Below are positions 1-64,000 of a stretch of 64,000 bases of DNA, piece by piece. Positions within the stretch are counted from its first letter, which is position 1. Every line of letters begins with the position of its first letter. The position numbers were made by a program, and so were the translations under genes. Source of the DNA: Azospirillum thiophilum (GTDB taxonomy: Bacteria > Pseudomonadota > Alphaproteobacteria > Azospirillales > Azospirillaceae); contig NZ_CP012403.1 in NCBI RefSeq assembly GCF_001305595.1, forward strand, positions 580,501 through 644,500, written 5' to 3'. The notes beneath the pieces are model-generated. The model saw nothing but the letters and a program-made list of their open reading frames with translations. It did no database searches and was not told the origin of the DNA.

Positions 1-1267
1 CGATGCCGTTGTCACGGTTGCGCTCCGGGTTGCCGATCTGGTGGAACTCCTCCCAGATGGCGTCGAGCCGGTCTTCCGGGATGCCGATGCCGCTGTCGCG
101 CACCTCGACGATCAGGGTGCCGCCCGATTCCAGGCAGGCGATCTGGATCTGGCCCGAGGGCGTATAGCGGATGGCGTTATCGATCAGGTTGCCCAGCAGG
201 CGCAGCAGCAGCACGCGGTCGGTCACCACCGATGCGCGGGAATGCGGCACGCCGAAAGCCAGGCCCTTGGCGCGCGCCACCGGGCCGAACTGCGCCTCCA
301 GCGCTTCGAGCAGATCGGCGATCTCATGGACGCCCATGTTGGCGGTGACGCCGCCGGCATCCAGCCGCGACACCTCCAGCAGGTCGTCCAGCAACTGCTT
401 CAGGGTCATCACCACCTGTTCGATCTTGCGCGCCGAGTCCGCCACCGCCGGGGTCGGCGCGGTCGCGCGCAGCATGGCGGTCAGCATCAGCAGCGACTGG
501 GCGGGCTGGCGCAGGTCGTGGCTGGCGGCGGCCATGAACTTGGCCTTCGAGGCCACCGCCTGTTCGGCCCGTTCCTTGGCGACGCGCAGGTCGATGGCGT
601 TCTGCCGGAAGGTGCCGAGCGCCTTGGCCATGCGGCCGATCTCGTCGTCGCGGTGGCGCACCGGCACGTCGACCGTCACGTCGCCGGCGGCCAGATCGGC
701 CATGGCGCGGGTCATGCCGGCGATGGGCAGCGTCATGCCGCGCGTCGCCCACACCACGCCCAGCACCACCAGCAGCAGCGTGAATGCACCGACTCCGGTC
801 AGAACCAGGACATGATGGCGAATGGCCGCGTCGGTCGCGGCGGTGTCGAGCCTGACCAGCAGCGTGCCGATGTTGCGGACGGCACCGCCGCGGTCCTGAT
901 GGGTCAGCGGCACGGCGGCGGCGGTCGCGGCCGCATCGCCGATCGCCCCCGCCCCCGGCTTGCGGTAGGTGGCGAAACGCTCGCCATGGGTGCCGAGGAT
1001 CACCGCTTCGGCGAAGCTGTCGATCGACCGCAGCGGGGTCAGCGCGGCCATCGCCTCCTCAGGATCGAGATCCCACAGGGCGCTGGAGACGCCGTCCAGG
1101 ACGATCCTGGTCGCCATCTCCGCCCGGATGGCCAGCTCGGCCCGCGTGTTGCTGACATCGGCCTGGATCAGGACCGCCATGGGCACGGCGATCAGCACCG
1201 ACACCAGCAGCACCGCCGATGCCGTCGTTCGGGCGACCAGGCTCCGCGAGAATACCTTCAACAGCAT
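1..1267 (-). CDS. sensor histidine kinase, C-terminus cut off by window edge
   Basis: The minus-strand frame runs from an ATG at 1267 off the left edge, so only about 422 N-terminal residues are seen. It starts with a hydrophobic segment (about residues 8-30), then an extracytoplasmic stretch, a second membrane segment (about 150-172) and a HAMP-like linker with the sequence RHRDDEIGRMAKAL. The HisKA phospho-acceptor is His250 in HDLRQPAQ, the variant seen in NahK/RpfC-like hybrid kinases. The HATPase N box (GNLIDNAIRYTPSG) and G1 box (DSGIGIPEDRL) follow. Membrane-bound autokinase activity is known for the family; the signal is unknown. Kinases of this subtype often carry a C-terminal receiver domain, which would lie beyond the edge. 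It is divergent from the hybrid kinase at 1512, with a 244-bp shared upstream region. Confidence 0.85.
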   Translation of the reverse strand, partial: MLLKVFSRSLVARTTASAVLLVSVLIAVPMAVLIQADVSNTRAELAIRAEMATRIVLDGVSSALWDLDPEEAMAALTPLRSIDSFAEAVILGTHGERFATYRKPGAGAIGDAAATAAAVPLTHQDRGGAVRNIGTLLVRLDTAATDAAIRHHVLVLTGVGAFTLLLVVLGVVWATRGMTLPIAGMTRAMADLAAGDVTVDVPVRHRDDEIGRMAKALGTFRQNAIDLRVAKERAEQAVASKAKFMAAASHDLRQPAQSLLMLTAMLRATAPTPAVADSARKIEQVVMTLKQLLDDLLEVSRLDAGGVTANMGVHEIADLLEALEAQFGPVARAKGLAFGVPHSRASVVTDRVLLLRLLGNLIDNAIRYTPSGQIQIACLESGGTLIVEVRDSGIGIPEDRLDAIWEEFHQIGNPERNRDNGI

Positions 1268-1511
1268 ACCGACGCCTACGAGAGCATGATGACCGGGAAT
1301 AATCGCCGGAACATCCTAGCCGACCCGACGCGAAAACTCGACCGCCCCGTAGTCCCCGGGAGCGGGCGTCCGGCGGAGCGGAAGCAGCCAGGATGGCAGG
1401 AGACGAAAAGGCGGTATGACTGTTTCGAATCGCGTCTTCATCTCGATTGATTGCCTGTGTAAGAGTCAGGATCGGGGATCTGGTTCCGGTGACCCGCCGG
1501 GGGGCGGAGCA

Positions 1512-4500
1512 ATGGGAATGGCCATCATCATCGCTCTTGCGCACGGCGTCGGGCTGCTGGCGCTGGTTCTGCTCGCCTATCGATTCATATTGCGGCGGTT
1601 CGGCGCCCGGCGCCACGCCTTCCCCTTTCTCTCCGGCCTGCTGTTCGGCCTCGCGGCGGCCATCTCGATGCTGGATGCCTATCCCGTCGATGCCGGGGTT
1701 CTGATCGACCTGCGCAACACGATGGTCGGGCTGGCCGGGCTGTTCGGCGGCTGGCCGGCGGCGCTGGTCTCGGCCGGGTTGGCCGGCGCGGTGCGGCTGT
1801 GGCTCGGTGGCGTGGGCGCGCCGAGCGGTGCCGCCGGCATCCTGCTGACCGCACTGGCGGCGCCGCTGCTGGCGCGGCTTCTGGCGCGGTTGATCGACCG
1901 GCGCGCCGCGCGGAAGGGCGGGCCGCGGCAGGGGCTGGGAAAAGGCGCGCTCGGTTTCGGGCAGCTGACGCTGTTCGGGCTTGCCGTCGCGCCGCTGACG
2001 CTGGCGGCCCTGCTGCTGTTGCCCGAGATGGCTCTCGCCCTGCGGGTACTGGCGGTGGCGGCGTTGCCGCTGACCGTCTTCACCAGCCTGGGCATCGGTC
2101 TGCTGGGGACCATGCTGGCACGCGAGCACCGCCGCTTTGCCGATGAACATGCGCTCGGCGAGAGCGAGGCACTGTTCCGTGCGGTGTTCGACACCTCGGC
2201 CGACAGCCTCGTCATCGTCCGTGTCCGCGAGGACGGCGGTTTCGTCCTGCACTGCGCCAACGCCGCCGCCTGCTGCACGCTGGGCGTCTCTGCGGAGGGG
2301 GCGGAAGGGCGGCCGCTCGACACGCTGCTGTCGCCGGACCTTGCCGCCAAGGTGGTGGCCGACCTGCAATCCTGCATCGATGCCGGCGCTCCCACCCGGT
2401 TCGAGGAGCAGCATAGCCGGGATGGCGTCACCCGCTGGTGGGAGGTGTCGCAGGTGCCGATCCGCGACGCCGGCGGCACCATCGTCATGGTGTCGGTCGG
2501 CGCCCGCGACATCACCCGGCGGCATGAGGCGGAGCGGGCGATCCGCGCCAGCGAGGCACGCTACCGCCTGCTGGCGCGCAGCGTCACCGACATCATTGGC
2601 CGCATTGGGCTGGACGGCGTGCGACGCTTCTGTTCGGAGGCGGCGCGCGACAGCCTTGGTTGCGCACCGGCCGATCTGGTCGGCCGCCCGCTGGTGGAGC
2701 GCATGCATCCCGACGACCGCGCCGCGGTGGCCGCCGGGCTGGCGCAGCTGACACCGGATCATCCGACCCTGAAGACGACCTATCGGCTGCGCCACGCCGA
2801 CGGCCGCTGGGTATGGGTGGAGGGCGCGGTGCGGCTGGTCACCGACGATTGGGGGGCGCCGCAGGATTATGTCATCGTCGAGCGCGACGTCACCGCCCGC
2901 AAGATGATGGAGGCCGAGCTTCAGGACGCCCGCCATGCAGCGGAGGCCGCCAGCCGGACCAAGACGGAATTTCTGGCGAGCCTGAGCCACGAGCTGCGCA
3001 CGCCGATGAACGCCGTCATCGGCTTCGCCGACCTGATCGCGCGTGAATCGGAGGGACCGGTCGGCAACGCCCACTACCGCGACTTCGCCGTCAACATCCG
3101 CGACAGCGGCCAGCATCTGCTGGAGCTGATCAACGAGATCCTGGACCATGTCCGGGCGGAGGCCGGGCAGCTGGTGCTGGACGACGAGGTGGTCGACCTC
3201 GATGCCGCCGCCGTCTTCGCCATCCGGCTTCTGTCGCCGCGGGCGGCGCGCGCCGGCATCGCCATCGGGGCGCGGGTGGACCCTGCCGCCCGCTATCTGC
3301 GCGGCGACGAGCGCCGTATCCGCCAGATCCTGCTGAACCTGCTGTCCAACGCGGTCAAATACACCCCGTCCGGCGGCGCCGTGTCGCTGACCGCCGGACC
3401 GGCGCCGGACGGCGGCCTGCTGCTGGAGGTGCGCGACAACGGGGTCGGCATCCCCGAACAGGATCTTGGCCGCGTCCTGCAGGCCTACTCCCGCGTCGAC
3501 AGCCCGGCGAACCGCCAGACCGAGGGTGCCGGGCTGGGACTGCCGCTGACCCGCCGGCTGGTCGAGCTGCATGGCGGCACGTTGGCCCTGACCAGCCGGG
3601 TCGGGCAGGGCACCGCCGCGATCGCCCATTTCCCGCCGGACCGGCTGGCCGACGCGAGCGGCCGGCCTGCTGGCGCTGTGCAAGGTCTGACCGGTCTGTC
3701 AATCCTGATGGTCGAGGACGACCACAACATCCTGGAGAATGGCTGCGCCCTGCTGCGCAGCTGGGGACATCGGGTGACCGGCGCGTCCGGGGCGGGGGAG
3801 GCCTTGGTGGTGCTGCGCGGCGGCGAGCCGCTCGACCTGCTGTTCAGCGACATCGTGATGCCGCCGGGCATGACCGGGGCGGAGCTGGCACGCGAGGCGC
3901 GGCGGCTGCGGCCCGGCCTGCCGGTGCTGCTCGCGTCGGGCTTCGCCGCCCATGCCGTGGTCGCCGACGATGTGGCGCTGGGCGGCTACGACATGATCGC
4001 CAAGCCCTACGCCCCGGCCGAACTGCGCGACCGGCTGAACCGGCTGCGTCCGCCGGCGGGTGCGCAGGCGCAAACGCAGGCGGACTTGCCGCCGCCGCCG
4101 CCGGTTCCGGCACCGGCCCAACCTGATCCCCCCATCGTACCGGCCGCCGACCGTTCCGTTCCGGCTTCCCCGCGCGCGGACTCCCTGCGCATTCTGGTGG
4201 CCGAGGATGTGGAGATGAACCGCTTGCTGGCGGTCACGCTGCTGAAGCAGGCCGGCCACGCCGTCGTGGCGGTGGAGGACGGCGCGCAGGCTCTGGCCGC
4301 GGTCGGGCGCGAAGCCTTCGACGTGATCCTGATGGACCTCAACATGCCGGTGATGGACGGGCTGGAGGCGACGCGGGCGATCCGCGGGTTGCCGGGGCCG
4401 GCCGGCCGGACCGCCATCGTGGCGCTGACCGCCAATGCCTTTCCGGACGACATCGCCGGTTGCCATGAGGCGGGAATGGACGGCCATGTGCCCAAGCCGA

Positions 4501-4598
4501 TCGACCGCACCCTGTTGCAGCGGGAGATCCAGCGTTGCGTCGCCTCCCGTCGCGCAGCGGAAGCGATGACCGGCCCCTTGCAGGATCGCGGCGCCTGA
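1512..4598 (+). CDS. hybrid sensor histidine kinase with two receiver domains (5TM-LYT type)
   Basis: 1028 residues. Residues 1-205 form a multi-pass membrane sensor of the 5TMR-LYT type (hydrophobic helices around the sequence DLRNTMVGLAGLFGGWPA). Two PAS/PAC modules follow (about 220-335 and 350-465). HisKA has the acceptor His493 in SHELRTPMNAVIGF, then HATPase (about 600-710). The first receiver (730-843) has phospho-acceptor Asp780 in DIVMPPGM, and the second (893-1013) has Asp942 in LMDLNMPVMDG, joined by a Pro-rich linker. A histidine-to-double-receiver layout suggests intramolecular phosphorelay or competition. The ATG at 1512 was chosen because a GGGGCGGAG Shine-Dalgarno-like run precedes it and the hydrophobic sensor begins at once; an in-frame ATG at 1416 would add 32 non-hydrophobic residues. 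No partner response regulator is adjacent, so output is unknown. Confidence 0.9.
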   Translation: MGMAIIIALAHGVGLLALVLLAYRFILRRFGARRHAFPFLSGLLFGLAAAISMLDAYPVDAGVLIDLRNTMVGLAGLFGGWPAALVSAGLAGAVRLWLGGVGAPSGAAGILLTALAAPLLARLLARLIDRRAARKGGPRQGLGKGALGFGQLTLFGLAVAPLTLAALLLLPEMALALRVLAVAALPLTVFTSLGIGLLGTMLAREHRRFADEHALGESEALFRAVFDTSADSLVIVRVREDGGFVLHCANAAACCTLGVSAEGAEGRPLDTLLSPDLAAKVVADLQSCIDAGAPTRFEEQHSRDGVTRWWEVSQVPIRDAGGTIVMVSVGARDITRRHEAERAIRASEARYRLLARSVTDIIGRIGLDGVRRFCSEAARDSLGCAPADLVGRPLVERMHPDDRAAVAAGLAQLTPDHPTLKTTYRLRHADGRWVWVEGAVRLVTDDWGAPQDYVIVERDVTARKMMEAELQDARHAAEAASRTKTEFLASLSHELRTPMNAVIGFADLIARESEGPVGNAHYRDFAVNIRDSGQHLLELINEILDHVRAEAGQLVLDDEVVDLDAAAVFAIRLLSPRAARAGIAIGARVDPAARYLRGDERRIRQILLNLLSNAVKYTPSGGAVSLTAGPAPDGGLLLEVRDNGVGIPEQDLGRVLQAYSRVDSPANRQTEGAGLGLPLTRRLVELHGGTLALTSRVGQGTAAIAHFPPDRLADASGRPAGAVQGLTGLSILMVEDDHNILENGCALLRSWGHRVTGASGAGEALVVLRGGEPLDLLFSDIVMPPGMTGAELAREARRLRPGLPVLLASGFAAHAVVADDVALGGYDMIAKPYAPAELRDRLNRLRPPAGAQAQTQADLPPPPPVPAPAQPDPPIVPAADRSVPASPRADSLRILVAEDVEMNRLLAVTLLKQAGHAVVAVEDGAQALAAVGREAFDVILMDLNMPVMDGLEATRAIRGLPGPAGRTAIVALTANAFPDDIAGCHEAGMDGHVPKPIDRTLLQREIQRCVASRRAAEAMTGPLQDRGA

Positions 4599-4623
4599 CG
4601 GGTGCATGGTCGTCGTGGCGCCG

Positions 4624-4658
4624 CCCTGCCGGATGCAGCGTATCCGATGGCGGCAGGG
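4624..4658. terminator. possible bidirectional terminator hairpin
   Basis: An inverted repeat CCCTGCCG (4624-4631) / CGGCAGGG (4651-4658) with inner GGAT/ATCC pairing lies in the 85-bp gap between two convergent genes. There is no T-run on either side, so it is a plausible but not classical intrinsic terminator. Confidence 0.35.
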
Positions 4659-4683
4659 GCGAGCGCGTCCACGTCATCCCCGG

Positions 4684-6855
4684 TCAGCTCCCGGCGCCGG
4701 CTTGGCCCAGCGCGTCCAGGACGGCATTGCTGGACAGCAGTTCCGGCAGGGCGATGCCTCGGGGCGCGCCGGGGCCGTAGACCATGTTGTAAGGGATGCC
4801 GTACCGGCCATGCTGTGCCAGATAGGCCATGATGGCATCGTTCGGGCTGGTCATGTCGGCCTTCATCGTGACGACAGGGCCGTCGGACAGGGCGCCCGCC
4901 ACCGGGTCGCGGTCGAGCACCAAGCGCTTGTTGACGATGCAGGTGACGCACCAATCGGCGGTCACATCGACGAAGACCGTCCGACCCTGGGCGACCAGCG
5001 GTGCGATGTCCGCTTCGTCGAACTTTTGCCACCGGGCTGACGGGGAGATGGACGGGGTGGCTTCCCCCGGCTCCGCCGTGCGAGAGAGAAGAGACGGCAT
5101 GCCGGCGGAAGCCAGCAGCAGCAGGACCGCCACCGGTCCGGCGGCCCGGCGCGACCGGTCGCCGCCGCGCAGGGAGCCGACGAAGGCGGCGGCAAGGGCT
5201 GCGACGGCGGCCATGGCGGTCGCCGCGACGATCCCGGCGACCGCCATGGAAGTCTGGGCGGCGAGAACCGTCAGCAGCCAGACAGCCGTCCCACCCAGCG
5301 CCACCGCGAGCAGGCGGCGCAGCACGCCCATCCACCGTCCGGGCCGCGGCAGCAGCCGGATCGTGCCGGGCAGGGCCGCCACCATCAGGTAGGGGGCGGC
5401 AAGCCCGATGCCGAGGGCGCCGAACACCGCCAGGATTTCAAGAGGGCCGCGCGCGAGCGCGAAGCCGACCGCGGTGCCGAGAAACGGTGCCGAGCAGGGC
5501 GTCGCCAGCAGCGTGGCGAAAGCGCCCATGGCGAAATGGCCGGCCGGCCCGTTTCCACCGGCTTGGCCCAGCACGGACATCGCAGCGGACGGCAGACGGA
5601 ATTCGAACGCCCCGGCCAGGTTGGCGGCGAAGACCAGCAGCAGCGCCGCCATGGCCGCGATGAAGACGGGTTGCTGGAACTGCATGCCCCAGCCGACCAG
5701 GCCGCCTGCCATCCGGGTTGCGGCAAGCATGCCGCCCAGCACCAGCATGGCGGCGATGGCGCCGGCCGCCGTGGCGAGGAAGCCATGGCGAACCCGCCGC
5801 CGTTCCAGCCCCTGCTGGCCGATGACGGTCATCAGCTTCAGCGACAGCACCGGCAGGACGCAGGGCATCAGGTTGAGGATCAGCCCGCCCAGCAGAGCAA
5901 CGGCCAGCATCGGTACGAGGTCCGCAAGCCCGCCGTCCGGTGCCGCCGCCGTGACGGTGAGCGCGGTCTCCACCGCGCGGGTGCCGCCCCCGGCCGTGCG
6001 ATCCACCGCTGTGATGGTCAGCGGCTTGCCGGCGAGGGGGGCGGAGCCGGGAGCGCTTGCGACCGGGATCGTCAGGACCGCCGCCCGTCCGCCATCCTCA
6101 AGCGCGACATCGGGGGTGCCGAACGTCCCGTCGCCGCCTTCTACATAGGCCTCCGGTGCGGTGAGGGGCAGGGCGGACGACGACAGGCGCAGGGTCAGCG
6201 TCCCCTGCACCGGATCGGCCGCGACCCCGTCGACCGTCAGACCGCCGGCCCCGGCCTCGCCCACGCCCCGAAGGCGGGGAACCTGTGCGTCGAAGCGGCC
6301 GATCAGGGTCGCCGCGTCCGCATCGGGTGCCGCCGGACCGGCGGGCAGGTCGAGCCGCAGGTCGTGGGTGACGGGAACGCAAATGTCGCTGCAGACCAGC
6401 AGGTCGATCCGGCCATGCAGGGTCACCGGCTCGCCCGGCCGTTCGACCGTGACGGTCAGCGGAAGGACGATGTCGCCCTTGTAGCCCAGGGTTTCGATGC
6501 CGAGGGTGGAGAAGCGATGCGGCACCGGCCAGCGAACCGCGACCGATTTCACGTTGGCGGACCCGCTCCAGTCCATCCGTGGCGGCAGGCCGGCATCCCC
6601 GGGCGAACGCCAATAGGTCTTCCAGCCGACCTTCAGCTGGAGTTGCAGGCCGGCGGGAACGGTCGTCCGGTCTCCGGCGGCGTCGACCGCGGAGACCAGC
6701 CGCGCGTCCGAGGTCGCATCGCCGGACACCGGTCCGGTGGCAGCCGCGGCGGCTCCCGGCGTCGCCAGAACGGCAAGGGCCGCGACGAAGCCCACCCCCG
6801 CAATCGCCCTCGCAAACGCTGCCGGCCGGCGGCATCCATTCAGAATCGGGATCAT
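4684..6855 (-). CDS. scsB: ScsB-like transmembrane thiol:disulfide interchange protein (DsbD superfamily)
   Basis: About 723 residues. A signal peptide (to about residue 40) leads into a periplasmic DsbD-type domain with the Cys pair CSDIC (Cys155, Cys159). A membrane domain with PCVLP and TPCSAPF motifs (about 320-590) carries the Cys pair that shuttles electrons across the inner membrane. A C-terminal thioredoxin-like periplasmic domain has the active site DWCVTC (Cys636/639). Family knowledge: ScsB takes electrons from cytoplasmic thioredoxin and keeps periplasmic partners such as ScsC reduced, which helps copper and oxidative-stress tolerance. It lies 54 bp downstream of the ScsC-like gene. 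The start is uncertain: an ATG at 6876 is also in frame, but 6855 places the signal peptide directly at the N-terminus. Confidence 0.88.
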   Translation of the reverse strand: MIPILNGCRRPAAFARAIAGVGFVAALAVLATPGAAAAATGPVSGDATSDARLVSAVDAAGDRTTVPAGLQLQLKVGWKTYWRSPGDAGLPPRMDWSGSANVKSVAVRWPVPHRFSTLGIETLGYKGDIVLPLTVTVERPGEPVTLHGRIDLLVCSDICVPVTHDLRLDLPAGPAAPDADAATLIGRFDAQVPRLRGVGEAGAGGLTVDGVAADPVQGTLTLRLSSSALPLTAPEAYVEGGDGTFGTPDVALEDGGRAAVLTIPVASAPGSAPLAGKPLTITAVDRTAGGGTRAVETALTVTAAAPDGGLADLVPMLAVALLGGLILNLMPCVLPVLSLKLMTVIGQQGLERRRVRHGFLATAAGAIAAMLVLGGMLAATRMAGGLVGWGMQFQQPVFIAAMAALLLVFAANLAGAFEFRLPSAAMSVLGQAGGNGPAGHFAMGAFATLLATPCSAPFLGTAVGFALARGPLEILAVFGALGIGLAAPYLMVAALPGTIRLLPRPGRWMGVLRRLLAVALGGTAVWLLTVLAAQTSMAVAGIVAATAMAAVAALAAAFVGSLRGGDRSRRAAGPVAVLLLLASAGMPSLLSRTAEPGEATPSISPSARWQKFDEADIAPLVAQGRTVFVDVTADWCVTCIVNKRLVLDRDPVAGALSDGPVVTMKADMTSPNDAIMAYLAQHGRYGIPYNMVYGPGAPRGIALPELLSSNAVLDALGQAGAGS

Positions 6856-6909
6856 GTCTTCATCCATCGATGGCATCGGGCCGGTCGGTGCCGAAGGGCA
6901 GGGGAGCGT

Positions 6910-7575
6910 TCATCCCGGGCCTCCGGGACTCCGTTTGGCCCGGACCTTGGCGACCATGGTCCGCATCGTCTTCAGATCGAGACCGCCGGGCACCAGATAG
7001 TCGCCGATGACGAAGGCCGGCGTGCCACGCAGATCGAGGGCTTCCGCCTGCGCCGAACCGTCGTCGAGGATCGCGCCGATCTCGGTCCCGCGGTCCTTCA
7101 GGTCGCGCTCGGCGCGTGCCAGATCGAGGCCGGCACCGGCAGCCGCCTTGCGGATTTTCTCTTCGTCCAGCCGGCCATGGATGTCCATCAGGGCATCGTG
7201 CACCGCTTCGTACCTGTCCTGCCAGCGCGCGGCCAGCGCCATCCGTGCGGCGTAGACCGATGCGGCGCCGAACACCGGCCAATGCTTGTGGATCACGCGG
7301 ACGCCCTTGTCCTCGGCGGCAAGCTGCTTGACGAAGGGGTGGATCCGGCGGCAGACCGGGCATTGATAATCGAAATACTCGATCAGCACGACGTCGCCGT
7401 CGCGGTTGGCAGCCACGACGGCGCTCGGCCCCCGCGCGAGATCGTCGGGGCCGAGGTCCGCGACGGCGGTCGCAGCCGCCGCCGGCTGGGCGTGCGCGAC
7501 GACGCCGGCCATGAGCAGGACGGCCGAAGCCAGCAGGGCGCGAAGGCGTGAAGGTCTGGGAAAGCGAGAGGTCAT
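6910..7575 (-). CDS. scsC: ScsC/DsbA-like periplasmic thiol-disulfide protein
   Basis: 221 residues. A signal peptide ends near the AHA/AAAA stretch (residues 26-36). A thioredoxin fold with a DsbA-type helical insertion follows, with active-site CPVC (Cys72/Cys75 after EYFDYQ) and the cis-proline loop in RGTPAFVIGDY. The CPVC dipeptide, the small size and the ScsB-like gene immediately downstream point to an ScsC-type reductase/isomerase kept reduced by ScsB, rather than an oxidising DsbA; that is inferred from context. The ATG at 7575 was chosen because GGAGAAG lies 9 bp upstream and the signal peptide starts there. Close to copper-oxidase and cytochrome c genes, a role in handling cytochrome or copper-site cysteines is plausible. 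Confidence 0.88.
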   Translation of the reverse strand: MTSRFPRPSRLRALLASAVLLMAGVVAHAQPAAAATAVADLGPDDLARGPSAVVAANRDGDVVLIEYFDYQCPVCRRIHPFVKQLAAEDKGVRVIHKHWPVFGAASVYAARMALAARWQDRYEAVHDALMDIHGRLDEEKIRKAAAGAGLDLARAERDLKDRGTEIGAILDDGSAQAEALDLRGTPAFVIGDYLVPGGLDLKTMRTMVAKVRAKRSPGGPG

Positions 7576-7710
7576 GATGACGCGCTTCTCCGTGGTCGGG
7601 GATGTGCGAAACCGCATGCGCGGGAGCGAAAGCCGGCAATGGCGGGGCGCGGGCCGACGCGGGCGCCGCGTCCGGCCGCGCAGGTCGATGACCGGTGCCG
7701 CCGGCCGGTA

Positions 7711-8073
7711 TCAGACCGCCGGGCGCGGCGGCGGCAGGTCGGGGATGGTGGAAAGTCCGCGCAGAGGTTCGTCGATGGCACGGGCATGGCGGCCGGCGTC
7801 GTCGACGGAGGGGACGGGCGACCCCGCTGCCGCGGGCAGGGCGCCGCAGGCAGGTAGGCAGGGCGTCGCCTGGCAGCGGACCGCGCCGCCCGCTGCGCTC
7901 CCCCGTTCGGAGTGGCCTTCGCAGGGGCGTTCGCCCTGCGCGACGGACCGATGATCGAGGCTGTGCATCGACAGGGCGCCGGTCCCGCCATTCCTGTCAG
8001 GCGGGAGCGTGCCGGAGGCAAGAATCAGCAGGCCGGCCAGCACGAGCAGACCGGCCGTCAGCCTTCCAAGCAT
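7711..8073 (-). CDS. small Cys-rich protein with N-terminal membrane segment, unknown function
   Basis: About 120 residues from an ATG at 8073 (an upstream in-frame start at 8145 would add 24 residues). One hydrophobic segment (about residues 6-21) is followed by a loop with the Cys residues ERPCEGH and RCQATPCLPACGALP, and a proline-rich tail ending PPPRPAV. I do not recognise a named family. The layout (signal anchor, His/Cys in mid-chain, Pro/Arg tail) resembles small DUF2946-like proteins often found beside metal-transport or copper genes, but that is an impression, not an alignment. It lies 135 bp upstream of the ScsC-like gene in the same direction and is divergent from the CcoN-like gene. 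Codon composition is compatible with coding, but a chance frame in GC-rich DNA is possible. Confidence 0.5.
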   Translation of the reverse strand: MLGRLTAGLLVLAGLLILASGTLPPDRNGGTGALSMHSLDHRSVAQGERPCEGHSERGSAAGGAVRCQATPCLPACGALPAAAGSPVPSVDDAGRHARAIDEPLRGLSTIPDLPPPRPAV

Positions 8074-8290
8074 GTTCGCCGCACGCGCCAATCGGCCACC
8101 CCGCAATTCCGCCGTCCGGATTGCCACCGCCCCGATTGCCACCACCCGGATGGCAATCGTCCATGGTTCCGGGCGTCAGGCTAATCCGGTTCCGGGCGCC
8201 GCCGCAACCCGGCCCGGGCCGGCGCCGCCGAAGGGGGGACCTGCGTGGCGGGGATGGCACCTTAAGGTCCATTTAAGCTTCGGCGGGAAA

Positions 8291-9937
8291 ATGAGCCGTC
8301 CAACCATTTCGCCGATCGAACCATCGGCCGCGCGTCGGCGCCGTCCCGAACGGCGGCGCGCCATTCGTTCTGTACGGGAGATCCGCGCTTTGCCATTGAC
8401 GATCGGGCTCCTGCTGGCCCTCTCCTTCGTCGTCTCGCTTCTGGCGCTGGCCTTCCTCATCTGGGCCATCGCCACGCGGCAGATCACGCTGGACGGCGGT
8501 GCCGCCGCCACCATGTTCCAACCGGGGGAGGAGGGACATCCCGACCTGGATGGAACGCACCTCTACGATACGACCGGAATCGACCGGATTTCCGCCCGGC
8601 CGGTGGCCGTGCTGCTGGGCGGGGCCATCGTCTGGCTGATCGTCGGGTCGCTGTTCGGGCTGGGTGCATCGCTGAAGCTCCACTGGCCGGACTGGCTGAC
8701 GCACTATGCGCCGCTGACCTTCGGGCGGATGCGGACGCTGCACCTCAATCTCGTCGCCTATGGCTGGCTGTCGCAGGCCGGCGTGGCGGCGATGATGTGG
8801 ATCCTGCCGCGCATCTTCCATACCCCGCTGCGGTCGCCGCGCCTTCCGCTGATCGGGGCGGCGCTTTGGAATGTCGCGGTCGCCGCCGGAGCCGCCGCCA
8901 TCGCCTCCGGCTGGACCGACGGCGAGGAATGGCTGGAGATCCCGTGGCAGATCGACGGCCTGCTGGCGCTGGCCGGCGTGTTCTTCGTCGTGCCCCTGGT
9001 GAAGACCGCGCGGGCGCGAACCGTGCATCACATCTACGTGACCGGCTGGTATTTCCTGGCGGCGATGGTGTGGTTCCCGGTTCTGTTCGTCGTCGCCAAT
9101 CTTCCCGGCATCCATTACGGGACGGAGGAGGCGACGACCAACTGGTGGTTCGCGCACAATGTCCTCGGGCTCTGGCTGACGCCGCTGGGGGTCGGGACCG
9201 CCTATTACCTCATCCCGAAGATCATTGGAAAGCCGATCTTCTCCTATTCGGTTTCGCTGCTGGGCTTCTGGGGGCTGGCGCTGTTCTACAGCCAGGTCGG
9301 CATCCATCATCTGATCGGCGGGCCGATCCCCACATGGCTGGTCACGCTGTCGGTGGTGCATTCGGTGATGATGTTCATTCCCGTGATCGCCGTCGCCATC
9401 AACCAGCATGTGACGGTGGCCCGCAACCTGTGGGCGTTGAGGGAATCGCTGCCGCTGCGCTTCATCGTGTTCGGGGCGGTGTCCTACACGCTGGCCTCCT
9501 TCCAAGGGTCGGTGGAGGCGTTGCGGTCGGTCAACACCATCACGCATTTCACCCAATACACCGTCGGGCACGCCCATCTCGGCGCCTACGCCTTCGTGAC
9601 GCTGGTGATGTTCGGCGCCGCCTATCACATCCTGCCGCGGCTGACCGGGCGCGACTTCGCCCATCCCGGCCTGATCCGTGCGCATTTCTGGCTGGTGGCA
9701 GCCGGCTTCGCCATCTATTTCGTCTCGCTTTCGGTGGGCGGGATCCTGCAGGGGCTGGCCATGCTCGACGCCACGCGCCCGTTCTCCGACAGCGTGATCC
9801 TGACCAAACCCTATCTGGAGGCCCGGTCGGTCGGCGGTGCGCTGATGACGCTGGGCCATCTCCTGTTCGCGATCAACGTCATCGGCATCGCGCTGCCGCG
9901 CCGCGCCGATGCCGTCACTCCGGTGGCCGCCGAATGA
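8291..9937 (+). CDS. ccoN: CcoN-like haem-copper oxidase catalytic subunit (cbb3 type)
   Basis: 548 residues, about 12-14 membrane helices. The low-spin haem His is in TLHLNLVAYGW. The CuB ligands are in TNWWFAHN and in GIHHL, and the YYLIPK segment carries the conserved Tyr region of cbb3 oxidases. The paired haem ligands are in YTVGHAHLGAY. This is the haem b/b3-CuB subunit that reduces O2 in the inner membrane. The N-terminus has a basic 30-residue extension before the first helix. The start at 8291 is tentative because the ribosome site (GGCGGGAAA) is weak. It is followed with a 4-bp overlap by the CcoO-like gene. No CcoQ and no ordinary CcoP follow, so this is a divergent cbb3 complex with other cytochrome partners. 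Confidence 0.88.
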   Translation: MSRPTISPIEPSAARRRRPERRRAIRSVREIRALPLTIGLLLALSFVVSLLALAFLIWAIATRQITLDGGAAATMFQPGEEGHPDLDGTHLYDTTGIDRISARPVAVLLGGAIVWLIVGSLFGLGASLKLHWPDWLTHYAPLTFGRMRTLHLNLVAYGWLSQAGVAAMMWILPRIFHTPLRSPRLPLIGAALWNVAVAAGAAAIASGWTDGEEWLEIPWQIDGLLALAGVFFVVPLVKTARARTVHHIYVTGWYFLAAMVWFPVLFVVANLPGIHYGTEEATTNWWFAHNVLGLWLTPLGVGTAYYLIPKIIGKPIFSYSVSLLGFWGLALFYSQVGIHHLIGGPIPTWLVTLSVVHSVMMFIPVIAVAINQHVTVARNLWALRESLPLRFIVFGAVSYTLASFQGSVEALRSVNTITHFTQYTVGHAHLGAYAFVTLVMFGAAYHILPRLTGRDFAHPGLIRAHFWLVAAGFAIYFVSLSVGGILQGLAMLDATRPFSDSVILTKPYLEARSVGGALMTLGHLLFAINVIGIALPRRADAVTPVAAE

Positions 9938-10554
9938 ACCGCTATCTTCCGCTTTCGATCCTGGCGCTCGGCATCCTCGCCTTCGCCACGCTGATGCTGG
10001 TGATCGCGCCGGGCATGCAGATGGCCGCGCATCCGGCCCCCGCCGGGCTGAAGCCCTACACCGCCCAGGAGTTGCGCGGGCGCGACCAGTATGTCGGTCT
10101 CGGCTGCGTCTATTGCCACAGCCAACAGCCGCGCTCCCCCGACCAGGGGCCGGACGGCCAGCGGGGATGGGGGCGGCCGTCCGTCGCCGGCGACTACGCC
10201 TATGATCGGCCGCACCTGCTCGGCACCATGCGCACCGGCCCCGACCTGCTGAATGTGGGCGTGCGCCTGCCGTCGCAGTCCTGGCACCTGACCCACCTTT
10301 TCCAGCCGCGCGCCATCTTCGGCTGGTCGATCATGCCGTCCTACCCCTTCGTGTTCGAGGTGAAGGACCGGGCGGAGAACGGCGACACGGTGGTGCGCCT
10401 TCCCCCCGGCTACGCCCCGCCTTCGGGCGTGGTGGTGGCGAAGCCCGAGGCCGTCGACCTGGTGGCCTATCTGCTGTCGCTCGACCGCAGCTATCCGGTT
10501 CCGCCGGACGCGCTGCGCGACGAAGGCTATGCCAAGGCGGAGGGCGGCCGATGA
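9934..10554 (+). CDS. ccoO: CcoO-like membrane-anchored monohaem cytochrome c
   Basis: 206 residues. An N-terminal membrane anchor (about residues 5-26) leads into a periplasmic cytochrome domain with the haem site CVYCH (Cys58, Cys61, His62) and the CcoO hallmark context CHSQQ, SVAGDYAYD, TGPDL and the axial Met in MPSYPF. It should pass electrons from the soluble or membrane cytochromes to the CcoN-like subunit. The ATG overlaps the ccoN stop (ATGA), and its own stop overlaps the next start in the same way, indicating translational coupling. At 206 residues it is somewhat shorter than I would expect for a CcoO. Confidence 0.87.
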   Translation: MNRYLPLSILALGILAFATLMLVIAPGMQMAAHPAPAGLKPYTAQELRGRDQYVGLGCVYCHSQQPRSPDQGPDGQRGWGRPSVAGDYAYDRPHLLGTMRTGPDLLNVGVRLPSQSWHLTHLFQPRAIFGWSIMPSYPFVFEVKDRAENGDTVVRLPPGYAPPSGVVVAKPEAVDLVAYLLSLDRSYPVPPDALRDEGYAKAEGGR

Positions 10555-11804
10555 CCGTGAAGGACAAGGGCTTGCGGCAGCGCACGGCCGAGCATTTCGA
10601 ACCGTGGGAGATGCATCGGCGCGTTCCGCTTCCGGTGATCTGGGTGGCGGTCGCGCTCGGCATCTGGGGAACCGGCACGCTGTTCCACGGCGCCGGCAGC
10701 GAAACGGTCGCCCGTGCGGAAAAGGTGCAGGCCGCGGCCGAGGCGGTGCGGCCGACGGATGCGCCGTCGCCCGGAGCGGCGCTGTTCGCCGCCAACTGCG
10801 CCACCTGCCATCAGGCGAACGGGGCCGGCGTGCGCCTTGCCGTGCCGCCGCTGGCCGGGTCGGAATTCCCGGCTTCCGGGCCGGAGACGGTCGCCCGCAT
10901 CCTGCTGCGCGGCATCGACGGTCCGATCCGCGTCGCCGGGTCCGACTATGACGGCCACATGCCGCGTTTCGCATTCCTGGACGACGAACGCATCGCCATG
11001 CTCGCCACCCATGTCGCCGAACGTTTCGGCGGCCGTCCGGATGGGACGGCCGCACCGCTGGCGGCGGCCGACGTGGCGGTGCTGCGCAAGGCTGCGGACG
11101 GGCGGCAAAGCTGGGCAGGGGGGGCCGAACTGGCCGGGGCCGTCGCCGGCCTGCCGGACCAGCGGGCCGCCGTGCCGGCATCCTCGCCGTCCGTCGATGC
11201 GGCGGTGTCGGGCCTGATCTTCCAAGGCCGGGGGCAGGTGTGGGCCTGCGCGAGCTGCCATGGCGATCTGGGGCAGGGGACCGGCTCCACGCCGCGGCTG
11301 GCCGGCCTGCCTGCCTCCTACATCGCCCGCCAGTTGGCCGATTTCCGCGGCGGTCATCGTGCCGGCGAGAACATGCGGGTGGTGGCCTCGGGGCTGAGCG
11401 ATGGCGAGATCGCCGGTCTGAGCACCTATTACGCCGGCCTGCGGGTGCCGTCGAACGCCGCCCCGGCGCTGGGCGGCGACCTTGCGCGCGGGGAGGAGAT
11501 CGCGCTGCGCGGCGACTGGCGCAAGGACATTCCAGCCTGCTTCTCCTGTCACGGCCCGTCGGGCTTCGGCGTCGCGCCCGATTTTCCGGCGCTGGCCGCC
11601 CAGCACCCGGCCTATGTCGCCGGACAGCTCGCGGCCTGGGCCGGGGGCACGCGCGGCACTGCCCGGCTCGGCCTGATGGACCGGATTTCGGCGGCACTGC
11701 CGGACGCCGACCGCCGGGCAATCGCCGACTATCTCGCCTCGCTCGCCGCCGTGCCGGCGGTTGCCACCGTCACCGCCCAGGGAGTTCCGACCAATGGCCA
11801 GTGA
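10551..11804 (+). CDS. trihaem c-type cytochrome, CcoP-position subunit
   Basis: 417 residues. One N-terminal membrane helix (about residues 27-45, PLPVIWVAVALGIWG) anchors three cytochrome c modules with haem sites CATCH (about residue 83), CASCH (about 233) and CFSCH (about 329). Each module shows the class-I pattern, with a downstream axial-ligand region. The gene occupies the place of ccoP, which normally encodes a dihaem protein. The third haem could lengthen the electron path to reach a distinct donor such as the TsdA-like protein encoded next; this is an inference. The first module resembles the N-terminal part of CcoP, and the last two resemble tandem cytochrome c4/c553-type domains. 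Confidence 0.83.
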   Translation: MTVKDKGLRQRTAEHFEPWEMHRRVPLPVIWVAVALGIWGTGTLFHGAGSETVARAEKVQAAAEAVRPTDAPSPGAALFAANCATCHQANGAGVRLAVPPLAGSEFPASGPETVARILLRGIDGPIRVAGSDYDGHMPRFAFLDDERIAMLATHVAERFGGRPDGTAAPLAAADVAVLRKAADGRQSWAGGAELAGAVAGLPDQRAAVPASSPSVDAAVSGLIFQGRGQVWACASCHGDLGQGTGSTPRLAGLPASYIARQLADFRGGHRAGENMRVVASGLSDGEIAGLSTYYAGLRVPSNAAPALGGDLARGEEIALRGDWRKDIPACFSCHGPSGFGVAPDFPALAAQHPAYVAGQLAAWAGGTRGTARLGLMDRISAALPDADRRAIADYLASLAAVPAVATVTAQGVPTNGQ

Positions 11805-12879
11805 GCCGCAAAACGCCGGCCCGCAGCATGCCGGCCCCGCATCGCCCAATCGCGGGCGCGTCGCGAAACAGGTGATCTACGCGCTGGGCGGGGGGCTGGC
11901 GCTGGCGGCGTTCGGCGCCCTGCTGCTGGAGGCCGGGCTGGTGCCGGGCTGGATCAGCGGGCGCGGGACCGAAGCCGCAGCCCGGCCGGTGACATTCTTC
12001 CGGCCGCCGCCGGCCGACCGGCTGCCCGAGGGGCCCTTCGGCGAAGCGGTCGCCCGTGGCCGGGAGATATTCACCAATACCCCGACCAATGCCGGGCAAT
12101 TCGTCGGCAACGGCCTGTCCTGCTCGAACTGCCACCTCGACGCCGGCCGGCACCCCTATTCCGCGCCGATGTGGGCGGCCTGGACGAGCTATCCCATGTA
12201 CCGCTCGAAGAACAAGCAGATCAACACCATGGAAGACCGGGTGATGGGCTGCTTCACGTATTCGATGAATGCGCAGCATTCGGTGTCCGGCGGGCCTCCG
12301 CCCCACGGTCACGACATCTATCGCGATCTGGAGGCCTATTTCTTCTGGCTGGCGACCGGGGCGCCGACCAACGGCAAGATGCAGGGAGGCGGCTTCGGCA
12401 AGGTGGAGAAGGCCGACGGCGGCTACGACCCCGGGCGCGGCGCCGCGGTCTTCGCCGAGAACTGCGCCGTCTGCCATGGAGCCGACGGCCAGGGGCGCAC
12501 GGACATCAACGGGCGCATCGTCTTCCCGCCGCTGTGGGGACCGGACAGCTACAATTGGGGGGCGGGCATGGCGCGGATCGACACCGCCGCCGCCTTCATC
12601 AAGCACAACATGCCGCTGTCGCAGCCGGGCCGGCTGTCCGATCGGGAGGCCTGGGACGTCGCCGCCTTCATCGACAGCCAGGAGCGGCCCAAGGATCCGC
12701 GCCAGAAGGCCGGCATGACGGTGGAGGAGGCGGCCAGGCGCTGGCATGGCGGGGCGAGCTTCTACGGCAAGACGGTGGACGGGACGCTGCGCGGGATCGG
12801 CACGCCGCCGCCGGCCCATCCGGCCGGTGCCCCCGCCCTTCCCGCCGCCGCCCCCGCCACGGCACCGAACGGAGGCTGA
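11794..12879 (+). CDS. TsdA-like dihaem cytochrome c (thiosulfate dehydrogenase family)
   Basis: 361 residues with an N-terminal membrane anchor (about residues 27-50) and two haem sites, CSNCH (Cys110/113, His114) and CAVCH (Cys224/227, His228). The segment INTMEDRVMGCFTYSMN resembles the signature around the substrate haem in TsdA (VEDRI..CF.RSMNG); the Cys there may be the unusual haem ligand of TsdA, which I cannot confirm without alignment. TsdA interconverts two thiosulfate and one tetrathionate. The start at 11794 overlaps the trihaem cytochrome gene by 11 bp and has GGGAG upstream. Unlike most TsdA, it appears membrane-anchored and is encoded with an oxidase, so it could feed thiosulfate electrons to O2. 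A tetrathionate reductase locus lies 8 kb downstream. Confidence 0.75.
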   Translation: MASEPQNAGPQHAGPASPNRGRVAKQVIYALGGGLALAAFGALLLEAGLVPGWISGRGTEAAARPVTFFRPPPADRLPEGPFGEAVARGREIFTNTPTNAGQFVGNGLSCSNCHLDAGRHPYSAPMWAAWTSYPMYRSKNKQINTMEDRVMGCFTYSMNAQHSVSGGPPPHGHDIYRDLEAYFFWLATGAPTNGKMQGGGFGKVEKADGGYDPGRGAAVFAENCAVCHGADGQGRTDINGRIVFPPLWGPDSYNWGAGMARIDTAAAFIKHNMPLSQPGRLSDREAWDVAAFIDSQERPKDPRQKAGMTVEEAARRWHGGASFYGKTVDGTLRGIGTPPPAHPAGAPALPAAAPATAPNGG

Positions 12880-12884
12880 AGCCG

Positions 12885-14986
12885 GTGCGACGCCTGTTCG
12901 GGATCGGCGGACTGGCCTGCGCCGGCTGTGCGCACGGTCTGGAACGCCGCCTGCGGACGCTGCCCGGCGTCCGGTCGGTCGGGGTCCATCATCTCACGGC
13001 CTCGGCGCTGATCGACTGGGACGAGAGCCGGCTGTCGCCGGACGATCTGCGGGCGGCGACGCGGTCGGCCGGATACGACATGATCGCCCGCCACCGGCCG
13101 GAGGAGATGTCGGCCGCCCTGGGGGCCGAGATCCGCCGCCTCGGCATCCGCCTCGCCGTCGCGGTGGTGGCCGGCATGTGGTCGATGGCGCCGGCGGTCG
13201 CGATCTATGCGGCGGATCTGCCGGCATCGGTCGCGTGGTGGCTGGCGCTGGCGTCCGGACTGTTCGCCTTGCCGGTGGTATTCTGGGCAGGGGCGGGGTT
13301 CCTGTGGATGGCATGGCGGTCGGTGCGGCTGCGGGCACCGGGCATGGACCTGCTGGTCGCTGTCGGCGCTGTGGCCGCGATGGCGGTATCCGCGGGGGCG
13401 TTGGTCCAGGGATCGTCGCGGGTGTGGTTCGACACGGCGACCATGCTGGTCACCCTGCTGCTGCTGGGGCGTCTGGTCGATGCCGTCACCCGCCGCGGCG
13501 CGCTGGACGCCTTGACGGCGATGGAGGCGGCTGCCCCGGAAACCGCGCTGGTGCCGGCACCGACATCGATGCCGATGCCGGAGAACGGCGGCTGGGTGCG
13601 GGTGCCGTGCTCCATGGTGGAACCCGGCGACATCGTGGCCGTCGATGCCGGGGACGCGGTGAGCATGGACGGGGTGGTCACCTCGGGCAGCGCCTGTGCC
13701 TGCGGGTCGATCGCACCTTCGGCGAACGCGAGATCGACCGGATGGGCGGTGCCATCGCCCTGGAGGTCGCGCGACGCGGGATCGCACGATCCCCCGCGGA
13801 CCGCTGGGCCGGCGGGCTTTCCCTGGCGATTCCGGCGCTCGGCCTCAATGCCGGGCTGATCGCGGTGGCCGGGGGCGCCGATGCCGGCGAGGCTCTGCTG
13901 CGCGGCCTGACGGTGCTGGTGGCGGTGTGCCCCTGCGCCCTGTCCATTGCCCTGCCGCTCGCCCGGATGCGCGCGGCGCGGGTGGCGGCCGGGCTGGGGC
14001 TGGGGCTGCGCGACCTGGATGCCTTCGCGGCACTCGCATCGGCAAGGTCCATCGTCTTCGACAAGACCGGCACCCTGACCGCCGGGGACCTGCGGGTGAC
14101 GGCGCTCGATCCGGTCCCCGGCGTCGGCGGGGCGGAATTGCTGGCATTGGCCGCCCGCGCGGAAACCGGCATCGCGCATCCCATCGCGCGGGCGATCGTC
14201 GCCGCCCATGGCGGAGATGCGGGGACCGGCGGGCAGCGGCATGCACGGGGTGCGGAGGCGACCGCCGCGGACGGGCGCCGCATCAGGATCGGGGCCGGCC
14301 CGGTCCGCGGCGACGGGCGGAGCTGGCTGGCGGTGACGGTCGACGGCGACCCGGCCGGCGCCATCGCGCTGAGCGACACGCCGGCCGGCGAGGCGGGTGA
14401 CGTGATCGCCGCGCTGCGCAGACGCGGCCTGACGCCGCGCATCGCCACCGGCGACGGACGCGATGCCGCGCTGGCGCTGGCGCGGCGGATCGGGCTGGAC
14501 GACGGCGCCGTCACCGCCGGCTGCTCCCCTTCCGGCAAGGCGGGGCTGCTGGGCGGCTTGGCCGGCCCGGTGGTCTTCGTCGGTGACGGAGTCAACGATG
14601 GTCCGGCGCTGGCGGTGGCGGATTGCGGGATTTCGGTTGCCGGGGCGCATTCGGCGGCGGCCCAGACGGCCGGCGTGGTGGTGACCGAGGGCGGATTGCA
14701 CCGGGTCGTCGCCGCCATCGACCTGTCGCGGCGGTTCCGTTCGGTGGTCCGGCTCAATCTTGGGTTGGCGCTGGCCTACAACGCGATGATCGTTCCGGCG
14801 GCCCTTCTGGGCCTGCTGGAACCGGTGGGAGCGGCGCTGGCGATGGTCGCCAGTTCGCTGTCGGTCATCGCCAACAGCGCGCGCATCGGAACCGCCCCGT
14901 CCCCGGAACCCGCCGGGGAAACCGGACACGAAACTGGGCACCGGTCCCCGTCAGGCGCCTTCGTCCGGAGCGGGATGGACGGCTGA
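12885..14986 (+). pseudogene. ccoI: CcoI/CopA-like copper P-type ATPase, disrupted by internal deletion and frameshift
   Basis: The reading starts at a GTG at 12885, 9 bp after GGAGG, and encodes an N-terminal metal-binding domain (CAGC), four membrane helices and the first part of the actuator domain (VEPGDIVAVDAGDAVSMDG). At about 13685-13700 the frame breaks. The continuation lies in the frame that ends at 14986, starting near LRVDRTFGEREIDRMG. That part has the CPC helix (VCPCALS), phosphorylation motif DKTGTLT, an HP motif (GIAHPIA) and GDGVNDG. The TGES loop of the actuator domain and roughly 30-45 residues around it are absent, so this is a real loss of sequence as well as a frame change. 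The unshifted frame stops at 13859. Intact homologues load copper for cbb3 oxidase assembly. An assembly artefact is not excluded. Confidence 0.8.
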
Positions 14987-16363
14987 GAGCGTCTTGCCGG
15001 CACCGGAAGCGGTGGCGGGCAGAACCAGCTCCGCCAGTTCGCCGCCGCCGTCGCGGGGCAACAGGCGCAGGGTGCCCCGCATGCGGTCCATCGCCGCCGC
15101 GACGATGGCGAGACCCAGTCCGCTTCCGGCCTCCCGGCTGCCGGCTCCGCGATAGAAGCGCTCGGTCACATGCGGCCGGTCGCGTTCGGAAATGCCGGGT
15201 CCGCGGTCGGCGATGCGGAAGACCGCCCGGCCGTCCTCGCAGTGCAGGACGGCGTCCACCGCGGCGCCGGGCGGAGAGGCGGCGATGGCGTTTTCGATCA
15301 GGTTGCGCAGCGCCGATGCCAGCAGGGTGCCGCCGGGCGTGGCCCATCGGCAATCGCCCGGATCGATGCGCAGCGCCACCCCGCGCGATACCGCCAGCGC
15401 CGACAGGTCGTCGGCGACCTCGGTCAGGACGCGGCCACCCGGTATCGGCGTGCTGCCCGCCGGATCCGGCGCGTTTTCCACCGCCGTCATGTCCAGAAGC
15501 TGGCGGACCATCCGGTCGGTCCGGTCCACCCCTCCGGCAAGTTGGGTCAGCGCCCGGCGGCGGGTCGGTTCGTCCGGGGCGATGACGGCGATCTGCGCCT
15601 GCGTCTTCAGCCCGGCCAGCGGCGTCTTCAGTTCATGGGCGGCGAAGGCGGTGAAGCTGCGCTCGCGCTCGCGCGCCAGATCGACCCGCCGGAACAGGCC
15701 GTTCAGCGCCGCGATCATCGGGCGAAGCTCCTTCGGCGCCGTTTCTTCGTCGAGCGCGCCGAGGTCGTTCGCCGTCCGCCGGGCCAGAGTTTCCGCCATG
15801 CGGTCCAGCGGGGCCAGCCCAGCCCCCACCGCCCACCAGATCAGGAAGGCGATGAAGGGCAGGACGAGCAGGGCCGGCGGCAGCAGGCCCAGCGTCACGC
15901 CGCTGACCAGCCGGTCGCGCATGGTGCGCGTGTCCCCCACCATCACGCGGATGCCCAGGCCGCGGTCGACCAGGCTGTAGACCCGCCACACCTCGCTGCC
16001 GACCGCCTTCTCGCTGAACCCCTCGTCATCGTCCGCCAGGCGGCCGTCCGGCGCGCCCTTGGACCCGCCGATCAGCCGTCCGTCCAGCCCCCAGACCTGA
16101 CAGGACATCTGCCGGGCGTAATCGTGGCGTCCGGCACCGGGCAAGGCCGGGGCGCTGTCCACCTGTTCGGCCGCGGTCGCCGCCGTGACGCCGGCCTGCC
16201 CGATCAGCGAGGCGACCATATGGGCCGATTCCTGCAAGCGACGGTCGAGCACATGCTCGACGTCGTCGCGGGTCCAGGTCTGGATCCAGAGTACGGCGGC
16301 GAGCCAGATGGTTCCGATGGCAGCCAGCAGAATGACGAACAGGCGCTTGCGGATCGACATCAT
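14951..16363 (-). CDS. QseC/PmrB-type sensor histidine kinase
   Basis: 470 residues. Two membrane segments (about residues 8-28 and 155-178) flank a periplasmic sensor domain. A HAMP-like linker follows, then HisKA with AAHELKTPLAGL and a HATPase domain (N box RNLIENAIAASPPG, G1 ADRGPGIS, G2 GSGLGLAI). The ATG at 16363 overlaps the stop of the response regulator gene in an ATGA, so the two are translationally coupled. The 3' end overlaps the 3' end of the converging broken ATPase gene by 36 bp. The layout matches QseBC/PmrAB-type systems that often sense metals, envelope stress or pH; the actual signal is not visible here. Confidence 0.9.
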   Translation of the reverse strand: MMSIRKRLFVILLAAIGTIWLAAVLWIQTWTRDDVEHVLDRRLQESAHMVASLIGQAGVTAATAAEQVDSAPALPGAGRHDYARQMSCQVWGLDGRLIGGSKGAPDGRLADDDEGFSEKAVGSEVWRVYSLVDRGLGIRVMVGDTRTMRDRLVSGVTLGLLPPALLVLPFIAFLIWWAVGAGLAPLDRMAETLARRTANDLGALDEETAPKELRPMIAALNGLFRRVDLARERERSFTAFAAHELKTPLAGLKTQAQIAVIAPDEPTRRRALTQLAGGVDRTDRMVRQLLDMTAVENAPDPAGSTPIPGGRVLTEVADDLSALAVSRGVALRIDPGDCRWATPGGTLLASALRNLIENAIAASPPGAAVDAVLHCEDGRAVFRIADRGPGISERDRPHVTERFYRGAGSREAGSGLGLAIVAAAMDRMRGTLRLLPRDGGGELAELVLPATASGAGKTLSAVHPAPDEGA

Positions 16364-17022
16364 GCCCCGGCCGCCAGCCGATAGCCCGCGCCGCGCACCG
16401 TCTCGATGTAGCGGGCCCCCAGCTTGGCGCGCAGCTTGTGGACATGGACCTCGATCGTGTTGCTTTCCACATCCTCCTGCCAGCCATAGAGCCGCTCTTC
16501 GAGGACGGATTTGGCCAGGATGGCGCCCGGCCGTTCCATCAGGGCCAGCAGAATGGTGAATTCGTTCCTGGAGAACCCCAATTCGCACCCGTTCATCAGG
16601 CCGCGCATCCGCGCCGGATCCAGCCGCAGCCCGTTCCATTCCAGCAGATTTTCCGCCCGGCCCCTCGCACGTCTCAGCAGCGCCCGCAGCCGTGCCGCCA
16701 ACTCGTCAAGTTCGAACGGTTTGCCGAGATGATCGTCCGCCCCGGCATCCAGGCCGTAGACCCGGTCGCCCAGGCTGTCGCGCGCGGTCAGGAGCAGGAC
16801 GGGCAAGTCGGAGCCTCGCGCCCGCAGATCGCGCAGCAGGTCCATGCCCGATCCATCGGGCAGCATGACGTCGAACACCGCGGCCTCGAAGCCTCCGAGC
16901 CCCAGCGCGTGTCCGGCATCGGTGCAGTTGCTCACCGCCTCGGTGGAGAAGCCGGCAATCCGCAATCCGACGGACAGACCGTCGCGCAGCATGTCGTCGT
17001 CCTCCACGATCAGGATTCGCAT
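16360..17022 (-). CDS. OmpR/QseB-family response regulator
   Basis: 220 residues from ATG 17022. The receiver domain (1-118) has acidic residues EDDD near the start, phospho-acceptor Asp in FDVMLPDGSG and the Lys in GKPFELDEL. A winged-helix DNA-binding domain follows (about 130-218) with SRNEFTILLALMERPG and the recognition region SNTIEVHVHKLRAKLG. It is the first gene of a two-gene operon with the downstream kinase. A dyad centred near 17055 lies 24 bp upstream of the start and could be its autoregulatory site. A possible upstream ATG at 17079 adds 19 residues without receiver similarity and was rejected. Confidence 0.92.
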   Translation of the reverse strand: MRILIVEDDDMLRDGLSVGLRIAGFSTEAVSNCTDAGHALGLGGFEAAVFDVMLPDGSGMDLLRDLRARGSDLPVLLLTARDSLGDRVYGLDAGADDHLGKPFELDELAARLRALLRRARGRAENLLEWNGLRLDPARMRGLMNGCELGFSRNEFTILLALMERPGAILAKSVLEERLYGWQEDVESNTIEVHVHKLRAKLGARYIETVRGAGYRLAAGA

Positions 17023-17045
17023 GGTTGTGGTGCTTCCGGCAACTG

Positions 17046-17064
17046 GTGGGACTATCGATCCCAC
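17046..17064. promoter_or_regulatory. inverted repeat upstream of response regulator gene
   Basis: GTGGGA (17046-17051) and TCCCAC (17059-17064) are separated by 7 bases, in the shared region between the minus-strand regulator gene and the plus-strand ttrS. It is a candidate operator for either side; the function is inferred from position only. Confidence 0.35.
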
Positions 17065-17222
17065 AGGTCTATATGGCAATGCACCTGTCGATCGCGAGCT
17101 GGGATCGCCGGCGGTGGCGGAAGGGAGCCATGCGGGATGCCGAACCGGAAGGACCGTCCATACATGCGGTTCCTTGACCTGAATCAGCGTCGGTGGCCCC
17201 GGACTGGGCTATCGCTCGGCCG

Positions 17223-19217
17223 ATGGGACGGCGTGGTGGATCGCAGGCGGGAACCGGGTGGGTGGGTGTGTTCGGTATCGGCATTGGCGGCGGGAAGCGG
17301 GGTGGCCTCCGCCCGCCCGGCTTGGCTTTCGGCTTGGTTCCCGGCCCGGTTCTCGGGGCGCTGGGACTGCTGTGCGCGGCGCTCGGCCCGGCGGTGGCCG
17401 CCGATCCGCCGATCCGGGTCGGGGTGCTGGCCTATCGGGGCGACGACCATGCCAACGCCGTCTGGGAGCCGACCGTCCGCTATCTGGCCGACCGTTTTCC
17501 CGAGCGTGGGGCGGAGATGGTGCCGCTCGACCTTGCCGGCATGGATGCGGCGGTGCGGACGGGGGCGGTCGATTTCGTTCTGACCAACACCGGCAATTAT
17601 GTGGAGCTCGAGGCGCGCCATGGCGTGACCCGCATCGCGACGTTGCATTCGGCGCGCAGCGGGCCAACGGGCGCGGCCATCGGCTCGACCCTGATCGTGC
17701 GCGCCGACCGCGACGACATCCGTGGGGTCGCCGATCTCGCCGGCCATACGGTGATGGCGAGCGACCCGGAAGCGTTCGGCGGCTTTCAAATCGCCTGGGG
17801 CCTCATGCAGAAGGCGGGCCTGGATCCCTTCGGCGACCTGCGGGACCTGCGCTTCTCGGGATTTCCGGTCGACCGCCTCGCCTTCGCCGTGCGCGACGGC
17901 GAGGCGGACGCCGGGATCCTGCGCGCCTGCGTGCTGGAGGAGCTGGCGGCCGAGGGGCGCATCGATCCCAGCCGATTCCGCATCCTCGCTCCCCGGACGG
18001 CGCCGGGCTTCGGCTGCGCGCTGTCCAGCGACCTGTATCCGGACTGGCCGCTGGCGCGGTTGGCCGCGACGCCGGAGGCGCTGGCCAAGGATGTCGTCGT
18101 CGCCCTGTTCCAGATGCCGGAGAAGCATCCGGCGGCGCTGGCCGGCGGCTATCTCGGCTGGACGGTGCCGCTGGACTACCAGCCGGTCCACGGCCTGTTC
18201 CAGGCCCTGCGCATCGGGCCGTACCGGCATCTGCGGGAGGTGTCGCTGGCCGACCTGCTGTGGCGCTACTGGAAATGGCTGGCCTTCGCCGCCGCCGCCT
18301 TGCTGTGGTGGGCGATCCATTCGCTCCGGGTCGAGCATCTGGTCAAGGTGCGCACGGCGGAATTGCGGGCTGCCAACGGCAGCCTCGTCCACGAGATGGC
18401 CGAACGCCGACGGGCGGAGGAAAGCGCCCGCGCCCGGCGGCGCGAAATGGACCATGTCGCCCGCCTGTCCATCCTGGGCGAGATGGCGAGCAACCTCGCC
18501 CATGAGCTGAACCAGCCGCTGGGCGCCATCGCCAATTACGCCCGCGGCTGTACCCGCCGGCTGGAGATGGGGGCCGGCGATCCGGTGGAGCTGGCCGGTA
18601 TCACCCGCGCCATCGCCGAACAGGCCGAGCGCGCCGGGCGGATCATCGCGCGCATCCGCGGCTTCGCCCGCGGCCGGACCGGCCAGGGCGGCGGCCACAT
18701 CGAGCGGGTGGACGTGAACGAGGCGGTACGTGCGGCCATCGTCCTGTGCGAAGCCAACGCGCGGAGCGACGGCATCGCCATCGCCGCAGAGCTGGCCGAC
18801 GGGCTGCCGCCGGTGCAGGCCGATGCGGTGCAGGTCGAGCAGGTCGTGCTCAATCTGGTCAAGAACGCGCTGGATGCCATGGAGGGGGTGGAACCCGGCG
18901 CGGCGCGGGTGACCGTCCGCACGCATATGGAATTGCCGGGGGAAGGTCCGGGGCGGATCGGAATAGCCGTCGCCGATCGGGGCCATGGCCTGTCCGATGC
19001 GGCACGGGCGCGACTGTTCGAACCCTTCTTCACCACCAAGCCGGACGGGATGGGGCTGGGCCTGTCGATCTGCCGGACCATCGTCGAAGCGCACGGCGGC
19101 CACCTGGAGGCGTCGGACAATCCCGGTGGCGGCACCGTCATGCGCGTGGTCCTGCCCATCGCCGACAACTGCGGACCGGCCGCCGGCCCGGATCATCGGG
19201 GAGAGACGTCATCATGA
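17223..19217 (+). CDS. ttrS: TtrS-like tetrathionate sensor histidine kinase
   Basis: About 664 residues. A signal peptide (cleavage near AVAADPP) is followed by a periplasmic PhnD/phosphonate-binding-like domain (about 60-300, starting [12 protein letters not shown]), the sensor type typical of TtrS. One membrane helix (about 349-370), a coiled linker, HisKA with [15 protein letters not shown] (His near residue 426) and a HATPase domain ([16 protein letters not shown]) follow. In TtrSR systems this protein senses tetrathionate in the periplasm and phosphorylates TtrR. The gene ends in an ATGA overlap with the regulator and is followed by ttrBCA, which makes the assignment strong. The start is uncertain: GTG 17193 and ATG 17223 are both in frame, and neither has a convincing ribosome site. 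Confidence 0.88.
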
Positions 19218-19846
19218 CCGCAACCGCCGCCGGGACTGCCGATCACGCCGCCCGCACCGTCTATGTCGTCGACGACGATCCGGCGATGCGCCATTCCCTG
19301 GTCTGGCTGATCGGCGCGCTGGGGGTGCCGGTGCTGCCCTTCGCCTCGGGGGAGGAGTTCCTGCGCGCGGTCGGCACCGGCCGGCCGGGATGCCTCGTCA
19401 CCGACGTGCGGATGCCGGGGATGAGCGGGCTGGAGTTGCAGGACACGCTTGCCCGTGCGGACTCGCCGCTGGCGGTCGTGGTCGTCACCGGCCATGGCGA
19501 CGTGCCGATGGCGGCGCGCAGCTTCCGTGCCGGCGCGGTGGATTTCATCGAGAAGCCGTTCAACGACCAGATGCTGCTCGACCGCGTGCATGAGGCGCTG
19601 GAGAAGTCGGCCGCCCTCTGGCGGGACCGGGCGCGCAAGGCCGAGCTGCACGCCCGGCTGGCCCGCCTGACCGCGCGCGAACGGCAGGTGGCGGAGCTGG
19701 TGGTGGCCGGCAAGCCGAACAAGGTCATTGCCGCCGAGATCAATCTCAGCCTGAAGACGGTGGAGGTCCACCGCCACAACGCGATGGAAAAGCTGGAGGT
19801 CGCCTCCATCACCGACCTGACCCGCCTGCTGATGGAATCCCGGTAG
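19214..19846 (+). CDS. ttrR: TtrR-like LuxR/FixJ-type response regulator
   Basis: 210 residues. The receiver domain (about 15-130) has VVDDDP, the phospho-acceptor in [11 protein letters not shown], the Thr/Lys switch residues in VVTGHGD and EKPFNDQ. A LuxR-type HTH follows (about 145-205; [19 protein letters not shown] and [18 protein letters not shown]). The ATG overlaps the ttrS stop. In known systems, phosphorylated TtrR activates the tetrathionate reductase operon. Here the 200-bp gap before ttrB holds a 37-bp dyad that is its likely target. Confidence 0.9.
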
Positions 19847-19919
19847 GGACGGGGAGCAAGCGCCGGAGAAAGTGCCGGAAAATCGTTCCGGTATCCCAAC
19901 GGACTGCGACAGATCGTCC

Positions 19920-19956
19920 TTGCGGTAAACCCTAAAAACTCTAGGGGGTACCGCAA
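19920..19956. promoter_or_regulatory. candidate TtrR operator: 37-bp dyad upstream of ttrB
   Basis: The dyad consists of outer arms TTGCGGTA / TACCGCAA (8 of 8 paired) and inner arms CCCTA / TAGGG (5 of 5 paired), with 2-base mismatches between them and a 7-base centre, AAAACTC. The centre is AT-rich in a very GC-rich region. It ends 90 bp before the ttrB start and is the only strong symmetry in the ttrR-ttrB gap. The symmetry is seen directly; that TtrR binds it is inferred. Confidence 0.7.
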
Positions 19957-20046
19957 TGGGCCGGCAGGCCGGTCCCCGGTAGCATCGCGGACAGAACGCC
20001 CGATGGGGACACCCATGGGCGGGATTTCCGTGCGAAGGGGCCTGCC

Positions 20047-20844
20047 ATGGACCGATCACGACGCAACTTCTGCCTGGGAGCGGGGGCGGCCGCCATCGGC
20101 GCGGCCGCGCTGGCCCCGGCGCCGGCCGCCGCCTCCGACACCGGCCAGGCGCGCAAGGGGGGCGATCCGGCGCATCGCTGGGGCATGGTGGTGGACGTGC
20201 GCAAATGCGTCGGCTGTCAGGCCTGCACGGTGTCCTGCATCATGGAGAACGCGGTTCCCGACAACAGCTTCCGCACCATCGTCTCGACCTACGAGGTGAC
20301 GGAACAGGGGGCGTCCGGCACCTACATGCTGCCGCGCCTGTGCAACCATTGCGAGGATCCACCCTGCATCCCGGTCTGTCCGACCGGCGCCACCTTCCAG
20401 CGGCGGGACGGCATCGTGGTGGTGGACAACACGGTGTGCGTCGGCTGCGCCTATTGCGTCCAGGCCTGCCCCTACGATGCGCGCTTCATCAACCACGATA
20501 CCCAGACCGCCGACAAATGCACCTTCTGCGTCCACCGGGTGGATGCCGGGCTGCTGCCCGCCTGCGTCGAGACCTGTGTCGGCGGCGCCCGCATCTTCGG
20601 CGACCTGAACGACCCGAACAGCACTGTGTCGGTGCTGGTGCGCGGCCATGCGTCCGACCATACGTCCGACAGGGCGCCCGACCAGATGCCCAAGGTGCTG
20701 AAGCCCGAACAGGGCACCCAGCCGCGCGTCTTCTACATCGGCCTCCAGCCGGCCTTCGCCGGCAAGGTCGACGGAACGCCGACGCTGTGGCGCCCCAGCG
20801 ACGCGCCGCATGCGCGATCCCACGCAGACAAGGAGTCCGCGTGA
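20047..20844 (+). CDS. ttrB: tetrathionate reductase iron-sulfur subunit TtrB
   Basis: 265 residues. A twin-arginine signal (RSRRNFCLGAGAAAIG) is followed by a four-cluster ferredoxin domain: VDVRKCVGCQACTVSC, RLCNHCEDPPCIPVCP, NTVCVGCAYCVQACPYD and TADKCTFCVHR. It carries electrons from the membrane subunit TtrC to the molybdopterin subunit TtrA on the periplasmic side. It is first in the ttrBCA operon, and its stop codon shares one base with the ttrC start. The Tat signal may serve co-export with TtrA, which has its own. Confidence 0.93.
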   Translation: MDRSRRNFCLGAGAAAIGAAALAPAPAAASDTGQARKGGDPAHRWGMVVDVRKCVGCQACTVSCIMENAVPDNSFRTIVSTYEVTEQGASGTYMLPRLCNHCEDPPCIPVCPTGATFQRRDGIVVVDNTVCVGCAYCVQACPYDARFINHDTQTADKCTFCVHRVDAGLLPACVETCVGGARIFGDLNDPNSTVSVLVRGHASDHTSDRAPDQMPKVLKPEQGTQPRVFYIGLQPAFAGKVDGTPTLWRPSDAPHARSHADKESA

Positions 20845-21968
20845 TGGACACCAACATCGTCGAGGTCATCAACGTGACCCGCGAGGTCGCGTGGCTTCCC
20901 TGGGCCGTGCAGTATTTCTTCCTGATCGGCCTGTCGGTCGGCGGCCTGCTGCTGAGCCTGCCCGGCTATGCCTTCGCGCGCGACGCGTGGCGCAGGCTGG
21001 GACGCGTGGCGCTGCTGGTGGCGCTGACCTGCGGGCTGACCGCGCCGGTGGCCTTGCTGTCCGACCTGCACCAGCCCGGCCGCTTCTGGCATTTCTACGT
21101 GGTGCTGCGCCCCTCCTCCTGGATGTGGTGGGGATCGATCTTCATCCCGGTCTATCTCGGCGGCCTGCTGGCCTATGGCTGGGCCTGCCTGCGCGAGGAG
21201 TTGCAGGCGCATGGCCGGGTGGACAGCCGGCTGGCCCCGCTCTACCGGCTGGCCGCGCTGGGCGGCGGGCGGGACGACCGGCTGATCCGCATCACCGGCC
21301 TCGTCGCCCTGGCCGGGGCGGCGCTGGTGGCGCTCTACACCGGGTCGGAGGTGATGGTGGTGAAGGCACGGCCACTGTGGCACACGCCCTTGCTGCCGGT
21401 GCAGTTCCTGCTGACGGCGCTGGCCGGGGCGGCCGGGCTGGTGCTGGTGCTGAACCGCTTCGCTTCAGGCAACGACCGGGAGGTGGAGGTGCGGGCGAAC
21501 CGCCTGCTGGCGCTCGTTCTGGGCGGCGTGATGGCCGCCGGCGCGCTGTGGCTGGCGCTCGGCCTCTTCGCGCTCGACCCCTGGCATGCCCGGGCGCTGG
21601 CCAGCGTGGCCGGGTCGGAGGCGTGGCGGGTCACGGCTGCCTGGGCGGCGGCGGCGACGCTGGTGCCCCTCGTCATCGCGATCGTCCGTCCGGCGGGCAG
21701 CGGGCTGCTGACCGGGCTGATCGCACTGCACAGCGCCTGGATGTTCCGCTGGACCGTGTTCATCGGCGGCCAGACGGTGCCGAAGACCGGGGCCGGTTTC
21801 TACGACTACACGCTGCCGGCGGGGCCGGACGGGTTGATGGGCATCCTCGGGTCGGCCGGGCTGTGGCTGTTCCTGCTGATCCTCATCACCGCGGTCCTGC
21901 CGACGCCGTCGCGGTCGCGGCCGGCGGACTCCGCTCCCGCCTTCCCCACGCCCGCCGCGGCCGAATGA
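20844..21968 (+). CDS. ttrC: tetrathionate reductase membrane subunit TtrC (NrfD family)
   Basis: 374 residues with about nine predicted membrane helices. NrfD-family features include the early PWAVQYFFLIGLSVGG helix, the DLHQPGRFWHFYVVLRPSSW region and a late helix near HSAWMFRWTVFIGGQTVPK. It anchors the complex and oxidises quinol. An AAGGAG ribosome site precedes ATG 20844. The last residues are Pro/Ala-rich. The downstream gap to ttrA is 25 bp. Confidence 0.92.
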   Translation: MDTNIVEVINVTREVAWLPWAVQYFFLIGLSVGGLLLSLPGYAFARDAWRRLGRVALLVALTCGLTAPVALLSDLHQPGRFWHFYVVLRPSSWMWWGSIFIPVYLGGLLAYGWACLREELQAHGRVDSRLAPLYRLAALGGGRDDRLIRITGLVALAGAALVALYTGSEVMVVKARPLWHTPLLPVQFLLTALAGAAGLVLVLNRFASGNDREVEVRANRLLALVLGGVMAAGALWLALGLFALDPWHARALASVAGSEAWRVTAAWAAAATLVPLVIAIVRPAGSGLLTGLIALHSAWMFRWTVFIGGQTVPKTGAGFYDYTLPAGPDGLMGILGSAGLWLFLLILITAVLPTPSRSRPADSAPAFPTPAAAE

Positions 21969-21993
21969 ACGGCCGAGTGACCGGAGACGCATC

Positions 21994-24900
21994 ATGTCGA
22001 TCAACCGTCGCCTTCTCCTGAAGACCACCGCCGCCGGTGGCGCGCTGGCCGCCTTCGCCGCCGGCTTCTCCGAAACCGGGCGCAAGCTCGCCCGCGGGGC
22101 CTGGGCCGGGGACCATCCGGCAAGCGCCCTGTCCGGCAACGCCCTTCCTCCGGAATTCCGCGTCGATCCGGCCAGCGGCGATGTCGTCCCCACGCCCGGC
22201 CAGATCGTGGCCTATACCGGCTGCATCGGCTGCACCACGCTCTGCGGCGTGCGGGTGCGGGTGGACACCGCGACCAACCGCGTGCTGCGGGTGGCCGGCA
22301 ACCCCTACAGCCCGATGTCGACCGATCCCTTCCTGTCCTACGGCACGCCGGTCAAGGAGAGCTTCCGGGCGCTGTCCCGCTTCCACGAGCAGGGGCTGGC
22401 CGGGCGCTCGACCGCCTGCGGGCGCGGCAACGCGGTGCTGGAAAACGTGACCTCTCCCTTCCGTGTGACCACGCCGCTGAAGCGGGTGGGGCCGCGCGGG
22501 TCGGGCGAATGGCTGCCGATCTCCTTCGAGCAGCTGGTGCAGGAGGTGTGCGAGGGCGGCGACCTGTTCGGCGAGGGGGCGGTGGAGGGGCTGCGCGCCT
22601 TGCGCGACCTCAAGACCCCGATCGATCCGGCCGCGCCGGAGCTGGGGCCGAAGGCCAATCAGGTCGCCCTGATCTCCGGCGTGCCGGACGGCCGGGAAGC
22701 GCTGGTGCAGCGTTTCCACCAGCAGTCCTACGGCAGCATCAACTATGTCGGCCATGGTTCCTATTGCGGCGGCGCCTATCGGGCTGGGTCCGGCGCGGTG
22801 TTCGGCGACACCAAGACCCAGCCGCACGCCAAGGCCGACATCGCGAACGCCGAGTTCGTCGTCTTCATCGGCACCGCCCCGTCCAATGCCGGCAACCCAT
22901 TCAAGCGGCAGGCGACCCTGCTGTCCAAGGCGCGCACCGACGGCGTGCTGACCTATGTCGTGGTCGATCCGGTCCTGACCAATGCCAAGGCGGCGGCGGC
23001 CGGCGACCGCGCCGACTGGATCCCGATCCGGCCGGGCACCGACGGCGCCTTCGCCATGGGCATCGTCCGCTGGATGTTCGAGAACGGGCGGATCGACACA
23101 AGCTATCTTGCCCAGCCCAACGGCAAGGCGGCCGAGGCGGCGGGGGAGGCCGGATGGTGCAACGCCACCCATCTGGTGGTGGTCCAGAAGGGCCACCCGC
23201 GCGAGGGGCGGATGCTGCGCGCCTCCGACATGGGATGGGGCGCGCTGGCGGAGGCGGACCGCTTTGGCGAGCGCGATGCCTTCGTCGTGCTCGACCCGGC
23301 CGGCGGCCAGCCGGCCGCCCATGACGCGCTGGCCGGACCGGCCATCCTGTTCCATGCGGGATCCGTCGCCACCCCCGGCGGCGAGGTGGCGGTGAAGACC
23401 GCCCTGACCCTGCTGCGCGAGGAGGCGATGACGCGGGATCTCGCCGCCTGCGCCGGGATCTGCGGGGTGCCGGCCGACGTCATCGCCGGGCTGGCGCGCG
23501 AGCTGACCAGCCATGGCAAGAAGGCCGCGGTCAATTCGCATGGCGGCATGATGTCGGGCAGCGGCTTCTACAACGCCTTCGCGGTCGTCACCATCAACAC
23601 GCTGCTGGGCAACCTGAACTGGAAGGGCGGCACCATCGTCGGCGGCGGGCGCTTCCCGCCGGACGGCGACGGCCCGCGCTACAAGCTCGCCAGCTTCCCC
23701 GGCAAGGTCAAGCCGGCGGGCGTGCCGCTCGGCCGCAACGTGCCGTACGAGAAGACGGCGGAGTTCAAGGCCGGCAAGGCGGCCGGCCGGCCCTATCCGG
23801 CGGCGGCCCCCTGGTATCCGACCGCCCCCGGGCTGACCACGGAATGGATGTCAGGCGGCATCGCGGAGGGCTATCCCTATCCGGTGAAGGCGCTGCTGCT
23901 GTGGAACGCCAACCCGGTCTACGGCATCCCCGGCGGCCACCGCTTCCTGGAACGGCTGGCCGATCCCAAGGCGCTGCCGCTGGTCGTCGCCATCGACCCC
24001 TTCATCAACGAGACCTCGGCCTATGCCGACTATATCGTGCCCGACACGGTGCTGTACGAGACCTGGGGCTGGACCTCGGCCTGGGGGGGCGTGCCGACCA
24101 GGATGACGACGGCGCGCTGGCCGGTGCTGACCCCGCGCACCGACAGCCTGCCGGACGGCCAGCACATCCAGCTCGAACCCTTCCTGATCGCCGTCGCCAA
24201 GCGGCTTGGCCTGCCCGGCTTCGGGCGCGAGGCCATCGAGGACATGGAGGGCAACCGCCATCCGCTGGAAACCGCCGCGGACTGGCATCTGCGGGCGGGT
24301 GCCAACATCGCCTGGGCGGGCAAGCAGCCGGTGTCCGACGCCACCGACGAGGACATCGCCCTGTCCGGCGTCGGGCGGCTGCTGTCGGAGTTGCAGGCGA
24401 CGCTGAAGCCGGAGGAATGGCGCAAGGTCGCCTTCATCCTGGCGCGCGGCGGGCGCTACCAGAACCAGGCGGAGGGCTTCGAGGGCGACCGCGCGACCCA
24501 TCGCTTCGCCAAGCCGCTTCAGATCTACAACGAGACGGTCGGCACCTCGCGCAGCAGCATCACCGGGCGGTGCTGGCCGGGAACCGCGGCGTGGATGCCG
24601 GCGCTGTTCGCCGACGGCACGCCGGTCGCAGAGGTCTACAAGCCGGCGGACTGGCCGTTCCAGCTGGTCAGCTCCAAGTCGGTGCTGATCAGCGCCTACA
24701 CCATCGCCGCCAGCCGCCTGCGCCACCTGCATCCGGACAACCCGGTCGGCATCAATGCGGAGGATGCCCGCCGCCTGGGCATCGAGACCGGCGACCGCAT
24801 CCGCCTCGCCACCCCCGGCGGCGAGGCGACGGCCACCGCCATCGTCCGCCATGGCGTCATGCCGGGGGTGCTGGCGGTGGAGCACGGCTTCGGCCACCGC

Positions 24901-25101
24901 GAATACGGCGCGCGGGCGCACCGCATCGGCGACCGGCACCAGCCGCGCATGGAGGAGATCGGGGCGGGCCTGAACCTGAACGATCTCGGCATCGCCGATC
25001 CGACCCGCCCGGGTGGTGCGGTGTGGGTGGACCCGGTCGCCGGAACCGCGGTGCGCCAGGGCATCCCGGCCCGGCTGGAGCGCGCCGCCGCCTCGGCTTG
25101 A
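21994..25101 (+). CDS. ttrA: tetrathionate reductase catalytic subunit TtrA (molybdopterin)
   Basis: 1035 residues, the expected size for TtrA. A twin-arginine signal (NRRLLLKTTAAGG) is followed by the Fe-S binding CxxCxxxC in YTGCIGCTTLCGVRVRVD, then molybdopterin domains (SYGTPVKESFRALS; GHGSYCGGAYRAGSG; NSHGGMMSGSGFYNAF; DPFINETSAYADYIVPDT) and a C-terminal dinucleotide-binding domain (RRLGIETGDRIRLATPGGEA). It reduces tetrathionate to thiosulfate in the periplasm using a bis-MGD cofactor. Order within the operon is B-C-A. No obvious intrinsic terminator with a T-run follows. Identity rests on the full ttrSRBCA context; polysulfide or arsenate-type relatives are less likely given the TtrS sensor. 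Confidence 0.93.
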   Translation: MSINRRLLLKTTAAGGALAAFAAGFSETGRKLARGAWAGDHPASALSGNALPPEFRVDPASGDVVPTPGQIVAYTGCIGCTTLCGVRVRVDTATNRVLRVAGNPYSPMSTDPFLSYGTPVKESFRALSRFHEQGLAGRSTACGRGNAVLENVTSPFRVTTPLKRVGPRGSGEWLPISFEQLVQEVCEGGDLFGEGAVEGLRALRDLKTPIDPAAPELGPKANQVALISGVPDGREALVQRFHQQSYGSINYVGHGSYCGGAYRAGSGAVFGDTKTQPHAKADIANAEFVVFIGTAPSNAGNPFKRQATLLSKARTDGVLTYVVVDPVLTNAKAAAAGDRADWIPIRPGTDGAFAMGIVRWMFENGRIDTSYLAQPNGKAAEAAGEAGWCNATHLVVVQKGHPREGRMLRASDMGWGALAEADRFGERDAFVVLDPAGGQPAAHDALAGPAILFHAGSVATPGGEVAVKTALTLLREEAMTRDLAACAGICGVPADVIAGLARELTSHGKKAAVNSHGGMMSGSGFYNAFAVVTINTLLGNLNWKGGTIVGGGRFPPDGDGPRYKLASFPGKVKPAGVPLGRNVPYEKTAEFKAGKAAGRPYPAAAPWYPTAPGLTTEWMSGGIAEGYPYPVKALLLWNANPVYGIPGGHRFLERLADPKALPLVVAIDPFINETSAYADYIVPDTVLYETWGWTSAWGGVPTRMTTARWPVLTPRTDSLPDGQHIQLEPFLIAVAKRLGLPGFGREAIEDMEGNRHPLETAADWHLRAGANIAWAGKQPVSDATDEDIALSGVGRLLSELQATLKPEEWRKVAFILARGGRYQNQAEGFEGDRATHRFAKPLQIYNETVGTSRSSITGRCWPGTAAWMPALFADGTPVAEVYKPADWPFQLVSSKSVLISAYTIAASRLRHLHPDNPVGINAEDARRLGIETGDRIRLATPGGEATATAIVRHGVMPGVLAVEHGFGHREYGARAHRIGDRHQPRMEEIGAGLNLNDLGIADPTRPGGAVWVDPVAGTAVRQGIPARLERAAASA

Positions 25102-25117
25102 TGCCGCGGGCGCCCAG

Positions 25118-25133
25118 CCCGGCCCGGGCCGGG
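25118..25133. terminator. GC palindrome after ttrA, weak terminator candidate
   Basis: CCCGGCCCGGGCCGGG is a perfect 16-bp palindrome 17 bp after the ttrA stop codon. It could fold as a stem with a tight loop but lacks a T-run. It lies in the 173-bp ttrA-atoS gap, which shows no other feature I can support. Confidence 0.25.
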
Positions 25134-25274
25134 GCCCGACCGGCCCGCCGGCCACCGTCACGGAATCGCCGTGGCTGCCCTGCGCAGCTTGGGCCTCCCG
25201 CCGCGCCGGCAAATCTGCTATCGCCGCGGGATCGGGCGGGCGGAAGCCGCGCCCTTCCGGGAGGAGTGGGCGTC

Positions 25275-27142
25275 ATGCGGCCCCTGGAACGGTTTCAAGA
25301 CTGGTTTCGCGGCTGTCTGCCGAACACCCTGCGCGGCAAGCTGCTCCTGGTTTCCCTGGTGGTGGTCGTCCTGCCGATCTCGCTGACCGGCTATCTGCTG
25401 GAGCGGGAAGGGCGTCAGGCGCTGGTCCGGGAAAAGACCGAGAAGCTGTTCGGGCTGACCCGGCTCCTGGATGCGCATCTCGGCCCCGGCTTCGATGGGG
25501 GTTTCGATGAGCTGGCGGCCGGAACTGGGATCGCGGCCACCGGCCGGGACACCGCGATCCGGGCGCTGTCGGAGCGGCTGACGCCCTTCACCGACCTCGT
25601 CGCCGGGGCCAATCCGGGGGTCGGGGTCGGCTATTACAACAAGGCGCTCGACGCCATCATCACCTATGGGCCGAGCCGGGACTACAGCGCCACCGTCGGC
25701 ACCAGCATCCCGCCCGACCATCCCGGTTGGCGTGTGCTGGAAAGCGGCCGGCAGGCGGTGGAAAGCGGCCGGCAGGTGCGCGGCTTCATCCTCAACGCGA
25801 TGCTGCCGATCATCCGCGACGGCGGCGTGATCGGCTATATCTGGGCCAACGAGCTGTCCGACGACGTCGAGCGTCAGGCCGCGGCGATGGACCGGGCGGT
25901 GCTGACGGTCAGCATTGCCGGCATCCTGCTGGGCCTCCTGCTGACTCATCTGCTGTCGCGCGGGGTCGGCCGGGACATCCGGCGGATCATCGACGGGCTG
26001 CTCCGCATGCGGAGCGACCTCGGCCATGCCATCCTGCCGCCGCCGGGCGAGGTCGGCGAGATCGCGGTCGAGGTCAACGGCATGGCCCGCGCCCTGCTGG
26101 ACGCCCGGTCGCTGACCGAGAACATCCTGCACAGCATCGCCGACGGGGTGATCGCCGTGGATCGGGCTGGGCAGGTCACCGCCGTCAACCCGGCGGCGGC
26201 GGCGATGGTCGGGGTGACGGCCGCCGAGGTGATCGGCAAACCGTACGATTCGCTGTTCAAGCCGGATGGGCAGTTCGCCAGCCCGCTGCTGGACACGCTG
26301 AAGACCGGGCAGCCGCATGTCGGGGTGACGCTGGACTTTCCCGGCACCCGCCAGACCCTGCATCTCAACGTGTCCAGCAGCCTGCTGCGCAACAGCCGGA
26401 GCGAGGCCATCGGCGCCGTGGTGGTGCTGAAGGACCTGACCGAGCAGCGGCGGCTGCGCACGCAGATCATGCGGGCCGACCGGCTGGCGGCGCTGGGCGA
26501 GCTGGTCGCCGGCCTCGCCCACGAGGTGCGCAACCCACTGACCTCGATCCGCGGCTTCATGCAGTTCCTGGAGACGTCCGACGACGTCAAGGAATGGCAG
26601 CGCTATGCCCCGCTGATCGTGCGGCAGGTCGACAGCCTGAACCGGCTCGTCACCGAACTGCTGGAGTTCGGGCGCCCCCGGCCGCCGACGATCCGGCCGG
26701 TGCAGCTGAACGACCTGATCCGCGAGGTGTCGCTGCTGGCCGGGCGCAAGTCGAATGCCAGGATCACGCTCGACCTCGCCGCCGACCTGCCGCAGGTGGA
26801 GGCCGATGGCGAGGCGCTGAAGCAGGTCGTGCTCAACCTGATCATCAACGCCATCCAGGCGACGCCGGATACCGGCATCATCGCCATTTCCACCGCCGCC
26901 CCGGACGGGCGGGAGGCGGTCATCGCCGTGAGCGACGACGGCGAAGGCATCGCGCCGGAGAATGTCGACAAGGTGTTCGATCCCTTCTTCTCGACCAAGC
27001 CCAACGGGACCGGGCTGGGGCTTGCGATGGCGCACCGCATCGTCGATGCCCATCACGGCACCATCGCCATCGCCAGCACGCCCGGTGCCGGCACCGTGGT
27101 AACCCTGCGCATCCCCTTTCTTCACAGCCCGGTGGCCGAGAC

Positions 27143-27146
<4 letters not shown>
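25275..27146 (+). CDS. atoS: AtoS-like sensor histidine kinase
   Basis: 623 residues. A first membrane helix (about 24-44) and second (about 208-230) flank an extracytoplasmic sensor. HAMP, a PAS domain (about 285-390; ILHSIADGVIAVDRAG), HisKA with LAHEVRNPLTSIRGF (His near residue 417) and HATPase (VFDPFFSTKPNGTGLGLAMAH) follow. Size and order match E. coli AtoS, which responds to acetoacetate. ATG 25275 follows GGAGG. The segment before RGFILNAMLPIIRDG contains a 21-bp tandem duplication (ESGRQAV-ESGRQV). The stop overlaps the atoC start in an ATGA. Confidence 0.9.
25739..25776 (+). repeat. 21-bp tandem duplication inside atoS
   Basis: The 17-base string GGAAAGCGGCCGGCAGG occurs at 25739-25755 and again at 25760-25776, 21 bp apart, so the frame is kept and the protein gains a repeated ESGRQ unit near residues 156-168 of the sensor domain. 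Confidence 0.8.
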
Positions 27147-28540
<1,394 letters not shown>

Positions 28541-28577
28541 GCGGGGCGGCAGCGCCCGGGCCGGGCGGCGCCGGCCA

Positions 28578-28597
28578 CTGCGCAAGATCTTGCGCAG
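28578..28597. promoter_or_regulatory. candidate AtoC enhancer site 1 (perfect 20-bp palindrome)
   Basis: CTGCGCAAGATCTTGCGCAG is fully self-complementary and lies in the 403-bp atoC-atoD gap, about 115 bp upstream of the sigma-54 promoter. AtoC of E. coli is known to bind paired 20-bp palindromes upstream of atoD; the sequence differs here but the arrangement is the same. Binding by AtoC is inferred. Confidence 0.75.
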
Positions 28598-28598
28598 C

Positions 28599-28615
28599 AC
28601 GCACAAAGTTGCGCA
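28599..28615. promoter_or_regulatory. candidate AtoC enhancer site 2 (imperfect)
   Basis: ACGCACAAAGTTGCGCA repeats the core of the adjacent palindrome with a few mismatches (GCACAA...TTGCGC), its centre about 20 bp, two helical turns, from the centre of site 1. This places both on the same DNA face, as expected for cooperative activator binding. Confidence 0.5.
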
Positions 28616-28710
28616 CCCGCCAGGGCGAAACAGGCCGACCGGCGGTCTGTTCGTCCGGCTTCCACGGCGGAAACCAAGGCTCCGGGCCACCCTGTCCCGG
28701 TGCCGCCCTC

Positions 28711-28725
28711 TGGCATACCCCTTGC
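28711..28725 (+). promoter_or_regulatory. sigma-54 (-24/-12) promoter of atoDAEB
   Basis: TGGCAT-ACCCC-TTGC matches the sigma-54 consensus TGGCAY-N5-TTGC with exact GG/GC spacing. It is 218 bp before the atoD start and downstream of the AtoC palindromes. The rest of the 403-bp gap holds no gene I can support. Confidence 0.82.
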
Positions 28726-28943
28726 GTATGTGTGGATAGGCCGGCCGGCCCCGACGATCCACCGCGATGGCGTGGATGTCGCGCCCGCTCCGGTCGCAGC
28801 GCTACGAAACCAAGGCCACGAAACCAAGAATGAGCGCGAGTGTCCGCCCCACCGGTTCACCGCCGGTTCCGGGCGGGTCCGCGCCCGCGGGGTTGTCGGC
28901 GGGCTCCGGCCCGCGGCACCCCGACGTCCAAGGGAGACGTCGA

Positions 28944-29606
28944 ATGAGTAAAGTGCGAAAGCTTGAAGAGACCGTCGCCATGATTCCCGACGGCGCGGTC
29001 CTGATGATCGGGGGATTCATGGGGGTCGGCACGCCGCCCCGCCTGATCGACGAGTTGCTCCGCCAGGGCAAGCGCGGCCTGACGGTCATCGCCAACGACA
29101 CCGCCCGCCCCGCGGTCGGCATCGGCCGGCTGATCGCGGCCAAGGCGGTGCGCAAGGTGATCGCCAGCCACATCGGCACCAATCCCGAAACCCAGCGCCA
29201 GATGATCGCCGGCGAGACGGAGGTAGAGCTGGTGCCGCAGGGCACGCTGGCCGAGCGGGTGCGCGCCGGCGGCTTCGGCCTCGGCGGGGTGCTGACGCCC
29301 ACCGGCGTCGGCACCGTGGTCGAGGAGGGCAAGCAGCGCATCGAGCTGGACGGCACGGTCTATCTGCTGGAAAAGGCGCTGAAGGCCGATTTCGCCCTGA
29401 TCGCCGCTAAGCGCGCCGACTATCTGGGCAACCTCGAATACGCGCTGACGGCGCGCAACTTCAATCCGCTGATGGCGATGGCCGCCGGATTGGTGATCGT
29501 CGAGGCCGAGGACATCGTGCCGGTCGGCGTCATCCCGCCCGACAGCGTCGTCACCCCGAATGTGCTGGTCGACTGCCTGGTCGCCAAGGAGCATCGCCAT
29601 GGATGA
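28944..29606 (+). CDS. atoD: acetoacetate CoA-transferase alpha subunit AtoD
   Basis: 220 residues, the same length as E. coli AtoD. The Gly-rich CoA-transferase motif GGFMGVGTPPRLIDELL is near the N-terminus, and GTLAERVRAGGFGLGGVLTPTGVGT is the class-I family signature. With AtoA it moves CoA from acetyl-CoA (or another acyl-CoA) to acetoacetate or short-chain fatty acids in the cytoplasm. An AAGGGAG site precedes the ATG. It overlaps atoA by 8 bp. Confidence 0.93.
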   Translation: MSKVRKLEETVAMIPDGAVLMIGGFMGVGTPPRLIDELLRQGKRGLTVIANDTARPAVGIGRLIAAKAVRKVIASHIGTNPETQRQMIAGETEVELVPQGTLAERVRAGGFGLGGVLTPTGVGTVVEEGKQRIELDGTVYLLEKALKADFALIAAKRADYLGNLEYALTARNFNPLMAMAAGLVIVEAEDIVPVGVIPPDSVVTPNVLVDCLVAKEHRHG

Positions 29607-30252
29607 GAAAACCCTGATCGCCAAGCGCGTTGCGCTGGAACTGCGGGCGGGCAACCTGGTGAATCTCGGCATCGGCCTGCCCACCTTGGTCGCCGCCCAT
29701 CTGCCGGCCGGCGTCAACGTGTTCTTCCAGTCGGAGAACGGCATCGTCGGCATGGCCCCGGTGCCCGAGCCGGGGGCCGAGAACGAGGATCTGAGCGATG
29801 CCGGCGGCAGCCCGATCGGTGCCGTCCCCGGGGCCGCGTCCTTCGACAGTGCCATGTCCTTCGGCCTGATCCGCGGCGGCCACCTGGACGTCACCGTGCT
29901 CGGCGGTCTCCAGGTCGACGAGGAAGGCCGGCTCGCCAACTGGATGGTGCCCGGCAAGATGGTGCCCGGCATGGGCGGTGCGATGGATCTGGTCTCCGGC
30001 GCCAAGCGGGTGATCGTCGCCATGCAGCACAGCGCCAAGGGCACGCCCAAGATCGTCAAGCGCTGCGAGTTGCCGCTGACCTCGGTGCGGCGGGTCGACC
30101 TGATCGTCACCGACCTCGCGGTGATCGAGCCGACCGACAAGGGGCTGGTGCTGTTGGAAACCGCTCCCGGCGTCACGGTCGCCGACGTCTTGGCCCAGAC
30201 CGGCGCCGAGCTGATCGTGCCGTCCGACGTGCAGGTCATGCCCGTCGGCTGA
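29599..30252 (+). CDS. atoA: acetoacetate CoA-transferase beta subunit AtoA
   Basis: 217 residues. The catalytic glutamate is Glu46 in QSENGIVGM, with the LGIGLPTLVA and DVTVLGGLQVD family blocks. It pairs with AtoD. The stop codon sits inside a 15-bp perfect dyad, GTCGGC-TGA-GCCGAC (30244-30258), which might act on mRNA processing, but it is short. A 105-bp gap to atoE follows. Confidence 0.93.
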   Translation: MDEKTLIAKRVALELRAGNLVNLGIGLPTLVAAHLPAGVNVFFQSENGIVGMAPVPEPGAENEDLSDAGGSPIGAVPGAASFDSAMSFGLIRGGHLDVTVLGGLQVDEEGRLANWMVPGKMVPGMGGAMDLVSGAKRVIVAMQHSAKGTPKIVKRCELPLTSVRRVDLIVTDLAVIEPTDKGLVLLETAPGVTVADVLAQTGAELIVPSDVQVMPVG

Positions 30253-30357
30253 GCCGACCATACTCGCCGTCTGACGTTCCTTTTTGGGCATCGGGGAGGC
30301 TGGCCGCCGCGCCGTACGATGGCGCGGACGGGCCTCCCTCCTTGCCGGAGACCTGCC

Positions 30358-31731
30358 ATGAGCGTCACCACTGCTCCCCCGCCGGCACCGGAGGCCGGCG
30401 CCCGCTTCAACCCGATCACTCCGATTTCCCGCGCCCTGACCTGGCTGGTCAGCCGCTATCTGCCCGACCCGCTGGTCTTCGCCATCCTGCTGACCGTCCT
30501 CACCTTCGCCCTGGCATGGTGGCTGACGCCGAGCGGCCCCGTCGCCCTCGTGCAGATGTGGGGCGGCGGATTCTGGAACCTGCTGGCCTTCTCGATGCAG
30601 ATGGCGCTGGTCCTGGTCACCGGCCATGCGCTGGCCAGCTCCGAACCGATCCGCAAGGTGCTGGGGCGGGTGGCCTCCATCGCCAAGACGCCGGCCCAGG
30701 GTGTCATGCTGGTCTGCTTCGCCGCCGCCGTCACCAACATCGTCAACTGGGGCTTCGGCCTCGTCGTCGGCGCGATGTTCGCCCGCGAGGTGGCCCGCCG
30801 CGTGCCGAAATCGGACTACCGGCTGCTGATCGCCTCGGCCTATATCGGCTTCATGACGTGGCATGGCGGCTTCTCCGGCTCGGTGCCGCTGGTCGCCGCG
30901 ACCAAGGGCAACCCGATGGAGAAGACGGTCGGGCTGATCCCGATCGGCGACACCCTGTTCACCGGCTACAACATCGGCATCACGCTGGCCCTCATCGTCG
31001 TCCTGCCGCTGATCTGCTGGATGATGCATCCGAAGGCGAACGAGGTGGTGGCGGTCGACCCGGCGCTGCTGAAGCCGGAGGCGTCGACCCGCCGCATCCT
31101 CGGCCCCGACGCCAGCCCGGCCGAGCGCCTGGAGGAAAGCCGCATCCTGGGCTTCGTCGTCGGCGCCTTCGGTCTGGTCTACCTGTTCCTGTATTTCCGG
31201 GCCAAGGGCTTCGACCTCAACATCAACACCGTCAACCTGATCATGCTGATCGCCGGCGTCATCCTGCACGGCACGCCGATGGCCTACGCCCGCGCCGTCG
31301 CCAACGCGGCACGCGGCACGGCCGGGATCATGATCCAGTTTCCCTTCTATGCCGGCATCCAGATCATGATGGAGCATTCCGGCCTGGGCGGTCTGATCAC
31401 CAACTGGTTCGTGGACGTCGCCACCAAGGAAACCTTCCCGGTCCTCGCCTTCCTGTCGTCGGGCCTGATCAACTTCGCGGTTCCGTCGGGCGGCGGCCAT
31501 TGGGTGGTGCAGGGGCCCTTCATCATGCCGGCGGCCCAGCAGCTCGGCGTCGATCTCGGCAAGGCGGCGATGGCCATCGCCTATGGCGAGGAGTGGATGA
31601 ACATGGCGCAACCCTTCTGGGCGCTGCCGGCACTGGCCATCGCCGGGCTGGGGGTGCGCGACATCATGGGCTACTGCGCCACGGCGCTGATCCTGACGCT
31701 GCCCATCTTCCTCATCGGCCTCTACCTGTGA
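30358..31731 (+). CDS. atoE: short-chain fatty acid transporter AtoE
   Basis: 457 residues with about 10-12 membrane helices; family AtoE/short-chain fatty acid transporters. Recognisable blocks are PDPLVFAILLTVLTFALAWW, WGGGFWNLLAFSMQMALVL, SAYIGFMTWHGGFSGSVPL and PSGGGHWVVQGPFIMPAA. It likely imports acetoacetate, butyrate or related acids across the inner membrane. A GGAG site lies before ATG 30358. Slightly longer than E. coli AtoE (440). Confidence 0.93.
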   Translation: MSVTTAPPPAPEAGARFNPITPISRALTWLVSRYLPDPLVFAILLTVLTFALAWWLTPSGPVALVQMWGGGFWNLLAFSMQMALVLVTGHALASSEPIRKVLGRVASIAKTPAQGVMLVCFAAAVTNIVNWGFGLVVGAMFAREVARRVPKSDYRLLIASAYIGFMTWHGGFSGSVPLVAATKGNPMEKTVGLIPIGDTLFTGYNIGITLALIVVLPLICWMMHPKANEVVAVDPALLKPEASTRRILGPDASPAERLEESRILGFVVGAFGLVYLFLYFRAKGFDLNINTVNLIMLIAGVILHGTPMAYARAVANAARGTAGIMIQFPFYAGIQIMMEHSGLGGLITNWFVDVATKETFPVLAFLSSGLINFAVPSGGGHWVVQGPFIMPAAQQLGVDLGKAAMAIAYGEEWMNMAQPFWALPALAIAGLGVRDIMGYCATALILTLPIFLIGLYL

Positions 31732-31836
31732 CCTTCGATGTCTGACCGGCCGGCCGCCGCGATCCACCGGACGGACGCGGCAGCCCAGCCATCCAACTGC
31801 GATCCTTCAAGAAACACCGTTCCGGAGGAGTCCTCC

Positions 31837-33012
31837 ATGACCGAGATCGTCATCGCCAGCGCGGCGCGCACCGCCATCGGCAGCTTCAACGGCGCGCTGG
31901 CCGCCGTTCCCGCCCACGAGCTGGGTGCCACGGTGATCCGCGAGGCGCTGTCGCGCGCCCACACCGATGCCGCCGAGGTGACGGAAGTCATCCTGGGCCA
32001 GGTGCTGACCGCCGGCCAGGGCCAGAACCCGGCCCGCCAGGCCGCCGTCGCCGCCGGCATCCCGGTCGAGAAGACCGCCTTCGGCATCAATCAGGTCTGC
32101 GGCTCCGGCCTGCGCTCGGTCGCGCTCGGCTATCAGGCGATCCGCACCGGCGACGCCGAGGTGATGGTGGTCGGCGGCCAGGAGAACATGAGCCTGTCGC
32201 CCCACCTCATGCATCTGCGCAACGGCACCAAGATGGGCACCGCCGAGATGCTGGACAGCATGATCCGCGACGGGCTGTGGGAGGCCTTCCACGGCTACCA
32301 CATGGGCGTCACCGCCGAGAATGTCGCCCGTGTCTGGACCCTCTCCCGCGAACAGCAGGATCTGTTCGCGCTCGCCTCGCAGCAGAAGGCCGAGGCGGCG
32401 CAGACGGCCGGCCGCTTCCGGGCCGAGATCGTTCCCGTCACCATCAAGGGCCGCAAGGGCGACATCGTCGTCGAGGCCGACGAATACCCGAAGCACGGCA
32501 CCACCATCGAGGCGCTGGCCAAGCTGCGCCCGGCATTCGCCAAGGACGGTACGGTGACCGCCGGCAATGCGTCGGGCCTGAACGACGGCGCCGCCGCGCT
32601 GGTGCTGATGACGGCGGAGAACGCCGCCCGCCGCGGCATCGCGCCGCTGGCCCGCATCGCCTCCTGGGCCACCGCCGGCGTCGATCCGGCACTGATGGGC
32701 AGCGGGCCGATCCCTGCCTCGCAACTGGCGCTCAAGAAGGCCGGCTGGGGTGTGGACGAACTGGATCTGATCGAGGCGAACGAAGCGTTCGCTGCCCAGG
32801 CGCTGGCGGTCAATGCCGGCATGGGCTGGGACGCCGCCAAGGTCAACGTCAATGGCGGCGCCATCGCGCTCGGCCATCCCATCGGGGCGTCGGGCGCCCG
32901 CATCCTGGTCAGCCTGTTGCATGAGATGGGCCGGCGCGACGCGAAGAAGGGCCTTGCCACCCTGTGCATCGGCGGCGGCATGGGCGTCGCCCTCTGCGTC
33001 GAGCGGACCTGA
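31837..33012 (+). CDS. atoB: acetyl-CoA C-acetyltransferase AtoB
   Basis: 391 residues. Thiolase active-site nucleophile Cys88 is in [10 protein letters not shown], the catalytic His in [14 protein letters not shown], and the second Cys in [12 protein letters not shown]. It splits acetoacetyl-CoA to two acetyl-CoA, finishing the ato pathway. The ATG at 31837 follows GGAGG (an upstream in-frame ATG at 31738 would add 33 unrelated residues). It is the last gene before a strong stem-loop. Confidence 0.95.
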
Positions 33013-33023
33013 CCGGCAGGCTT

Positions 33024-33064
33024 GCGGCGCATCCCCCCGACGACATGTCGGGGGGATGCGCCGC
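33024..33064. terminator. strong stem-loop terminator after atoB
   Basis: An 18-bp perfect stem (GCGGCGCATCCCCCCGAC paired with GTCGGGGGGATGCGCCGC) closes a GACAT loop, starting 11 bp after the atoB stop. There is no T-run on either strand, so termination may be factor-assisted, or the hairpin may protect the mRNA end. Confidence 0.7.
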
Positions 33065-33095
33065 GACCATTTGTACCCTTTCGGAGGTTAGTAGT

Positions 33096-33311
33096 ATGGT
33101 AGAGGTTATCGATGTGTCCGTCACGCTGCGCATCGCAGTCGCCGATGCGGCGGACGGGCAGGCCGCGGCCCTGCGGGCGGCGGAACAGTTCAGCCATGTC
33201 AGCCATGCCCGGATCGCCGCATTCAATGAAGTGAGCCGCGTCCATTCCGCGGACCAGGGAACCGTGGAAGCGGTCACCAGCATCGTGGCCGGTGCGGGCA
33301 GCATCCCGTGA
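33096..33311 (+). CDS. small protein of unknown function
   Basis: 71 residues, acidic to neutral, no membrane segment and no Cys. GGAGG lies 9 bp before ATG 33096, a strong ribosome site, and the gene begins right after the atoB terminator, so it is likely real. The sequence has an alternating start (VEVIDVSVTLRIAVADAADG) followed by an Ala-rich amphipathic helix region. No family recognised. It is 48 bp upstream of the chemoreceptor gene, same strand, and may be co-transcribed with it. Confidence 0.6.
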   Translation: MVEVIDVSVTLRIAVADAADGQAAALRAAEQFSHVSHARIAAFNEVSRVHSADQGTVEAVTSIVAGAGSIP

Positions 33312-33359
33312 CGTCCAGCCGGTCCCGACGAGTGGGCCGGGAACAGGGAAGATAGAATC

Positions 33360-35051
33360 ATGCGCCTCTCGGAACTGCCATTACGGTGGCGGATCGGATT
33401 TCTCGCGTCGCTGTCGATCATCGCCGCCGGTCTGGTGGCGGCGGTCGGCGGGCACTTCGTCAACCGTGCGCTGGTCGAGCAGCGGATGAACAGCGTCCGC
33501 TTCATCGCCGAAAGCGGCGGTGCCATCGCCGCGCGCTTCCACAAGCTGGCGCAGGACGGCGTGATGAGCGAGGAGGACGCGAAGGAGCGCGCGAAGACCG
33601 CGATCGGCGCGATGCGCTATGCCGACGGCGAATATCTCTGGATCTGGACCTCGCAGATCATCAGCGTCATGCACGCGAACCCCGCCCTGATCGGCAAGAG
33701 CGGCGCCGAGATCCGTGACCGCAACGGCGTCTACGTCATCCGCGAGGCGGTGCGGGGCGCCCTGATGCCGGTGCCGGAGTTCGTGACCTACGAATGGCCG
33801 CGGCCCAACGATCCGAAGGGGCCGACCTACGAGAAACTGGCCTATTCCATCCATTACAAGCCATGGGACTGGGTCATCGGCACCGGCGTCTACACCGACG
33901 ACCTGCGCTCGGCCTTCCTTGGCATGATGACGGTGTTCGGGCTGGTGGTCGCCGGGCTGTCCGCGCTGGCCCTGCTGCTGGGCTGGGCGGTCGCCCGCAG
34001 CGTGACGCGGCCGCTGTCGCGCGTCCATGGCGTGATGTTGCGGCTGGCGGAGCAGGACATGGAGGCCGAGGTGCCGGAGCGCGGCCGGCGCGACGAGATC
34101 GGCGGCATGGCCCGGACCCTGGAGGTCTTCAAGGCGAGCATCCTGCGCACCCACCAGATGGAGCGGGAGAACCGCGACGCGGCGGAGCGGGCTGCAGCCG
34201 ACAAGCGCGCCGCGATGCTGGATCTGGCCTCCCGCTTCGAGGCCAGCGTCGGGCGCATCGTCGATCAGGTCAGCGAGTCCGCCACCGGCTTCCAGGCGAC
34301 GGCGGCCCAGGTGTCCGGCGCGGTCGAGAAGGTGGAGCGCGAATGCGTCGTCGTCGCCTCCGCCTCCGAACAGGCATCGATGAGTGTGCAGACCGTCGCG
34401 TCCGCGGCGGAGGAGATGTCGACGGCGATCCACGATCTTTCGGTGCGCGTGGCGCAGGCCGCCCAGCGTTCGAAATCGACCGCCGAACGGGCCGAGCAGG
34501 CGCGGACCCACCTGGATGCGCTGTCCTCCGCCATCGAGCAGGTGGACCAGATCGTGGCCTCGATCAACGCGGTGGCGTCGCAGACCAACCTGCTGGCGCT
34601 GAACGCCACCATCGAAGCCGCAAGGGCCGGCGAGGCCGGCAAGGGATTTGCCGTCGTGGCGAGCGAGGTCAAGAACCTGGCGAGCCAGACCCATGCGATG
34701 ACCGAGCAGATCGGCCAGCAGATCGGCACGGTGAAAGCGGCGTCCGGCCGCACCGTGGAGGCGATGCGGGGGATCATCGGGCAGGTCGACCACATCGACC
34801 GCTCGACCGCCGAGATGGCCTCCTCGGTCGAGCAGCAGAGCGCCGCCACCGCCGAGATCAGCCGCAACGCCCAGCAGGCGGCGGTCGGCACCAGCGAGGT
34901 TTCGCGCAACGTGCTGGACATCCAGCGCGCAGAGCGGGAAACCGGCGATGCGACCCAGCAGGCCAAGCGGTCGGCCGACACGCTCGCGGACCGGGCGACG
35001 CTGCTGAAGCGCGAGGTCAGGGCTTTCCTGGAGGAGATCCGCGCCGCCTGA
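33360..35051 (+). CDS. methyl-accepting chemotaxis protein with sCache sensor
   Basis: 563 residues. A membrane helix (about 12-34) and a second one (about 188-212) flank a single-Cache (SMP_2-type) periplasmic domain with YADGEYLWIWTSQ and HYKPWDWVIGTGVYTDD. HAMP (about 213-265) and a methyl-accepting signalling domain follow, with the hairpin tip SQTNLLALNATIEAARAGE near residue 410. sCache_2 domains commonly bind small carboxylates, so placement after the ato operon suggests taxis to short-chain acids; that is inference. No CheB/CheR pentapeptide is seen at the C-terminus. Confidence 0.93.
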   Translation: MRLSELPLRWRIGFLASLSIIAAGLVAAVGGHFVNRALVEQRMNSVRFIAESGGAIAARFHKLAQDGVMSEEDAKERAKTAIGAMRYADGEYLWIWTSQIISVMHANPALIGKSGAEIRDRNGVYVIREAVRGALMPVPEFVTYEWPRPNDPKGPTYEKLAYSIHYKPWDWVIGTGVYTDDLRSAFLGMMTVFGLVVAGLSALALLLGWAVARSVTRPLSRVHGVMLRLAEQDMEAEVPERGRRDEIGGMARTLEVFKASILRTHQMERENRDAAERAAADKRAAMLDLASRFEASVGRIVDQVSESATGFQATAAQVSGAVEKVERECVVVASASEQASMSVQTVASAAEEMSTAIHDLSVRVAQAAQRSKSTAERAEQARTHLDALSSAIEQVDQIVASINAVASQTNLLALNATIEAARAGEAGKGFAVVASEVKNLASQTHAMTEQIGQQIGTVKAASGRTVEAMRGIIGQVDHIDRSTAEMASSVEQQSAATAEISRNAQQAAVGTSEVSRNVLDIQRAERETGDATQQAKRSADTLADRATLLKREVRAFLEEIRAA

Positions 35052-35057
35052 CCGGCC

Positions 35058-36596
35058 TCATCCCACTGCCTGCCGGTCCCAGCTGTCGTTCGTGGCCGCG
35101 GACAGGCGGTGCTTCATGATGCGCTGGCTCGGCGTGCGTTCGAACTCCTCGACCAGCGCGATGTAGCGGGGGTTCTGATAGGGGGCGAGCTGGCGGCCGA
35201 GCCAATCGGAGAGAGCGGGGACATCCACCGTCGCCCCCGTCTTGGGCTTGACGAACAGCTTGATGTCCTGCTCGCCGATCTCCGCCTTCACGCCGATGAC
35301 GGCGCAATCCTCGATGGCGGGATGGGTGGCGGCGATGTGCTCGATCTCCCAGGCGGAGACGTTCTCGCCCTTGCAGCGCATGCTGTCGGTCATCCGGCCG
35401 TGGAACAGCAGCGTGCCGTCCGGCAGCAGGGAGCCCAGGTCGCCGGTGTGCAGGGCACCGTCGCGCAGCGTCCGCGCCGTCGCCTCCGGATTGCGGAAAT
35501 AGCCGGCGAACAGGGCGCCGGGCAGGGTGGTGCGCACCACGATCTCGCCGCGGGCGCCGTGGGGAACCGGGGCGCCGCTCCCGTCCAGCAGATCCACGGT
35601 GAACCAGGGCATCGGCCGGCCGACCGCGCCGACCGAGCCCTCGTCGTTGCAGGTGGTGATGCTCGATGCCTCGGTCATGCCGTAGCATTCGCGGATCTGC
35701 ACGCCGAACCGCTCCTCGAACGGTGTCCAGGTCTCCTTCGGGCAGCCGCCGCCCCAGGCGATGCGCACCGGATGGTCATGGTCTTGCGGGCTCGGTGGCT
35801 GTTTCAGCAGGATTTGCAGGATGCCGCCCAGGTAATGGATGTGGGTGGCGCCATACGCGCGCACCTGATCCCAGAAGCGGCTGGCGCTGAAGCGGTCGAC
35901 CATCGCCAGCGACACGTCGCGGATCAGCGGCAGCACGATCATCTGTGCGCCGCCGATGTGATAGAGCGGCTCCCACACGAACAGCACGTCGCCGTCGCGG
36001 GCAGTGGACACGCGGGCGACCGCCTCGCCCGCCAGCCGCATCATGCGGTGGGTGACCTGTGCGCCCTTCGGCCGGCCGGTGGTGCCCGACGTGTACATGA
36101 TGGCGAACAGGTCGTCGGGGCCGGGAAGCGCCCCCTCGAGGCGGGTGCCGCACTCCAGCATCGGCTCCAGCCGCAGGGAGGCTGCGGAGGTGTCGGCGCC
36201 GGCCACCACCAGCGGCTTGCCCGACAGGTCGGCGCCGCAGTCGGCGATGACCGGGACGAGGTCGGCGTCGGCCAGCACGGCGGCGGGATCGGAATGCTCC
36301 AGGATGTAGCGCAACCCGTCGCCGCGCTGCTGGGCGTTGATCGGGACCCACACCAGCCCGGCCTTGGCGAGGCCGAACAGGGTGGACAGCACCGCCGGGC
36401 TGTTGCGCAGCATCAGCGCCACGCGGTCGCCGGGGACCAGCCCCATCCGCCGGAGTTCCGCCGCCATGCTGTCGGACTGGCGGTCGAGCGTGCCGACGGT
36501 CAGCGGGGTGCCGTTGTAGCGGGCGAACGGACGCTCGCCGTCGGTCCGCGCGGCCTGGGTCAGCAGGCCGGCGAACCCGGTGTCGAAATCGGACAT
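35058..36596 (-). CDS. CaiC-like acyl-CoA ligase (AMP-forming)
   Basis: 512 residues. ANL-superfamily motifs are the P-loop YTSGTTGRPKG, the acyl-site motif YGMTEAS, the hinge TGDLGSLLPDGTLLFHGRMTD and C-terminal catalytic Lys in RTPSQRIMKHRL. The KGENVSAWEIE segment resembles CaiC-type (crotonobetaine/carnitine:CoA) ligases. It likely activates the carboxylate brought in by the ABC importer encoded just upstream in the same operon. The stop is 6 bp from the stop of the converging chemoreceptor gene. Substrate not determined. Confidence 0.85.
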   Translation of the reverse strand: MSDFDTGFAGLLTQAARTDGERPFARYNGTPLTVGTLDRQSDSMAAELRRMGLVPGDRVALMLRNSPAVLSTLFGLAKAGLVWVPINAQQRGDGLRYILEHSDPAAVLADADLVPVIADCGADLSGKPLVVAGADTSAASLRLEPMLECGTRLEGALPGPDDLFAIMYTSGTTGRPKGAQVTHRMMRLAGEAVARVSTARDGDVLFVWEPLYHIGGAQMIVLPLIRDVSLAMVDRFSASRFWDQVRAYGATHIHYLGGILQILLKQPPSPQDHDHPVRIAWGGGCPKETWTPFEERFGVQIRECYGMTEASSITTCNDEGSVGAVGRPMPWFTVDLLDGSGAPVPHGARGEIVVRTTLPGALFAGYFRNPEATARTLRDGALHTGDLGSLLPDGTLLFHGRMTDSMRCKGENVSAWEIEHIAATHPAIEDCAVIGVKAEIGEQDIKLFVKPKTGATVDVPALSDWLGRQLAPYQNPRYIALVEEFERTPSQRIMKHRLSAATNDSWDRQAVG

Positions 36597-36650
36597 GGTC
36601 GGACAGTCTCGGACAAAGGGAATGGGGGAGGGGAAGCGGGAAGGGGCGGC

Positions 36651-38414
36651 TCAGCGGCCGGACCGGCGTAGCCGTTCGGCGATCAGCAGGAGCGCCATGA
36701 CGATGACGAAGACGACGACCGACACCGCGGCCAGGGTCGGGTTCAACTGCAGGATCATGTCGTCCCACATCTGCTTGGGCAGCGTGGTCTTCACCCCACC
36801 GCTGACGAAGATGGCCACCGTCAGCTCGTCGAAGGAGGTGATGAAGGCGAACAGGAAGGCGGCCACCAGACCGCCGCGGATCAGCGGCACCGTTACCCGC
36901 AGCAGCGTCTGGACCCGGTTGGCGCCGAGCGTCGCCGCCGCCTGGTCCAGGCGCCAGTCATGGCCCTTGACCACGGCGGCGATGGCGACGAAGGCGAAGG
37001 GCAGGGCCAGCACCGTATGGCCGATGACGAGGCCGAGGTCGGTGGCGACCAGCCCGATTTGGGCGAACAGGTAGAACAGCCCGACGGCGATGACGATGCG
37101 CGGGACGATCATCGGCGCCAGGAACAGGGCGAAGATGGTGCCGCGCCAGCGCGAGGTGGACCGGGCCAGCGCCAGGGCGGCCAGTCCAGCGACCAGCGTC
37201 GCCACGACGGCGGTGGCGAAGGCGACGCCGAAGGAGCGCAGCGTGGCCCCCAGCCACAGGTCCGAGCCGAAATAGACCTCGAACCATTTCAGGCTGTAGC
37301 CCGGCGGCGGGAAATCGAGGAAGGGCGAACTGGTGAAGGCGATCGGCACCACCACGATGGCCGGCGCCACCAGGAAGACCAGCACCAGCGCCGAATAGAG
37401 CGCCGGCAGCCGGTCGCGGCCCCGCTCGCCCAGCACCGGCGCCGTCGCCCGCGCCGCCGCGGCGGTCAGTGCCGCCATCGCCGACAGGATGCGCTGGCCG
37501 GCCCTGCGCATGGCGCCGCCGCCCTTGCCGCGCCGCGCCCCCTCGCCCGACAGGGTCGACAGGCCGAAGATGCGGTCGTAGACCCAGCAGGTGACCAGCG
37601 CCGCCGCCAGCATGAAGGTGGCGAGCGCCCCGGCGAAGGCCCAGTTCAGCATCTCCTGGATCTGGGTGATGATGAGCTGGGCCAGCATGGTCTGCTGCGG
37701 CCCGCCCAGCAGGGCCGGAACGATGAAGAAGCCTAGCGACGAGATGAAGGTCAGCAGCCCCGCCGCGGCGACGCCGGGCAGCGACAGCTGGAAATAGACC
37801 AGCCAGAAGGCATGCCCGGGGGCGGCCCCCAGCGTTTCCGCCGCCTGCACCAGCCGGCGGTCGATGCCGGTCATCACCGGCAGCATGGTCAGCACCGCCA
37901 GCGGCAGCATGGCGTGGACCATGCCGACCATCACGCCGAACTCGTTGTGCAGCATCTCCGGCGCCGGCAGGCCGCCGGCCGACAGGATGCCGCCGATGAC
38001 GCCGGTGCGCCCCAGGATCACCATCCAGGCGAAGGTCTTCACCAGATAGCTGGTCCAGAACGGCACCATCACCGCCAGGATCATGGTGCCGCGCCGGCGC
38101 TCCGGCAACTGCGCCAGCCAGTAGGCGAGCGGATAGCCCAGCAGCAGGGAGAACAGCGCCGTCAGCCCGGCGATGCGGAAGGTGCCCATCAGCACGCGGA
38201 AATAGACGCCGGTGTCGACGATGCGGGCGTAATGCTCCCCCGTCCACGCGCCGGTGTCGGCATCCTGGATGCTGAGCCCCAGCAGCCGCAGGACCGGATA
38301 GAGGAAGAAGATGGCGAGGAAGGCGATGCCGGGCGCCGCCAGCCACAGCGGGCCGAAGCGCAGCCGCTGCCTTAGGCCGCCCTCGGCGGAGCCGTGCAGG
38401 AGGACGGCGCTCAT
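36651..38414 (-). CDS. fused two-domain ABC permease (PotB-PotC type)
   Basis: 587 residues, twice the length of a typical permease. The N-terminal half (about 20-285) resembles PotB, with the EAA-like loop AAETLGAAPGHAFWLVYFQLSLPG. A low-complexity, basic linker (about 286-330) follows, then a PotC-like half with AAATLGANRVQTLLRVTVPLIRGG. Each half has about six helices. It forms both membrane subunits of a spermidine/putrescine-type importer in a single chain. The ATG overlaps the ATPase gene stop by 4 bp. Confidence 0.9.
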   Translation of the reverse strand: MSAVLLHGSAEGGLRQRLRFGPLWLAAPGIAFLAIFFLYPVLRLLGLSIQDADTGAWTGEHYARIVDTGVYFRVLMGTFRIAGLTALFSLLLGYPLAYWLAQLPERRRGTMILAVMVPFWTSYLVKTFAWMVILGRTGVIGGILSAGGLPAPEMLHNEFGVMVGMVHAMLPLAVLTMLPVMTGIDRRLVQAAETLGAAPGHAFWLVYFQLSLPGVAAAGLLTFISSLGFFIVPALLGGPQQTMLAQLIITQIQEMLNWAFAGALATFMLAAALVTCWVYDRIFGLSTLSGEGARRGKGGGAMRRAGQRILSAMAALTAAAARATAPVLGERGRDRLPALYSALVLVFLVAPAIVVVPIAFTSSPFLDFPPPGYSLKWFEVYFGSDLWLGATLRSFGVAFATAVVATLVAGLAALALARSTSRWRGTIFALFLAPMIVPRIVIAVGLFYLFAQIGLVATDLGLVIGHTVLALPFAFVAIAAVVKGHDWRLDQAAATLGANRVQTLLRVTVPLIRGGLVAAFLFAFITSFDELTVAIFVSGGVKTTLPKQMWDDMILQLNPTLAAVSVVVFVIVMALLLIAERLRRSGR

Positions 38415-39511
38415 GACACCAATACCCCGGCCTCGCTGCGCCAGCGCACGGCGACCCGGTCGCCCAGCGGCGGCGGGGACATGCCGCGCCGCAGCCGCAC
38501 GGTGATGGTGGACCGGTCGCCCAGCGTCACCAGCACGCGGGTTTCCGACCCGGCATAGACGGTGTCGACCACCTCGCCCGACACCTCGTTGTCGCCCTCG
38601 CCCTCCAGGTCGAGCTGTTCCGGGCGGACGATCAGCGACACCTCGGCGTTGCCGGTCATCACGGCGTTGGCGGCGGGATCGGATGCGGCGGACAGGCGGA
38701 AACGGCCGCCGCCGGTCACCAGGATCGGCGCCCCGCCCTCGTCCCGCTGGACGCGGCCGCGGAAGATGTTCGACACGCCGATGAAGTCGGCGGCGAAGGC
38801 GGTCTTCGGCCGGGCGTAGATGTCGTGCGGCGTGCCGATCTGCTCGATGCGGGCATGGTTCATCAGGCAGATGCGGTCGGACATCGCCAGCGCCTCTTCC
38901 TGGTCATGGGTGACGTAGATGATGGTGGCGCCGGTCTCGCGGTGCAGCCGCTTGATCTCGTACTGCATGTGCTCGCGCAGCTTCTTGTCCAGCGCCCCCA
39001 GCGGTTCGTCCATCAGGATGACCGAGGGCTGGTAGACGAAGCAGCGCGCCAGCGCCACGCGCTGCTGCTGGCCGCCCGACAGCTCCTTGGGGAAGCGGTC
39101 GCCGAGATGGCCGAGATGCACCATGTCGAGCGCGTCGCGCACCCGGCGGTCGAGGTCGGATGCGGCGACCCCCCGCATGCGCAGGGGGAAACCGATATTC
39201 TCCGCCACCGTCAGGTGGGGGAACAGGGCGTAATGCTGGAACACCAGCCCGATGTCGCGCTTGTGCACCGGCGTCCGCGTCTCGTCGCGGCCGTCGATCA
39301 GGATGCGTCCGCCGCTCGGCTCCACCAGCCCGCAGATCATCTGCAGCAGCGTGGTCTTGCCCGAGCCGGAGGGGCCGAGCAGCGTCAGGAACTCGCCCGC
39401 CGGAACCTCCAGGCGGGTGGGTTGCAGGGCGACGACCGATCCGTAGCTCTTGGTGAGGCCGTCGACCAGCAGCTTGCAGGCGGGAGGGGCCGTTCCTTGG
39501 GAGAGGGACAT
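38411..39511 (-). CDS. PotA-type ABC importer ATPase
   Basis: 366 residues. Walker A GPSGSGKTT, Q-loop VFQHYALFPHLT, signature LSGGQQQRVALARC, Walker B VILMDEPLGALD and H-loop YVTHDQEEA are all present. A C-terminal TOBE domain (about 285-365) is typical of polyamine/spermidine-type transporters. It energises uptake through the fused permease. Gene order is binding protein, ATPase, fused permease. Confidence 0.93.
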   Translation of the reverse strand: MSLSQGTAPPACKLLVDGLTKSYGSVVALQPTRLEVPAGEFLTLLGPSGSGKTTLLQMICGLVEPSGGRILIDGRDETRTPVHKRDIGLVFQHYALFPHLTVAENIGFPLRMRGVAASDLDRRVRDALDMVHLGHLGDRFPKELSGGQQQRVALARCFVYQPSVILMDEPLGALDKKLREHMQYEIKRLHRETGATIIYVTHDQEEALAMSDRICLMNHARIEQIGTPHDIYARPKTAFAADFIGVSNIFRGRVQRDEGGAPILVTGGGRFRLSAASDPAANAVMTGNAEVSLIVRPEQLDLEGEGDNEVSGEVVDTVYAGSETRVLVTLGDRSTITVRLRRGMSPPPLGDRVAVRWRSEAGVLVS

Positions 39512-39536
39512 GGCGGCGGGTCTCCTGTGATGAACG

Positions 39537-40637
39537 TCAGCCGAGGATCCAGGCGTTGAACCGCTCGCTCATCTTGGAGCGGTTGGCACCCCACCAATCC
39601 TCCCGCGCGATGGTCATGCCCTTCAGGTTGCCCGGGAAAGTCGGTAGCGCCGGGGCGCGCTCCTTAGGAATGCTGTCATAGGCCTTGAGGTTGGTCGGGC
39701 CGTAGGCCAACACCTCGGTGAAGATCGCCTGGCGCTGCGGGTCGGCGCAGAACTTGATGAACTTTCGGGCGGCGTCGGCGCGCGGGTTGCCGCGCGGGAT
39801 GCCCCAGCCCTCGATCGAATAGAGGCCCTGGTTCCACGAGATCTTCACCGGCGCCCCGCCGTCGATGGCGGCCTGGGCGCGGGCGTTCCACAGGGCGATC
39901 ATGTCGACCTCGCCGCTCTGGATCAGTTGGGTCGACTGGGCGCCGCCGGTCCACCAGGCGGCGATGTGCGGGCGGATGCGCTCCAGGCTCTTGTAGGCGC
40001 GCTCGACATCGAGCGGATACAGCGCCTCCAGCGGCACGCCGTCGGCCAGCAGCGCCTGTTCCAGCGTGTCGATCGGGTTCTTGCGCAGCGACCGGCGGCC
40101 GGGGAACTTCTCGACGTTCCAGAAATCGGCCCAGCTCTGCGGCGGGTTGGACGGGAACTTGTCGGTGCGGTAGGCGAGGATGGTCGAATAGACGTCGGTG
40201 CCCATCCACTGGCCGGTCAGCGCCTCCGGCATCAGGCCGGGCGCGTCGGCGGCGGCGAAGTCCAGCGGCTCCAGCAGATTCTGGCGGGCCAGGATGTCGC
40301 GGGCCGACAGGGTCAGCGTGCAGACGTCCCAGCTGTAGGACTTGGTCTCGACGATCGCCTTGAACTGGGCGGTCGGCTCGGCCTCGCGGGCGACGTTGAC
40401 GACCTTGATGCCGGTCGCCTTCTCGAACGGATCGTAGAACGCCTTGCGGAAGGCCGGGCTGTAGGGGCCGCCCGGATCGGCCACGGTGATCTGCGTCGTC
40501 TGCGCCATCGCCGGCCGGCTCGTCCCGGCGGTCAGCGCGGCCGGCAGGGCGGCGGCCAGCGCGGTGCCGGCGGCGCCCGTCAGCGTGGTGGCGAGCAGGC
40601 TGCGGCGGTCGATGGCGAAATCGTCGGTCTTTCCCAT
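39537..40637 (-). CDS. PotD-like periplasmic substrate-binding protein
   Basis: 366 residues. The N-terminus has a twin-arginine-like signal (DRRSLLATTLTGAAGTAL) with cleavage near AMAQ. The mature part is a class D/F extracellular solute-binding protein (ITVADPGGPYSPAFRKAFYDPFEKATGIKV). Family members bind polyamines or other small cationic or zwitterionic molecules. Neighbouring CaiC- and CaiD-like genes favour a carboxylate with a positive group, for example a betaine-type compound; this is inference. Confidence 0.88.
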   Translation of the reverse strand: MGKTDDFAIDRRSLLATTLTGAAGTALAAALPAALTAGTSRPAMAQTTQITVADPGGPYSPAFRKAFYDPFEKATGIKVVNVAREAEPTAQFKAIVETKSYSWDVCTLTLSARDILARQNLLEPLDFAAADAPGLMPEALTGQWMGTDVYSTILAYRTDKFPSNPPQSWADFWNVEKFPGRRSLRKNPIDTLEQALLADGVPLEALYPLDVERAYKSLERIRPHIAAWWTGGAQSTQLIQSGEVDMIALWNARAQAAIDGGAPVKISWNQGLYSIEGWGIPRGNPRADAARKFIKFCADPQRQAIFTEVLAYGPTNLKAYDSIPKERAPALPTFPGNLKGMTIAREDWWGANRSKMSERFNAWILG

Positions 40638-40744
40638 GGTCTTAACCCCTGTTCGCTGGCCGGGTCTTGCGGTCGCCCGGCTTGGAAGGTTTCGTCGGTG
40701 GGGGAGGGGACGGCCGGAAGCCGTCCCTGCTTTTCAAGGGCCGG

Positions 40745-41521
40745 TCAGGCCGCCGTCTTGCGCGCGGCGCGCTTGGCCAGAAACTCCTCCATCATCCGCG
40801 CCGGTTCGCCCGACGCGTAGGCCTCGCGCTGGATGCGCACGCCGGCGGCCAGACAGTCGCGGAACCCGGCCTCGGTCATCTCGCGGAAGCGCTGCTTGTC
40901 GAGGCGCATGGCGACCGGCGGCTTGGCGGCCAGCTCGCCGGCCAGCTCGAGCGCCTCTTCCATCACGCGGTCCTGCGGGACGAGGCGGTTGATCAGGCCG
41001 ACGGCGCGGCATTCCTCGGCCTCCATCAGCCGGCCGGTCAGGGTCAGGTCGATGGTGCGGGCCAGCCCGATCATCTCCTTCATGATCCATGGGCCGGTGG
41101 TGCTGGCGATGCCGGAATTGATCTCCGGCTGGCCCATGCGCACGCCGGGATGGCCGACGCGCAGGTCGCCCAGCAGCGCCACCTGGAAGGCCGAGCCGGC
41201 GGCGATGCCGTTCAGCGCCACCACCAGTGGCTTCGACAGGCTGCGCATGCGGTGATAGAGCCGCTCCCACTCCGCCACCCATTCCTCGGCGCGGTCGGCA
41301 TCGAAGCTCTTGGTTTCGTTGAGATCCTGCCCGGCGCCGAAGGCACGGTCGCCGGCACCCGTCAGGATGAGGGCGCGGATGGAGGGATCGGCCTCCAGCC
41401 GGTCGAAGGCGACGACCAGATCGTCGCGCATCGCCTTGTTCCAGGCGTTCAGCACCTCCGGACGGTTCAGCGTGATGACGCCGACCGGTCCGCGGGTTTC
41501 GATGAGGATGAAGTCGGTCAC
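40745..41521 (-). CDS. enoyl-CoA hydratase/isomerase family protein (crotonase)
   Basis: 258 residues from GTG 41521, which has CAGGAG upstream. Crotonase blocks: VGVITLNRPEVLNAWN, the oxyanion-hole AGAGDRAFGAGQDL and NGIAAGSAFQVALLGD. The second catalytic Glu position is kept in GQPEINSGIASTTG, but the first (normally in GGxCELA) reads as Gln in SAFQVAL. It may therefore be an isomerase or hydrolase rather than a plain hydratase. It is the first gene of the minus-strand operon and is divergent from an IclR regulator. An ATG far upstream in the same frame was rejected because the extra residues lie over the operator repeats. Confidence 0.83.
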   Translation of the reverse strand: MTDFILIETRGPVGVITLNRPEVLNAWNKAMRDDLVVAFDRLEADPSIRALILTGAGDRAFGAGQDLNETKSFDADRAEEWVAEWERLYHRMRSLSKPLVVALNGIAAGSAFQVALLGDLRVGHPGVRMGQPEINSGIASTTGPWIMKEMIGLARTIDLTLTGRLMEAEECRAVGLINRLVPQDRVMEEALELAGELAAKPPVAMRLDKQRFREMTEAGFRDCLAAGVRIQREAYASGEPARMMEEFLAKRAARKTAA

Positions 41522-41627
41522 GGGATGCGCTCCTGTCGAACGGCAGGGGAAACCGGCCCGGCGGGACGCCGCCCATGGCCGGAATGCCCCGTCGCAAAGA
41601 GGGGGTCGAAGAGGTGTCGGAAGGTAA

Positions 41628-41660
41628 TGTATTGAATAGCAATATCTTGTATTGAATAGC
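41628..41660. promoter_or_regulatory. candidate IclR operator repeats
   Basis: TGTATTGAATAGC occurs at 41628-41640 and again at 41648-41660, exactly 20 bp apart. The first copy also makes the inverted repeat TATTG-AATAG-CAATA (41630-41644). The AT-rich block sits between the divergent crotonase and IclR genes, the expected place for IclR binding. Confidence 0.6.
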
Positions 41661-41723
41661 TTGGCTTGCTTTGGGTACTCTGTCAACGGTATCTCTCACC
41701 GCGCACTTTCAGGACCGACCGAC

Positions 41724-42587
41724 ATGGCACCGCGCCGCTCCACCGCCTCCGCGTCCAAGGCCGGGCTTCCGGCCGACACCGCCGCCGCTGTCGAAAACGC
41801 ATCGGCCGACACCGCTGGCGCCGAAGGCCGGGCTACCGACCCGCTGATGGTGATGTCGGTGGACAAGGCGTTCCGCGTGCTGCACGCCTTCGATTCCTCC
41901 CGCCCGTCCATGAGCCTGACCCAGGTCGCCGCCGCCGTCGGCATGGACAAGAGCGCGGCGCAGCGCTTCACCTACACGTTGGAGAAGCTGGGCTACCTGC
42001 GGAAGGATCCGGTGACCAAGCGGTTCGAGCTGACCGTCCGCACGCTGGATCTCGCGCACCACTATCTTCGCAGCAACGCGATGCTGGAGCGCGCGATGCC
42101 GTACCTGATGCATCTCAGCAAGACGACCGAGGAGACGATCAACCTGACCGTGATGGACGGGACGGAGATCGTCTTCGTGTCGCGCTTCATGAGCCGTCAT
42201 GTGCTGAACACCGACGTCATCGTCGGCACGCGGATGCCGGCCTTCTGCACCGCCCCCGGCGTCGCCATCCTGTCGCGCCTGCCGGCGGCGGAGGCGGCGG
42301 CGCTGGTCGACAGGATGGATTTGCAGGACTTCACCCCGCACACCACCTGGCGGCGCGAGGATTTGCTGGCGAAGATCGCCAAGTCGGCGGTGCGCGGCTA
42401 TGCCACCGCGTTCGAGGAGTTCTATCACGGCGACCTGTCGGTCGCCGCCGCCATCACCGGGCCGGGCGGCGTGCCGGTGGGCGCGCTGAACATCGCCGTC
42501 TCCCGCGCGCGCTTCACCCCGGAGGAGATGGAGGAGCGCTTCGCCCCGCTGGTGGTGGCCGCCGCCGGATCGGTCTCGCAGCGCTGA
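41724..42587 (+). CDS. IclR-family transcriptional regulator
   Basis: 287 residues. An Ala/Ser-rich N-terminal extension (1-45) precedes a winged HTH (about 50-110; SLTQVAAAVGMDKSAAQRFTYTLEKLGYL) and the IclR effector domain (about 125-285; GTEIVFVSRFMSRH; RGYATAFEEFYHGDLSVAAAI). It is divergent from the crotonase-ABC-ligase operon and likely controls it by way of the repeats in between, releasing or recruiting polymerase on binding a pathway acid. The start is uncertain within the extension. Confidence 0.88.
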   Translation: MAPRRSTASASKAGLPADTAAAVENASADTAGAEGRATDPLMVMSVDKAFRVLHAFDSSRPSMSLTQVAAAVGMDKSAAQRFTYTLEKLGYLRKDPVTKRFELTVRTLDLAHHYLRSNAMLERAMPYLMHLSKTTEETINLTVMDGTEIVFVSRFMSRHVLNTDVIVGTRMPAFCTAPGVAILSRLPAAEAAALVDRMDLQDFTPHTTWRREDLLAKIAKSAVRGYATAFEEFYHGDLSVAAAITGPGGVPVGALNIAVSRARFTPEEMEERFAPLVVAAAGSVSQR

Positions 42588-42612
42588 ACGGTCCCGCCGC
42601 GATCCGGCCCCC

Positions 42613-44580
42613 TCAGCGGCTCCCGGCGCCGGCAGGCGGATCGATGCCCAGCTGCCGCATGCGCCGCCACAGCGTCGCCCGGCTGATGCCCAGCAGCCGC
42701 GCCGCCTCGGCACGGTTGCCGCTGCTGTGCGACAGAGCGCTTTCGATGGCGGCGCGCGGGTCGTCGCCGTCATGCGCTGCCGCCCCGGCCTCTCCCAGGC
42801 CGGGCGGTTCGGGGAACAGTTCCGGGCAGTCGTACCGCAGGATGTCGGGCGGAATGGCGGCGACGCCGCCGAACTGCAGCACCAGCATGGTCAGCCGCTC
42901 GCAGATGTTCTCCAACTCGCGGACATTGCCGGGCCAGCCATAGGCGGTGAACCAGGGCCCCAGCGGGCCGACCACCGCCGACGGCGCCATGTCCGCCTGC
43001 GCCCGCTCCAGGCAGGCGGCGACGAAGCCCTCGGCCAGAGTCGTGACATCCTCCACCCGGTCGCGCAGCGGCGGCAGGCGCAGGCGCAGCGTGTTCAGCC
43101 GGTAGAGCAGGTCGGCGCGGAAGCTGCGCTGTGCAACCAGCTCCTCCAGCGGCTGATGGGTGGCTGCGATCACGCGCAGGTCGACCGGGATCGGCACCAC
43201 GCTGCCGAGCCGCACGATCTCGCGTTCCTGGAGGACGCGCAGCAGCCGGGTCTGCAGCGGCAGCGGCATGTCGCCGATCTCGTCCAGGAACAGCGTGCCG
43301 GTGTGTGCCGCCTCGAACAGTCCGACCTTGCCGCCCTTGCGCGAACCGGTGAAGGCGCCTTCCTCATGCCCGAACAGCTCGCTTTCCAGCAGGGTGTCGG
43401 GAAAGGCCGAGCAGTTGATCGCGACGAAGGGCCGGCCGGCGCGCGAACCGAGATTGTGGATGGCCTGGGCGAACAGCTCCTTGCCGGTGCCGCTCTCGCC
43501 GGAGATCAGCACGGTCAGGTCGCTTGCGGCGAAGCGTCGCGCGGTGGCGCGTGCCCGTTCGATGGCGGGGCTGCCGCCCCCGATGTCGGCCAGCGCGTAG
43601 CGGGTCGTCCGGTTGGAGCGCCGCCGCGTCTGCGAGCGCAGGCTGACGTCGGCCTCGCTGATGGTGCGGGCGTCGTAGACGGTGATCATGGCCCCGGTGA
43701 TCTGGCCATGCTCGCGGATCGGGATGCGGTTGGCGATCCAGTCGCGGCTGCGGAAGCGCAGGACGCTGCCCTTGACCGCCTCGCCGCTGGCCAGCACGCC
43801 GCGCAGCGACAAATCCGGCTCCACCTCCGCCGCGATGCGGCCCAGAACGGCGTTGGGCGGGATTCCCAGCAGGGCCTCCATCGCCGGGTTGACCGCCGTC
43901 ACCCGGTCGTCGGGATCGACCGCCAGGACCGCTTCCTGCACATTCTGCAGCACCCCGTTCAACTGGCCGTAGCGGGCGTTCTCCAGCCGGGCGATGCGGG
44001 CCAGTTCCAAGGCGTCGTCGAGCCCCTGGCGCACGCCCGCCACCGAATAGGCCAGGATGCCCTCCATCCCCAGCCGTTCGGTCGCCTCCACCACCACGCT
44101 CGACCCGATGATGACGGGAAAGCCGCGCTCTGCCATGCCCTTGACGCAGGCTACCGCCTCGTCCGGCGTTTCGTAGGCGCCCTGTTCCACCTCGGTGCGC
44201 AGCAAGCCCTTGATCGCATCCAGTTCCGGGATGGTGCGGCGGTGCATGACGATGCCGACGCGGTTGGAGCGCTCCCGCGCCCGCAGCAGCGCCAGCAGGA
44301 TGTCGTAGCCGCCGACATTGATGGTGGCGACCGGCGATTTCAGGGTGCTGCGCAGATAGCTGGCATTGGCGCCGGCGCTGACGAAGGCATCCACCGTGCC
44401 CGACGCCTCGCGTTCGCGCGCCACGGCGAGCGCCGCCTCGTAGGCCTGGTCGATAACCTCGATCTCGGCCTTCTTGGCATATTCGTCCAGCACGCTGCGG
44501 GCCAGATTGGTCAGATGGCGGTAGCTGAGAAAGCAGAGGCGCAGGCGGCCGTTGTGCCGATGGCCCAGCAATGCGGGCAT
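42613..44580 (-). CDS. PrpR-family sigma-54-dependent activator
   Basis: 655 residues. The N-terminal PrpR_N sensor domain (about 1-190) matches activators that bind a pathway acid or CoA intermediate. A PAS domain (about 205-315) and the sigma-54 AAA+ domain follow, with Walker A GESGTGKE (about 358), contact loop GAFTGS (about 408) and Walker [13 protein letters not shown] Fis-type HTH (RAEAARLLGISRATLWRRMRQLG) ends the protein. No receiver domain is present, so it responds to a metabolite, not phosphorylation. It is divergent from the long catabolic operon, and the region between carries paired sites and a sigma-54 promoter. Confidence 0.92.
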   Translation of the reverse strand: MPALLGHRHNGRLRLCFLSYRHLTNLARSVLDEYAKKAEIEVIDQAYEAALAVAREREASGTVDAFVSAGANASYLRSTLKSPVATINVGGYDILLALLRARERSNRVGIVMHRRTIPELDAIKGLLRTEVEQGAYETPDEAVACVKGMAERGFPVIIGSSVVVEATERLGMEGILAYSVAGVRQGLDDALELARIARLENARYGQLNGVLQNVQEAVLAVDPDDRVTAVNPAMEALLGIPPNAVLGRIAAEVEPDLSLRGVLASGEAVKGSVLRFRSRDWIANRIPIREHGQITGAMITVYDARTISEADVSLRSQTRRRSNRTTRYALADIGGGSPAIERARATARRFAASDLTVLISGESGTGKELFAQAIHNLGSRAGRPFVAINCSAFPDTLLESELFGHEEGAFTGSRKGGKVGLFEAAHTGTLFLDEIGDMPLPLQTRLLRVLQEREIVRLGSVVPIPVDLRVIAATHQPLEELVAQRSFRADLLYRLNTLRLRLPPLRDRVEDVTTLAEGFVAACLERAQADMAPSAVVGPLGPWFTAYGWPGNVRELENICERLTMLVLQFGGVAAIPPDILRYDCPELFPEPPGLGEAGAAAHDGDDPRAAIESALSHSSGNRAEAARLLGISRATLWRRMRQLGIDPPAGAGSR

Positions 44581-44632
44581 GGTTCCCTCCCGTGATCCGG
44601 CCCGGCTTCATGGGCGGACGTTTCACCCGTTT

Positions 44633-44678
44633 GTTTCATGAAGCGTTTCATCACGCCGTTCTTTCCGTTTCATGAAAC
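44633..44678. promoter_or_regulatory. paired upstream activator sites for the PrpR-like regulator
   Basis: GTTTCATGAAAC (44667-44678) is a perfect 12-bp palindrome, and GTTTCATGAAGC (44633-44644) is a one-mismatch copy 34 bp upstream. A half site GTTTCAT (44645-44651) lies between. They are about 80-110 bp upstream of the sigma-54 promoter. Binding by the divergent activator is inferred. Confidence 0.72.
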
Positions 44679-44744
44679 ATGGCTCGCCTGCCGCAAATGG
44701 CCAAGGAGATTGATTTTCCTTGGAATGTGCGATGCCCGGCATGT

Positions 44745-44759
44745 TGGCACACCCCTTGC
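44745..44759 (+). promoter_or_regulatory. sigma-54 (-24/-12) promoter of catabolic operon
   Basis: TGGCAC-ACCCC-TTGC is an exact match to the -24/-12 consensus with correct spacing, upstream of the CaiB-like gene and downstream of the paired palindromes. It means the coding start of the CaiB-like gene must lie after about 44770. Confidence 0.88.
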
Positions 44760-44804
44760 TATTTGTTGAACAAACAAATCATCCGACAGATGAAGCATTG
44801 GGGC

Positions 44805-46013
44805 ATGAAGGGCATGGCACCACTGAAGGGCATCCGGTTGATCGACCTGACTCACATGCTGTCCGGTCCATACGGCACCATGCTGTTGACCGACCTCGGC
44901 GCCGAGACGATCAAGGTCGAGCCTCCCGGCCGGGGCGAGGGCACGCGGCAATTGCTGGCGGGCGATCCCGATTATTCGCGTCACGGCATGGGCGCCTATT
45001 TCCTCACCCTCAACCGCGGCAAGCGCAGCGTCTGCATCGATTTGAAGAGCGAGGAGGGACGCGCGGTCTTCCTGGATCTCGTCCGCAAGAGCGACGTGGT
45101 CTTCGACAATTTCAGCGCCGGGGTGACGGAGCGGCTCGGTATCGACTTCGCCGCGCTGTCGGCGGTCAATCCCCGGATCATCACCTGTTCGGTCACCGGC
45201 TTCGGCAGCGACGGTCCCGATCCGCACCGACCCGCCTTCGATCAGGTCGTGCAGGCGATGGGCGGCGGGATGAGCATCACCGGACTGCCCGACGGGCCGC
45301 CGCTGCGCTCCGGCATTCCGATCGGTGATCTGGCCGGCGGCCTCTTCGGCGCCATGGGCGTGCTCGCCGCGTTGAACGAGCGGGCACAGACGGGGGTGGG
45401 GCGTCATGTCGACGTGTCGATGCTGGACGCCCAGATCTCGCTGCTGAACTACATGGGCACGATGCACCTGATGTCGGGCCATGTCCCGGAACGGCTGGGC
45501 AACGGGCATTTCGTCCATGTCCCCTACAACGCGTTCCGGACCGCCGACGGCTACATCATCATCGCCTGCATCGGCGACGCCTTCTTCGAGCGCCTGCTGC
45601 CGGTGATCCGGCGACCCGAACTGGAGGCGCCCGAATACCGCCTCCAGCCCGGCCGCTATGCCGACAAGGCGCGGATCGAGCGGATCGTGGAAGAGGAGCT
45701 GGTCAAGGACACCGCCGCCAACTGGCTGACGCGGCTGCGCGAGGCGCGGGTTCCCTGCGGCCCGGTCTATGACTTCGCCCAGGCGCTGTCGGATCCGCAG
45801 GTGGTCGCCCGTGACATGGTCGTCGACCTGCCGCTGTCGCAGGGCGGGTCGGTGCGGGTGCCGGGCAACCCGATCAAGTTTTCCGGCGCCGGCCCCGACA
45901 GCTTCGCGCCACCGCCCGAACTTGGCCGCGACACCGACGCGGTGCTGGGCTCGCTCCTGGGCTATGGGCCGGACCGCATCGGCGACCTGCGCCGCGCCGG
46001 ACGGGTGGGGTGA
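44805..46013 (+). CDS. CaiB/BaiF family (class III) CoA transferase
   Basis: About 402 residues. Family blocks: GIRLIDLTHMLSGPYGTMLLTDLGAETIKVE, LNRGKRSVCIDLKSEEGR, SVTGFGSDGP, and SGIPIGDLAGGLFGAMGVLAAL. Class III transferases move CoA from an acyl-CoA donor to a carboxylic acid through an aspartyl-CoA intermediate. The frame is open back to 44679, but a start before the sigma-54 promoter is excluded. Met codons at 44790, 44805 and 44814 are candidates; 44805 is given without strong ribosome-site support. It is followed after 3 bp by an HMG-CoA-lyase-type gene, so the activated acid may be its substrate. Confidence 0.87.
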   Translation: MKGMAPLKGIRLIDLTHMLSGPYGTMLLTDLGAETIKVEPPGRGEGTRQLLAGDPDYSRHGMGAYFLTLNRGKRSVCIDLKSEEGRAVFLDLVRKSDVVFDNFSAGVTERLGIDFAALSAVNPRIITCSVTGFGSDGPDPHRPAFDQVVQAMGGGMSITGLPDGPPLRSGIPIGDLAGGLFGAMGVLAALNERAQTGVGRHVDVSMLDAQISLLNYMGTMHLMSGHVPERLGNGHFVHVPYNAFRTADGYIIIACIGDAFFERLLPVIRRPELEAPEYRLQPGRYADKARIERIVEEELVKDTAANWLTRLREARVPCGPVYDFAQALSDPQVVARDMVVDLPLSQGGSVRVPGNPIKFSGAGPDSFAPPPELGRDTDAVLGSLLGYGPDRIGDLRRAGRVG

Positions 46014-46016
46014 GCG

Positions 46017-46934
46017 ATGGACCAGCTGCTGCTGACCGAAGTCGCCCCGCGCGACGGGCTCCAGAACCAGCCGGTGCGGATCGCGACGGCGGACAAGCTC
46101 GATCTGCTGTCGCGGCTGGCCGCCGCCGGCCTGACGCGGATCGAGGCCGCCAGCTTCGCCTCGCCCAGGGCGGTGCCGCAGATGGCCGACGCGGAGGAGG
46201 TCGTCGCCGGAGCCCGCCATCTCGACGGCGTCGCGCTGTCGGCCCTGACCATGAACCTGCGCGGGCTGGAACGGGCGCTGGCCTGCGGGACGCCGCAGGT
46301 CGCCACCGTGGTTGCGGCGACCGGGCAGATGAACCTGCGCAACATCAACATGACGCTAGACCAGGCCACCGCCGTCGCAATGGACGTGATCGGACGGGCC
46401 ATGCAGGCGGGCTGCGGGGTGCGGGCCTATGTCGCCGTCGCCTTCGAATGCCCGTTCGAGGGGCCCGTCGATCCCGGCATCGTCGTCCGGCTGGCCGAGC
46501 GCTTCGCCGCGATGGGGGTGGACGAGGTGGTGATCGCCGACACCATCGGCGCCGCCGGCCCCGCGCAGGTGACGGGCCTGCTGCGGGCGTTGCTGTCCAG
46601 CCTGCCGGCGGAGCGTATCGGCATGCATTTCCACGACACGCGCGGCTTCGGCGTCGCCAATGCCCATGCCGCCATCGAGGCCGGCATCCGGCGGCTGGAC
46701 GCCAGCGCAGGCGGAATCGGCGGCTGCCCCTTCGCTCCCGGCGCCGCCGGCAATGTGGCGACCGAGGATTTGGTCCTGCTGGCCGAGACGTCCGGCCTGG
46801 CGACCGGCGTCGATCTGCACGCGCTGGTCGGTGCGGTGGATTTCGCCGGCGGGCTCCTAGGCCGCGAGTTGGGCGGCCGGGCCATGCCCTGGCTGAGACG
46901 CAGGTTCGCGTCTGCTGCCCGAGATGGTCGTTGA
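46017..46934 (+). CDS. hydroxymethylglutaryl-CoA lyase-type enzyme
   Basis: 305 residues. TIM-barrel HMGL-like motifs: EVAPRDGLQNQ (catalytic Arg-Asp), HFHDTRGFGVAN (metal-binding His) and the Cys loop GGIGGCPFAPGAAGN. HMG-CoA lyase makes acetyl-CoA and acetoacetate; close relatives cleave other 3-hydroxy-3-methyl acyl-CoAs. Nearby CoA transferase suggests the two steps activate, then cleave, a branched hydroxy diacid. The acetoacetate formed could enter the ato pathway encoded at 29-33 kb. A 96-bp AT-richer gap follows, which may hold a second promoter. Confidence 0.88.
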   Translation: MDQLLLTEVAPRDGLQNQPVRIATADKLDLLSRLAAAGLTRIEAASFASPRAVPQMADAEEVVAGARHLDGVALSALTMNLRGLERALACGTPQVATVVAATGQMNLRNINMTLDQATAVAMDVIGRAMQAGCGVRAYVAVAFECPFEGPVDPGIVVRLAERFAAMGVDEVVIADTIGAAGPAQVTGLLRALLSSLPAERIGMHFHDTRGFGVANAHAAIEAGIRRLDASAGGIGGCPFAPGAAGNVATEDLVLLAETSGLATGVDLHALVGAVDFAGGLLGRELGGRAMPWLRRRFASAARDGR

Positions 46935-47030
46935 AGGCACCGTAACCCGTCCTGCACCATTCGGAGCCTAAGCAATCATGAGTACAAAAGGAATAAATAC
47001 TTAATAAAACGAACGGGGAGGAGCAAGACG

Positions 47031-48578
47031 ATGAGCCTGACACAAAGTTCGGCCGACAGCGCCGCGGCCCTGGTGGCGCGGGCGGCGGCATCGACGGTGG
47101 GAAGCCTGTTCGCTTCCATCGCACGCCTTCATCCGCAGCGCATCGCCGTCGAGGACGGCGACCGCGTCGTGACCTTCGCCCAGCTCGCCGAACGGGTGAA
47201 CCGCAGTGCGTCGGCGCTGGCGGCACTGGGGGTCGGGCGCGGCGCCCGTGTCGCAGTGCTGTCGGAAAACCGCCTGGAATACATCGAGGTCCAACTGGCC
47301 TGCGCCCGGCTGGGCGCCATCACCGCCTGCCAGAACTGGCGCCTCAGTGCGAAGGAGCTGGACCACTGCATCGGGCTGGTCGGTCCGGTGGTTGTCCTGG
47401 TGTCGCCCCGCCATGCCGGCAAGCTGTCGGATACCGCCGCCGGCCGGGTTCCGGCGATCGAATTCGGCATGGAGTGGGAACGCCGGCTCGCCGCCGCACC
47501 CGAGGCGCCGCCCGACGTGGCGGAGCCGGAGGATCCCCTGCTGATCCTCTACACCAGCGGCACCACCGGCATGCCGAAAGGGGCCGTGCTGACCCACCGC
47601 TGCGAGCTGGCCCGCATGGGCGCCATGCCGTTCGACCTTGGAGTGCGGCCGGGCAACACCAACCTGTGCTGGCCGCCGCTCTACCACATGGGCGGCACCG
47701 AGCCGGCGCTCTACGCCCTGCTGACCGGCGGACGGGTGATCGTGCTGGATGCCTTCGATCCCGAACGCATCGCCGACAAGATCGAGACGGAGGCGTTCGA
47801 ATGGGTGTCGATCATGCCGGGCACGCTGGGCCGGATGATCGAGGTGCTGGAACGCCGGTCGACGAGGCCGCGCGGCATCCGCACCTGCGGCGTGATGGCC
47901 GACCTGTCGCCGCCCGGCGAGGTGGCGCGGCTGAGCGACCTGCTCGGCGCCGATTTCCTCAACTGCTTCGGCTCGACCGAAACCGGAACCCCGCCGCTGT
48001 CGGGCCGCCAGCTGCCCTGCGGCGACACCGCCGACCTCGGCAAGGCGCCCAGCGTCGGCGCCGAGATCCGGCTGGTCGACGCGGATGACAAGGATGTGGC
48101 CGAGGGCGGCATCGGCGAACTCGCCATGCGCGGGCCGACGCTGTTCAGCGGCTATTGGAACAACGACGAGGCGACGCGCAAGGACTTCCGCAACGGCTGG
48201 TTCCACATGGGCGACCTGTTCCGCCGCCGTCCCAACGGCCTTTACGACTTCGTGGACCGGGCGAAGTACCTGATCAAGTCGGGCGGCGAGAACATCTATC
48301 CCGCCGAGATCGAACGCGTCCTGGTCGGCCATCCCGACGTGCGCGACGCCGTGGTCGTCCGCAAGAAGGACGACCGCTGGGGCGAGATTCCGGTGGCGGT
48401 CGTGGTGTCGAGCAACCCGCGGCTGGAGGCCGCCGAACTCTCCGCCCTCTGCCGCCGGGAACTGGCCGGCTACAAGCAGCCCAAGGCGATCCATTTCGTG
48501 CCGCCCGAGCGCATCGCCCGCTCCACCACCGGCAAGGTGCAGCGCACAGTCATCGAAAGCTGGGTGGAAAGCCAATGA
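47031..48578 (+). CDS. acyl-CoA synthetase (AMP-forming, ANL family)
   Basis: 515 residues. ANL motifs: P-loop LYTSGTTGMPKG, adenine/acyl site NCFGSTETGTPP, hinge FHMGDLFRRRPNGLYDFVDRAKYLIKSGGENIYPAEIE and catalytic Lys in RSTTGKVQRTVIE. It uses ATP to form an acyl-CoA from a free carboxylic acid. A GGGGAGGAG run lies about 10 bp before the ATG. The stop overlaps the acyl-CoA dehydrogenase start (ATGA), so ligase and dehydrogenase are coupled and probably act on the same substrate. Confidence 0.9.
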   Translation: MSLTQSSADSAAALVARAAASTVGSLFASIARLHPQRIAVEDGDRVVTFAQLAERVNRSASALAALGVGRGARVAVLSENRLEYIEVQLACARLGAITACQNWRLSAKELDHCIGLVGPVVVLVSPRHAGKLSDTAAGRVPAIEFGMEWERRLAAAPEAPPDVAEPEDPLLILYTSGTTGMPKGAVLTHRCELARMGAMPFDLGVRPGNTNLCWPPLYHMGGTEPALYALLTGGRVIVLDAFDPERIADKIETEAFEWVSIMPGTLGRMIEVLERRSTRPRGIRTCGVMADLSPPGEVARLSDLLGADFLNCFGSTETGTPPLSGRQLPCGDTADLGKAPSVGAEIRLVDADDKDVAEGGIGELAMRGPTLFSGYWNNDEATRKDFRNGWFHMGDLFRRRPNGLYDFVDRAKYLIKSGGENIYPAEIERVLVGHPDVRDAVVVRKKDDRWGEIPVAVVVSSNPRLEAAELSALCRRELAGYKQPKAIHFVPPERIARSTTGKVQRTVIESWVESQ

Positions 48579-49756
48579 CGGACGCTCTTTCGACCTATGC
48601 CGCCGCCGACGTCGCCGGCAATGCCGACGACATCGACGCGCTGGTCCGCACCGTGCGCGGGTTCGTCGAGACCGCCCTGCGCCCGCACGAGGAGGCCGTC
48701 GACCGCGCCGACGACGTCGATCCCGCCCTGATGCGCGACCTGCGGCGGTCGGCCGCCGAGCTCGGCATCTACGGCTACAACATGCCGGAGGAGATCGGCG
48801 GACCCGGGCTGAGCCGCGTCGCCATCTCGGCCATCGACGAGGCGATCGGCCACACCAGCATGCCGCTGGCCGAGGCCTGCGGGCACCTGCCCGGCTCGCT
48901 GCTGTTCGCCGACGAAAGCCAGCGCGAGTGGTTCGTCGGGCCGCTGATGCGCGCCGAGCGCACCGTCGCCTACGCCCTGACCGAACCGGACGCCGGTTCC
49001 GACCTGAACGCGCTGAAGACGCGGGCGCGGCGCACCGACGGCGGCTGGCTGCTGTCGGGGGCGAAGACCTTCATCTCGCATGCGGAGACCGCGGACCACA
49101 CCATCGTGCTGGCGGTGACCGACCGCGAGGCGCCGCTGAAAGGCCGGCTGACCACCTTCATCGTGCCGCGCGGGGCGAAGGGCTATGCGATCGACCGCCG
49201 CTTCCGCAAGCTGGGCTGGCACGGCTACCACATCTCGGCGCTGAGCTTCGACGAGTGCTTCGTGCCGGATGGCCATGTGCTGGGCGCCCCCGGCGCCGGC
49301 TTCGGCGTGATGATGGCGACCATCAACAACGACCGGCTCTTCGTATCCTGCCGCTGCGTCGGCATGGCCCAGCGGCTGATCGATCTGGCGGTGCCCCATG
49401 CCCGCGACCGCACGACCTTCGGACGGCGTCTCGCCGACCATCAGGCCATCGCCTTCATGCTGGCCGACTGCGACGTCGAGATCGACGCCGCCCGGCTGCT
49501 CTGCGCCAAGGCGGCCCGGCTGTCCGACCTGAAGCATCCGGATGCCCGCATCGCGGCGTCGCGCGCCAAGCTCTACGCGACCGAGATGGTCGGGCGGGTG
49601 GCAGACCGCGTGCTCCAGATCTTCGGCGGCGCCGGCTTCATGGCCGACCTGCCGGTCGAGCGCATCTACCGCGATGCGCGCGGCTTCCGCATCGGCGAGG
49701 GCACCTCGGAAATGCAGCGCCTGCAGATCGCGCGCAGCCTGATCGATCGGACCTGA
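48575..49756 (+). CDS. acyl-CoA dehydrogenase
   Basis: 393 residues. FAD-binding and substrate motifs: VAYALTEPDAGSDLNALKT, the DRTTFGRRLADHQAIAFMLADC block and the C-terminal IFGGAGFMADLPVERIYRDARGFRIGEGTSEMQ, which includes the family end signature. It introduces an alpha,beta double bond in the acyl-CoA and passes electrons to ETF. Coupled with the upstream ligase; the Liv-type transporter genes start 13 bp after its stop. Confidence 0.92.
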   Translation: MTDALSTYAAADVAGNADDIDALVRTVRGFVETALRPHEEAVDRADDVDPALMRDLRRSAAELGIYGYNMPEEIGGPGLSRVAISAIDEAIGHTSMPLAEACGHLPGSLLFADESQREWFVGPLMRAERTVAYALTEPDAGSDLNALKTRARRTDGGWLLSGAKTFISHAETADHTIVLAVTDREAPLKGRLTTFIVPRGAKGYAIDRRFRKLGWHGYHISALSFDECFVPDGHVLGAPGAGFGVMMATINNDRLFVSCRCVGMAQRLIDLAVPHARDRTTFGRRLADHQAIAFMLADCDVEIDAARLLCAKAARLSDLKHPDARIAASRAKLYATEMVGRVADRVLQIFGGAGFMADLPVERIYRDARGFRIGEGTSEMQRLQIARSLIDRT

Positions 49757-49769
49757 GGGAGGCATTCGC

Positions 49770-50651
49770 ATGGAAAGCGCACTCCTTGCCCAGTCGCTGC
49801 TTCTCGCCCTGACCACGGCCGGACTCTACGCGGCCATCGCGTCGGGCCTGACGCTGGAATTCGGCGTGACCGGCATCGTCAACTTCGCGCACGGCGAATT
49901 CGTCATGCTGGGCGCGTTCCTGACCTATTTCCTCTACGAGTCGGTCGGCGTGCCGCCGCTGGCCGGCATGCTGCTGTCCGGTCTGGCGATGACGGCGCTG
50001 TCCTGGCTGGTCTTCGACAGCTTCCTGTCGCGCGTCCTGAAGCAGGACGAGCACAACCAGATCCTCGCCACCATCGGGCTGTCGATCCTGCTGATCAATC
50101 TGGCGATGATCGCCTGGACGCCCGACGCCCGCGTCATGCATGCCCCGGCGCTGCTGCCGCCGCTGGAAATCGGCAGCGTCATCGTTCCGGGCAACAACGT
50201 GGTCGTGCTGCTGGTCGGCATCGCGCTCTATGCCGGGATGATCTGGTTCATGCGGGGCACCCGCCATGGGCTGCTGCTGCGCCTGGCCGCCGACGATCCG
50301 CAGCTCGCCGTGCTGACCGGGGTGGACGTGACGCGGATGTTCCGCCTGTCCTTCCTGATCGGCGGGCTGACGGCGGGCATCAGCGGCGGTCTCGTTGCCC
50401 TGATCCTCTATGTGCAGCCGCTGGTGGGCGTCGATCTGGTGATGCGCGCCTTCGCCATCGTGGCGCTGGGCGGGCTCGGCAGCATCGGCGGCGCGCTGAT
50501 CGGCGCCGTCCTGCTGTCCGCCGCGGAGAACCTGACCGCCACCTTCGTTCCGGGGGGCGGCAGCTGGGGCTACGGCGTCGCCTTCGTCATCATCGTCCTC
50601 GTCCTGGTGGTTCGTCCCACCGGACTGTTCGGATCGGAGCGGCGGGCATGA
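49770..50651 (+). CDS. livH: LivH-type ABC permease
   Basis: 293 residues with about eight helices. Family blocks LTLEFGVTGIVNFAHGEFVMLGAFLTYF and the EAA-like AIVALGGLGSIGGALIGAVLLSAAENL are present. GGGAGG precedes the ATG. First gene of a transporter block H-M-G-F placed within a catabolic operon. Branched-chain amino acid-type importers also carry aromatic, aliphatic and steroid-derived acids, so the substrate is open. Confidence 0.92.
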   Translation: MESALLAQSLLLALTTAGLYAAIASGLTLEFGVTGIVNFAHGEFVMLGAFLTYFLYESVGVPPLAGMLLSGLAMTALSWLVFDSFLSRVLKQDEHNQILATIGLSILLINLAMIAWTPDARVMHAPALLPPLEIGSVIVPGNNVVVLLVGIALYAGMIWFMRGTRHGLLLRLAADDPQLAVLTGVDVTRMFRLSFLIGGLTAGISGGLVALILYVQPLVGVDLVMRAFAIVALGGLGSIGGALIGAVLLSAAENLTATFVPGGGSWGYGVAFVIIVLVLVVRPTGLFGSERRA

Positions 50652-51610
50652 AGACCGGCCTCACCCGCATCCTTCCCTATGCCGCCATCCTGCTGGTCAC
50701 GCTGACGCTGATCTGGATCGACAGGCCCTTCTGGATCCAGCTCGCCATCGGTGTCGCCATCACCGCCGTCACGGCGCTGGCCTGGGACATCCTGTCCCGC
50801 ACCGGCCAGGTGTCGCTGGGATCGGCCGCCTTCTTCGGCATCGGCTCCTATGCGCTGGCGCTGTTCGAGCCGCTGGTCGGGCTGGCGCTGGCCTGGGTCG
50901 CGGTGGTGGTGGTCTGCGCGCTGGCCGCCACCCTGCTCGGACTGCTGACCCTGCGGCTGAGGCGGATGTATTTCGCCATCGCCACGCTGGGCTTCGCCCT
51001 GTCGATGCAGGTGCTGGTCGTTGTGTTCCCCGACTGGACCGGCGGGGCCGGCGGCATCGCGCCGCCGGTGCTGGCCGGCGGCGATCCGCGCTGGCAGCTC
51101 GCGTTGATCGGGTTGCTGCTGCTGGCCGCGGCGGGGATTTCCGACCTGCTGCTCGGCCTGCGCTTCCGCCCCGCCTTCTTCATGATCCGCACCAAGCCCG
51201 AACTGGCGACCGCCAGCGGCGTGCCGGTGGTGCGGATGAAGATCTTCGCCTTCATCGTGTCGGGGGTGCTGATCGGGCTGGCCGGGGCCTGCTACGGCGG
51301 ACTGTACGGCTACGTCGTGCCGACCGACGTGTTCACCACGAACTGGAGCGTGCTGCCGCTGGCCATCGCGACGCTGGGCGGGATGGACACCACGATCGGC
51401 CCCCTGCTGGGCGCCGTCGTCCTGAAGGCGCTGGAGGAGGTGGCGCGCTCGACCATCGGCGGCACCGGCTATCAGGTCGTCTACGGCGCGGTGATCATCC
51501 TGTTCGTCATCGGCATGCCCCAGGGGATCGTCGGGCTGCTGCGCCGCGGCAGGGGCCTGCTGGCCCGCTCCGGCACCGCGAAGAAGAAGGAGAGGGAGCG
51601 CCATGCCTGA
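50648..51610 (+). CDS. livM: LivM-type ABC permease
   Basis: 320 residues, about nine helices, with DILSRTGQVSLGSAAFFGIGSYALAL and the ATLGGMDTTIGPLLGAVVLKALEE block typical of LivM. It overlaps livH by 4 bp (ATGA) and the following livG by 8 bp. Together with LivH it forms the membrane channel. The C-terminus is basic (KKKERERHA). Confidence 0.92.
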   Translation: MKTGLTRILPYAAILLVTLTLIWIDRPFWIQLAIGVAITAVTALAWDILSRTGQVSLGSAAFFGIGSYALALFEPLVGLALAWVAVVVVCALAATLLGLLTLRLRRMYFAIATLGFALSMQVLVVVFPDWTGGAGGIAPPVLAGGDPRWQLALIGLLLLAAAGISDLLLGLRFRPAFFMIRTKPELATASGVPVVRMKIFAFIVSGVLIGLAGACYGGLYGYVVPTDVFTTNWSVLPLAIATLGGMDTTIGPLLGAVVLKALEEVARSTIGGTGYQVVYGAVIILFVIGMPQGIVGLLRRGRGLLARSGTAKKKERERHA

Positions 51611-52376
51611 TACCGGAACTCCCGATGCCGGTGCCGCTGGCGCCCGCGCGGACATCCTCTCGATCCGCGACCTGACCGTGGCGTTCGGCGGGCTGAAGGC
51701 GCTGGACGGGGTGTCGCTGTCCATCGCGGCGGGCGAGATCACCGGCCTGATCGGCCCCAACGGCTCGGGCAAGAGCACACTGGTCAACACCGTGTCCGGC
51801 CAGCTTCCCGTCCGCGGCGGCCGTGTCCACCTCGAGCGCGAGGACGTGACCGGCCGGCGGCCCGACCTGATCGTCCGGTCCGGTCTGGCGCGGACCTACC
51901 AGATCCCGCGCGTGCCGCCGGCCCTGACGGTGGAGGAGGTGCTGTCGGTTCCCCTGCTCTATGCCGGGCGCGAGCGCCACCGGCTGGAGGGGCTGGACAA
52001 CGCCGCCGCCATCGCCGCCTTCTGCGGGCTGGGGCCGCTGTTCCGCCGCCGCTGCGGCGACCTGTCGGTCACCGACCTTCGCCGGCTGGAGATCGCCCGC
52101 GCGCTGGCCTGCGCGCCCAAACTGCTGCTGCTGGACGAGGCGATGGCCGGCCTGTCGCACGAGGATTCGGTGGACGTCATGGCCCTCATCCGCGACGTCC
52201 ATGCCCGGGGGATCAGCATCGTGATCATCGAGCATCTGATGCGTGTCATCACGACGCTGTGCCATCGCGTCGTCGTCCTCAACAACGGCCGCCTGCTGGC
52301 CGAGGGCGCGCCGGCAGCCGTGCTGGCCGACGGGGCGGTCCGCGAAGCCTATCTCGGCAAGGGGTTCGCCCAATGA
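51603..52376 (+). CDS. livG: LivG-type ABC ATPase
   Basis: 257 residues. Walker A GPNGSGKST, Walker B LLLLDEAMAGLSH and H-loop IIEHLMRVI are present. The signature motif is degenerate, LSVTDLRRLEIARAL in place of LSxGQ, which may be compensated by the partner LivF. It overlaps livM and livF by 8 and 4 bp. Confidence 0.92.
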   Translation: MPDTGTPDAGAAGARADILSIRDLTVAFGGLKALDGVSLSIAAGEITGLIGPNGSGKSTLVNTVSGQLPVRGGRVHLEREDVTGRRPDLIVRSGLARTYQIPRVPPALTVEEVLSVPLLYAGRERHRLEGLDNAAAIAAFCGLGPLFRRRCGDLSVTDLRRLEIARALACAPKLLLLDEAMAGLSHEDSVDVMALIRDVHARGISIVIIEHLMRVITTLCHRVVVLNNGRLLAEGAPAAVLADGAVREAYLGKGFAQ

Positions 52377-53095
52377 GCCGCTTCGTCGGACGGATCGGCG
52401 GCGCTTCCTACGAGCGGCTGCGCGTGCTCCACCAGCTGGATTTCGCGGTGGAGAGCGGGCACATGCTGGTCGTTCTCGGCTCCAACGGCGCCGGCAAGAC
52501 CACCGCGCTGCGGGCCCTGGTCGGCACCGTCGCCACCAGCGGGCGCCAGCTCTCGCTCGACGGCCGCGATCTCAGCGGCTACGCGCCCTGGCAACTGCCG
52601 GCCCATGGCGTCGTGCTGGTGCCGGACGGGGCGCGCTGCTTCCCCAACCTCACCGTCGAGGACAATCTGCGCGGCGCCCATTGCGCGGCGGCCGGCGTGC
52701 GCAGGCTGGCGCCCTACGAGCGGCTGAGGGAGACGGTCTGCGGCTATTTCCCCATCCTGCGCGAACGCAGCCGCCAGATCGCCGGCACGATGAGCGGCGG
52801 CCAGCGCCAGATGCTGGCGATCGGGCGGGCGCTGATGACGGAGCCGGCGGCCCTGATCCTGGACGAGCCGTCGGCCGGGCTGGCACCGATCATCGTCGAG
52901 GACATGTTTGCCACGCTGGCCAAGATCAAGCGGGAGAGCGGCTGCGCCATCGTCATGGCCGAACAGAATGTCGGCTACGCCACCCACATCGCCGACCACT
53001 GCATCGTGCTGGAGGAGGGGCGCACCGCGCTCGCCGGCCCGATGGCCGAGGTGGTCAACCACCAGAAACTGCGCAGCGCCTATCTCGGCATCTGA
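52373..53095 (+). CDS. livF: LivF-type ABC ATPase
   Basis: 240 residues. Walker A GSNGAGKTT, signature MSGGQRQMLAIGRAL, Walker B ALILDEPSAGLAP and H-loop MAEQNVGYA are intact. It is the second nucleotide-binding subunit of the importer. It overlaps livG by 4 bp; a 24-bp gap with GGAGG leads to the thiolase-fold gene. Confidence 0.92.
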   Translation: MSRFVGRIGGASYERLRVLHQLDFAVESGHMLVVLGSNGAGKTTALRALVGTVATSGRQLSLDGRDLSGYAPWQLPAHGVVLVPDGARCFPNLTVEDNLRGAHCAAAGVRRLAPYERLRETVCGYFPILRERSRQIAGTMSGGQRQMLAIGRALMTEPAALILDEPSAGLAPIIVEDMFATLAKIKRESGCAIVMAEQNVGYATHIADHCIVLEEGRTALAGPMAEVVNHQKLRSAYLGI

Positions 53096-53119
53096 CGCAT
53101 CACGTTCGGAGGACACCCA

Positions 53120-54283
53120 ATGCCGACCGTCGGTTCCGACGTCGTCATCACGGGCATCGGCGAGACCCCGGTCGGCCGCCTGCCCGGACTGTCATCGGTC
53201 GAAATCCAGGCGATGGCGGTCCTCGCCGCCCTTCGCGATGCCGGATTCGCCCTGTCCGACCTCGACGGGCTGATCAACCTCGATCCCTACGCGACGCCGA
53301 ACAGCATGTTCTCCTCGACGCTGGCGGAATATCTGGGGGTGGCGCCGCGCTTCGCCTGCACCGTCGATGTCGGCGGCACCGTCACCGGCATGACCATGCT
53401 GCAACAGGCGGTCTGGGCGGTCGAAAGCGGCTATTGCGAGGTCGTCGCCTGCGTCTATGGCGAGAATGCGCTGACCGGCCGGCCGGCCGGCGCCCAGGGG
53501 CTGCACATGCGCAACCTGCTGGGCGGCGAGGAGTGGGAGGAACCGTTCGGCGTCCACGGCATGGTCATCCCCTATGCCCTGCTCGCCCAGCGCTATCTCG
53601 ACCTCCATGGCGCGGGCGACGAGGATCTCGCCGCCGTCGCCCTGGTGACGCGCCGTCACGCGCTGCTGAACGACAACGCGCAGATGAGGAAGCCGATCAC
53701 GCTGGAGGATTACCGGGCCAGCCGGACGATCAGCAGCCCCCTGCGCCTGCTCGACTGCTCGCTGGTGTCGGACGGCGGCGGGGCGCTGGTGCTGACGCGG
53801 GCCGGGCGTGCTCCTCAGGGCCGGTCGCGGTCGGTCAACATCCGCGCCATCGGCATGAAGACCACGCACAATTCGGTCGCCCTGATGCCCGACATCCCGC
53901 AGCTGGGCATGGCGGCGGCCGGAGCCGACGCCTATGAGGCCGCCGGCATCGGCCCGGAGGACATCCAGGTCGCCAACCTGCACGACGCCTTCACCATCTC
54001 GGTGCTGGTGTCGCTGGAGGCGCTGGGCTTCGCCCGTCCGGGAGAGGCCGGGGCGCTGGTCCGGTCCGGCGCCATGGATCTCGGCGGGCGCTGGCCGCTG
54101 AACCCCCATGGCGGGCTGCTGTCGCAGGCCCACATCGGCGGCATGCTCCACATCACCGAGGCGGTGCGCCAGCTGCGCGGCGAGGCCGGGCGCCGGCAGG
54201 TCGAGGGTGCCCGCCGCGCCCTGGTCAGCGGGAACGGCGGCATCTTCTCCGTCTGCGGCGCCATGATCCTGGAGCGAAACTGA
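53120..54283 (+). CDS. thiolase-fold protein lacking the usual nucleophilic Cys (SCP-x/Ltp2-like)
   Basis: 387 residues, thiolase superfamily: VVITGIGETPVGRLPG at the N-terminus, HDAF in IQVANLHDAFTISVLVSLEALGF, and SGNGGIFSVCGAMIL near the C-terminus. The region that should hold the nucleophile CxSG reads TVDVGGTVTGMTM (residues 81-93), with Gly in place of Cys; Cys80 lies just before but out of the usual register. The His motif is also altered (NPHGGLLSQAHIGG). This pattern, together with the overlapping DUF35 gene, resembles the Ltp2 class of retro-aldolases that act on steroid side chains, not true thiolases. That function is inferred. It overlaps the DUF35 gene by one base. Confidence 0.85.
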   Translation: MPTVGSDVVITGIGETPVGRLPGLSSVEIQAMAVLAALRDAGFALSDLDGLINLDPYATPNSMFSSTLAEYLGVAPRFACTVDVGGTVTGMTMLQQAVWAVESGYCEVVACVYGENALTGRPAGAQGLHMRNLLGGEEWEEPFGVHGMVIPYALLAQRYLDLHGAGDEDLAAVALVTRRHALLNDNAQMRKPITLEDYRASRTISSPLRLLDCSLVSDGGGALVLTRAGRAPQGRSRSVNIRAIGMKTTHNSVALMPDIPQLGMAAAGADAYEAAGIGPEDIQVANLHDAFTISVLVSLEALGFARPGEAGALVRSGAMDLGGRWPLNPHGGLLSQAHIGGMLHITEAVRQLRGEAGRRQVEGARRALVSGNGGIFSVCGAMILERN

Positions 54284-54723
54284 TGCTCGACCTGTTCGCC
54301 ACCCCGCCCGAGCCGACCGAGGCCAGCGCCCCCTTCTGGGCCGGCTGCGACCGGCAGGAGCTGCTGTTTCCCAAATGCGGAAGCTGCGGGCACCTCTTCT
54401 ACTACCCGCGCCGCCATTGCCCGCGCTGCAGCGGCACCGCGCTCGGCTGGCAGCGGCTGTCGGGCAGGGGAACGGTCTTCTCCTTCACCCATGTCGCCGT
54501 CGCCTTCCAGGGGGCGGAGTGGGAGGGACAGCTTCCCTATACCGTGGTGCTGGTCGATCTGGCCGAGGGCCCCCGCATGCTGAGCCGGCTTGTCGGCCGG
54601 TCGGACAGCGGGTCGGAAGGCCCGGCACCCGTCGAGGTGCGCTCGGGCGACGCGGTCACCGTCGTCTTCCCGCAGATCGGCGGACGGCGCTTTCCCTTCT
54701 TCGAGCGCGCCGCCGCCGGCTGA
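54283..54723 (+). CDS. DUF35 OB-fold zinc-ribbon protein
   Basis: 146 residues. Zinc ribbon CGSCGHLFYYPRRHCPRC (four Cys, about residues 33-50) followed by an OB-fold (GRGTVFSFTHVAVAF; VLVDLAEGPRMLS). DUF35 proteins bind acyl-CoA and form complexes with thiolase-fold partners such as Ltp2, contributing to the active site or product transfer. The 1-bp overlap with the preceding gene supports a direct complex. Confidence 0.9.
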   Translation: MLDLFATPPEPTEASAPFWAGCDRQELLFPKCGSCGHLFYYPRRHCPRCSGTALGWQRLSGRGTVFSFTHVAVAFQGAEWEGQLPYTVVLVDLAEGPRMLSRLVGRSDSGSEGPAPVEVRSGDAVTVVFPQIGGRRFPFFERAAAG

Positions 54724-54784
54724 GCAGTCCGGCTGAGCAGGCCGGACGAACGCGCTGAACAACCATAAGAACCAGGAGGAAACC

Positions 54785-55987
54785 ATGCCCATTCTGAAGA
54801 CGCTCGCGGCGGGTGCCGCAGCGCTCGCCATGGCCGCCCTGTGGGTGCCGCAGGCGGTTGCCCAGGCACCGGCCCAGACGGCCGGGCCGATCAGAATCGG
54901 CGTCCCGCTGCCGTTGACCGGCGTGCTGGCGGTCGGCGGCCAGACGATCCTGTCCGGCGTGAAGTTCGCCGCCGAGGAGATCAACGCCGGCGGCGGCTTG
55001 CTGGGCCGGCCGGTCGAACTGCTGATCGAGGACACCAAGAGCGAGCCGAACACCGCCGCTACCATCGCCGCCAAGATGGTGACCGAGGACAAGGTCTACG
55101 CCTTCGTCGGCGGCTACGGCAGCACGGCCGATTTCGCCCTGCTGTCCAGCGTGAAGCGCTACAAGCCACTGTTCATCCACACCGGCTCCTCCTCGGTCCG
55201 GCTGGAGACCAGCTTCGGCAAGGAGGACTGGTACTATCACATCTACATCTGGGACTATCACCGCCAGAAGGCCGCCTCGCGCTTCCTCGCCTCCATCGAG
55301 CCGAAGGTGAACACGGTGGCGCTGGCCTATGAGGACGGGCTCTACGGCGCCGATGCGGCGAAATACGCCGAGGAGTATTTCTCCAAGGCCGGGATGAAGC
55401 TGGTGATGAAGGAGCCGTTCAAGTCCGGCTCGCCCGATTTCTCGCCGGTCCTTTCCCGCGTCAAGTCGCTGAACCCGGACGCCTTCTTCTCGGTCGGCTA
55501 TTCGGGCGACAATCTCCAGCTCGTCCGCCAGATGAAGAGCCTGGGCATCAAGCCGAAGCTGACCATGGTGGTGTCGGCCGGGGACCGCCGCGCCGATTAC
55601 GGCGACATGAGCGAGGGGCTGACCATGATCACCGAATGGTCCACCGCCGACCGCACCCCGGCCGCCGCCGAACTGATCCGCAAGGTTGAGGCGAAGGGAC
55701 AGGCCATCGCCCCGGTCTTCCCCCAGGGCTATGCCGGCATGATGACGCTGGCGGACGCGATCAGGACGGCCGGCAGCCTCGATCAGGACAAGGTGCGCAA
55801 GGTGCTGTCGACCGCGACCTTCGACACTCCGTACGGCAAGATCGGTTACCGCGCGTCAGAGGGCGGCGGCCTGCACCAGTTGCTGTCCGACGAGACGATG
55901 GTCATCGTCCAGCACCGCAAGGAGGGCGAGGAGGTGGTCTATCCCGCCGCCAAGGCCGGCGGCAAGCTCGCCTATCCGGCGCCCTGA
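54785..55987 (+). CDS. livK: LivK-like periplasmic binding protein of ABC importer
   Basis: 400 residues. Signal peptide with cleavage near AVAQAPA (about 24-26). Mature part is a periplasmic-binding fold type I of the amino-acid/aromatic acid class (PIRIGVPLPLTGVLAVGGQTILSGVKFAAEEIN). It should deliver substrate to LivHMGF encoded upstream. An AGGAGG site precedes the ATG. Separation of the binding protein from H-M-G-F by the thiolase-DUF35 pair suggests uptake and degradation are a single unit. Confidence 0.9.
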   Translation: MPILKTLAAGAAALAMAALWVPQAVAQAPAQTAGPIRIGVPLPLTGVLAVGGQTILSGVKFAAEEINAGGGLLGRPVELLIEDTKSEPNTAATIAAKMVTEDKVYAFVGGYGSTADFALLSSVKRYKPLFIHTGSSSVRLETSFGKEDWYYHIYIWDYHRQKAASRFLASIEPKVNTVALAYEDGLYGADAAKYAEEYFSKAGMKLVMKEPFKSGSPDFSPVLSRVKSLNPDAFFSVGYSGDNLQLVRQMKSLGIKPKLTMVVSAGDRRADYGDMSEGLTMITEWSTADRTPAAAELIRKVEAKGQAIAPVFPQGYAGMMTLADAIRTAGSLDQDKVRKVLSTATFDTPYGKIGYRASEGGGLHQLLSDETMVIVQHRKEGEEVVYPAAKAGGKLAYPAP

Positions 55988-55988
55988 G

Positions 55989-56759
55989 ATGGCCGTCCGT
56001 TTCGAACGGCGCGGGACGGTCGGGCTGGTCACCCTGTCGAAGCCCGACCGTCACAACGCGCTGGCCGGCGATCTGGTGGCGGCGCTGCTCGACACCCTCG
56101 ACCGGCCGGAAGCCCGGCAGGCCAGCGCCCTGGTCATAGCCGGGGACGGGCCATCCTTCTGCGCCGGGGCCGACATCGGCGACCTGCTGCAGGCCGGATG
56201 GATGACGCCTCAGCCGTCCGGCCCGACGCCGATGGACCTGTTCGAACGGCTGGACAGCCATCAGCGCCCGACCGTCGCGGCGGTCCATGGCCGGGCGCTG
56301 GGCGGCGGGTTCGAGCTGATGCTGTGCTGCGACCTCGCCGTCGCGGCGGAGGATGCGATCTTCGCCCTGCCGGAACTGGGGCTTGGGGTGGTGCCCAACA
56401 CCGGGCTCGCCCGGCTGGTGCAGATCGCCGGTCCCCGCCACGCGCTGGACCTGATCCTGACCCGCCGCCGGATCGGCGCGGCGGAGGCCGCGGCGCTGGG
56501 TCTCGTGTCGCGCGTCGTGCCGGCGGCCGAACTGGTGGACCGTGCGGTGGAGCTTGCCCGCGCCATCACCGACGGGGCGCCGCCCGGTGCCGTCGCCGCG
56601 GTCAAGCGGGCGGTGCGCCGCACCGCGCCGCTCGACTGGGCCGAGGTGCGCGGCATGCTGGCCGAGGTGCCTGCCGGGGAATGGGCGGAGGGGCTTGGCG
56701 CCTTCCGCGACAGACGGCCTCCCGACTACAGCGAATTCTGGAGAAAATCCGATGCGTAA
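55989..56759 (+). CDS. enoyl-CoA hydratase/isomerase family protein
   Basis: 256 residues. Crotonase motifs: VGLVTLSKPDRHNALAGD, oxyanion SFCAGADIGDLL, HGRALGGGFELMLCCD with the first catalytic Glu, and ALPELGLGVVPNTG with the second. Both catalytic Glu are present, so hydration of the enoyl-CoA made by the upstream dehydrogenase is likely. It starts 1 bp after the livK stop and overlaps the amidohydrolase gene by 8 bp. Confidence 0.9.
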   Translation: MAVRFERRGTVGLVTLSKPDRHNALAGDLVAALLDTLDRPEARQASALVIAGDGPSFCAGADIGDLLQAGWMTPQPSGPTPMDLFERLDSHQRPTVAAVHGRALGGGFELMLCCDLAVAAEDAIFALPELGLGVVPNTGLARLVQIAGPRHALDLILTRRRIGAAEAAALGLVSRVVPAAELVDRAVELARAITDGAPPGAVAAVKRAVRRTAPLDWAEVRGMLAEVPAGEWAEGLGAFRDRRPPDYSEFWRKSDA

Positions 56760-57573
56760 CGCCCAATCCTTCGACGTCTTCGATCTGCACCACCATGTCG
56801 GCTCGCTCGACATCGTCGGCAAGGGGCCGCAGTGCGCCGGTGACATGGTGGCCGACGCCGACAAGCGGATCGCCTTCATGGACCGCCACGGCATCGCCCA
56901 GGCTTTGCTGATGCCGTCCAACGGCTACCAGGCGCCCGACGGCATCGCCGACACCCGCCGGGTGAACGACAGGGTGGCGGAGTACCGCGACCGCTGGAGC
57001 GCCCGGTTCCCGGCGGCGCTCGGCACCGTCTCGCCGCTGGAGGGGGACGCGGCGCTGGACGAGATCGACCGCTGCGTCGAGGTGCTGCAGATGAAGGGCA
57101 TCGTCTGGCACCATCGCTTCCAGGGCTGCGCCATCGACCATCCGCGGATGGACGCCCTGCTGGAGCGGGTGCGGCACCATGGCGTGCCGGCCTTCATCCA
57201 CATCATCGGCGACTCCAAGCTGGAATCGCCCTGGAAGCTGGAGGTGCTGGCGGAGCGTTTTCCGGATGTCCGCTTCGTGGCGCTGGACGCCTTCTCCTCG
57301 CCCGACTTCGCCCACTGGATGCCGCACATCGCGCGCAGGCACCCCAACATCGTCTTCGATACCGGGGTGATGGTTCCGGTGTCGCACATGATCGAGACCT
57401 TCGTCCGGAGCGCCGGGGCGCACCGTCTGCTGCTGGGCACCGATTTCTATTCGTCGCCCAAGCTGTTCAGTTCGCCCTTTCCGTTGACCGAAATCCTGGC
57501 CTCCGACCTGCCGGACGAGGAGTGCGCGCTGATCCTGGGCGGCAATGCCAGACTCCTGCTGGGGCTCGCCTGA
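56752..57573 (+). CDS. amidohydrolase_2-type TIM-barrel metal-dependent hydrolase
   Basis: 273 residues. N-terminal DLHHHVGS metal-binding HxH-like motif, HHRFQG, FIHIIGDSK and LLLGTDFYSS with the catalytic Asp. Members of this family (ACMSD/amidohydrolase_2) act as decarboxylases or hydrolases in catabolism of aromatic and other acids. It is the last gene of the sigma-54-controlled cluster. Which bond it cuts is unknown; removal of a carboxyl, ester or lactone from the imported compound is plausible. Confidence 0.85.
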   Translation: MRNAQSFDVFDLHHHVGSLDIVGKGPQCAGDMVADADKRIAFMDRHGIAQALLMPSNGYQAPDGIADTRRVNDRVAEYRDRWSARFPAALGTVSPLEGDAALDEIDRCVEVLQMKGIVWHHRFQGCAIDHPRMDALLERVRHHGVPAFIHIIGDSKLESPWKLEVLAERFPDVRFVALDAFSSPDFAHWMPHIARRHPNIVFDTGVMVPVSHMIETFVRSAGAHRLLLGTDFYSSPKLFSSPFPLTEILASDLPDEECALILGGNARLLLGLA

Positions 57574-57604
57574 CCGGCGCCGTCCGGGGCCCCGGCATCC
57601 ATCA

Positions 57605-58651
57605 TCATGCGCCCATCATCATGCGATAGCGGAGCTGGTCGAAGATCACCGCGAGGATCAGCAGGCCCCCGAGCAGGACCATCTGCAGATAGGAGCCGAT
57701 CTGCGCCAGATTCATCCCATTCTGCACCAGCACGATGAAGAAGGCGCCCAGAACCACGGTTTCCACCCGGCCGATGCCGCCGCGCAGGGACACGCCGGCG
57801 ATCACGCATGCGGCGATGGATTCCAGCGCAATGGTTCCGCCCAGGTTGGCTTCCCCCGATTCCACGCGGGCGGTCAGCAGCAGCCCGGTCAGCGCCGCGA
57901 TCAGGGCGCACAGGACATAGGCGACGACCAGGGTGCGCCGGGTGTTGATCGCCGACAGCTTGGCGGCCTTGATGTTGCCGCCCACGGCATAGAGATGGGC
58001 GCCGGTCCGGGTGCGCGTCATGACGATCCAGGCGGCGGCGATCGCAACCGCGGCGACCATGACCGGCACCGGAATGCCGAGCCAACGGCCGAAGCCGAAC
58101 ATGTCGGCGAATTGCGGCGGCAGGCCGGACACCGGGACGCCGCCGGTCAGGAACAGCGAGCCGCCGGCCGCCACCGAACTGACGCCCAGCGTCATGATGA
58201 AGGGGGACACGCCGAAGACGGCGACGCCGGTGCCGTTCACCAGCCCGACCAGCCCGGCGACCGCGAAGCCGGCCAGTGCGCCGCAGGCGATCGCCAGGAC
58301 CGGCATGTCGGGAAAGGCCGTGCCGAGCCCCGCCATCACCAGCGCCGACACGACGGACGTGAGGGCGACGGTCGCCCCGACCGCCAGATCGAATCCGCCG
58401 GTGATCAGCACCATCATCTGGCCCATCGACACCAGCACCAGATAGACCGACTGCCGGGCGACATTGATCAGGTTGTCCGCGGTCAGGAAGCGGTCGGACG
58501 CCAGCCCGAAGACGATCAGCGCCGCTGCCAGGAAGAAGGGCAGCACGCCCAGGCGGATGAACAGCGCCCGTCCTGCCGTCCGCAGCCGGACGGTGGTGGT
58601 GACCGGCGCTGTGTTGGAGGATGGGGGAGCGGCGGAGGAGGTGGCGCTCAT
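57605..58651 (-). CDS. ribose/xylose-type ABC permease (RbsC family)
   Basis: 348 residues with about nine to ten helices. Family blocks: NVARQSVYLVLVSMGQMMVLITGGFDLAVGATVAL, the VNGTGVAVFGVSPFIMTLGVSSVAAG loop and NLGGTIALESIAACVIAGVSLRGGIG. It lies last in the minus-strand operon, 4-bp overlap with the ATPase gene. The 31-bp gap to the converging amidohydrolase gene holds no clear terminator. Confidence 0.92.
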   Translation of the reverse strand: MSATSSAAPPSSNTAPVTTTVRLRTAGRALFIRLGVLPFFLAAALIVFGLASDRFLTADNLINVARQSVYLVLVSMGQMMVLITGGFDLAVGATVALTSVVSALVMAGLGTAFPDMPVLAIACGALAGFAVAGLVGLVNGTGVAVFGVSPFIMTLGVSSVAAGGSLFLTGGVPVSGLPPQFADMFGFGRWLGIPVPVMVAAVAIAAAWIVMTRTRTGAHLYAVGGNIKAAKLSAINTRRTLVVAYVLCALIAALTGLLLTARVESGEANLGGTIALESIAACVIAGVSLRGGIGRVETVVLGAFFIVLVQNGMNLAQIGSYLQMVLLGGLLILAVIFDQLRYRMMMGA

Positions 58652-60201
58652 GCGGGCAGTCTCGCTTCGTCGAGGGTGAAGGCGGGAGTGGAGGCGGAAG
58701 GAACCGGATCGAAGAAATGGGCGAGGATGGCCGCCTCGGTGATGGCGTCGCCTTCCAGCTCGGCGGCGATGCGGCCATGGGCGAAGACCAGCAGGCGATG
58801 GGCGAGGTTCATGACCTCCGGCAGATCGGAGGAGATCACCACCACCGCCTTGCCGGCCTCCGCCAGCTCGCGGATCAGCCGGTAGATGGCGGCGCGCGCG
58901 CCCATGTCGACGCCGACGGTCGGTTCGTCGAGGATGTAGAGATCGTAGTCGCGGCCCAGCGCCCGGCCGAACAGCGCCTTCTGCTGGTTCCCGCCCGACA
59001 GCTGGGCCACGGCACGGCCGCGGTAGGAGACCGGCAGCTCGACCCGCTCGGCGGTCGCCTCGCAGCGCCTGCGGATGCGCCGCCAGGGCAGCAGGCCGAA
59101 GCGGCTTTCGGCGCCGGCCAACTCCCCCTGCGCGAGGTTTTCGCGCGTGCTGAAGGCCAACTGAAGCCCCTCGTTCTTGCGGTCGGGCGGCACATAGCAG
59201 GCGCCTGCCCGCATCAGGTCGCCGGTGTCGGCCCCGGTGACGTCGGCTCCATGCAGCGTCACCCGTCCGCTATGGATCGGCAGCAGCCCCATCAGTGCGC
59301 GGAAGCTGCGCGACTTGCCGGACCCGACCAGCCCGGCCACGCCCAGCACCTCGCCGGGACGAACCTCCAGGTCGATGCCGTGGACGCCCCAGGCATGCAG
59401 GCCCTCGACCCTCAGCAGGGCGGGGCCGGGATTGCGGGTGATCGACGGATACACTTCGGCGATGGCGCGGCCGGCCATCATCTCCAGCAGGGCCGCCTCG
59501 CTGGTGTCGGCCATCGCCACGGTCCCGATCCGTCGGCCGTCGCGCAGGACGGTGACGCGGTCGGCGATGCGGGCGAACTCCTGCATCCGGTGCGAGATGT
59601 AGACGATCCCGACGCCGCGCGCCTTCATGCGGGCGATGACGGCGAACAGATGGTCGACCTCGCGATCGGTGAGCGACGCCGTCGGCTCGTCGAGGATCAG
59701 GATGCCGACCTCGCCGTGCAGGGCCTTGGCGATCTCGACCATCTGCTGCTCGGCACGGCTCATTGTGGCGACCAGACGCTTCGGGTCGATGGCGAAGTCG
59801 AGGTCGGCGAACAGCGCGGCGGCCTTGCGTCGCATCGCCTTGCGGTCGAGGAAGGGGCCGGTGCGCGGCTCGTCGCCGAGGAACAGGTTTTCCGCTACCG
59901 TCAGGGTCGGAACCAGCGAGAACTCCTGGAAGACGGCGGAGATGCCGGCGGCGCGGGCATCGGCGACGCCGGTGAAGCGGGCGTGGTTGCCGCGCACCAG
60001 GATCTCGCCGTCCGTCGGGGGGGACACGCCGGCCAGCAGCGAGATCAGGGTCGATTTGCCGGCACCATTCTCCCCGAACAGCACATGCACCTCGCCCGCA
60101 CGCAGGTCGAAATCGATCCGGTCGAGGGCGGTGACGCCGGGATAGCGCTTGGTCAGGGCGACCGTCCGGATCAGGACGGGCGGGAGCATTGGCGGGGGCA
60201 T
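58648..60201 (-). CDS. double-domain sugar-type ABC ATPase (RbsA/MglA family)
   Basis: 517 residues, two nucleotide-binding domains. First domain: Walker A GENGAGKST, signature MSRAEQQMVEIAKAL. Second domain: degenerate Walker A GLVGSGKSRSF, signature LSGGNQQKALFGRAL, Walker B LYILDEPTVGVDMGA. This pattern is normal for CUT2 sugar importers. GGAG is 7 bp before ATG 60201. Partner permease follows and the binding protein precedes. Confidence 0.92.
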   Translation of the reverse strand: MPPPMLPPVLIRTVALTKRYPGVTALDRIDFDLRAGEVHVLFGENGAGKSTLISLLAGVSPPTDGEILVRGNHARFTGVADARAAGISAVFQEFSLVPTLTVAENLFLGDEPRTGPFLDRKAMRRKAAALFADLDFAIDPKRLVATMSRAEQQMVEIAKALHGEVGILILDEPTASLTDREVDHLFAVIARMKARGVGIVYISHRMQEFARIADRVTVLRDGRRIGTVAMADTSEAALLEMMAGRAIAEVYPSITRNPGPALLRVEGLHAWGVHGIDLEVRPGEVLGVAGLVGSGKSRSFRALMGLLPIHSGRVTLHGADVTGADTGDLMRAGACYVPPDRKNEGLQLAFSTRENLAQGELAGAESRFGLLPWRRIRRRCEATAERVELPVSYRGRAVAQLSGGNQQKALFGRALGRDYDLYILDEPTVGVDMGARAAIYRLIRELAEAGKAVVVISSDLPEVMNLAHRLLVFAHGRIAAELEGDAITEAAILAHFFDPVPSASTPAFTLDEARLPA

Positions 60202-60266
60202 AGGCGCGCTCCGGATGGGGGCTCCCGCGCGGACCGTCGGTCGGCCCGCACGGGATGGGGGCGGGA

Positions 60267-61355
60267 TCACTTCACGCCGAAGATCGGGCTGAAATTGTCG
60301 GGCGGCAGGATGCTGTCGCGGGGCACGGTGCCGACGTTGGTCTTGTCGACGACGAAGATCTTCGGGCCGACATGGCGGACCAGATCCCGCTTTTCCAGCG
60401 CGCGCACCGCCTGGTCGATCGCGATCCGGCCCTGGATGACCATGGAATCGGCCGGGGCCGCCTGGATGAAGCCGCGCTTGATGCCCTGGTAGACTCCGGG
60501 GGTCATGTAGAAGGCGATCAGGCCGATCTTGTCGGTCAACCCGCGTTCGCGCAGCAGGCCCTGGGCCGCCTCGGCGGTCACGGCGGTGCCGGCGATGTAT
60601 GTGACGTCGGGCGTGGCCTGCAGCACGTCCTCCACCAGCCGCAGCTGCGCCTCCTTTCCGGTGTCGCCGTAGCGCGGCTCCAGCACCTGCACCGCCGATC
60701 CGGCGACCGCCTCCTGGAATCCCTTGTTGGCGGCTTCGACCCAGCCGGCACCGGCCGGGCCGGGGAACCAGCCGACCTTCACCGGCGGGCTGCCGGCCGG
60801 GTGCTTGGCCGCGAGGTAGCGGCCGGCCTCGGCGCCCATGGTGTGGAAGGACACCAGCGACTTGGCGGTCAGTGCCGGCGAGGAGATGCCGTTGATGACG
60901 TCGATCACCGGGATGTTCTTCTTCGCCAGTTCGGCGACCAGATTGTTGAGCCCGTCGAAGGAGATGGCGCCGATCACCACGGCGTTGGCCCCGCGGGCGA
61001 CGCAATCCTCGATCTGGCTGATCTGCTTGTTCAGTTCGGTGTAGCCGCCGGCCTCGACGATGTTGGCCTTCACGCCCAGCCGCCTGGCCTCTTCGACCAC
61101 GCCGTAATCGACGCCCAGCCAGTAGGCGTCCTTCATGTGCGGGAAGGACACGCAGATGTCCCATGCCTTGGCCGCCTTGGCCGCCTTGGGCAGCGGGCTG
61201 TAGGAGATGTCCTTCGGCTTGCCATCGGTGGAGAAGGCGGGCGTCACCTCCACCGCCGGATAGGGAAACCACTCGGCGGCGGAGGCCGGCAGGGTGGCGG
61301 CGAGGCTGCATCCAAGAACGGTACCGGCGACGAGAGCGCGAGCAAGGGCGTTCAT
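60267..61355 (-). CDS. TorT-like periplasmic substrate-binding protein
   Basis: 362 residues. Signal peptide with cleavage near ASAAEW (about residue 27). The mature part is a periplasmic-binding fold of the sugar/autoinducer class with ISYSPLPKAAKAAKAWDICVSFPHMKDAYW, similar to TorT-like proteins. It serves the adjoining ribose-type ATPase and permease rather than a Tor two-component system, since none is nearby. The ligand is unknown; the upstream PxpB/PxpC-type genes hint at an amide or cyclic amide substrate. Confidence 0.85.
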   Translation of the reverse strand: MNALARALVAGTVLGCSLAATLPASAAEWFPYPAVEVTPAFSTDGKPKDISYSPLPKAAKAAKAWDICVSFPHMKDAYWLGVDYGVVEEARRLGVKANIVEAGGYTELNKQISQIEDCVARGANAVVIGAISFDGLNNLVAELAKKNIPVIDVINGISSPALTAKSLVSFHTMGAEAGRYLAAKHPAGSPPVKVGWFPGPAGAGWVEAANKGFQEAVAGSAVQVLEPRYGDTGKEAQLRLVEDVLQATPDVTYIAGTAVTAEAAQGLLRERGLTDKIGLIAFYMTPGVYQGIKRGFIQAAPADSMVIQGRIAIDQAVRALEKRDLVRHVGPKIFVVDKTNVGTVPRDSILPPDNFSPIFGVK

Positions 61356-61459
61356 GCGGGTGGTCTCCACGGCATGGGATTGGGCAGTGCGGATTTTCAG
61401 GAATGCGGATTTTCGGAAGGCGGAGGGAGGCGGCGGACGGGGGCCGCCTCCGCTAGAAC

Positions 61460-62431
61460 TCAGGCCAGGGCTTCGCGCAGGCGGGCGAGCCGCTGCGCCT
61501 CGCAGGCGCGGGCGGCCAGCGCCTGTTCCATGTCGACCTTGACGAAGCGGACGCCGGTGTGGGGCTGCATCTGGCCGATCAGGTCCATGTCGGCGGAAAC
61601 CACCGCGCCCAGCGTGAAATAGCCGCCGCCCGACACGGCGTCGCGATGCAGCACGATCGGTTCGGTGCCGCCGGGTACCTGGATCGACCCGTAGGGATAG
61701 CAGGCGTCGACGATGTTGGAGGGGTTGGAGCCGGCGCCGAAGGGCTGGTCGCGTGGCTCGAAGCTGAAGGGGCGGCCGCCGCGGAAGCGGTAGCCCATGC
61801 GGTCGGCCTCCGGCGCCACCTTCCAGCTGTCCTCGAAGAAGTTGCGCCCGGCCTCCTCGGTGATGAGGCGCCAGTACAGGCCGGGCAGCACGCGCAGCTC
61901 GGCGCTCTTGCCGACCGTGCGGCGCAGCGCCTCGGGCACCTCCATCCCATGCTGGACGGCGCGCGGCGTCCCCAGCGGCACCATATCGCCGGCCGCCAGC
62001 GCCCGGCCGTGATAGCCGCCCAGCGCGCCGATGATGTAGGTGGAGCGACTGCCCAGTGCCGGCGGCGTGTCGATGCCGCCGGAGATCGCGATGTAGGCGC
62101 GGGCGCCGCCCTTCAGATAGTCGAAGGACAGCACCTGTCCGGCGCGGACCGGGAAGGCCGTCCATGCCGGGTGCGGTTCGCCGTCGACCCGTGCCGGCAG
62201 GTCGGCGCCGGCGACGGCGACGGTCGCGTCCACCTCGAACTCGAGCTGCGGGCCCATGAAGACCGCCTCCAGGGCGGCGGCGCCTTCGGGGTTGCCGACC
62301 AGCAGGTTGGCGGCGCGCAGCGCGTAGCGGTCCATCGCCCCCGACATCGGGATGCCGAGATGGAAATAGCCGGGCCGGCCGAGATCCTGGACCGTCGTCA
62401 GCAGGCCGGGGTTGAGAACCTTAAACGCCAT
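61460..62431 (-). CDS. pxpC: PxpC-type carboxyltransferase/5-oxoprolinase subunit (AHS2 domain)
   Basis: 323 residues. AHS2/KipA hallmark TTVQDLGRPGYFHLGIPMSGAMDRYALRAAN near the N-terminus, IAISGGIDTPPALGSRSTYIIGALGG in the middle. In PxpABC this subunit works with PxpB and the LamB/YcsF protein PxpA on 5-oxoproline; in urea-amidolyase-like systems the same domains carry out carboxyl transfer from biotin. Its start overlaps the pxpB gene by 11 bp. Confidence 0.88.
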   Translation of the reverse strand: MAFKVLNPGLLTTVQDLGRPGYFHLGIPMSGAMDRYALRAANLLVGNPEGAAALEAVFMGPQLEFEVDATVAVAGADLPARVDGEPHPAWTAFPVRAGQVLSFDYLKGGARAYIAISGGIDTPPALGSRSTYIIGALGGYHGRALAAGDMVPLGTPRAVQHGMEVPEALRRTVGKSAELRVLPGLYWRLITEEAGRNFFEDSWKVAPEADRMGYRFRGGRPFSFEPRDQPFGAGSNPSNIVDACYPYGSIQVPGGTEPIVLHRDAVSGGGYFTLGAVVSADMDLIGQMQPHTGVRFVKVDMEQALAARACEAQRLARLREALA

Positions 62432-63296
62432 GGAGGGTCTCCATCAGCCGCTGGTTGGTGCCGTCGATGTCCGCGTTGAAGCCGTCGAGGTCGAAGGTGA
62501 CCTTGCGGATGCGCGGCTCATAGCGGTTGGCCGCGACGTCGGCGGTGATGGCGTCGTACTCCTCGCGGTCGATCGGCTTCCATTTCACGATGTCGCCCGG
62601 CCGGAAAAACACCATGAACTCGCGCAGATAGGAGACCTTCTGGGTCGGGTCGTAGATCGGCATCGGCGTGATGCCGAACATCTGGTAGCCGCCGGCCCCG
62701 CGCACGGAATAGACGCAGCCGAAGCAGCCGCCATGGCCGATGGTGTGCTTGGGCGTGTCGGTGCGCGGGCGCAGGTATTTCGGCACCTGGATCTGCCGCG
62801 ACCGTTCGACCAGCTGGTAGAGGAAGGGCAGGCCGGCGACGAACCCAACCATCGAGACGAACCAGGGGGCGGCATGGTGGGCGTGGATGAACTGCTCCAC
62901 CGTGTCGTAGCCGTTCATCCGCGCCGCATAGTCCAGATCCGTGCTCTGGGGATCCTGGTGCCGCTCGCGGAAGCGCCTCAGCGTCTCGGTGGTCCAGGGA
63001 TCGCGGTAGAAGACCGGGACTTCGATGATGCGGGTCTCCAGCCGCTTGTCAGCCTGCTCCGCCGCCTGTTCGAGCGCTTGCAACGCGCCCATCAGGGCAT
63101 CGGGCGCGATGCGGTCGGGATCGAACTTGATCTGGAAGCTGCCGTTGGCCGGGCAGATCTCGGTGATTCCCTCGATCCGCGCGGCGCGGACCGCATTGGT
63201 GATCGACATGCTCTTGAAGAAGGCTTCGAGCGACATCTCCTCGTCCATCTCGACGAAGATGTGCTCGTCGCCACCGTAGGAATAGCGGGTCTGCAT
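62421..63296 (-). CDS. pxpB: PxpB-type subunit (AHS1/KipI domain)
   Basis: 291 residues. An N-terminal extension (1-90) precedes the AHS1 region with WFVSMVGFVAGLPFLYQL, GHGGCFGCVYSVRGAGGYQMFGITPMPIYDP and FFRPGDIVKWKPI. It is longer and more divergent than ordinary KipI/PxpB (about 220-240 residues), and the usual proline/arginine stretch before the GG-Y motif is KYLRPRTDTPKHTI. Partner of PxpC. It starts 9 bp after the stop of the biotin carboxylase gene. Confidence 0.82.
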   Translation of the reverse strand: MQTRYSYGGDEHIFVEMDEEMSLEAFFKSMSITNAVRAARIEGITEICPANGSFQIKFDPDRIAPDALMGALQALEQAAEQADKRLETRIIEVPVFYRDPWTTETLRRFRERHQDPQSTDLDYAARMNGYDTVEQFIHAHHAAPWFVSMVGFVAGLPFLYQLVERSRQIQVPKYLRPRTDTPKHTIGHGGCFGCVYSVRGAGGYQMFGITPMPIYDPTQKVSYLREFMVFFRPGDIVKWKPIDREEYDAITADVAANRYEPRIRKVTFDLDGFNADIDGTNQRLMETLHGV

Positions 63297-63305
63297 CCGG
63301 TGCTC

Positions 63306-64000
63306 CTATTGCGCGGCCTTCGGGGGAGTGAATGCGGGGTTCCCGGCCAGCCAGCCTTCCAGGAACCGGGTGTGCGCCTTGCCCGCCCGGACATCCGGAT
63401 CGGCGGCAAGCGCCTTGTGCAGCGGGATGGTGGTCTTGACGCCGGTGACGGCGAAGCCTTCCAGCGCCGCGGCGAGGCGGTCGATGGCCTCGGCACGGGT
63501 CGCGCCATGGACGATCAGCTTGCCGAGCAGCGAATCGTAGAAGGGTGGAACCGTGTAGCCCTCGTAGATCATGCCGTCGAAGCGCACCGCCGGGTCCTGC
63601 GGCACGGCCAGCCTTTCGATGGTGCCGGGATCGGGCATGAAGCCGGCTGCCGGATCCTCGGCATTGATGCGCACTTCGATGGCGTGGCCGGTCCGCATCA
63701 CCCGATCCTGGGTGACGGGCAGCGGCTCGCCGCCGGCGATGCGGATCATCGCCGCCACCAGATCGATGCCGGTGATCATCTCCGTCACCGGATGCTCGAC
63801 CTGGATGCGGGTGTTCATCTCGATGAAGTAGAAGGCGCCGGTCGTCTCGTCATAGAGATATTCCAGCGTGCCGGCGCCGCGGTAGCCGACGCTTTCGGCC
63901 AGATCGACGGCCGAGGCGCACAGCCGCGCCCGGGTGGCCTCGTCGAGGCAGGCGGCCGGCGCCTCCTCCCACACCTTCTGGCGACGGCGCTGGAGCGAGC
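63306..64000 (-). CDS. biotin carboxylase subunit (AccC-like), N-terminus beyond window edge
   Basis: The frame is open through the right edge; about 230 C-terminal residues are seen. Preserved biotin carboxylase motifs: SLQRRRQKVWEEAPA, FIEMNTRIQVEHPVTEMITGIDL (catalytic Glu, Asn and Arg) and HAIEVRINAEDPAAGFMPDPG. It makes carboxybiotin from bicarbonate and ATP. Followed by PxpB- and PxpC-type genes, it suggests a biotin-dependent carboxylase/amidolyase-like system. A biotin carrier protein and a PxpA-like gene would be expected outside the window. Confidence 0.88.
   Translation of the reverse strand, partial: SLQRRRQKVWEEAPAACLDEATRARLCASAVDLAESVGYRGAGTLEYLYDETTGAFYFIEMNTRIQVEHPVTEMITGIDLVAAMIRIAGGEPLPVTQDRVMRTGHAIEVRINAEDPAAGFMPDPGTIERLAVPQDPAVRFDGMIYEGYTVPPFYDSLLGKLIVHGATRAEAIDRLAAALEGFAVTGVKTTIPLHKALAADPDVRAGKAHTRFLEGWLAGNPAFTPPKAAQ

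Follow-up and report, generated by a model that had tools for sequence, protein, structure and literature searches.

The window analysed here, a stretch of 64,000 nucleotides from Azospirillum thiophilum, contains a gene for a thiolase-fold protein, THL, that lacks the catalytic cysteine of its superfamily, set in an operon with a Liv-type transporter. The question raised by this locus is which reaction such a protein could catalyze there. Biochemical knowledge of thiolase-fold retro-aldolases concerns steroid side chains, and for ibuprofen there is pathway and genetic evidence. A first-pass annotation of the region had noted the THL gene, the overlapping gene of a DUF35 protein and a resemblance to the steroid aldolase Ltp2. 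The coordinates and the overlap of one base (AACTGATGC) were borne out (Table 1).

THL was placed in the Thiolase_C_1/SCP2-like branch of the thiolase superfamily by similarity of both sequence and fold, with a Pfam match to Thiolase_C_1 (PF22691) at 3e-48. Its solved relatives by sequence were, best first, 4U4E, 9MYR (Sal) and 6OK1 (Ltp2), followed by cysteine-containing thiolases. A Foldseek search with an AlphaFold2 model of THL, of moderate quality (mean pLDDT 71.5), gave the same relatives, with 4U4E, Ltp2 and Sal at the top. The match to 4U4E, an uncharacterised "thiolase" of Sphaerobacter thermophilus, reached 1.2e-64 with phmmer and 6.2e-32 with Foldseek. 4U4E shares with THL the glycine at the cysteine position and the GHP-type histidine, but reads YDSF where THL reads HDAF.

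Alignment by MAFFT with the cysteine thiolases 7YVY and 6ESQ and three supported retro-aldolases placed Gly86 of THL at the position of the nucleophilic cysteine, as the first-pass annotation had read it, and the C-x-S/G motif of active Cys-dependent thiolases is absent. Cys80 was considered as the nucleophile and rejected by the alignment; it lies six residues before Gly86, and in the orthologues from betaproteobacteria other residues, chiefly Thr or Ser, take its place. The GHP motif had been described as changed, which holds for the motif, now AHI, but not for its histidine, which is kept as His338. In Ltp2, Tyr294 of YDHF acts as the base and Tyr344 as the acid; in Sal, Tyr302 and Cys304 of YDCY are essential, and little or no activity is left in the variants Y302F, C304A, C304S and C304H (PMC12329534). 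Because THL has His288-Asp-Ala-Phe and His338, both aldolase tyrosine positions are occupied by histidine: Tyr294 and Tyr344 of Ltp2 correspond to His288 and His338, the Tyr302-Asp-Cys304 dyad segment of Sal to His288-Asp-Ala290, and Gln352 of Sal to His338.

The likeness to Ltp2 was therefore upheld in part. The Ltp2-ChsH2(DUF35) complex of Thermomonospora curvata (6OK1), an aldolase of the cholesterol C3 side chain, shares with THL the thiolase fold, glycine at the cysteine position, a DUF35 partner with a C4 zinc ribbon and the same spacing of the GHP region (x-A-Y/H-I-x-G-M), but not the active site. Its DUF35 is fused to MaoC, whereas the THL operon has a stand-alone DUF35, a crotonase in place of the MaoC hydratase and no steroid context. 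Sal-Shy(DUF35) of Comamonas testosteroni (9MYR), which acts on the bile-acid C5 side chain, likewise shares fold, glycine and DUF35 partner, but Shy binds zinc by C3H1 instead of C4. IpfDE, the ibuprofen retro-aldolase that forms propionyl-CoA and 4-isobutylcatechol, is the non-steroid precedent (PMC9195938). IpfD-IpfE, from plasmid pIBU218 of Rhizorhabdus wittichii, is like THL-DUF35 a proteobacterial thiolase-like/OB-fold pair. The ipfD gene, read from this plasmid, encodes glycine, YDAF and a tyrosine at the Ltp2 Tyr344 position; glycine and alanine thus match those of THL, but IpfD has tyrosine at both positions where THL has histidine. Moreover, the C4 motif is absent from IpfE, and the ibuprofen pathway is built on a ring dioxygenase as opposed to the dehydrogenase and crotonase of the THL operon. 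The PFC_04095 thiolase (7YVY) and the acetoacetyl-CoA thiolase/DUF35/HMG-CoA synthase complex (6ESQ), the latter also with a DUF35 partner, have the HDCF/HDAF motif and the GHP histidine in common with THL, but both carry the nucleophilic cysteine. As HDAF and the GHP-type histidine are those of true thiolases, the active site of THL does not by itself imply retro-aldol activity. By context THL is best described as aldolase-like, yet by its residues it stands outside the Ltp2 and Sal types.

The DUF35 partner matched zf-ChsH2 and OB_ChsH2_C above the Pfam cut-off. Its four zinc ligands are kept in the 14 orthologous loci compared, and it lies directly downstream of THL in all orthologous loci whose sequence extends far enough. 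THL thus belongs to the broad group of Cys-less thiolase-fold proteins with an adjacent DUF35 gene. The pair is a common and already known arrangement and is not in itself new, because the thiolase-like family was present in 569 of 72,556 plasmid records and a DUF35/OB-fold gene adjoined the thiolase-like gene in most of the annotated records inspected.

Table 1. Features of the THL operon and its control region (positions in the window).
Feature	Position	Strand	Remarks
Sigma-54 activator	42613..44580	-	PrpR_N sensor and Fis HTH; divergent from the operon
Palindrome GTTTCATGAAAC	44667..44678		Candidate upstream activator site; kept in six genomes
Family III CoA-transferase (CaiB type)	44679..46013	+	Mechanical ORF start 44679 precedes the sigma-54 promoter; true start probably 44805 or 44814
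Sigma-54 promoter TGGCACACCCCTTGCT	44745..44760	+	In front of the operon; kept in six syntenic genomes
HMG-CoA lyase family protein	46017..46934	+	Conserved RD, HFHD and GGCP motifs
Acyl-CoA synthetase (AMP-binding)	47031..48578	+	
Acyl-CoA dehydrogenase	48575..49756	+	Catalytic Glu in EGT motif conserved; core-module member
LivH, LivM, LivG, LivF	49770..53095	+	Branched-chain-type ABC transporter
THL	53120..54283	+	Cys-less thiolase-fold protein, 387 aa; Gly86 (nucleophile position), His288-Asp-Ala-Phe, His338 (QAHIGGM), Ser370 at second-Cys (CxG) position
DUF35 partner	54283..54723	+	146 aa; C4 zinc ribbon (C-x2-C-x10-C-x2-C) and OB fold; stand-alone, no MaoC fusion
LivK-type periplasmic binding protein	54785..55987	+	PF13458
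Crotonase-family enoyl-CoA hydratase	55989..56759	+	Both catalytic Glu (GGGFE, LPE); core-module member
Amidohydrolase_2 protein	56752..57573	+	PF04909; weak match to 5-carboxyvanillate decarboxylases

The operon genes follow one another in the order of Table 1, from the CoA-transferase to the amidohydrolase. The sigma-54 promoter in front of them has a chance expectation of 0.01 in the window. PDB matches of the CoA-transferase include human succinate-hydroxymethylglutarate CoA-transferase and oxalate/formyl-CoA transferases. No gene for a 3-hydroxyacyl-CoA dehydrogenase, a cysteine thiolase or a carboxylase was found among the operon genes. Further along the window, at 61460-63974, the reverse strand carries genes with carboxyltransferase domains (CT_A_B, CT_C_D) and a partial ORF resembling biotin carboxylase, which seem to have no connection with the THL operon.

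Five further Azospirillum genomes, each of another species, share the whole cluster of 14 genes in synteny, and THL is among its most conserved products. A core of acyl-CoA dehydrogenase, THL, DUF35 and crotonase recurs in Azospirillum, Rubrivivax (locus L068), Comamonadaceae (L064) and Oceanicola (L071), with the catalytic glutamates of dehydrogenase and crotonase kept. HMG-CoA lyase retains its motifs. The Rubrivivax bin shares the activator, CoA-transferase, HMG-CoA lyase and synthetase as well, and there Liv is replaced by a binding protein that is Bug-like as read from its N-terminal sequence and not from a model hit. In some orthologous loci (e.g. L060, L062, L065) THL-DUF35 occurs without an adjacent dehydrogenase or crotonase.

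In a scan of 84,980 species genomes, 17 orthologous loci were found at 68-94% identity, in Azospirillum, Oceanicola, Comamonadaceae, Rubrivivax, Ramlibacter and other betaproteobacterial metagenome bins. Within the genus, five genomes besides the 7.6 Mb genome of the window carried THL at 93-94% identity, and the next homologues stood at 44%. Samples of 398 genomes of the phylum and 385 of the class gave no orthologue outside the genus above the 40-45% level of paralogues, and none above 43% identity was found among the 72,556 plasmid records. No report on this family was found in the literature. Gly86, His288 and His338 are invariant in all 17 loci wherever covered (L069 covers residues 1-354). 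Compared with the orthologues of the same genus, dN was about 0.04 and dS about 0.4 (dN/dS about 0.1); THL is under purifying selection. Given this ratio and the three invariant residues, the unusual site is not a product of chance.

Residue pairing was compared in 80 homologues. Cysteine at position 86 was accompanied by histidine at 288 in all five cysteine sequences, and all 64 Cys-less homologues outside the THL group had tyrosine at 288; glycine with histidine occurred only in the 11 sequences of the THL group, which thereby breaks an otherwise strict link. In a maximum-likelihood tree (IQ-TREE) the HDAF sequences formed a clade with 100/100 support that fell within the Cys-less group and close to the lineage of Ltp2 and IpfD. 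Another tree, built by a faster method after the longest branches had been taken out, again placed THL inside the Cys-less clade; support for this placement was modest in both trees. The nesting within this tyrosine clade is not firm; a topology uniting THL with the cysteine thiolases passed the AU test (p-AU 0.08). Since that tree is not formally rejected, the His/His state may have arisen early, or it may be a reversal that took place inside the aldolase lineage.

The reading that we find somewhat more convincing than not is that THL-DUF35 is an aldolase-type complex which ends a shortened beta-oxidation, a non-steroid retro-aldolase cleaving the product of the crotonase in the manner of Ltp2, Sal and IpfD, but with a His/His site. 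The acyl-CoA synthetase or the CoA-transferase would activate an imported acid, the acyl-CoA dehydrogenase would introduce a double bond, and the crotonase would add water to it. THL would then split the beta-hydroxyacyl-CoA into acetyl-CoA (or propionyl-CoA) and a ketone or aldehyde, a step needing neither 3-hydroxyacyl-CoA dehydrogenase nor thiolysis. That the neighbouring enzymes supply a beta-hydroxyacyl-CoA had been proposed in the first-pass annotation. The conserved dehydrogenase and crotonase, together with the lack of a dehydrogenase that would oxidize the product, agree with this; the crotonase gene is, however, situated downstream of THL and not upstream as had been stated, and the proposed substrate with a tertiary (branched) beta-carbon is a possible candidate only. 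The sequences themselves show the gene order, the residues and their conservation; complex formation, the retro-aldol direction and the roles of the histidines are what we infer from them. Around Gly86 the beta-hydroxyl could find space and contacts with the backbone. His288, at the site of the tyrosine of Ltp2, Sal and IpfD (the assigned base in Ltp2 and Sal), would remove the hydroxyl proton, and His338, at the site of the acid Tyr344 of Ltp2, would protonate or hold the acyl-CoA enolate. DUF35 would be a structural partner lining the pocket.

Three hints to the substrate were followed and set aside. The CoA-transferase and HMG-CoA lyase suggest HMG- or citramalate-like acids, a MaoC hydratase is present in L068, and an ICL/PEP-mutase gene in L071; each is suggestive, but they are not consistent across the loci, and no substrate is claimed for this reason. 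The ICL/PEP-mutase family gene of Oceanicola sp. 22II-s10i (L071:7806-8660, reverse strand) has methylisocitrate and 2,3-dimethylmalate lyases among its matches; together with a GntR/FCD regulator it is divergent from the THL module, a possible substrate hint.

Cys-substituted ketosynthases of the KSQ type act as decarboxylases, and glycine with His/His gives THL the look of a thiolase or ketosynthase from which only the nucleophile has been removed. THL could accordingly decarboxylate a malonyl- or beta-keto-type CoA ester. The Cys-less SLP of Trypanosoma does so slowly with malonyl-CoA (kcat 0.005 per s), but no such decarboxylation is seen with Sal (PMC12329534). The conserved neighbours of THL would yield a beta-hydroxyacyl-CoA instead of a malonyl or beta-keto ester, and neither a hydroxyacyl-CoA dehydrogenase nor a carboxylase is encoded in the operon; a decarboxylase is considered unlikely.

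The thiolase-like His288 and His338 could also belong to a thiolase or acyltransferase with another nucleophile (Cys106, Cys213, Cys379 or Ser370), in which case the operon would carry out ordinary beta-oxidation and draw on a hydroxyacyl-CoA dehydrogenase encoded at another place in the genome. The three cysteines are invariant in the aligned orthologues, but none of the candidates aligns with either catalytic cysteine of thiolases, and the DCC/DCS motif around Cys213 is common to most Cys-less relatives, including Ltp2. Ordinary thiolases for thiolysis are, moreover, usual in such bacteria, and we regard this explanation as improbable. The same applies, and a little more strongly, to THL joining carbon chains by aldol addition or condensation, or acting on CoA esters in a different way, for example by hydrolysis: either direction is compatible with the fold, but the uptake system, synthetase, dehydrogenase, hydratase and HMG-CoA lyase are catabolic. 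That THL is a true steroid side-chain aldolase of the Ltp2/Sal type, transferred to a Liv operon, would agree with the same fold, the DUF35 partner and the aldolases among the best PDB matches, but is very improbable because both the Tyr/Tyr and the Tyr/Cys catalytic pairs are absent, the operon has no steroid gene and the steroid-ring model HsaA, a single marker, gave five sub-threshold matches and none above the cut-off in the genome, while transport is of the Liv type, or by a Bug-like binding protein in Rubrivivax, and DUF35 lacks the MaoC fusion.

New at this locus is a conserved family of orthologues whose active site reads Gly/His/His and whose genes sit in a non-steroid module that recurs. 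With retro-aldolase activity, the family would extend the set of thiolase-fold retro-aldolases to a compact operon of plant-associated and freshwater bacteria. Going further, THL and its orthologues could represent a third type of active site by which the thiolase fold achieves retro-aldol cleavage, without Cys or Tyr and with His288/His338, derived by a secondary Tyr-to-His swap within the aldolase lineage or left as a relic of the passage from thiolase to aldolase in which the Cys was lost, and serving an undescribed, sigma-54/PrpR-controlled catabolism of a non-steroid acid in proteobacteria; this joint reading is offered tentatively and with some doubt. THL allows a direct test of the conversion of a thiolase active site into an aldolase and of histidine in place of the catalytic tyrosine, and enzymes of this sort are of interest as C-C bond-forming biocatalysts.

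The replicon of the window carries several Liv-thiolase clusters. Upstream of the window, at a distance of about 31-48 kb, are three paralogues of THL, 31-44% identical (G000:C3:532749-549848; L005, L006); two have Gly/YDSF, one is a thiolase with Cys/HDCF, and two have DUF35 and Liv genes nearby. Separate from ipfDE, pIBU218 has another thiolase-like/OB-fold pair (L054:939-2503, reverse strand), which shows YDHF and tyrosine as in Ltp2 and adjoins a crotonase and a CaiB CoA-transferase. Other unusual Cys-less variants, as read from automatic alignment at these positions, were alanine with YDGF and arginine on a plasmid of Sphingobium sp. V4 (L114), and serine with YDDY and glutamine on a plasmid of Ochrobactrum sp. 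MT180101 (L106).
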